Of a stretch of DNA of 21,009 nucleotides, positions 1 through 21,009 are shown piece after piece. Source of the stretch: a virus; IMG/VR virus record IMGVR_UViG_3300043734_000020, positions 1-21,009 of that record; one strand, written 5' to 3'. Within the stretch, counting starts at the first letter, position 1. Each line of letters opens with the position of its first letter. The notes below the pieces were generated by a model, which was not told the DNA's origin, ran no database searches, and saw only the letters and a list, made by a program, of their open reading frames with translations. The position numbers were made by a program, and so were the translations under genes.

Positions 1-2
1 CC

Positions 3-3000
3 ACTAGAAACTATGTGGTTTTCAACCCAGATGATATTACCATTACCCATAAGAATGGCGAGCCGGTGGAGGCTAAGGACCAAGCCGCGGTGAAGGAAGA
101 AGCTCTCGGCCTTAAGGTCCTTGAGCGTGGTCGAAGTGGTCGCCCGATCCGCACCGAACCACTCTCGAAGGGCGATAGGCTTGAGGAGCGCACCCAGCGG
201 CTGCTTGAGGGCATTCTTCAGTCCGTTGGCCTGGGTCCAGATGGCAACCCAGGCGGCCCGGTTGGCGAGGTGATGCGGACGATGGGGCCGGGCGTCAGAA
301 GAGAGACTATGGCTCGTAGAGGCCGGAAGGCTCCATCGAAGGTTGCGGAGGTTATGCCTTTTGAAGAAGGCAAAGCAGTTGGCCTCACTGATAAAGAAAT
401 GGAGGCGTTGATAAAGAAGATTGAAGAAACCACGATTGGGAATAAGAAGTGGGTGAAGAAGCAGGCCGAGGCGCAGTTTAGACTGGAGAAAACCAATCGG
501 TGGAAAGAAGAATACAATCTGCTTGAGCCAGCGATGCGCGCGGAGGTAGAGGTTCGACCGCATATCCGCGCTTGGCTGGCGTTGCAGAAGCAGAAGATCA
601 ACCCAATGTACCTCACCGGTGTGGAGAAGCAAGATCTCCACCAATTGGTTGGAATGGGCACTGACCCAGTGGCTGCAATCCCGGATCAGGTTGCGAAGGA
701 CTATGGCTACCAAACCGGTGCCGACCTTATTCAGGATATGCGCACGCTGGCGCGGCAGGCCGAAGGCTTTAAAGGAAACATCATCGATAGGATTGTTAAA
801 CAAGAACTCACCGAGTTGGTTAATTTCTCGCAAGGCAAATCGCCGGTTGAGAAGATTAATGCCGCGATAGACCAAGCCCTGGGTCTTTCCCAAATGGACC
901 TTCTGCACGAGAATGTGGTGAAGCACGCGATGCAGATGGGGCTTAACCGTCCGCCTTGGACGAAACAAACCATGAAATGGATGGCTGCAAATGAGCTGGG
1001 GCAGCGGCTCTATGGCGGCGTTCGAGGCAATCCATCGATCACTTACACCTCTGTAGCGGCTGAGGCTTTCCGCGCTGGGCGGAAGTATATGCAGTCTTGG
1101 GCTTCGGGCAACTACGTCAAAGCTCTTCAGGACGTCGAGGATTGGTACATCAATGTCGAGATGGCCAAGCAGATGAGAGATGTGGAGAAGCTGCGCGGGG
1201 AACTCACCCGGCTTGCAAAAAAGCACAGCAAGCGTGAGGTGAAAGACTTTCCAATTGAACACCACAACTTTATCCAGCAGCTGCTTTCCCAGGTTGGAAT
1301 GAACATCGATCGCGCGCCAATGGATCTCGTGAGAGAGATTGCAGCTAGCAAATACAAATCTCTTGATGAATTCATCACGCATCTCCAGCAAGACCTTGGC
1401 GCGAGCGTGCCGGTAAGCGCAGAACTCCGTGCCGGGCGGCCAACGCCGTTGGACAAGATGACCGTAGCGCAGTTTGAGCAATTTGTCTACGCTTTGCGTG
1501 CCCTTGATAAGGACGGCCGTGACCTCCAGAAGGTCAGCGTGGCTGGGCAGATGATGGACTTGAGGGATGTGGTTGATGAAGGGTTTGGGAAGGTCGTGCT
1601 GAAGCTGCCGTTTAGACAGCCTCGTGCCTCGACACCGCAAGGTATCCTTACTAAGATCGGCCGAGCGCTTGGTCCAGAGCTTTTCTGGGGCCTTATTAAA
1701 ACCGAGACGGTTATTAATCGCTTCATGGGCTGGGACCCGCGAGGGATATTCCTCCGAGCTTTTATATATCCTCTGGCCGATGGGGCCAACCTCCGTGCGG
1801 ATTTGATAAGGGAGTATAGCAACATCTATAAGAAAGAGGTCCCCGCGATGGGGGTGATGGCAGCGCGGAAGTCGGTTAGAAATGATATATTCTTCAACCC
1901 TAGGATTCTCCGGGAATCGCAGGGACAAAGGAAGGTTCTTCTTCAGAAGATGAGCGTGGCCGACGCGGCTGGGGTGTTGGCGAATATGGGCAACAAGAGC
2001 AACGCGGATAAGTTCCTGCGGGGCTACTACATCCTCGACGCAGATGGGAATCCTGATTACGCGAGGGTGTTTAAATGGTTGGCCGATGTGCTGCCTAAGG
2101 AGTTCTGGGACCGACAGCAGATCTTTTACGACAAGATCATTAAGCCATTGAAAGAGAAGGCCGACGCGAACGACCGCGCGTTGGATGATGTGCCAGCGGA
2201 GAACCTTCCTTTTCATAGGCTGGACTCCACCGCTGTGCATGATCCTTCTGTGCCAGATCAAGCTTCTGAGCGGTATCGTACTGCTACCTCTGGGCTTACT
2301 ATCAAAGATAAGGATGGAGTTTTGCACCCGATTAACTTCGATGGATGGTATCATCCGCTGATCCCGCATGAGGAGTTTGAGGGTGGCAGAAGCGGGGAGT
2401 TTAGGCTCCAGACCAATGATTACTTCCGGGCTTCGACGCCGCGCAGCTACGAGAAGGAACGCACCGAAGCGATCTATCCACTCACCTTCACGTGGGGCAG
2501 GGTGGAGTTCACAATCTCTGAGATGATCCACGATATCGCTATGCGCGGCCCGGTTAGGAATTTCCAGAAGTTCCTCCAAGACCGCCGTGCAAGGGATATT
2601 TGGTCGAACCACTTCAATGTGGAAACCTTGCATGGCGCGGAGGAGTGGCTCATGAGCATCTCCAATGCGATGGCTGGGCAGGGACGGTTCATGCAGAAAT
2701 GGGCCGATGTGGTTAGCTATTTTAGAATGGGTGCGGTTGGTTCGCAGATTAATATGAATGTTAGCACGGCATTTAAACATCTCCCTACCGCGCTGGCTGC
2801 TGGTGTGACCCGTGCTGGGCTTCTGCCAATGCTTGAAGCGTATTGGGATTTGTATGGCAATCTCTGGAGTGGGTACAAGAACCGACAGTTTGCGAAGAAC
2901 ACTTCTGGCGAACTTAGGAAGCGGGGTGAACATTTCCAACGTGTGACTGGACATGACATGATGGTGTTCAGCAATCGCCGCGGTGTTATGGATATGCTGA

Positions 3001-3893
3001 GTAAGCTTTGGGGCACGATGTTGAAGGCCGCGGATGGCTTCTCCTCGAAGGCAACTTGGTGGGCTGTGTTCAAGCCGGAGTTTAGGAAACATGGTGATCT
3101 CGATTTAGCTCGGCAGATTGCGGATGCAGCGGTGCGTGATACTCATGGTTCAACGGATGTGACTGGGTTGCCACCGATTACTGCTAGTAAGAACCCTGCG
3201 GTGCGGTTCTTCGCAAGGGAATACCTTCCATTCCAAACCACGCTCAATTCGTTTTTCCAGATGCGATATGAGAGCTTCGCACGGATGAGGGATGGATGGC
3301 GGCAATGGCGCGAGGATGGCTGGACCAAAGCGTGGCAACAGTCGTGGTGGAAGGTGCCGAGGATTGAGTTGTTCTTTGGGTTCGTGTTCTTCATTGGGCT
3401 AGCGGTGAAAGAGCTTGCTGAAGGCCCGCCTGTGACTAGGGCACAGGTGCGGAAGGAGGAGGAGAAGACGAAAATCCCCTGGTGGTTGTATTCAGCGCTG
3501 GGTTCGTTGGAGACGTACTCAGGAATTAATGAGCTGATGAATTACTTTTATGAAATGCCGAATTCGGCTTTTGGCTTGCTGGGTTCCACTTTCGAGTCGT
3601 GGAGAAGATCAAAGGACGAACTTGAAAGGGCAACGCGGCAATATCAGCAGACTAAGAATATTTCTCCAGACGAATGGGCCTATTTAATTGAGGCCATTGG
3701 CTCTGGGGTGAGCCCGCTTCTTCTTGGCATTCCTGGGAAGCCGGTCTCGCGGGGGATTGCTGGGGAGTACCGTAGAGAGCATGGGCTGGAGGCGCCGAAG
3801 AACATTGTGGAAGAGATACGGCTTTGGATGCGGGGCAAGGTTGAGCCCCAGCGTCCAAGGCCAAGAGAGCGGCGCGGTGGGAGAAGCTTCTAG
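3..3893 (+). CDS. C-terminal part of giant polyvalent (probably ejected virion) protein, 5' end outside window
   Basis: The frame is open to the left edge. The first possible start in the window, a GTG at 15, has no Shine-Dalgarno sequence, so the true start is upstream. About 1,296 residues are visible (numbering from the GTG as 1). The opening RNYVVFNPDDITI resembles the end of toxin-like domains (for example ART-type) that sit in front of linkers in phage polyvalent proteins. A long helical, charged region follows. Residues about 775-990 (GWYHPLIP, then ERTEAIYPL, HDIAMRGPV) and the later NPAVRFFAREYLPFQTTLNSF match, from memory, the large polyvalent-protein-associated (LPD) type C-terminal regions of podovirus-like phages. 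A hydrophobic segment lies at about 1117-1135 (FFGFVFFIGLAV). The tail is Arg/Pro-rich and ends GGRSF. Inferred role: carried in the virion and delivered with the DNA. It is the only large rightward gene here and meets the leftward block tail to tail at a shared CTAG. Confidence 0.85.
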   Translation, partial: TRNYVVFNPDDITITHKNGEPVEAKDQAAVKEEALGLKVLERGRSGRPIRTEPLSKGDRLEERTQRLLEGILQSVGLGPDGNPGGPVGEVMRTMGPGVRRETMARRGRKAPSKVAEVMPFEEGKAVGLTDKEMEALIKKIEETTIGNKKWVKKQAEAQFRLEKTNRWKEEYNLLEPAMRAEVEVRPHIRAWLALQKQKINPMYLTGVEKQDLHQLVGMGTDPVAAIPDQVAKDYGYQTGADLIQDMRTLARQAEGFKGNIIDRIVKQELTELVNFSQGKSPVEKINAAIDQALGLSQMDLLHENVVKHAMQMGLNRPPWTKQTMKWMAANELGQRLYGGVRGNPSITYTSVAAEAFRAGRKYMQSWASGNYVKALQDVEDWYINVEMAKQMRDVEKLRGELTRLAKKHSKREVKDFPIEHHNFIQQLLSQVGMNIDRAPMDLVREIAASKYKSLDEFITHLQQDLGASVPVSAELRAGRPTPLDKMTVAQFEQFVYALRALDKDGRDLQKVSVAGQMMDLRDVVDEGFGKVVLKLPFRQPRASTPQGILTKIGRALGPELFWGLIKTETVINRFMGWDPRGIFLRAFIYPLADGANLRADLIREYSNIYKKEVPAMGVMAARKSVRNDIFFNPRILRESQGQRKVLLQKMSVADAAGVLANMGNKSNADKFLRGYYILDADGNPDYARVFKWLADVLPKEFWDRQQIFYDKIIKPLKEKADANDRALDDVPAENLPFHRLDSTAVHDPSVPDQASERYRTATSGLTIKDKDGVLHPINFDGWYHPLIPHEEFEGGRSGEFRLQTNDYFRASTPRSYEKERTEAIYPLTFTWGRVEFTISEMIHDIAMRGPVRNFQKFLQDRRARDIWSNHFNVETLHGAEEWLMSISNAMAGQGRFMQKWADVVSYFRMGAVGSQINMNVSTAFKHLPTALAAGVTRAGLLPMLEAYWDLYGNLWSGYKNRQFAKNTSGELRKRGEHFQRVTGHDMMVFSNRRGVMDMLSKLWGTMLKAADGFSSKATWWAVFKPEFRKHGDLDLARQIADAAVRDTHGSTDVTGLPPITASKNPAVRFFAREYLPFQTTLNSFFQMRYESFARMRDGWRQWREDGWTKAWQQSWWKVPRIELFFGFVFFIGLAVKELAEGPPVTRAQVRKEEEKTKIPWWLYSALGSLETYSGINELMNYFYEMPNSAFGLLGSTFESWRRSKDELERATRQYQQTKNISPDEWAYLIEAIGSGVSPLLLGIPGKPVSRGIAGEYRREHGLEAPKNIVEEIRLWMRGKVEPQRPRPRERRGGRSF

Positions 3894-5104
3894 GCTGTCA
3901 CCCTGAAGACCCGTTGTTTATTGGCATCGACCGCGATTGTTTTGAGCTGGCCTGCACCGACCATGATATTGATTGCGATTGGGACCTGTGTTGCTGGCAT
4001 CCGCGCGGCGAGGAACCTCCCTAGCTGGCCCTCGGTCATTGTCTTTCCATTGATTTGCGCTAGGGCCTCGTCCATCGCCATCGTGGTTGGCGAAGACACA
4101 TCGCTGAAAGTGTAGGGCATCATTGCCTCGGCGTTGCAGAGCCATCCTAGGGCCCGCTCGAAGTGCGGTAGTCGTATTACAAGATCATCTCCCTGATCGG
4201 CCGAGGCTATCATTGAGAGCTTGAGGAGATGAGCACCGCGCCGTGCACAGTAATGTCGCAGCCTGGGATGCGTTGGGGCTGGTGGGTAACCGTTCTTTCG
4301 CCAAGTGTTATAGATGGCCCGGTACTCATCGGTGACCTCAAATTGTCCGATGAGGGAATGTATCCGCAGCATGTCCTCGGCTAGTTCTGGGGTGTAGCAT
4401 CCGGTGGTGTTAAAGATATCCTCACCTATTGCAGCCGCGCCCGAATAAATAATGATCGTGCGCGACATTAACCCCTGGTCCCACGCTTCATGGGGTAAGG
4501 TACCTAATAGGTGTGAGGTTGTGGTACCTGCTAGAAGCGAGAGCTGAGGCGACTCGATCTCTACTGGATCGCGGGATATCCTCGATGCGGAGTACGGATG
4601 GCAATCATAGAATGCGGTTAGCATCCCTACCAGATCATGTGCGTATTGTGGGATAAGAACCTGTAGCTCATCCGGCATAAGCAGCAGGGAATTGAAAACC
4701 ATTCGGTCTTCGAAGAAGGTATTGGTGTCGATCTCGATGAGGGCGTCTTGCATTTCTATGGCAAGACTGGCCCCAGTCACACTCGTCGAGGCGAGATGAA
4801 AACCTTCAACCGGGAGGTACTGGCTCACTGCCGTAATAGTCTGGGACTTCCCGATCCCTGGTGGACCTACAAGAAACGCGTAAAGGTTTGGGTAAAGAAC
4901 GCTGCCTTTTACGTTTAACCATGCGCGCTGCTGGAGCATGGAGCCGATTACCACAATCCCCGCCCACCTTCGATAGATTTCTGGACATTCTAGTTTCTCC
5001 GTCTCAAGAATGAATTGGTCGATCCAAGAAGTGAATTTTCTCGGGCCGTCCTCGATCGTCTTTCCCTTTCCATTCTTTGAGCCCATGTGGGTTGGTTGTT
5101 TCAT
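3890..5104 (-). CDS. AAA+/P-loop ATPase, DUF3987-like; candidate replicative helicase
   Basis: A 404-residue P-loop ATPase with Walker A GPPGIGKS at 80-87 and a Walker B-like LLMPDE at about 141-146. A conserved lead-in (WIDQFILETE...PEIYRRWAG, about 27-49) is typical of DUF3987/phage primase-helicase ATPases. The C-terminal about 60 residues look like a winged helix. The start was chosen at ATG 5104, preceded by GGGGAG five bases away. An ATG at 5140 would only lengthen the overlap, and one at 5086 lacks a Shine-Dalgarno. Either way the gene begins about 100 nt inside the polymerase gene, implying coupled translation. No DnaB-like helicase is visible elsewhere, so this is the best replicative-helicase candidate by context. 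It is the last gene of the leftward block, and its TAG stop shares CTAG with the opposing gene. Confidence 0.85.
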   Translation of the reverse strand: MKQPTHMGSKNGKGKTIEDGPRKFTSWIDQFILETEKLECPEIYRRWAGIVVIGSMLQQRAWLNVKGSVLYPNLYAFLVGPPGIGKSQTITAVSQYLPVEGFHLASTSVTGASLAIEMQDALIEIDTNTFFEDRMVFNSLLLMPDELQVLIPQYAHDLVGMLTAFYDCHPYSASRISRDPVEIESPQLSLLAGTTTSHLLGTLPHEAWDQGLMSRTIIIYSGAAAIGEDIFNTTGCYTPELAEDMLRIHSLIGQFEVTDEYRAIYNTWRKNGYPPAPTHPRLRHYCARRGAHLLKLSMIASADQGDDLVIRLPHFERALGWLCNAEAMMPYTFSDVSSPTTMAMDEALAQINGKTMTEGQLGRFLAARMPATQVPIAINIMVGAGQLKTIAVDANKQRVFRVTA

Positions 5105-6497
5105 TATACTCCCCAAAATTCCACCCAGTCTTAACCCCATACGGAATGATGAATTGTCTGCCTCGGACTGTCATCGGATACCTTAAGAGTTTCAGCACTG
5201 TTGGGATGATCTTCTCCTCCTTCTGGTCTGGGTATTGCACTACTATTGCGTCGTGGTTGTGCAGCATGATCTGGACTACCTTGGCATTCCAGACTTGAAG
5301 CATTCCATTGTTAACGACATCCGCAAGGGAGCCCTGCGGATCATAGGCGATTGCCTCATTCACCACATCCGGATCGCTCCGGCGTCCCCAGAACTGCCGC
5401 TTTCTTCCGGTGAGAGTGGTAAGGGTGCCGGTGTCTCGGAGTTCTTCCTCAACCCTGTGCCACCATTTTATGTGGGCCGGAAATGCCTTGAAGTAGCTTT
5501 TCTGGAACTTGGTGATTGCGGCAAGGGGAACCTTGTAGAGCTTGTGCAATGTAGCGGGCGAGCCGCGGTAATTGCTACCGTGGCCGATGGATTTGCACAG
5601 CTTCCGAATTGGGTAATGCCGATAGTACTCGTAGCTCTCGGCGAACTTCTTATCGGCCTCTGGGTTCCCCGGCCAGGGCAGGCCCGGCTCGCACAGCTTA
5701 CTCACATAGGTATGGAGATCACCACTCTCGCAGGCATCAATATAGGTGGGGTCCCCAAAGAGTAGCCACTCGATGATCCCGACAATCCTGCTCTCGCCTT
5801 GCTCCGCATCAAGATAAGCGAACTTCATTCCTTCGTCGGCAATCAGCACAGATCGGAGTTGATCGGTGATGTTCTGGAGATTTCCCCCTGTACCGAATTC
5901 CGATAGACTTGAAGAAAGTCTTCCAGTGTTCGTGCCTCCGATGTTATACGACGTTCGTATTCGTCCATCACGGTCAATCTCGGTTTTAAGAACGGAAACC
6001 TTTTTGGCAATATCTCTAAGCTGCAAAAGCTGGGTAATAATAGGCCGGGCGAAGTCGTAGTCTTCCATCTTTTTGAGAGCGTTGTGATCAACAGTGACAG
6101 TTCCCCGATTTCGGATTGGAGTAATTCCCAGTCGCTCATAAAAGAGTTCCTTCAAGTGGTTGAGGCTTCGCCAGTTAAACCCTACTTGCCCGCAGCCTTC
6201 CCTTACGAAGCGTTCGATGATTTCCTCGTGCCAGGATTGTTGGTCATAATAGCTGTCCAGAACCTCAAGTCTTCGGTCCTGGTCGATGAGTACTCCACGC
6301 ACCCGCATTTCGAGCACTGGACCTTGAAGCTTCCGGGAGAAGTCGTAGGTTGCTGAAGTCGCATTATCAAGCTTCTTTCTAAGCACTTCGAGCAGCTCGA
6401 AGGTAATGCAGCAGTCAAGGCCATTGTAGATTTGCTCCCGTTCCCAGTCGTCGCAATCCTTCGGATTGAACTCATGCGTGTCGCATATGATTGCCAT
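5004..6497 (-). CDS. Family A DNA polymerase, polymerase domain with exonuclease motif III only
   Basis: A 497-residue template-directed DNA polymerase of the Pol I/T7 family. Polymerase motifs are clear: TNTGRL and NLQNI (about 189-210), motif A DAEQGESR (D230, R237), motif B R298-K302-H306-Y310, the QG of PQGSLADVV (Q388), and motif C HDA (H415, D416). Both catalytic aspartates are present. The residue equivalent to E. coli Phe762 is His306, and motif C has Ala in place of the usual Glu. The first about 35 residues hold a proofreading exo motif III (Y24-N-G-L-D28), but motifs I and II are absent and lie in the preceding cistron. The ATG at 6497 overlaps that gene's stop as TGATG and is preceded by GGGAGGAC, so the two products are probably made stoichiometrically by reinitiation and assemble into one enzyme. 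Confidence 0.95.
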   Translation of the reverse strand: MAIICDTHEFNPKDCDDWEREQIYNGLDCCITFELLEVLRKKLDNATSATYDFSRKLQGPVLEMRVRGVLIDQDRRLEVLDSYYDQQSWHEEIIERFVREGCGQVGFNWRSLNHLKELFYERLGITPIRNRGTVTVDHNALKKMEDYDFARPIITQLLQLRDIAKKVSVLKTEIDRDGRIRTSYNIGGTNTGRLSSSLSEFGTGGNLQNITDQLRSVLIADEGMKFAYLDAEQGESRIVGIIEWLLFGDPTYIDACESGDLHTYVSKLCEPGLPWPGNPEADKKFAESYEYYRHYPIRKLCKSIGHGSNYRGSPATLHKLYKVPLAAITKFQKSYFKAFPAHIKWWHRVEEELRDTGTLTTLTGRKRQFWGRRSDPDVVNEAIAYDPQGSLADVVNNGMLQVWNAKVVQIMLHNHDAIVVQYPDQKEEKIIPTVLKLLRYPMTVRGRQFIIPYGVKTGWNFGEYNETTNPHGLKEWKGKDDRGRPEKIHFLDRPIHS

Positions 6498-7540
6498 CAG
6501 TCCTCCCGCTTTGTACCTTTATGCTTACGCATATCCTTCCAGTTCCCTTCGTCACAATAGACACTGCCCAGGAACCCCAGGGCCTTCGGGCTCTCTGGGT
6601 AAAGGGCATGGTGAAGAAGCATGGTGTCTTCTTCGAAGCCATCTACTCTGATCCCGTGGGACCGGTAGAGGAAGGCGGTATCGTAGAGCCCATTCTGAAA
6701 GACCTTGCGTGGGTGAGAATTCTCGAGAACTCCTCGGAGATATCGCCAAACCTCTCGCTCAGCATCGAGAGACTCCCAATAGTTGTGACTAGGGTTGCGT
6801 CGGGGATCATGGAATGGTATAACAAGTGCTCGTTCTTTGCTAGGAGCGAGGCCGATGCATGTAACGTCTCTTCCAGATGTCTCAATATCGACAGAGAGGA
6901 GGTCAGCTCCCTCAATGTATCGTCGGTGGAAGTCATAGATGTCCTCCAAGGTTGGGTTGATCCAGATTTCTCTGGGCGAGCGCCTTATCTCTGGGAATTC
7001 GGCTTCTCTGGCTGCCTTCTGTAGGTCCATAATACAGATTGGCCGGAGCTGGTACTGTCGCATAATTGCTGCTGGATGATAAGTCGGTAGAACTTTGACC
7101 GGCTCCGCACAATAAGTCGCGCAGAGCGTAGTGCCCCGGAGTTTGGTAATTGTTGTCTTACCAGTAAATGCCCACAGCGCAGTATTGCCCAGAGCAATAA
7201 CGACGTTGGGATTAGCCTCGACAATCTCATCTTCCAGCCTTATCAATTCGTCGAGGAACTCCGCTCTCACGTAGTCCCCGGTGTGGTATCGATGCTCCTT
7301 GGTCTTGCCGCGAAGGAGCTTTGGGAACCGCTCGATTGCGGTTGTCTTCGGTCCGCACACCCAAGACATATCGTTGTCTTTGGGCCGGAAGTTAAACACA
7401 TTGGTAAGAAGGCACTCCCTGCGTTCTATCCCTGCGGCCTCAAGCATCTTGGTTAGTTCCCAGCCCGAGCTTCCAACGAACGGGAGCTTCTGCCGCTCCT
7501 CCCGTTCACCCCAGGCTTCGCCGACGATTGCGATGCTCAT
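6497..7540 (-). CDS. Uracil-DNA glycosylase (family 4-like) fused to 3'-5' exonuclease motifs I and II of the polymerase
   Basis: A 347-residue protein. Residues 1-180 are a UDG-superfamily domain: GEAWGEREE (7-15), PFVGSSG (20-26), ALGNTALWAFTG (116-127) and YHP (154-156). The Cys pair that precedes the first motif in iron-sulphur family-4 enzymes is missing because the protein starts right at the motif, so a cluster is doubtful. Residues about 210-330 are a DEDD exonuclease half: exo I DIET (D218, E220) and exo II QNGLYD (N283, D287). The protein then stops, and exo III follows in the next gene. N-terminal UDG-like domains are known on phage SPO1-type family A polymerases. What is unusual here is the break inside the exonuclease. 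The likely job is proofreading plus uracil recognition at the fork. The ATG overlaps the upstream stop as ATGA. Confidence 0.9.
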   Translation of the reverse strand: MSIAIVGEAWGEREERQKLPFVGSSGWELTKMLEAAGIERRECLLTNVFNFRPKDNDMSWVCGPKTTAIERFPKLLRGKTKEHRYHTGDYVRAEFLDELIRLEDEIVEANPNVVIALGNTALWAFTGKTTITKLRGTTLCATYCAEPVKVLPTYHPAAIMRQYQLRPICIMDLQKAAREAEFPEIRRSPREIWINPTLEDIYDFHRRYIEGADLLSVDIETSGRDVTCIGLAPSKERALVIPFHDPRRNPSHNYWESLDAEREVWRYLRGVLENSHPRKVFQNGLYDTAFLYRSHGIRVDGFEEDTMLLHHALYPESPKALGFLGSVYCDEGNWKDMRKHKGTKRED

Positions 7541-7788
7541 GGTTTACCCACCACCCGCTTGGCATAGCCCGCGATGTCATCCCAGTGGTCTTTGTAGTTG
7601 GGGTCCCCTGCGAGGATGCGGCCGATCTTGTGGGCGATCATCTCCAGGGCTTCTCTTTGATCGTGGTTGAGTTGTCTCCAGTTCTTGTACTCTCCCATTA
7701 TCAGCTTCAGGCGCTGGGTTATCTCCGCTTGTACTTTGAAGTCTCCGTGCGTCTTCCCTCGCTCGTTCAGTAGCTCGTCTGTGTTCAC
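7537..7788 (-). CDS. Small conserved phage protein (DUF6378-like)
   Basis: 83 residues, mainly helical, with RGKTHGDF near the start and the conserved-looking core EALEMIAHKIGRILAGDPN followed by DHWDDIAGYAKRV. From memory this matches a small family common in tailed phages beside replication genes (possibly DUF6378). No biochemical role is known to me. The start is GTG at 7788, preceded by GGAG seven bases away, and a TAG two codons upstream in frame excludes a longer protein. It ends in ATGA with the UDG-exonuclease gene, suggesting co-translation. Confidence 0.8.
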   Translation of the reverse strand: MNTDELLNERGKTHGDFKVQAEITQRLKLIMGEYKNWRQLNHDQREALEMIAHKIGRILAGDPNYKDHWDDIAGYAKRVVGKP

Positions 7789-7876
7789 GTGCTATCTCCG
7801 CTGCTTTGTATTGCGCAAGCTGCATCTTCCAGAGAGGAAGATGTACCGTTAGCGTACCCCACTTCTTCTTCTTCAT
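7577..7876 (-). CDS. Hypothetical basic protein, heavily overlapping the next gene
   Basis: A 99-residue frame beginning MKKKKWGTLTVHLPLWKMQ, whose ATG overlaps the stop of the upstream membrane peptide as ATGA. The first about 30 residues look like a designed amphipathic helix. After about residue 32 the frame runs out of phase through the 83-residue gene at 7537-7788 for some 210 nt and becomes Arg/Pro-rich, as expected of a frame not selected for protein. It is either a true dual-coded gene or a short gene whose original stop was lost. Function unknown. Confidence 0.4.
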   Translation of the reverse strand: MKKKKWGTLTVHLPLWKMQLAQYKAAEIAREHRRATERAREDARRLQSTSGDNPAPEADNGRVQELETTQPRSKRSPGDDRPQDRPHPRRGPQLQRPLG

Positions 7877-7989
7877 CGTTTCAGGCCCCATATCGTTAGC
7901 CCGACGTAGAAGCACAGCCCGGCTATAGACACCAGGGTGCCGAAGGTGTGGCCAGGGTCCATGAAGAAAATTCTTGGATCATAGATCAT
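7873..7989 (-). CDS. Small single-pass membrane peptide, 38 aa
   Basis: Begins MIYDPRIFFMDPGHTFG and continues into an uncharged segment of about 19 residues (TLVSIAGLCFYVGLTIWGL), ending KR*. The ATG at 7989 follows AGGAAAGCGG (Shine-Dalgarno AGGAAA, good spacing). The stop overlaps the next ATG (ATGA). It is the first gene after the terminator at 8002-8030. The topology suggests N-out with a short positive cytoplasmic C-terminus. Function unknown; small phage membrane peptides may be holin-like or superinfection factors, but nothing here decides. Confidence 0.6.
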   Translation of the reverse strand: MIYDPRIFFMDPGHTFGTLVSIAGLCFYVGLTIWGLKR

Positions 7990-8001
7990 TCCGCTTTCCT
8001 C

Positions 8002-8030
8002 AAAGAAAAGGGGAGGCCGAAGCCTCCCCC
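8002..8030 (-). terminator. Rho-independent terminator with UUCG tetraloop
   Basis: On the minus strand an 8-bp perfect stem GGGGAGGC / GCCTCCCC (8029-8010) closes a TTCG loop (8021-8018) and is followed by TTTTCTTTG. It lies eight bases past the stop of the SSB-like gene (8038), so it ends the recombination segment or attenuates transcription into the polymerase genes. Confidence 0.85.
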
Positions 8031-8037
8031 GTATTCT

Positions 8038-8556
8038 TTAGCCTTCGTACTTCATGCATCCATCGATCTGCTCACTCATAACGTCGTTGTAGAGGTTATG
8101 CTTGAGGTTCACGATGATGGTCTTCCCGGCCATCTCTTCGAAAGCCTTGCGTTTAGACGCGAGGTGGCCGAGGTCGCAGCAATCAATAAGGCTCTGGAGC
8201 CGCGTGGCACCGGTTTTATTCTCGTAGAAAATTCGCCAGTTCATCTTACGCCCGGCGACTTCGTTCTCCCCCATGTACTCTGCGAGAGCATCCTCATCCT
8301 CCACCTCGAAGGGCTCGACCAGCTCGCACTGGACATTGATGAACGCCTTCTCGTTCTTGCTTTCTTCCTCGGTTGGCACTCCTACGATGAAAGCGGTGTA
8401 TAGGCCGATCGGGAGAAGCGCGAATTCCGGCATCTCCCCGGCTGGCATGTCGAGAATGGATTTGAAGTCTTTCTTTTTCATGGGTTTAGAACTTTCGTCG
8501 GATTTGGGTTGGGGTTGAGGTTGGTTGGATGGTTTTTGAGGTCGTTGGATTGGCAT
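8038..8556 (-). CDS. Probable phage ssDNA-binding / DUF669-like recombination accessory protein
   Basis: 172 residues. A Pro/Gln-rich flexible N-terminus (about 1-25) is followed by a beta-rich core (LLPIGLYTAFIVGVPTEEES ... FINVQCELVEPFEVED ... GRKMNWRIFYEN) in the pattern of DUF669-like and OB-fold-like phage proteins that accompany recombinases. It follows the Sak4 gene directly, and phage Sak4 proteins are known to work with an SSB, so ssDNA binding is the likely role. The start at ATG 8556 has AAGGA nine bases upstream. An alternative ATG at 8481, just past the Sak4 stop, lacks a Shine-Dalgarno and would remove the P/Q-rich leader. The identity is structural inference, not motif proof. 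Confidence 0.75.
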   Translation of the reverse strand: MPIQRPQKPSNQPQPQPKSDESSKPMKKKDFKSILDMPAGEMPEFALLPIGLYTAFIVGVPTEEESKNEKAFINVQCELVEPFEVEDEDALAEYMGENEVAGRKMNWRIFYENKTGATRLQSLIDCCDLGHLASKRKAFEEMAGKTIIVNLKHNLYNDVMSEQIDGCMKYEG

Positions 8557-9373
8557 CTCTGAGTTCCTTGAAAATGGTTGATAGGCCAGTTGCTATGGGC
8601 ACCTCCTTTGGCATGGTGAATGGTTTGGCGTTAGCGAGATCGAACATCGCCGAGGCTTCTGTTTCGATCTTACGCACACTGCCAACTGTTTTGTATCGGA
8701 AGATGTTGTTGAAGTATATGGGAATGAGTGGTCCTAGGGCACTCCCTACGCTGCGCGGATACCCTTTCATCACCGCACTGACCTCATCATCGGATTGGTA
8801 TGGATTAACATCCACGTACTTCACATGGGCGATCACGATGACGTTGGTTTGGAACGCAGAGCCTGTGAGCAAATCCAGTAGGTTCTCAATACTATCCTGA
8901 GCGTCTTTATAAATAGCCCTCTTATCATAAACCTTACCCTTTGCAGCCTGGACGGTTTGATGCGTCCTAAAATCGAAGGCTGCGGCAGAGCACAAGGTGA
9001 GAGAGTCCATGACAAGGATACACTCTGGTCCCCATTCTCCTGGCACTCCCAGGTCAACGTCATCGTACTTCCATCGATCGAGCATACGAAGCGCGTCGAT
9101 GAAGGCTCTGGGAGTTCCTTTGATAATGCTCCCCGATGGGGTGGAGACTTTGGTATCTCGAAGGGTTCGGAACTCCACATTATCGGCCTTGCCTGGGCAG
9201 TCCCTAAGCACGCACTGCTTGAGGATATCGAGGCCGTTATCGAAATCGAGTATCCGGAGTTTGTATCCATCGCACACAAGTGAGGCGAGGCTTCCGGTCT
9301 TTCCACTTTTGCTGTCCCCCATCAGGATCATTTTGGTGAAGTTTGCACTCTGGTGCTGCGTTAAGGAAGGCAT
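8486..9373 (-). CDS. Sak4-like RecA-fold ATPase (phage recombinase)
   Basis: A 295-residue minimal RecA core: Walker A GDSKSGKT (19-26), LRILDFDNGLDIL (about 39-51), Walker B CILVMDSLTL (D123), then NVIVIAHVKYV ending in a polar sensor-like stretch. Length and order fit phage Sak4/RadB-like proteins, which anneal or pair ssDNA. The start at 9373 is set by GGAGG four bases upstream; the frame extends further but that part is spurious. The C-terminus is a Thr/Pro-rich linker ending QIRRKF, similar to other proteins in this window. The gene lies between the Cas4-like nuclease and the SSB-like gene, the classic end-resection, pairing and SSB trio. Confidence 0.9.
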   Translation of the reverse strand: MPSLTQHQSANFTKMILMGDSKSGKTGSLASLVCDGYKLRILDFDNGLDILKQCVLRDCPGKADNVEFRTLRDTKVSTPSGSIIKGTPRAFIDALRMLDRWKYDDVDLGVPGEWGPECILVMDSLTLCSAAAFDFRTHQTVQAAKGKVYDKRAIYKDAQDSIENLLDLLTGSAFQTNVIVIAHVKYVDVNPYQSDDEVSAVMKGYPRSVGSALGPLIPIYFNNIFRYKTVGSVRKIETEASAMFDLANAKPFTMPKEVPIATGLSTIFKELRDANPTTSKTIQPTSTPTQIRRKF

Positions 9374-9540
9374 TCTACCTCCACGGTGAGTTTGACTGGC
9401 TTGCCTTCTATTGGCCTGACACCATCCAATGGAAAGCCTATGATTACGCTGGGGAGTTTGATGTATAGCACCCGACCGTTCTGCACTCTCCAATCGGTGG
9501 GTTCTATGATGGCAATCAGCGCGGCTTTAGTGGGTTCCAC
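9361..9540 (-). CDS. Hypothetical 59-aa protein in the recombination cluster
   Basis: Small, beta-rich by eye (GRVLYIKLPSVIIGF, then GKPVKLTVEVECLP), with no recognisable motif. The GTG at 9540 is chosen because GGAGG stands seven bases upstream; a GTG at 9576 would lack one. It overlaps the Cas4-like gene by 25 nt and the Sak4 gene by 13 nt, so it is translated as part of the recombination cassette and may be a partner of one of the two. Confidence 0.65.
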   Translation of the reverse strand: MEPTKAALIAIIEPTDWRVQNGRVLYIKLPSVIIGFPLDGVRPIEGKPVKLTVEVECLP

Positions 9541-10508
9541 GGCTCGCCCTCCTGGGTGAAATTGCTTTGAAGCCACCGTTCCCTTACCCTTGGGGACTTA
9601 GAACAAACGTCCCGGAACCTGCAACCCCCATACTTATCGCAAGCGGTATCGTTCTGGGGCCAGTATTGTTCCTGGGCATACCGTTCGGCAGCTTGTAGCC
9701 ACTGCTTGGTATCGTATTCCCATTCCGCAATACGATCGTCAGACCGATAAGTAACAGCGCGTACAGGAACAGTGTAACCAGAAGTAATCTGGAGAGCATC
9801 GATGATTACTCCTCGAACCGGTGCCTTCGCCATCTCCTGCGCGGCGTAGGTGTAAAGGGTCATTTGGTTATGAACGTCGAACTGTCGGAAGAAGTTGGTG
9901 TTCGGCGTCGTCGTGGTTGTCTTGTGGTCCATCACAAAGAGTTCCCCGGAGATTTTCACGATCTTATCGAGATGCCCACAGAGCACATAGACTTGGTCCT
10001 CATCGAGGGCCTCGGGGCCGTATTGCAGCATCATGCTGAAGGACAGCTCTACAGCTGGTCTGCCGTTCTCTAGGATTACGGTTTCTGCTGGGTCCATCTC
10101 GTAGTGGTCAGCATAATCCACACAGGTGCGGATGAGGTTGTCTTTGGTTTTGACCTCCTCGCTCCGGATGCCTGGGGTTGGGTCTGGGTCCCAGCCATCA
10201 ATCCGGTGGATGAGGGCCTCTAGGGCATACCGGACTGCATCATTGTGGTTGTCTATCTGAGCCCTTACGATTTCATAATCCTCGATGAAGTGGTGGAGTT
10301 CCTGTCCCCACCTTAGGTGGATGTTCTCACCCTTGGGTCGCCAGTTCTCAATCATGAGGTATTGATAGAGCCGTGGACACCGCTTCAACTCTTCGAGGGA
10401 GGTCGCATCCCAAGCATATTGAAGATGGCTTCCGGGGATAAACGGACTGACGATTTTGGCTTCGGGCTCTTCTTCGTCGTCGTTTGGGATTTCGCTTGGT
10501 AGTACCAT
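9516..10508 (-). CDS. Cas4/AddB-like PD-(D/E)XK nuclease with four-Cys iron-sulphur site
   Basis: 330 residues. Cys44 in SLEELKRCPRLYQYL and C290, C296, C302 (DKYGGCRFRDVC) form the split four-Cys arrangement of Cas4, AddB and Dna2 4Fe-4S nucleases. Between them are GQELHHFIE (His72/73), GHLDKIV (D181), MDHKTT (D194, K196) and a downstream Gln (NQMTLYTY), the full RecB-family catalytic set. It probably trims double-strand ends to single strands for the Sak4 protein. No cas1, cas2 or array is near, so this is a phage recombination nuclease. Start ATG 10508 with a GGGG/AGGAG region upstream; the GTG at 10520 lies too close to AGGA. Confidence 0.9.
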   Translation of the reverse strand: MVLPSEIPNDDEEEPEAKIVSPFIPGSHLQYAWDATSLEELKRCPRLYQYLMIENWRPKGENIHLRWGQELHHFIEDYEIVRAQIDNHNDAVRYALEALIHRIDGWDPDPTPGIRSEEVKTKDNLIRTCVDYADHYEMDPAETVILENGRPAVELSFSMMLQYGPEALDEDQVYVLCGHLDKIVKISGELFVMDHKTTTTTPNTNFFRQFDVHNQMTLYTYAAQEMAKAPVRGVIIDALQITSGYTVPVRAVTYRSDDRIAEWEYDTKQWLQAAERYAQEQYWPQNDTACDKYGGCRFRDVCSKSPRVRERWLQSNFTQEGEPWNPLKPR

Positions 10509-10621
10509 TGGGGTCCCCACTCCTGAGGTTCGTTGGTCTTTAGCTTGAGCTTGCCGATCTTGAGATAGGGGCGTAACGCATCGCGCCGTCTTGCACTCCT
10601 ATAGCTAGCGCGTGGTCTCAA
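10385..10621 (-). CDS. Hypothetical basic protein, possible TTG start, overlaps nuclease gene
   Basis: A 78-residue frame filling the 97-nt gap between two confident genes. Its TTG overlaps the upstream stop as TTGA. The middle (LRPYLKIGKLKLKTNEPQEW) looks protein-like, but the last 40 residues run out of phase through the start of the nuclease gene and no clear Shine-Dalgarno is present. It is either a short real gene with an overlapping tail or a leader region. Confidence 0.3.
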   Translation of the reverse strand: MRPRASYRSARRRDALRPYLKIGKLKLKTNEPQEWGPQWYYQAKSQTTTKKSPKPKSSVRLSPEAIFNMLGMRPPSKS

Positions 10622-10836
10622 AACCGCCTTGCCTTCACATTCCGCACGGGCTGGAGTTCCGGCACATTCGGAAGAAGCTTGGCAATATCGACATCTTCTT
10701 TTTCCTTCTTGGCCTTGCCTCCAGCCGCGATATGCGCCCGGTGCTTGCGAAGATATTTGATGATCTCGTCAATATCCTCGGGCGTCACTTCATCGGCGGC
10801 CCGGTTAAGAGCTTCCCGCACTGGGTTGTCACTCAT
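10618..10836 (-). CDS. Hypothetical 72-aa helical protein ending KARRF
   Basis: Begins MSDNPVREALNRAADEVTPE, continues into predicted helices (DIDEIIKYLRKHRAHI), a Lys/Glu-rich stretch and a final PVRNVKARRF. No family recognised. The start at the second of two adjacent ATGs (10836) leaves four bases after GGAGG and forms a TGATG overlap with the upstream gene. The C-terminal ARRF is shared with the unrelated 151-residue protein two genes upstream. Confidence 0.7.
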   Translation of the reverse strand: MSDNPVREALNRAADEVTPEDIDEIIKYLRKHRAHIAAGGKAKKEKEDVDIAKLLPNVPELQPVRNVKARRF

Positions 10837-11072
10837 CATTCCTCCATCGGGGCATAGCCCCCGTCGCTGCGCATCCGCCTGCCGCGGATGATTAGGAGTT
10901 CATCTCCGTCTTGCTTGAAGAAAAAGTTATGGAGTTCTGGGTCTTCAGTCTTTAGTCTCCAGAGTTCGAGGTCGATTAGAAGCTGGCTGGTATCGCACTC
11001 AGAAACGCCGAGCCCGATTTTTTCTCGGAGGGCTTTGCTCCACACCTCCTCCGGGGTCAAGTTCAAACTCAT
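10836..11072 (-). CDS. Hypothetical acidic 78-aa phage protein
   Basis: Starts MSLNLTPEEVWSKALREKIG and has a mixed alpha/beta pattern (LLIDLELWRLKTEDPELHNFF, then DELLIIRGRRMRS). No known motif. The best Shine-Dalgarno in the area, AAGGAGGT, precedes ATG 11072, which lies 74 nt inside the upstream gene, so its expression does not depend on coupling. Function unknown. Confidence 0.75.
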   Translation of the reverse strand: MSLNLTPEEVWSKALREKIGLGVSECDTSQLLIDLELWRLKTEDPELHNFFFKQDGDELLIIRGRRMRSDGGYAPMEE

Positions 11073-11454
11073 CTTCTACCTCCTTAGGAGCCAGAAGCTC
11101 CTCAAGGTCCACTTTCATTTCGTCTTCGTATGAGGGAAGCTCCTCTACTTCGATCTCGCGAACGATGTTCTTCTCAATGAGAAGGAGCCATACGCCCCGG
11201 CCCGGGTCTTCCTCTATCCGCACCGTGAGTTTATAATAATCGCTGGTGTTATAGAGGGGGTGATCTGGGGTTGCGGAGTATATCTTCCTGCTCTGATCTC
11301 GATCTAGAACCCGCGCTTTGTTGACACGGTTCCGTAACCGAAAGGCTTCCTCGTGTGTGGTGCATACCTTCTGGACGCCGCGCGGGGATGCTAGAGCCCT
11401 ATCCAAGAGCCCGTAGCAATCGGCGTAAGCGTCGCGGTTAAACCCTAAGGACAT
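10999..11454 (-). CDS. Hypothetical 151-aa protein, acidic tail ending RARRF
   Basis: An N-terminal globular part (SPRGVQKVCTTHEEAFRLRN ... DYYKLTVRIEED ... GVWLLLIEKN) suggests an alpha/beta fold with a basic helical surface. A strongly acidic segment (about 105-135) and an abruptly basic C-terminus RKNRARRF follow. Start ATG 11454 with GGAG eight bases upstream. It sits immediately after the helicase, so a replication accessory role is plausible but only from position. The last 74 nt overlap the next gene in another frame, yet the ARRF ending recurs elsewhere with different codons. Confidence 0.75.
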   Translation of the reverse strand: MSLGFNRDAYADCYGLLDRALASPRGVQKVCTTHEEAFRLRNRVNKARVLDRDQSRKIYSATPDHPLYNTSDYYKLTVRIEEDPGRGVWLLLIEKNIVREIEVEELPSYEDEMKVDLEELLAPKEVEDEFELDPGGGVEQSPPRKNRARRF

Positions 11455-11465
11455 AGTCGCCGCTC

Positions 11466-12872
11466 CTAATAGATGGCCGCGGATTGGATTTCATAGTAAG
11501 CCTCCTTGGCACGCGTTTGGATCACATATCGTAGGTTGAGTTCTTGGTCGTCGCCATCCTTTATAAGCCAAGGGTCAAGGTGATAGACCGTGTGCCATTC
11601 CAAGCCCTTGGATTTATGTCCGGTGATTAAGGTAATCGGGCCGTCTTGTCGGAGGACGAACTCCGCGCGTTTGATAGCCTCGCCGAGATCGCTGGACGCC
11701 CCAACGAATATCCGGAGGCAATCAGCCATATCAGCGCGGGTTTCCTTCTTCGCGGCCCAGGCATCAATCGCTAACAGCGCGGAGTTCTTGTTCATGCTCG
11801 CGTCGCCCAGACGCTTCAAGGTTCCCACGAGCTTTGGTCCGATATCGCTTCCTGCCACTCTACAAGGCCTGCCAAAAGATAACAGGTTGAGAGCGAGTCG
11901 AAAGAGAGGTGCGTTGTTTCTGCAAACAACCGCACTCCCCTCAACAATCTCACCCATTCCGAGTTGCTCCAGTGCTCCCACGACGCCCCCTTCGTGGAAG
12001 TAGTTGAAGCCGGGCACTCTCCATCGTGCATTTTCCACGATCCTTGATCTGCACCGAAAGCTCACGGAAAGAGTAGCCTGGGCCATGTTCCGCTTGAGGT
12101 AATTGATCTCCATGCTCTCCCGCATCGCTCCGCGGAATTGGTAGATTGATTGAAAAGGATCGCCCACGGTGAAGAGTCGCGCCCCTTTCATCATTCGATC
12201 GACTATGGCCTGCATCACTGGCGTGAGGTCTTGCTCTTCGTCAACGAGGAGCGTAGGGTATTTGGGGAAACTGCCCCCGAATATGATTGGCATGTATAGC
12301 TGATCGTCAAAGTCACAGTTTCCTTGATAGGCTTCTCGAATTGAACAAACCAGGATTTCGTCCACGATCTTCCGTTGAAGAACACTGGCAGAAGGGACCG
12401 TGCCCCAAAATTCCTGGCCAGCCAGACGTCTAGAGCTTCGAGGAACTCCGTCCGGGACATATCCTCGCGCCTTAGCGAGTGTAATTGTTTCGCTAATTTC
12501 TGGCCAAATGTCGTAAGCTTCGTCTCGGTCAAAGCTTCTGAGGGCTTTGACGGTCTCTTTGAAGATGCGGTAGATTTTCCCTTGCTTATCGATTTGGCAG
12601 CCCGAGGAGATCGTGCCACGCCATGCGGTCCATCCGACGGAGTTGAGGGTTTTCGCGTCGCCCGGGAAGCCTTGGAGGGCCTCCTCGATGATCCGGCGAT
12701 TGAAGGCGACATATAGCTTATCTCCAGGGATTAGGTCAGCGATGAGCTTAAGGGTGTGGGTTTTGCCCGTGCCAGCATAAGCGACGATCTGAAGGTGGTC
12801 TTCCTCCGAGACAAAGTCGCAGATTTGCGCTTGCTCCTCAGTGGGCTCTGTGGTTTCTATTACCTCATCCAT
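11466..12872 (-). CDS. SF1A DNA helicase, UvrD/Rep-like
   Basis: A 468-residue 3'-5' type helicase. Motifs in order: Q-like EEQAQI, Walker A AYAGTGKT (31-38), DEEQD (211-215), GDPFQSIYQFRGA (237-249), SFRC, TGHKSKGLEW (motif V) and YVIQTRAKE (motif VI; canonical YVALTRA). The protein is compact, with much reduced 2B insertions compared with about 720-residue UvrD, as in other phage helicases. It probably unwinds or remodels DNA in replication and recombination. The start at 12872 is set by TAGGAG eight bases upstream within the leader AGGAGAGTGCAA; the longer frame reaches into the upstream membrane-protein gene and has no support. Confidence 0.93.
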   Translation of the reverse strand: MDEVIETTEPTEEQAQICDFVSEEDHLQIVAYAGTGKTHTLKLIADLIPGDKLYVAFNRRIIEEALQGFPGDAKTLNSVGWTAWRGTISSGCQIDKQGKIYRIFKETVKALRSFDRDEAYDIWPEISETITLAKARGYVPDGVPRSSRRLAGQEFWGTVPSASVLQRKIVDEILVCSIREAYQGNCDFDDQLYMPIIFGGSFPKYPTLLVDEEQDLTPVMQAIVDRMMKGARLFTVGDPFQSIYQFRGAMRESMEINYLKRNMAQATLSVSFRCRSRIVENARWRVPGFNYFHEGGVVGALEQLGMGEIVEGSAVVCRNNAPLFRLALNLLSFGRPCRVAGSDIGPKLVGTLKRLGDASMNKNSALLAIDAWAAKKETRADMADCLRIFVGASSDLGEAIKRAEFVLRQDGPITLITGHKSKGLEWHTVYHLDPWLIKDGDDQELNLRYVIQTRAKEAYYEIQSAAIY

Positions 12873-12882
12873 TTGCACTCTC

Positions 12883-13059
12883 CTAGAGCTTCCACTTGGC
12901 GCAGAATTGCTGCGCCCCGCTCTTTGAGCTGGGGCCACCTGCCGCTGTCATATCTTCAACACAAGAGTTGTATCTCCAGTTACTCCACATCCAGATCAGG
13001 AAGCCGACCACGATGATTAAGATCAGCCAGCCGTTCACTTTATGGCCACCCTCGTCCAT
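12883..13059 (-). CDS. Small single-pass membrane protein with two C-terminal cysteines, 58 aa
   Basis: Begins MDEGGHKVNG, then a strong hydrophobic segment (WLILIIVVGFLIWMWSNW), then a polar tail with two Cys 24 residues apart (NSC ... FCAKWKL). An N-in topology would put the tail in the periplasm, where the Cys could pair. The ATG at 13059 overlaps the upstream stop as TAATG, with GAGGAG about ten bases before. Possible roles are lysis control or envelope modification; unproven. There is no lipobox, so it is not an Rz1-type spanin. Confidence 0.7.
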   Translation of the reverse strand: MDEGGHKVNGWLILIIVVGFLIWMWSNWRYNSCVEDMTAAGGPSSKSGAQQFCAKWKL

Positions 13060-13295
13060 TATTGTCGCACTCCTCTGCTTGAAGTCACCTTCGTGACTGC
13101 GGTACAGACATTGCCTACCATCTCGCTTATAGCGAGAAACCACTGGCCGTCTACGTTGTCCCCGTCCTCCTTCATATCATGCCCAATGATTGCTGCGGCT
13201 TCCTGGGCATAGCGAAGGTGTTCGATGAGTTGGAGGATAGTGGCACTTCTAGAGAATGTGCCACTCTGGGTTTCGTAAGGGAGCCTAGCGGCCAT
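13059..13295 (-). CDS. Hypothetical conserved-looking 78-aa phage protein
   Basis: A helical protein with HLRYAQEAAAIIGHDMKED, then GQWFLAISEMVGNVCTAVT. I recall similar small proteins (AAAxIGH ... WLAVSE) in phages of Rhizobiales, function unknown. The ATG at 13295 lies inside the end of the 25-residue gene upstream and lacks an obvious Shine-Dalgarno, so it probably depends on coupled translation. Confidence 0.65.
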   Translation of the reverse strand: MAARLPYETQSGTFSRSATILQLIEHLRYAQEAAAIIGHDMKEDGDNVDGQWFLAISEMVGNVCTAVTKVTSSRGVRQ

Positions 13296-13362
13296 AACCG
13301 CACCGACACTCTGTGCAGGTCCAGCCCAGCTTGCGAAGTTCTAGCTCTTTCTTTATGTTCAT
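13285..13362 (-). CDS. 25-aa Cys-rich miniprotein (CTECRC)
   Basis: MNIKKELELRKLGWTCTECR then CGYGR*. Three Cys in CxxCxC form could bind metal, perhaps as a dimer. An AGGAGG four to five bases before ATG 13362, a TAATG overlap with the upstream stop and an overlap with the next start all fit a real cistron. It is too short for most gene callers. Function unknown. Confidence 0.5.
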   Translation of the reverse strand: MNIKKELELRKLGWTCTECRCGYGR

Positions 13363-13511
13363 TAGCCCTCCTGCCTCAGCTTTTCCCGGATATCATTCAC
13401 GATATCCACAATCCTATCGCCTAGTTCAGTGGTATCTGCCTCGTTCTCCTCGGCGTCGCCTACGGCCTGCTCAAGCTTGTCGAGGTATTTCTTGAGGGTT
13501 TCTGCGTCCAT
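13362..13511 (-). CDS. 49-aa acidic helical protein
   Basis: Begins MDAETLKKYLDKLEQAVGDA, continues through an acidic centre and ends with a helix (RIVDIVNDIREKLRQEG). Probably a small coiled-coil or helical hairpin. The Shine-Dalgarno is GGAGGAGGAA, which also encodes the Glu tail of the upstream gene. The stop overlaps the next ATG as TAATG. Function unknown. Confidence 0.6.
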   Translation of the reverse strand: MDAETLKKYLDKLEQAVGDAEENEADTTELGDRIVDIVNDIREKLRQEG

Positions 13512-13670
13512 CTATTCCTCCTCCTCCATTTCGAAAACATCCGGCATCGATGCGCAGAGTTCACGCACGAAATCCTTTGCGGTCATGTTCCACGGGATTA
13601 GTGCGTACTGCCCGTTTTCGCTAACGCGAAAGGCACGATTGGCGTCGTCTTCCGTGAAGCGTATCTTCAA
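13512..13670 (-). CDS. 52-aa hypothetical protein, TTG start
   Basis: Reads (M)KIRFTEDDANRAFRVSENG, then YALIPWNMTAKDFVREL, ending in MEEEE. A beta strand followed by a helix is likely. The TTG at 13670 has AGGAGG seven bases upstream, and no ATG comes earlier than residue 29. Its poly-Glu C-terminus is the Shine-Dalgarno of the next gene read as protein. Function unknown. Confidence 0.55.
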   Translation of the reverse strand: MKIRFTEDDANRAFRVSENGQYALIPWNMTAKDFVRELCASMPDVFEMEEEE

Positions 13671-13671
13671 G

Positions 13672-13962
13672 CTAGAACCTCCTCTTCATCTTTGGTGGTG
13701 GAGGTGGAGCGAGCGATGCGAGGAGTTCCTCGATCCCTGCCCTTATCTTTGGGTCCTCCGTCAGCTTCGCAAACCCCGAGCATCTTCCATACACGTCGCC
13801 CTGCTCGATCCGCCTCAGGGCATCGAGGAGAGCATAACGGAGGGTACTCCCATATCCGTATACGTATTCGTCGGGGCTCCATAAATACGCACTCCATTGG
13901 TCCTCATTGATTTCGTTTATGGATTTGAGGTGCCATCCTTCTGGGGGATCAGGGAGTTCCAT
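13672..13962 (-). CDS. Hypothetical 96-aa protein with Pro run, ending KMKRRF
   Basis: Starts MELPDPPEGWHLKSINEINE, then WSAYLWSPDEYVYGYGSTLR and a helix (YALLDALRRIEQG). A Pro5 linker leads to KMKRRF at the C-terminus. The N-terminal half reads like a small globular domain that handles a ligand or peptide; no family recognised. Start ATG 13962 has GAGGAG about eleven bases upstream. In this case AGGAGG in the Arg-Arg codons also serves as the Shine-Dalgarno of the following TTG gene. Confidence 0.7.
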   Translation of the reverse strand: MELPDPPEGWHLKSINEINEDQWSAYLWSPDEYVYGYGSTLRYALLDALRRIEQGDVYGRCSGFAKLTEDPKIRAGIEELLASLAPPPPPKMKRRF

Positions 13963-14126
13963 GCCTTGGCTAGCTCCTCGAAGTCGGTGTTTTCGTCTAT
14001 GGTGATGACGTTGAAGCCTACTCCTTGGAAGAACTCAATAGCTTCGTCCAGCCCGATATCATCTCCTCCCAGAAGCTTCGCTCCATCCGTGGAGGATTGC
14101 TGGGAGGGCTTCTCTGGTGATCCCAT
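13917..14126 (-). CDS. Hypothetical 69-aa protein
   Basis: The conserved-looking part is GLDEAIEFFQGVGFNVITID, then FEELAKAWNSLIPQ. The alternation of a helix, a beta strand and a helix suggests a compact alpha/beta fold. GGAG eight bases before ATG 14126 supports the start. It overlaps the gene upstream by 68 nt and the next gene by 46 nt. Function unknown. Confidence 0.6.
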   Translation of the reverse strand: MGSPEKPSQQSSTDGAKLLGGDDIGLDEAIEFFQGVGFNVITIDENTDFEELAKAWNSLIPQKDGTSNP

Positions 14127-14389
14127 TCTGTATACTCCATAGCTCGTCGGCCAGGGCTATCATCTGGCCGTAGGTGAGGGTGCGTAGTAACCGCGCGATC
14201 TCGTCGGTGCGGTCGTATATGATGGTGGTGATGAGTGGTGGCTCTGGTTCGGTGCGGAGGACTAGGTCCCGTGGGCGTAAGAATGCTGGGATCGGGTCGT
14301 CGCTGCGCGAGAAACTCACGGTAAAGCTCCTCGTTGGTTTGTGCAAATGCGGTGGTTGAAAAAAGAAGGAGCACCCAGAGAGGCTTCAA
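14018..14389 (-). CDS. Secreted protein with Sec signal peptide; tail dual-coded with a nested gene
   Basis: 123 residues from TTG 14389 (GGGAGG five bases upstream; TTGA overlap with the previous stop). The start KPLWVLLLFSTTAFA followed by QTNEELYREF is a textbook signal peptide with an AFA cleavage site and no lipobox Cys. From about residue 35 the frame runs through another gene and becomes Pro/His/Arg-rich (including five His in a row). Export of a short periplasmic protein is likely; whether the tail is functional is unclear. Its nesting recalls Rz/Rz1, but neither partner has a lipoprotein signal. Confidence 0.55.
   Translation of the reverse strand: MKPLWVLLLFSTTAFAQTNEELYREFLAQRRPDPSILTPTGPSPPHRTRATTHHHHHIRPHRRDRAVTTHPHLRPDDSPGRRAMEYTEWDHQRSPPSNPPRMERSFWEEMISGWTKLLSSSKE
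14059..14319 (-). CDS. 86-aa protein nested within the secreted-protein gene
   Basis: GTG 14319 is preceded by GAGGAG seven bases away. The product (M)SFSRSDDPIPAFLRP ... LITTIIYDRTDEIARLLRTL ... TYGQMIALADELWSIQNG looks like a genuine helical protein with C-rich third codon positions, in contrast to the frame that contains it. Its last 68 nt also overlap the following gene. Function unknown. The frame is open further upstream (TTG 14346), but only the GTG has a ribosome binding site. Confidence 0.6.
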   Translation of the reverse strand: MSFSRSDDPIPAFLRPRDLVLRTEPEPPLITTIIYDRTDEIARLLRTLTYGQMIALADELWSIQNGITREALPAILHGWSEASGRR

Positions 14390-14607
14390 TTCGGCCTCCC
14401 TGGGTGATCCCAGTCCATGGTGAGGATGCCAGCCGCTGCGTGCTTCGCGGCATCCTCACGGCTCATTGGTGGTTCGAAGTTCTCGGCGACCTCTACATAC
14501 GCACATAGCAGTACCGCCATGCCCTCTGCGCGAGTGGTGGTGTTCTCGCGCAGGTAGTTGAGGACGTCGATCACGTTTTTGGCCTTGACATACACCGGCT
14601 CGCTCAT
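14386..14607 (-). CDS. Hypothetical 73-aa protein, first gene after a consensus promoter
   Basis: Begins MSEPVYVKAKNVIDVLNYLR and includes EGMAVLLCAYVEVAEN, then REDAAKHAAAGILTMDWDHP; helical, no family recognised. Start ATG 14607 has GGGAGA about six bases upstream, and the leader is only about 16 nt from the predicted transcription start. As the first product of a perfect sigma-70 promoter it should be well expressed. Confidence 0.75.
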   Translation of the reverse strand: MSEPVYVKAKNVIDVLNYLRENTTTRAEGMAVLLCAYVEVAENFEPPMSREDAAKHAAAGILTMDWDHPGRPN

Positions 14608-14629
14608 GGCGATCTCCCATTGTGGTCCT

Positions 14630-14658
14630 ATTATACCACATTTCGAGCCAATTGTCAA
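14630..14658 (-). promoter_or_regulatory. Perfect-consensus sigma-70 promoter
   Basis: Minus strand TTGACA (14658-14653), exactly 17 bases, TATAAT (14635-14630). Both hexamers match the bacterial consensus completely. It lies in the 83-nt gap between genes and fires toward the 73-residue gene and the DNA-metabolism genes beyond. The bases after the -35 (ACAATTGGC) weakly resemble a half of the 17-bp palindrome seen elsewhere, but this is not convincing. Confidence 0.9.
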
Positions 14659-14690
14659 GCACTTTTTCGCGCTTATCTCCCCCGGTTTCC

Positions 14691-15479
14691 TTAGTTCAGG
14701 AGCTGCCGGATGTTGGAGACTTTGTTTTTCTGGGCGGTGATCTCCTCGATGAGACGGGAGTTTGCCGTGTTGGCGCGATCGAGATTGATCTTCATGGCAT
14801 CTCGTTCTTGTTGGAGCTGATCACGATCACGACAGGCTTCCTCGTATCGAGCCTGCCACTCCCGCTGAGTAGTTTCCATCGCAGCCGTGAGATCGACGTT
14901 GGCGTCACGAAACCTATCACGCTCTGTGCGGGCTACCTCCAGGAGCCCCTTCTCGGTCTCCAAAGCCTGCGCGAGCTTGGAGTTCTCGTTGACTTGAAGG
15001 GTGAGGCCAGCCTCAAGGGTGGTGATCTGCTCCTCCTGCTGGTGAGCAATCCGCACTGCTGCATTGCGCTCATCATCAACGACCTTGTAGGCTTCCCGGG
15101 CCATCTTCGCGTCGGCCTCGGCCTTGGTCGCCTTCTTCTCAGCCTCGTCCTTGAGTAGATCGGCCTGCCGTGCACGCTCCAGAGCCTCCGCAAGGCCCCG
15201 CTCAAGGTCAGTCTTCATCGCATTCAACTCATCGAACTTCCTTGCCCAGCCGCTCATCTGCACGATGTAGTCGGCGACTTTGGTCATATTGCTGCGGATC
15301 ACGCTCTCATCCCCCGTGATGGGAAGGCTTGAAGGAACCTCTTGGTTGTTGGGAAGATCGGCTTGCACTCGAACTTCTTCCCCGGTTTCGTTTTCGATTA
15401 CCATAGCTGCACTCTCCATTTCCTCTCTGGAAACCTTGGTGAACTGCCCACTGCGACGGTCTCTTATCTCATACCTCAT
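14691..15479 (-). CDS. 262-aa coiled-coil protein
   Basis: The N-terminal about 85 residues are mixed (MRYEIRDRRSGQFTKVSREE). Residues about 90-250 form an almost unbroken, highly charged heptad-rich coiled coil (MKTDLERGLAEALERARQAD, REWQARYEEACRDRDQLQQE). The ATG at 15479 overlaps the preceding membrane peptide's stop as ATGA, with GGGAGAAGGGAG ahead. Co-translation with a 36-residue membrane peptide suggests the coiled coil may be tethered at the membrane. Structural or scaffold-like; no enzyme motif. Confidence 0.8.
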   Translation of the reverse strand: MRYEIRDRRSGQFTKVSREEMESAAMVIENETGEEVRVQADLPNNQEVPSSLPITGDESVIRSNMTKVADYIVQMSGWARKFDELNAMKTDLERGLAEALERARQADLLKDEAEKKATKAEADAKMAREAYKVVDDERNAAVRIAHQQEEQITTLEAGLTLQVNENSKLAQALETEKGLLEVARTERDRFRDANVDLTAAMETTQREWQARYEEACRDRDQLQQERDAMKINLDRANTANSRLIEEITAQKNKVSNIRQLLN

Positions 15480-15586
15480 CTCCCTTCTCCCAGGTAGTAG
15501 TAGTACCACTCAACCGCGACTAGCAGCTGCGTGGCCCAGTTGGCTACGATAAACACCAACCAGATGGCTGCGATGATGTGTTTCAA
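15476..15586 (-). CDS. Small membrane peptide, 36 aa, TTG start
   Basis: (M)KHIIAAIWLVFIVANWATQ, then LLVAVEWYYYYLGEGR*. One hydrophobic helix of about 23 residues ends in an unusual WYYYY aromatic belt. The Shine-Dalgarno AGGAGG lies five bases before TTG 15586. The stop overlaps the coiled-coil gene's ATG. It is the first cistron after the terminator at 15601-15626. Function unknown; possibly a membrane anchor for its neighbour. Confidence 0.6.
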   Translation of the reverse strand: MKHIIAAIWLVFIVANWATQLLVAVEWYYYYLGEGR

Positions 15587-15600
15587 GGGGGCCTCCTATG

Positions 15601-15626
15601 GAAAGGGAGGGGCCGAAGCCCCTCCC
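15601..15626 (-). terminator. Hairpin terminator or attenuator, UUCG tetraloop
   Basis: Minus strand GGGAGGGGC / GCCCCTCCC, a 9-bp stem (15626-15605) around TTCG, followed only by TTTC. The stem is very stable but the U tract is short, so it may pause or terminate partially. It sits 26 bases past the stop of the Lys/Ala-rich protein and mirrors the hairpin at 8002-8030. Confidence 0.7.
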
Positions 15627-15651
15627 CCACGCGTTCCTCAGCGTTACGCTG

Positions 15652-16371
15652 TTACTGAGGCCGCAGTCCAGGCCGGAGTGGTCCACGAACACTTCCGCGA
15701 ACTGCGGGAGGAGGCACCGCAGTCCTAGCCTGGGAAGTCTCTGCCTTGGGCTTCTTCGCCTTGGCTTTGCGCTCATTGGCCTTGGCGACGAGTTTCTCGT
15801 CCTCCTTGACCTCGAAGCCCAGTGCAGCGAGGACGGCCTTGTCGTCCTTCTCGGATTTTGCCTCGGCCGCAGCAGCAAGAGACGCAAGCGCGGCCTTCTT
15901 GTACTTCTCAGGGTCTTGCGCAATGAGGGCCTCGGCGACCTTGTTCTTGGTCTCCGTGGACACCCTCGACAACACATACCCGTTGTTCTTGAGAACGTTA
16001 TCGCCGTCCTTGCGAGCGATGCGTTTCATTTCGGCCTTGACTTTGGCCTCCTCACCCTTGGCCTTGGCCTTGCCGCCAACGCCGGTGCGCTTGGTCTTAT
16101 CGGCGTATCCGCCTTCGACCTGCTCAAGGAAAATCCTCACGGACTCCTTGGCATACTCCTCAGCGGTGCCCTTGAAGGACGTTTTCGCGCCGAGTTTGCC
16201 CCGGCCACGTCCCGCGAAGACACTGATACATCCTGCGTAGAAGATGTAGCTGCAAAGATCATCGGTGAATTTCCCGCTGTCGATGTCGCCGCGCTGATCG
16301 GTGCCCTTGATAGGGACGTGATAGATCGTTCCCCCATCGGTGCCAGCGCCTGAGGTCCAACCAATACCCAT
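15652..16371 (-). CDS. Lys/Ala-rich protein of unknown function, 239 aa
   Basis: A glycine-rich N-terminal domain (MGIGWTSGAGTDGGTIYHVP ... FTDDLCSYIFYAGCISVFAG) is followed from about residue 95 by a Lys/Ala/Glu-rich helical region (KAKAKGEEAKVKAEMKRIAR, KKAALASLAAAAEAKSE) and a Pro/Arg tail. The basic repetitive helix resembles histone H1-like or HU-tail proteins, so nucleic-acid binding is possible. Start ATG 16371 has AAGGAG eight bases upstream. It has its own regulated promoter (16424-16452) and its own terminator, so it is a single-gene unit whose level is tightly controlled. Confidence 0.75.
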   Translation of the reverse strand: MGIGWTSGAGTDGGTIYHVPIKGTDQRGDIDSGKFTDDLCSYIFYAGCISVFAGRGRGKLGAKTSFKGTAEEYAKESVRIFLEQVEGGYADKTKRTGVGGKAKAKGEEAKVKAEMKRIARKDGDNVLKNNGYVLSRVSTETKNKVAEALIAQDPEKYKKAALASLAAAAEAKSEKDDKAVLAALGFEVKEDEKLVAKANERKAKAKKPKAETSQARTAVPPPAVRGSVRGPLRPGLRPQ

Positions 16372-16396
16372 ATTCCTGTCTCCTTCTAGGTATGCT

Positions 16397-16445
16397 GCGT
16401 TCGCTGTTCGATCGAACGCGAAGATGATAACATACTTCGCGTTCG
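16397..16445. promoter_or_regulatory. Nested inverted repeats around a promoter start
   Basis: GTTCGATCGAAC at 16406-16417 is a perfect 12-bp palindrome placed at the predicted transcription start. CGAACGCGAAG (16413-16423) and CTTCGCGTTCG (16435-16445) are exact 11-bp inverted arms separated by 11 bases that contain the -10 box. A further GCGTTCG lies at 16397. A dimeric repressor bound here would block the promoter. The GTTC/GAAC words recall LexA-type operators, but their spacing is not GTTC-N7-GTTC. Confidence 0.65.
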
Positions 16446-16452
16446 AAAGCAA
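16424..16452 (-). promoter_or_regulatory. Sigma-70-like promoter for the Lys/Ala-rich gene
   Basis: Minus strand TTGCTT (16452-16447), 17 bases, TATCAT (16429-16424). Five of six -10 bases and four of six -35 bases match consensus. The -35 abuts the 17-bp palindrome at 16453-16469, and the -10 lies inside the inverted repeat at 16413-16445, so at least two proteins may act on it. Confidence 0.75.
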
Positions 16453-16469
16453 TGCGGCAAATTGTCGCA
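16453..16469. promoter_or_regulatory. 17-bp palindromic operator, copy 1
   Basis: TGCGGCAAATTGTCGCA: 8-base arms around a central A with one mismatch. It directly abuts the -35 box of the promoter at 16424-16452. Similar copies are at 19539, 20556 and 20634. Position upstream of -35 would suit an activator or a blocking repressor. Confidence 0.7.
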
Positions 16470-16473
16470 CCCC

Positions 16474-16785
16474 TCAGAGGGCCGATTTCAGCTTCATGTA
16501 GAGCGTTCTAGCGCTGTCTACCAATGGCTGGAATTGCTCCACGCCATCGCAGCGATCCTCTACGATCCTCATACACTCGATGATGGTGGAGAGTTCGCCT
16601 TCAGTGAGCCAGATTGGGCTTTCGTCTTGGGTGATAAACTCACCCAGTCTCCCTACGAATTGGACGGTACCGACGTTGTAGGCGCGGTACCTGCATCCTT
16701 TTTCGGTGTTAAGCCAAACCTTGTAGGCCCCGATATGCCCTTCGACTTTGATTTCTATAGTGTCAACGTTGCGATCGTCTTCCAC
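16474..16785 (-). CDS. Hypothetical 103-aa protein
   Basis: (M)EDDRNVDTIEIKVEGHIGA and YKVWLNTEKGCRYRAYNVG suggest an N-terminal beta sheet, followed by a helical C-terminus (GELSTIIECMRIVEDRCDG ... LYMKLKSAL). GTG 16785 has GAGGAG seven bases upstream. It ends just before the promoter and operator region of the next unit. Function unknown. Confidence 0.7.
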   Translation of the reverse strand: MEDDRNVDTIEIKVEGHIGAYKVWLNTEKGCRYRAYNVGTVQFVGRLGEFITQDESPIWLTEGELSTIIECMRIVEDRCDGVEQFQPLVDSARTLYMKLKSAL

Positions 16786-16964
16786 TTTTCAGCTCCTCTA
16801 GGATGTACTCGATAGCGGTTAGCTCGATAAGGGCTTTCGAGTGCGAGAGCTAGCTCTCGAAGCCTTGCGACCTTCCCTTCAAGCATCTCGATGTTGCAAA
16901 AGGCCCAGCCATGCTTTGCGTAGTCAAAGTCCAGCTGGGCTGCGGTGCGTCTTCGTGGTGGCAA
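16755..16964 (-). CDS. Hypothetical basic 69-aa protein, TTG start
   Basis: (M)PPRRRTAAQLDFDYAKHGWA, then IEMLEGKVARLRELALALES. Basic ends and a leucine-rich helix. The TTG at 16964 is preferred because GGGAG lies about seven bases upstream, two bases past the previous stop. An ATG at 17009 would overlap that gene and has no close Shine-Dalgarno. It overlaps the next gene by 31 nt. Function unknown. Confidence 0.6.
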   Translation of the reverse strand: MPPRRRTAAQLDFDYAKHGWAFCNIEMLEGKVARLRELALALESPYRANRYRVHPRGAEKWKTIATLTL

Positions 16965-16966
16965 TT

Positions 16967-17275
16967 TTAACTCCCGGTTTTGTTTATGGTAACGATGCAG
17001 CTTGACCATTGGTTGTGCTGGACCTCTAGCCAGCCTGGGATGCTCCCGAGGTTGTCTTGGAACTCCTTGGCTGTGAAGAAGCTGTAGTCAATGTCCCGCT
17101 CGGTGCCGTCGGCGTAATTGATTAGGTACGAGACGGCGTAAAGCTTGGCATTGGCGAGTTCGGACTTGAGTTTTATGTGAAGGTCCCAAAGGGCCTTCTC
17201 ATTGTGGGGCTCGCAATGGAGTGCATTCTCGATTGCGTCTATAAGAGTTCGCGTTTCAGCTATGGTGAGTTCCAT
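16967..17275 (-). CDS. Hypothetical 102-aa protein
   Basis: An N-terminal helix (MELTIAETRTLIDAIENAL) with a linker HCEPHNEKALWDLHIKLKSE, then a likely beta domain (YAVSYLINYADGTERDIDYS ... GWLEVQHNQWSSCIVTINK). It reads like a small sensor or binding fold; no family recognised. The ATG at 17275 has GAGGAGGG eight to nine bases upstream. Confidence 0.7.
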   Translation of the reverse strand: MELTIAETRTLIDAIENALHCEPHNEKALWDLHIKLKSELANAKLYAVSYLINYADGTERDIDYSFFTAKEFQDNLGSIPGWLEVQHNQWSSCIVTINKTGS

Positions 17276-17276
17276 G

Positions 17277-17501
17277 TTATTTTCCCTCCTCAGGATAGAC
17301 TACTTTCCCGTCTTTCCATTCCCAGTTGATACAATCACCACCATCGGTGATGATTACCCGTTTGATGATACCAATCATTGCTGCGGGGCGGCGGGTTAAA
17401 GAAACCGCGGTTCTAATGGCCTCTTCTGCACCACAAAAGCGTTTTTCGTAGTAGTGCCTCCCGTCGGGGTCCCACCACACCACGTTGAACTCACCACTCA
17501 T
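17277..17501 (-). CDS. Hypothetical conserved-looking 74-aa protein (ITDGGD motif)
   Basis: Features FNVVWWDPDGRHYYEKRF, a helix EEAIRTAVSLTRRPAAM and RVIITDGGDCINWEWKDGKV. I recall proteins with the same WxDPDG / ITDGGD / NxEWK pattern in phages of Rhizobiales; no function is known to me. The ATG overlaps the upstream stop as ATGA. Likely all-beta after the central helix. Confidence 0.75.
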   Translation of the reverse strand: MSGEFNVVWWDPDGRHYYEKRFCGAEEAIRTAVSLTRRPAAMIGIIKRVIITDGGDCINWEWKDGKVVYPEEGK

Positions 17502-17839
17502 TTGTACCCCATGAATTGCCGGATTTCATCGGCTAACGTCCCAGATACCCGGGTGTTTTCGCTACACACCCTTCGAAGCAATTGCCTGGCTTTTTGTAAG
17601 TGTTTTTCGTTTGCCATGCTCTCCGCTGCCCAAAGCTCTGCGTGGCCACCTGGGCGCACCGCATTCCTAGTGATGGATTTATACCCTGGGCCGTCGTCTG
17701 AGTACCTCGCGACTAGGGTCTGTTCGTGGAGTTCGGGTCCTCTGCTGCATAGGTAAAGGTCGTGGATTTGGCCTCCCCCGATGGTGTTCCCTAGGAATTT
17801 GCAGTTGGTGCAGTCGTGGGTGTATTTTGGACTAGTCAT
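17498..17839 (-). CDS. Putative zinc-binding phage protein, 113 aa
   Basis: The N-terminal HDCTNCKFLG followed by IHDLYLC places CxxC, His and Cys as a likely zinc knuckle (about 8-31). TLVARYSDDGPGYKS is a phrase I recall from many small phage proteins. The C-terminus is helical (KHLQKARQLLRRVC). GGAG is about ten bases before ATG 17839, which overlaps the upstream stop region. The role is unknown; the zinc site is inferred from spacing. Confidence 0.75.
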   Translation of the reverse strand: MTSPKYTHDCTNCKFLGNTIGGGQIHDLYLCSRGPELHEQTLVARYSDDGPGYKSITRNAVRPGGHAELWAAESMANEKHLQKARQLLRRVCSENTRVSGTLADEIRQFMGYK

Positions 17840-18032
17840 TTGCGAAGAACTCCGTGCTATCTGCGTCCCAAACGAGATCGATTTTGTGGGCTTTCGCCCA
17901 CACCTCTGCGGTGCCTACGGTGGGAAAGTCTCGATAGAATGGGCCTCCATCGAGGTCTTTTTCTCCGTCAAGTTCCACAACCACCCTTGGGTGGGGCGTA
18001 TCTCGCCCCACCACCCAGTAGCATCCTTTCAT
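17832..18032 (-). CDS. Hypothetical 66-aa protein
   Basis: MKGCYWVVGRDTPHPRVVVE, then GGPFYRDFPTVGTAEVWAKA. Beta-rich start and one helix. The ATG overlaps the previous stop as TAATG behind a GGGGGAGAGGGG Shine-Dalgarno tract that is a near copy of one inside the upstream gene. Function unknown. Confidence 0.7.
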   Translation of the reverse strand: MKGCYWVVGRDTPHPRVVVELDGEKDLDGGPFYRDFPTVGTAEVWAKAHKIDLVWDADSTEFFAND

Positions 18033-18367
18033 TACCCCTCTCCCCCTTTTCCATAATCAGCAGCGTTCCAGACCTCCCATATGAATTCGCCAATCTTGCG
18101 AGCGCGGGTCGCGTTATAAGGTTCAATCCGATCGTCGCTGTTAGCAAACGCTAGTACCGCCTCTGCATTAGCGAATTCGCCATAAACACGGCGTTTGGGT
18201 TTTTCATTCATGGCCCCCTCTCCTCCTTTTCCAAACATTTCTCGTTTGACCTTGCGTAACTCATTGATAAGGTCGAGTAATTCCTGGTAGGAAAGACTAG
18301 GCATTGGGGCGAATGTGATCCCTACCTTTCGCCCATTGCCGTATATCGTGTAGGTGAAATATTTCAT
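18032..18367 (-). CDS. Hypothetical 111-aa protein, possibly two fused cistrons
   Basis: The first half (MKYFTYTIYGNGRKVGITF ... YQELLDLINELRKVKREM) ends in GKGGEG. An internal ATG (18211) then starts MNEKPKRRVYGEFANAEAVL ... ARKIGEFIWEVWN, which ends in the same GKGGEG. GKGGEG is the translation of a duplicated Shine-Dalgarno tract, so the second half could be initiated separately and the long ORF may be two genes joined by loss of a stop. The second half reads like a cold-shock/YEAST-size small domain but no family is recognised. The ATG at 18367 overlaps the preceding stop as ATGA. Confidence 0.65.
   Translation of the reverse strand: MKYFTYTIYGNGRKVGITFAPMPSLSYQELLDLINELRKVKREMFGKGGEGAMNEKPKRRVYGEFANAEAVLAFANSDDRIEPYNATRARKIGEFIWEVWNAADYGKGGEG
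18035..18233. repeat. Two 19-bp direct copies of a ribosome-binding tract
   Basis: 18035-18053 and 18215-18233 are identical at 18 of 19 bases (plus strand cccctctccYccttttcca). On the minus strand each is a purine-rich Shine-Dalgarno directly before an ATG (18032 and 18211). They are 180 bp apart, the length of the intervening small ORF, which suggests a tandem gene duplication or recombination between start regions. Confidence 0.7.
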
Positions 18368-18462
18368 TGGTGTGCTTCCTCCCTAATGTAATCCACCACC
18401 CTACGAATGCGGTCACCGTCGCGGTTCAACTCGCGTAATCTTTCCTCCAAGGCTTCCCCCAT
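18364..18462 (-). CDS. 32-aa charged helical protein
   Basis: MGEALEERLRELNRDGDRIR, then RVVDYIREEAHQ. An almost entirely charged amphipathic helix. AAAGGGGG precedes ATG 18462 closely. The longer open frame upstream overlaps another gene and looks unselected (Arg/Trp-rich). Ends in ATGA with the next gene. Function unknown. Confidence 0.5.
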   Translation of the reverse strand: MGEALEERLRELNRDGDRIRRVVDYIREEAHQ

Positions 18463-18760
18463 TGCCCCCTTTACTCTCCGTTCTAAGCTTCGCGATATGC
18501 CACGCCTTGCTATGCAGAAAGACAATCTCAATCTTCCTACCCGCAACCACCAGATGCCTCCTACTTTCCTCATTCTTCGCACTCCTAAATGCCTCTATTG
18601 CCTCTGCGTCTGGCCGCTCTTTGATGACACTGGTCACTACCCTTGCGTGATCTTTGGTTGCTAGGTAGGCGCGGAGGTCATCAAACCGCAGTATCCAGAT
18701 ACGTTTGTTCCAGCGTTTCAGGCTTTCGGCTGAGAACGCCGAGCCTAGTTCCCAGTTCAT
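18413..18760 (-). CDS. Hypothetical 115-aa protein without a Shine-Dalgarno
   Basis: MNWELGSAFSAESLKRWNKR, then IWILRFDDLRAYLATKDHAR, a helix PDAEAIEAFRSAKNEESRR and a strand HLVVAGRKIEIVFLH. Alpha/beta, no family recognised. The last 30 residues overlap the next gene and are Gly-rich. The first ATG (18760) lies directly behind a terminator hairpin whose T tract touches it, leaving no room for a ribosome binding site. Translation may start leaderless, further downstream, or be controlled by the hairpin. Confidence 0.6.
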   Translation of the reverse strand: MNWELGSAFSAESLKRWNKRIWILRFDDLRAYLATKDHARVVTSVIKERPDAEAIEAFRSAKNEESRRHLVVAGRKIEIVFLHSKAWHIAKLRTESKGGNGGSLGGKITRVEPRR

Positions 18761-18763
18761 GAG

Positions 18764-18783
18764 AAAAGGGGGCTTTCGCCCCC
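18764..18783 (-). terminator. Rho-independent terminator with GAAA tetraloop
   Basis: Minus strand GGGGGC / GCCCCC (18783-18768) closing GAAA, followed by TTTTCTC. It lies five bases past the stop of the 89-residue gene (18788) and three bases before the ATG of the next gene, so read-through is required for, or controls, the following genes. Confidence 0.8.
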
Positions 18784-18787
18784 TCCC

Positions 18788-19057
18788 TTACTCTTGTGGC
18801 TCTTTCCAAGAGAGTTCCTTGGAGTTCTCGATGATGAAGCTCTCAAGGGCTTCCTTGCAGTCGAAGATTTTCTCCCATTCCTGGGCGTAGTAAACGATTG
18901 GCATACGCCGGATGCCATAGAGCCCCACGGCCTTCTTTTCGGTGATCTTGATGTAGATACTCCGCTCTGCCTTGGCCTTGAGGGCCTCATTCTGGGCCTC
19001 CAAAGCAGCCACGCGGGCAAGGAGTTCCTCATGGGTTTTGTCTTGTAGAATAGCCAT
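18788..19057 (-). CDS. 89-aa protein: coiled-coil start and a conserved YG-R-P-YY domain
   Basis: The N-terminal coiled coil (HEELLARVAALEAQNEALKA) is followed by IYIKITEKKAVGLYGIRRMP, then VYYAQEWEKIF and a helix ALESFIIENS. The second part matches, from memory, a small domain (AVSVYGLxRFPVTLYxxQWxxL) present in many cyanophage, marine-phage and algal-virus proteins of unknown function. The start is ATG 19057 with AGGAG upstream in the recurring leader AGGAGAGTGCAAA. Likely an oligomeric binding protein. Function not established. Confidence 0.75.
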   Translation of the reverse strand: MAILQDKTHEELLARVAALEAQNEALKAKAERSIYIKITEKKAVGLYGIRRMPIVYYAQEWEKIFDCKEALESFIIENSKELSWKEPQE

Positions 19058-19102
19058 TTTGCACTCTCCTCGTTCTAGCTTGGGACCATCCCTAGCTAGC
19101 TA

Positions 19103-19124
19103 GAGCCCACCTTGCGATGGGCTC
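19103..19124 (-). other. Intergenic hairpin between two early genes
   Basis: GAGCCCA / TGGGCTC, a 7-bp stem with an 8-base loop, in the 75-nt gap after the stop at 19133. No T tract follows; instead there is TAGCTAGCTAGGG. It may be an RNA-processing or stability element rather than a terminator. Confidence 0.45.
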
Positions 19125-19132
19125 CGGTTAGC

Positions 19133-19477
19133 TTAGGCAACAAGCTTTGCAATTTGCGCGGCCTTCTTCGCGGTGTAGCGCTCTAGGAACTTTGCGGCTA
19201 ACTCCGCACGCTTCTCCTCGGAAGCTTCACGCTTCACGGCCCATTCTTTGGCTTTGAGGGCCTTGGTGATCTTGTTTGCCTTGATGGTTGCTATCCGCTC
19301 CTCTCTAACCTGTGCGAGTTGTGACTTGAGGTGTTTGTCAGTCTCGAGGAAGGTTGCACGGCATTCCTTGAGGGCTGCCTTGAGACCCCGGGAGGTCTCT
19401 AGGTATTCGGTGCGGTTGTCCTTGATCCGCTGGCTGAGGTCTTGGATTAGGGTAACCTTCTGGGTATTAGGTATCAT
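19133..19477 (-). CDS. Basic helical protein, 114 aa
   Basis: Entirely helical by eye, rich in Lys, Ala, Glu (KVTLIQDLSQRIKDNRTEYL, ATIKANKITKALKAKEWAV, FLERYTAKKAAQIAKLVA). Probably an elongated oligomer or a DNA-binding bundle; no motif. The ATG at 19477 is preceded by GGGAGTGAGTGCA, a variant of the recurring leader. The upstream 78-nt gap carries two palindromic operators, so it likely begins a controlled unit. Confidence 0.75.
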   Translation of the reverse strand: MIPNTQKVTLIQDLSQRIKDNRTEYLETSRGLKAALKECRATFLETDKHLKSQLAQVREERIATIKANKITKALKAKEWAVKREASEEKRAELAAKFLERYTAKKAAQIAKLVA

Positions 19478-19503
19478 TGCACTCACTCCCTGGTTGCATC
19501 GAG

Positions 19504-19527
19504 GCGGCAATGGTCGCACATTGCCGC
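19504..19527. promoter_or_regulatory. Inverted repeat related to the 17-bp operator
   Basis: GCGGCAATG (19504-19512) and CATTGCCGC (19519-19527) are exact inverted 9-base arms around GTCGCA. The half-site GCGGCAA is that of the 17-bp palindrome. Together with 19539-19555 it fills most of the gap upstream of the gene starting at 19477; the centres are about 32 bp (three helical turns) apart. Confidence 0.65.
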
Positions 19528-19538
19528 GATTTTGTCGA

Positions 19539-19555
19539 TGCGGCATATTGCCGCA
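19539..19555. promoter_or_regulatory. 17-bp palindromic operator, copy 2
   Basis: TGCGGCATATTGCCGCA: perfect 7-base arms around TAT. It begins one base past the stop of the upstream gene (19556). A weak promoter-like TCGACA lies just downstream on the minus strand, but no convincing -10 accompanies it. Confidence 0.7.
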
Positions 19556-19993
19556 CTAAGCGGGGTAACCTCCCGTTGCGTTCTGAGACCAATCCCAGAT
19601 TTCCCCATGGCCTGTAGAAGCGTAGGGGGCGATTAGCTCAGCCCACTCGATTGGCATACCTGCCTCTAAGCAGGAGGTTTCCCAGTCCTTAGTGTAGTTG
19701 GAACCTTCCCAGGACTTTTCGTGAATATCTGCGGCTAGGCCTGTGAGGATGGCAAGCTGCTTAGCTGTAAGGGTGCAGCCTGCATGGATTAGGGTTATCC
19801 TGACGCCATAGCAGGCATGGTCGTGAAGCATACCATAGATTGCATCATTGGCAGCCTCGTAGGATTTGGAGCATCCAAAGGTTGGATGGTACCAGTACCA
19901 CTTCTCATCTAGCCTGTCTTGCCTAAGCTCCACTAGCTGATCGTTTAGCCTGTATTTCTCATGGGTATGGTAGCAGGTTACGAAGGCTTTCAT
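19556..19993 (-). CDS. Hypothetical 145-aa protein, rich in Cys, His and Trp
   Basis: MKAFVTCYHTHEKYRLNDQL, then DEKWYWYHPTFGCSKSYEAA, HDHACYGVRITLIHAGCTLT and a central helix AKQLAILTGLAADIHEKSWE. Several Cys/His could bind metal but no known knuckle spacing stands out. ATG 19993 has GGAG six bases upstream; ATG 20005 is possible with a weaker AAGG. It comes after a small membrane peptide. No family recognised. Confidence 0.7.
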   Translation of the reverse strand: MKAFVTCYHTHEKYRLNDQLVELRQDRLDEKWYWYHPTFGCSKSYEAANDAIYGMLHDHACYGVRITLIHAGCTLTAKQLAILTGLAADIHEKSWEGSNYTKDWETSCLEAGMPIEWAELIAPYASTGHGEIWDWSQNATGGYPA

Positions 19994-20012
19994 GGCTTTC
20001 TCCATTGGCCTT

Positions 20013-20126
20013 TTAGAGGCCGAACTCCTGTGCTAGGAGGATGGTAAAGGCACACACGATTATCGCAGCCCAGGCCCCAAGGGGCATTGCTGTGATGGTT
20101 TGGATGGTGAGGATTAGGAGTTCCAT
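20013..20126 (-). CDS. Small hydrophobic membrane peptide, 37 aa
   Basis: MELLILTIQTITAMPLGAWA, then AIIVCAFTILLAQEFGL*. Nearly all residues are hydrophobic, with Glu only near the ends: one long or two short membrane helices. The ATG at 20126 has GGAG eight bases upstream and overlaps the end of the upstream gene by 13 nt. It is below usual gene-calling length. Function unknown. Confidence 0.6.
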   Translation of the reverse strand: MELLILTIQTITAMPLGAWAAIIVCAFTILLAQEFGL

Positions 20127-20296
20127 TCTCTTTTCTCCCTCCTTGCATCATCTACTAACCAGACTGCCACGTCTGCTCTATAGCCTAGGATTTTCAGCTT
20201 AGCTATAGCTTGCCTCCTATCAATCAACCCTTCGATATACTGCGTTAGAATAGCACTCATCTTCCAGCCCTCCTGCCAATCCTTTGGCACTTTCAT
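20114..20296 (-). CDS. Hypothetical 60-aa helical protein
   Basis: MKVPKDWQEGWKMSAILTQY, then IDRRQAIAKLKILGYRADVA and WLVDDARR. The helical pattern (AxxxLxxLGYxxxxAxxLV) resembles small phage proteins with a short helix-turn-helix-like or SHOCT-like arrangement. AGGGGG before TAGAGA precedes ATG 20296. Function unknown. Confidence 0.65.
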   Translation of the reverse strand: MKVPKDWQEGWKMSAILTQYIEGLIDRRQAIAKLKILGYRADVAVWLVDDARREKREWNS

Positions 20297-20299
20297 TCT

Positions 20300-20488
20300 C
20301 TACCCCCTATCGTAGTACGTTGAAGCATGAACCGTTATCCTTTTCCACTCAATCGTGAATGGGCAGCCATGTAGCTCGCCTAGGTGTTTTGCCCTAGCCT
20401 TAGCCCTCTCCTCACTTTGCGGCCCCCAACACCTTGAGCCTAGCTTTCCCCTTTCCAAGACTACCAACCATCCTTCACTCTCTGCCAT
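20300..20488 (-). CDS. First leftward gene: hypothetical 62-aa protein
   Basis: MAESEGWLVVLERGKLGSRC, then a helix EERAKARAKHLGELHG and a strand TIEWKRITVHASTYYD. A beta-alpha-beta small fold. ATG 20488 has GGAGAAGGA upstream; the frame continues upstream but would run through an operator. As the promoter-proximal gene it should be the earliest leftward product, a position often used for host-takeover or anti-defence proteins; that is inference only. Confidence 0.7.
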   Translation of the reverse strand: MAESEGWLVVLERGKLGSRCWGPQSEERAKARAKHLGELHGCPFTIEWKRITVHASTYYDRG

Positions 20489-20540
20489 TTCCTTCTCCTC
20501 TGCTTCAACGCCAACTATCCTCCGCCCCGATTGTGGCGAA

Positions 20541-20546
20541 ATTATG
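20541..20546 (-). promoter_or_regulatory. Putative -10 box of the right-end leftward promoter
   Basis: Minus strand CATAAT, one mismatch from consensus, 53 bases before the first leftward ATG. A partial -35 (GCGACA) stands 19 bases upstream and lies inside the 17-bp operator at 20556-20572, so operator occupancy would exclude polymerase. The weak -35 suggests an activator or a non-standard promoter. Confidence 0.4.
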
Positions 20547-20555
20547 GCGTTCCCC

Positions 20556-20572
20556 TGCGGCAATTTGTCGCA
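20556..20572. promoter_or_regulatory. 17-bp palindromic operator, copy 3
   Basis: TGCGGCAATTTGTCGCA, extended by C and G to 19 bp with symmetry. It lies between the five GTTC repeats and the first leftward gene, over the presumed -35 region. Confidence 0.7.
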
Positions 20573-20582
20573 GTCGCTTTTC

Positions 20583-20630
20583 GTTCTCGGTCCGTTCTCG
20601 CCTCGTTCACTTCCCGTTCTCGCCTCGTTC
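20583..20630. promoter_or_regulatory. Five GTTC repeats at N7 spacing: overlapping alphaproteobacterial LexA (SOS) boxes
   Basis: GTTC occurs at 20583, 20594, 20605, 20616 and 20627, each exactly 11 bases after the last, giving four overlapping GTTC-N7-GTTC sites. This direct repeat is the established LexA operator of alphaproteobacteria such as Rhizobium, Rhodobacter and Caulobacter. Spacer bases are also partly conserved (CGTTCTCGCCT twice). The array lies upstream of the first leftward gene and between two 17-bp palindromes. An alternative is an iteron array for a phage replication initiator. Confidence 0.7.
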
Positions 20631-20633
20631 TCA

Positions 20634-20650
20634 TGCGGTAAATTGCCGCA
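20634..20650. promoter_or_regulatory. 17-bp palindromic operator, copy 4
   Basis: TGCGGTAAATTGCCGCA, one mismatch between arms, followed by an extra half-site TTGCCGC at 20655-20661. Its centre is 78 bp (about seven helical turns) from copy 3, a spacing that would allow looping across the GTTC array. Confidence 0.7.
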
Positions 20651-20695
20651 CAGATTGCCGCTCTCGCCTCCTTCCTCGCCTCAATCTCGCCTTCC

Positions 20696-20740
20696 CTAGA
20701 TGCCCCCTAGATGCCCCCTAGAAAACCCTAGAAAACCTAC
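20696..20740. repeat. Helically phased CTAG direct repeats, left cluster
   Basis: CTAG at 20696, 20707, 20718 and 20728, plus a degenerate CTAC at 20737. Units are CCCTAGATGCC twice and CCCTAGAAAA twice, spaced 10-11 bp. They lie on one helical face and continue the 11-bp rhythm of CTCGCCT words at 20663, 20675 and 20686. CTAG is normally a rare tetranucleotide, so the cluster is not chance background. Confidence 0.7.
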
Positions 20741-20822
20741 ATAACCCACCCCCTAAAGCCTCTTTCCAAATCTTCTTCAAGGATTTTTTCCCAGAGTGGG
20801 CTTTTGGGCTTTTCTTCTCTCT

Positions 20823-20843
20823 AAAAAATTTTTTTTTTTTTTT
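20823..20843. other. A6-T15 tract, possible DNA-unwinding element
   Basis: Six A followed by fifteen T in otherwise mixed sequence, roughly midway between the two CTAG clusters. Such a tract melts and bends easily. No stable GC hairpin sits directly before it, so a terminator is a weaker explanation. The surrounding 20741-20877 has no credible ORF. Confidence 0.5.
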
Positions 20844-20877
20844 AAGAACACAAAATTGACACAAAAAAGCCACAATT

Positions 20878-20906
20878 GGGGGTTGGAGGGGGGGTTAGGG
20901 TCAGGG
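20878..20906 (+). other. G-quadruplex-forming motif
   Basis: Runs of G5, G7, G3 and G3 separated by TTGGA, TTA and TCA satisfy the four-tract G-quadruplex pattern on the plus strand. It lies between the A/T tract and the right CTAG cluster. Confidence 0.5.
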
Positions 20907-20910
20907 TGTT

Positions 20911-20954
20911 CTAGGCTATCTAGGATGTTCTAGGGGGCATCTAGGGTTATCTAA
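20911..20954. repeat. Helically phased CTAG repeats, right cluster, inverted relative to the left
   Basis: CTAG at 20911, 20920, 20930 and 20941, then CTAA at 20951, spaced 9-11 bp. The 17 bases TTCTAGGGGGCATCTAG (20928-20944) are the exact reverse complement of bases in the left cluster (20707-20723). The two clusters therefore form a long interrupted inverted repeat around the A/T tract and the G-rich motif. Confidence 0.7.
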
Positions 20955-20972
20955 CTGCGGCCGAAAGCTTTT

Positions 20973-21009
20973 ATGAAAAGGCAATTGGATTGGGGTGGGG
21001 CACAGGGTG
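20973..21009 (+). CDS. Possible start of a rightward gene, cut by the window end
   Basis: ATG at 20973 opens a frame (MKRQLDWGGAQG) that stays open to the edge, behind a weak CCGAAAG. If real, the control region lies between divergent genes. Only 12 codons are visible, so this is tentative. Confidence 0.2.
   Translation, partial: MKRQLDWGGAQG

Follow-up and report, generated by a model that had tools for sequence, protein, structure and literature searches.

Opposed arrays of 11-bp-phased sites around a simple-sequence core, a candidate genome terminus of podovirus-type phages

The stretch of DNA analysed here (the window) is a complete linear virus record of 21,009 bp and represents a fragment of a podovirus-type phage. 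Upstream of its leftward replication operon lies an imperfect dyad (20694-20946), in which CCCTAGA-type units with a spacing of 10-11 bp point inward from both sides to a central A6T15 tract. The dyad is a real control element, common to dozens of bacteriophages and apparently undescribed so far. By analogy with cultured phages, the locus is best interpreted as the genome terminus, or concatemer junction, of a podophage of the direct terminal repeat (DTR) type, i.e. as the place where the chromosome is cut and packaged, with a probability of roughly 0.58.

The original prediction had described this region as one composite control locus and as a candidate origin of the iteron type, and all of the items that it listed are present in the sequence, namely palindromes, GTTC, CTCGCCT and CTAG units, the A6-T15 tract, a G-quadruplex motif and an inverted CTAG cluster. 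Absent from it was the point that the two CTAG clusters (20696, 20707, 20718 and 20728; inverted at 20911, 20920, 20930 and 20941) form the two arms of a single dyad centred on the A/T tract. The features of the operon and the locus are:

3890..20488, minus strand: leftward replication operon, from ORFs and protein searches (the block spans about 20490 to 3890)
3890-5140, minus strand: DUF3987 primase-like protein
5004-6497, minus strand: PolA polymerase, part of a split PolA system
6497-7540, minus strand: UDG and 3'-5' exonuclease, part of the split PolA system
8486-9493, minus strand: Sak4-like ATPase
9516-10520, minus strand: exonuclease-like protein
11466-12938, minus strand: UvrD-type helicase
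16453-16469 and 19539-19555: two copies of the 17-bp palindrome TGCGGYAAWTTGYCGCA, within the leftward operon and near gene starts
20300..20488, minus strand: first leftward gene past the element (start picked by eye as the ATG at 20488, which an AAGGA site closely precedes)
20556..20572: 17-bp palindrome TGCGGYAAWTTGYCGCA, copy 3 of 4, from a pattern scan of the window
20582..20692, plus strand: further 11-bp-phased units on the early side, a CGTTCTC-N4 array and CTCGCCT units
20634..20650: 17-bp palindrome TGCGGYAAWTTGYCGCA, copy 4 of 4, from the same scan
20694..20756, plus strand: left arm, on the early-operon side, with inward CCCTAGATGCC twice, CCCTAGAAAA twice and then degenerate CCTACATAACCC / CCCCCTAA
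20823..20843: A6T15 tract, the dyad centre; T15 is the sole homopolymer of at least 8 in the window
20878..20906, plus strand: G-rich stretch with one of the two G-quadruplex motifs of the window, overlapping the inner part of the right arm
20880..20920: where the direct terminal repeat is predicted to have its left edge if phage Kuura is taken as a model (there the edge is some 55 bp from the homopolymer, on the side opposite to the early operon)
20895..20946, minus strand: right arm, an inverted copy of the left-arm units, 81% complementary over 52 nt with an 18-nt perfect core at 20929-20946

The dyad scores 35 under the one scoring scheme that was applied, compared with 12.3 +/- 2.0 in shuffles (maximum 21 of 1,000), and is the best of the whole window, the runner-up reaching 20. 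As single-stranded DNA the locus folds with z = -5.0. The paired unit CCCTNRWN4CCCTNRW matches three times in the window, where 0.06 matches are expected, and all three lie within this locus, while the exact 18-mer had no match in IMG/VR. On the early side of the left arm the phasing continues with other units: a CGTTCTC-type array of 7-bp units and 4-bp spacers at about 20582-20632, which comprises the GTTC units, is followed by CTCGCCT units starting at 20663, 20675 and 20686. The 11-bp rhythm of the original prediction is real, since the lag-11 identity over 20574-20740 is 0.494 and lies above all of 2,000 shuffles (0.286 +/- 0.035, maximum 0.429). The CGTTCTC-N4 array has the 11-bp period of the arms with a different unit, and other repeats (TTGAGGTAGCGTCAG) are also present on the early side of one related locus (L021). 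With up to three mismatches allowed, TGCGGYAAWTTGYCGCA gives eight strand matches in the window against 0.23 expected, and, judged from its sequence, the four-copy palindrome probably serves a phage regulator as a dispersed operator that has no part in the dyad. The notion of one composite locus is correct in that a phased control locus stands at the head of the replication operon, but the palindromes are two of four dispersed copies and do not seem to belong to it.

That replication genes adjoin the locus is confirmed by the leftward operon, which starts at 20488, whereas the rightward genes of the window stop at 3893. The rightward ORF at 15-3893, of which the window contains 1,292 aa and which may encode an internal virion protein, has as its sole family match an unnamed 2,231-aa PHROG family of unknown function. 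In the window no good sigma-70-like promoter passes the scan; a weaker candidate, picked by eye, lies on the minus strand across the 20556 palindrome (GCGACA, 19-bp spacer, CATAAT). Megablast of the window against phage records gave no match and the Rfam search of the window returned nothing. Among the matches listed for the helicase against GTDB genomes there were no close relatives (best listed 26% over most of the length), and among the isolates found by PolA comparison Caulobacter phage Kuura comes closest, at 34%.

Related loci were taken from many IMG/VR contigs by PolA and helicase scans; of the 524 relatives that the helicase alignment brought up, 80 were retained. Among the 102 loci fetched by helicase scans, 26 have an internal homopolymer of at least 9, and in 22 of these the strongest dyad lies on the homopolymer (within 150 bp), compared with 0.47 expected if positions are independent; the 26 include a few near-copies and were all gathered via one helicase, so that they are not independent samples. 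All 22 coinciding loci have a run of T or A as their core. Three public records, ctMlz233, a Desulfofustis phage (where the dyad is tied for best) and Mel-JY34, show the coincidence as well, and it is absent in Tiera, EBPR podovirus 3, Aeromonas P5 and ctLwi270, while PaMx41 has phased units and lacks a strong dyad. Dyads scoring 56 (ctLwi270, L071:35890) and 60 (L032:1380) were also seen, neither with a homopolymer of 8-9 or more, and these are possibly the same element with another core. A primase peptide scan for relatives yielded none. A broad three-unit pattern scan of IMG/VR matched 41 contigs, just six with at least two inverted partners, and its matches are probably mostly due to chance. 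Where larger contigs were inspected, the point from which gene blocks run apart in opposite directions lies close to the element. Loss of the repeats in close relatives, named in the original prediction as a refutation, was looked for, and the architecture was found to be kept.

Removal of near-copies and addition of others gave 32 non-redundant examples, which were partly picked by dyad score and can test motif, direction and spacing, but not conservation of the dyad itself. In their arms CCCT-N-[AG]-T occurs 82 times inward and seven times outward, and the distances between copies peak at 11 (31), 22 (16) and 33 bp (7); block shuffles give hardly any. When averaged over loci, the lag-11 signal extends for about 250 bp on either side of the centre and is gone further out. 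A two-unit pattern gave 31 matches, spread over 11 of 27 records, and its reversed form, used as a control, gave none; where a record has several matches they cluster at one place, except that in G038 they lie at its two contig ends. Since the remaining 16 records lack an exact two-unit match, the unit must be degenerate, and the CCCTAGA of the window itself departs from CCCTNRT at the last base. The core is AT-rich in most of the 32 loci and not in about a third; several loci have CA, CT, TCTG or other simple sequence instead. Sigma-70-like promoters with a score of at least 9.5 lie beyond the early-side arm in 22/32 loci and on the other side in 6/32 (tabulated scores counted by eye). TerL-like genes stand on the far side of the junction in three contigs (G008, G006 and G010), and an HTH protein near TerL in G010 (L021:2024-2545) matches a terminase HTH model weakly.

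Several contigs are broken in the homopolymer and have matching arms to either side of it, as read from the printed sequence for G006/G007 (C run) and G013; in G012 arms and homopolymers are found at both contig ends. The starts of the G007 and G006 loci (L017 and L018) have a C run of 20 or more at the dyad centre, and both contigs break there. An interpretation of contig ends as physical termini was rejected, as the breaks sit in the homopolymer itself and are probably assembly failures. A reading of the whole element as chance, low-complexity noise or an artefact of assembly at contig ends could draw on these breaks, but is hardly credible: the arms are imperfect (81%) and differ between phages, yet keep one unit at an exact 11-bp spacing, and they are also present where a contig is intact or a record circular or complete.

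A genome terminus is favoured because the end of Kuura lies in an equivalent structure, and because phased units stand beside the terminal repeats of T7 and RIO-1; the functional support comes from one distant isolate, Kuura, and from analogy. Direct terminal repeats of 606 bp were determined for Kuura by PhageTerm (PMC9959647), and the deposited record carries exactly this repeat. Its edge (43207/43208, the right copy starting at 43208) is located about 55 bp from A12, the longest homopolymer of the genome, and is flanked by GGGCAGT-type phased units and, inside the repeat, by inverted ACTGCCC units. Thus, in this one distant relative with read-determined fixed ends, the repeat edge between phased arrays places the physical genome end inside a structure equivalent to the element. 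Kuura shares with the window a bipartite genome layout, related replication proteins and a longest homopolymer that is flanked by phased arrays, but its ACTGCCC units point outward and it lacks the CCCTNRT consensus. Its dyad score alone is weak (16, reached by 3.3% of shuffles), and the accessible part of its description does not present the arrays as an element (PMC9959647). The distance of Kuura, the different sequence and orientation of its units and the direct orientation of the T7 units were counted against a terminus; the preservation of position, unit and spacing across the 32 loci was counted in favour, as was the asymmetry of the promoters, which argues against a symmetric regulatory region.

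If the locus is a terminus, the two inward arrays of 7-bp sites, repeated every 11 bp or about once per helical turn, would flank the simple-sequence core, and a DNA-binding protein of the phage, with the small terminase as the likeliest candidate, would load on them. A nick or cut in the concatemeric DNA, placed between one of the arms and the core, would then generate the left edge of the terminal repeat, a position backed by published read mapping in Kuura only, while the early-operon promoter would be located just beyond the opposite arm. Should the Kuura geometry carry over, roughly the final 100 bases of the window, which ends about 165 bp past the A6T15 core, would fall inside the terminal repeat.

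The alternative of a replication origin, where cooperative binding of an initiator to the phased arrays would be followed by opening of the simple-sequence core and by loading of the replication proteins encoded nearby, appears rather unlikely. The place of the dyad immediately before the replication operon would suit it, as would the mostly A/T homopolymer between its phased sites, and inverted site arrays around a low-complexity core have the overall shape of viral origins such as herpesvirus oriS or SV40, to which the element can be likened. With iteron-type origins of the lambda and RK2 class the element shares multiple phased repeats that resemble binding sites near replication genes. An iteron is typically a longer, directly repeated unit (about 18-22 bp) beside an AT-rich region, whereas the sites here are 7 bp long at 11 bp, inverted, and grouped around a core that in some relatives is a C run, CA, CT or TCTG. 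The iteron assignment fits the phasing, each arm alone being a direct array, but not the two opposed arms. The GC-skew analysis proposed as a check did not favour an origin, since in four complete or near-complete genomes the turning points are not consistently at the element. Furthermore, an initiator gene (Rep/O-like) was absent among the window proteins searched, which cover part of the ORFs of a partial genome, and the equivalent structure of Kuura holds a physical end. On the other side, a PaP2-like phage was reported to persist as an episome, so that the broader group may maintain itself extrachromosomally (PMC13348215).

It is quite improbable that the element is a promoter-regulatory region, in which an activator or repressor on the 7-bp sites controls the early operon and the second arm serves a second promoter or looping. 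Sites of 7 bp at 11-bp spacing have the geometry of PhoB-type winged-helix proteins, and most loci do have a good promoter immediately outside the early-side arm; however, a comparable promoter is far rarer on the other side, leaving a symmetric dyad without symmetric output, and such a region needs neither simple-sequence cores nor long arms. A symmetric divergent promoter was disfavoured, the promoters being mostly one-sided.

How concatemers of DTR phages are cut and their terminal repeats duplicated is still a matter of competing models (PMC4281155). For a clade that has hundreds of uncultured members, a conserved element that is easy to recognise offers a concrete DNA site and a candidate binding protein, could allow genome ends to be predicted from sequence for such assemblies, and suggests a reason for contig breaks at this point in a number of them. 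More speculative, and rather doubtful, is the proposal of a new class of phage cis-element, in which opposed 11-bp CCCTNRT arrays and a simple core are terminus and origin in one and the homopolymer, because its base differs between phages (A, T or C), is the scar of repeated end formation. If true, the site would mark both where ends form and where strand synthesis restarts.

Among known systems, the herpesvirus packaging signal pac1 consists of a short A/T run between stretches rich in C and in G, and cleavage takes place a fixed distance away; this is a resemblance only, as pac1 lacks phased 11-bp arrays and belongs to an unrelated virus class. The left ends of the Zobellviridae VpV262 and SIO1 have no comparable array. 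In the PaP2/119X/PaMx41 group, whose primase is related to that of the window, PhageTerm indicated terminally redundant ends for phage Shea (PMC13348215). Several records of this group begin at the place equivalent to the element, at nearly the same base, which may be mere convention. In their start region (for PaMx41, the L069 record ends), CAAGGTAG units of 10 bp stand on one side, opposite ACCTTG units in inverted orientation. RIO-1 has a CTAGANGG array directly beside its annotated 121-bp terminal repeat, but with direct units, an 8-bp period and no homopolymer of at least 8 within the 3 kb examined; the array (L231:121-230) comprises about ten units. T7, which as a positive control for array spacing gave 13 bp, has direct units on both sides, at 12-13 bp and without a homopolymer core, whereas the units of the element are inverted at 11 bp around simple sequence. 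Nevertheless, T7 resembles the element in that short C-rich CCTAAAG units are regularly spaced on both sides of its 160-bp terminal repeat, beside early promoters.
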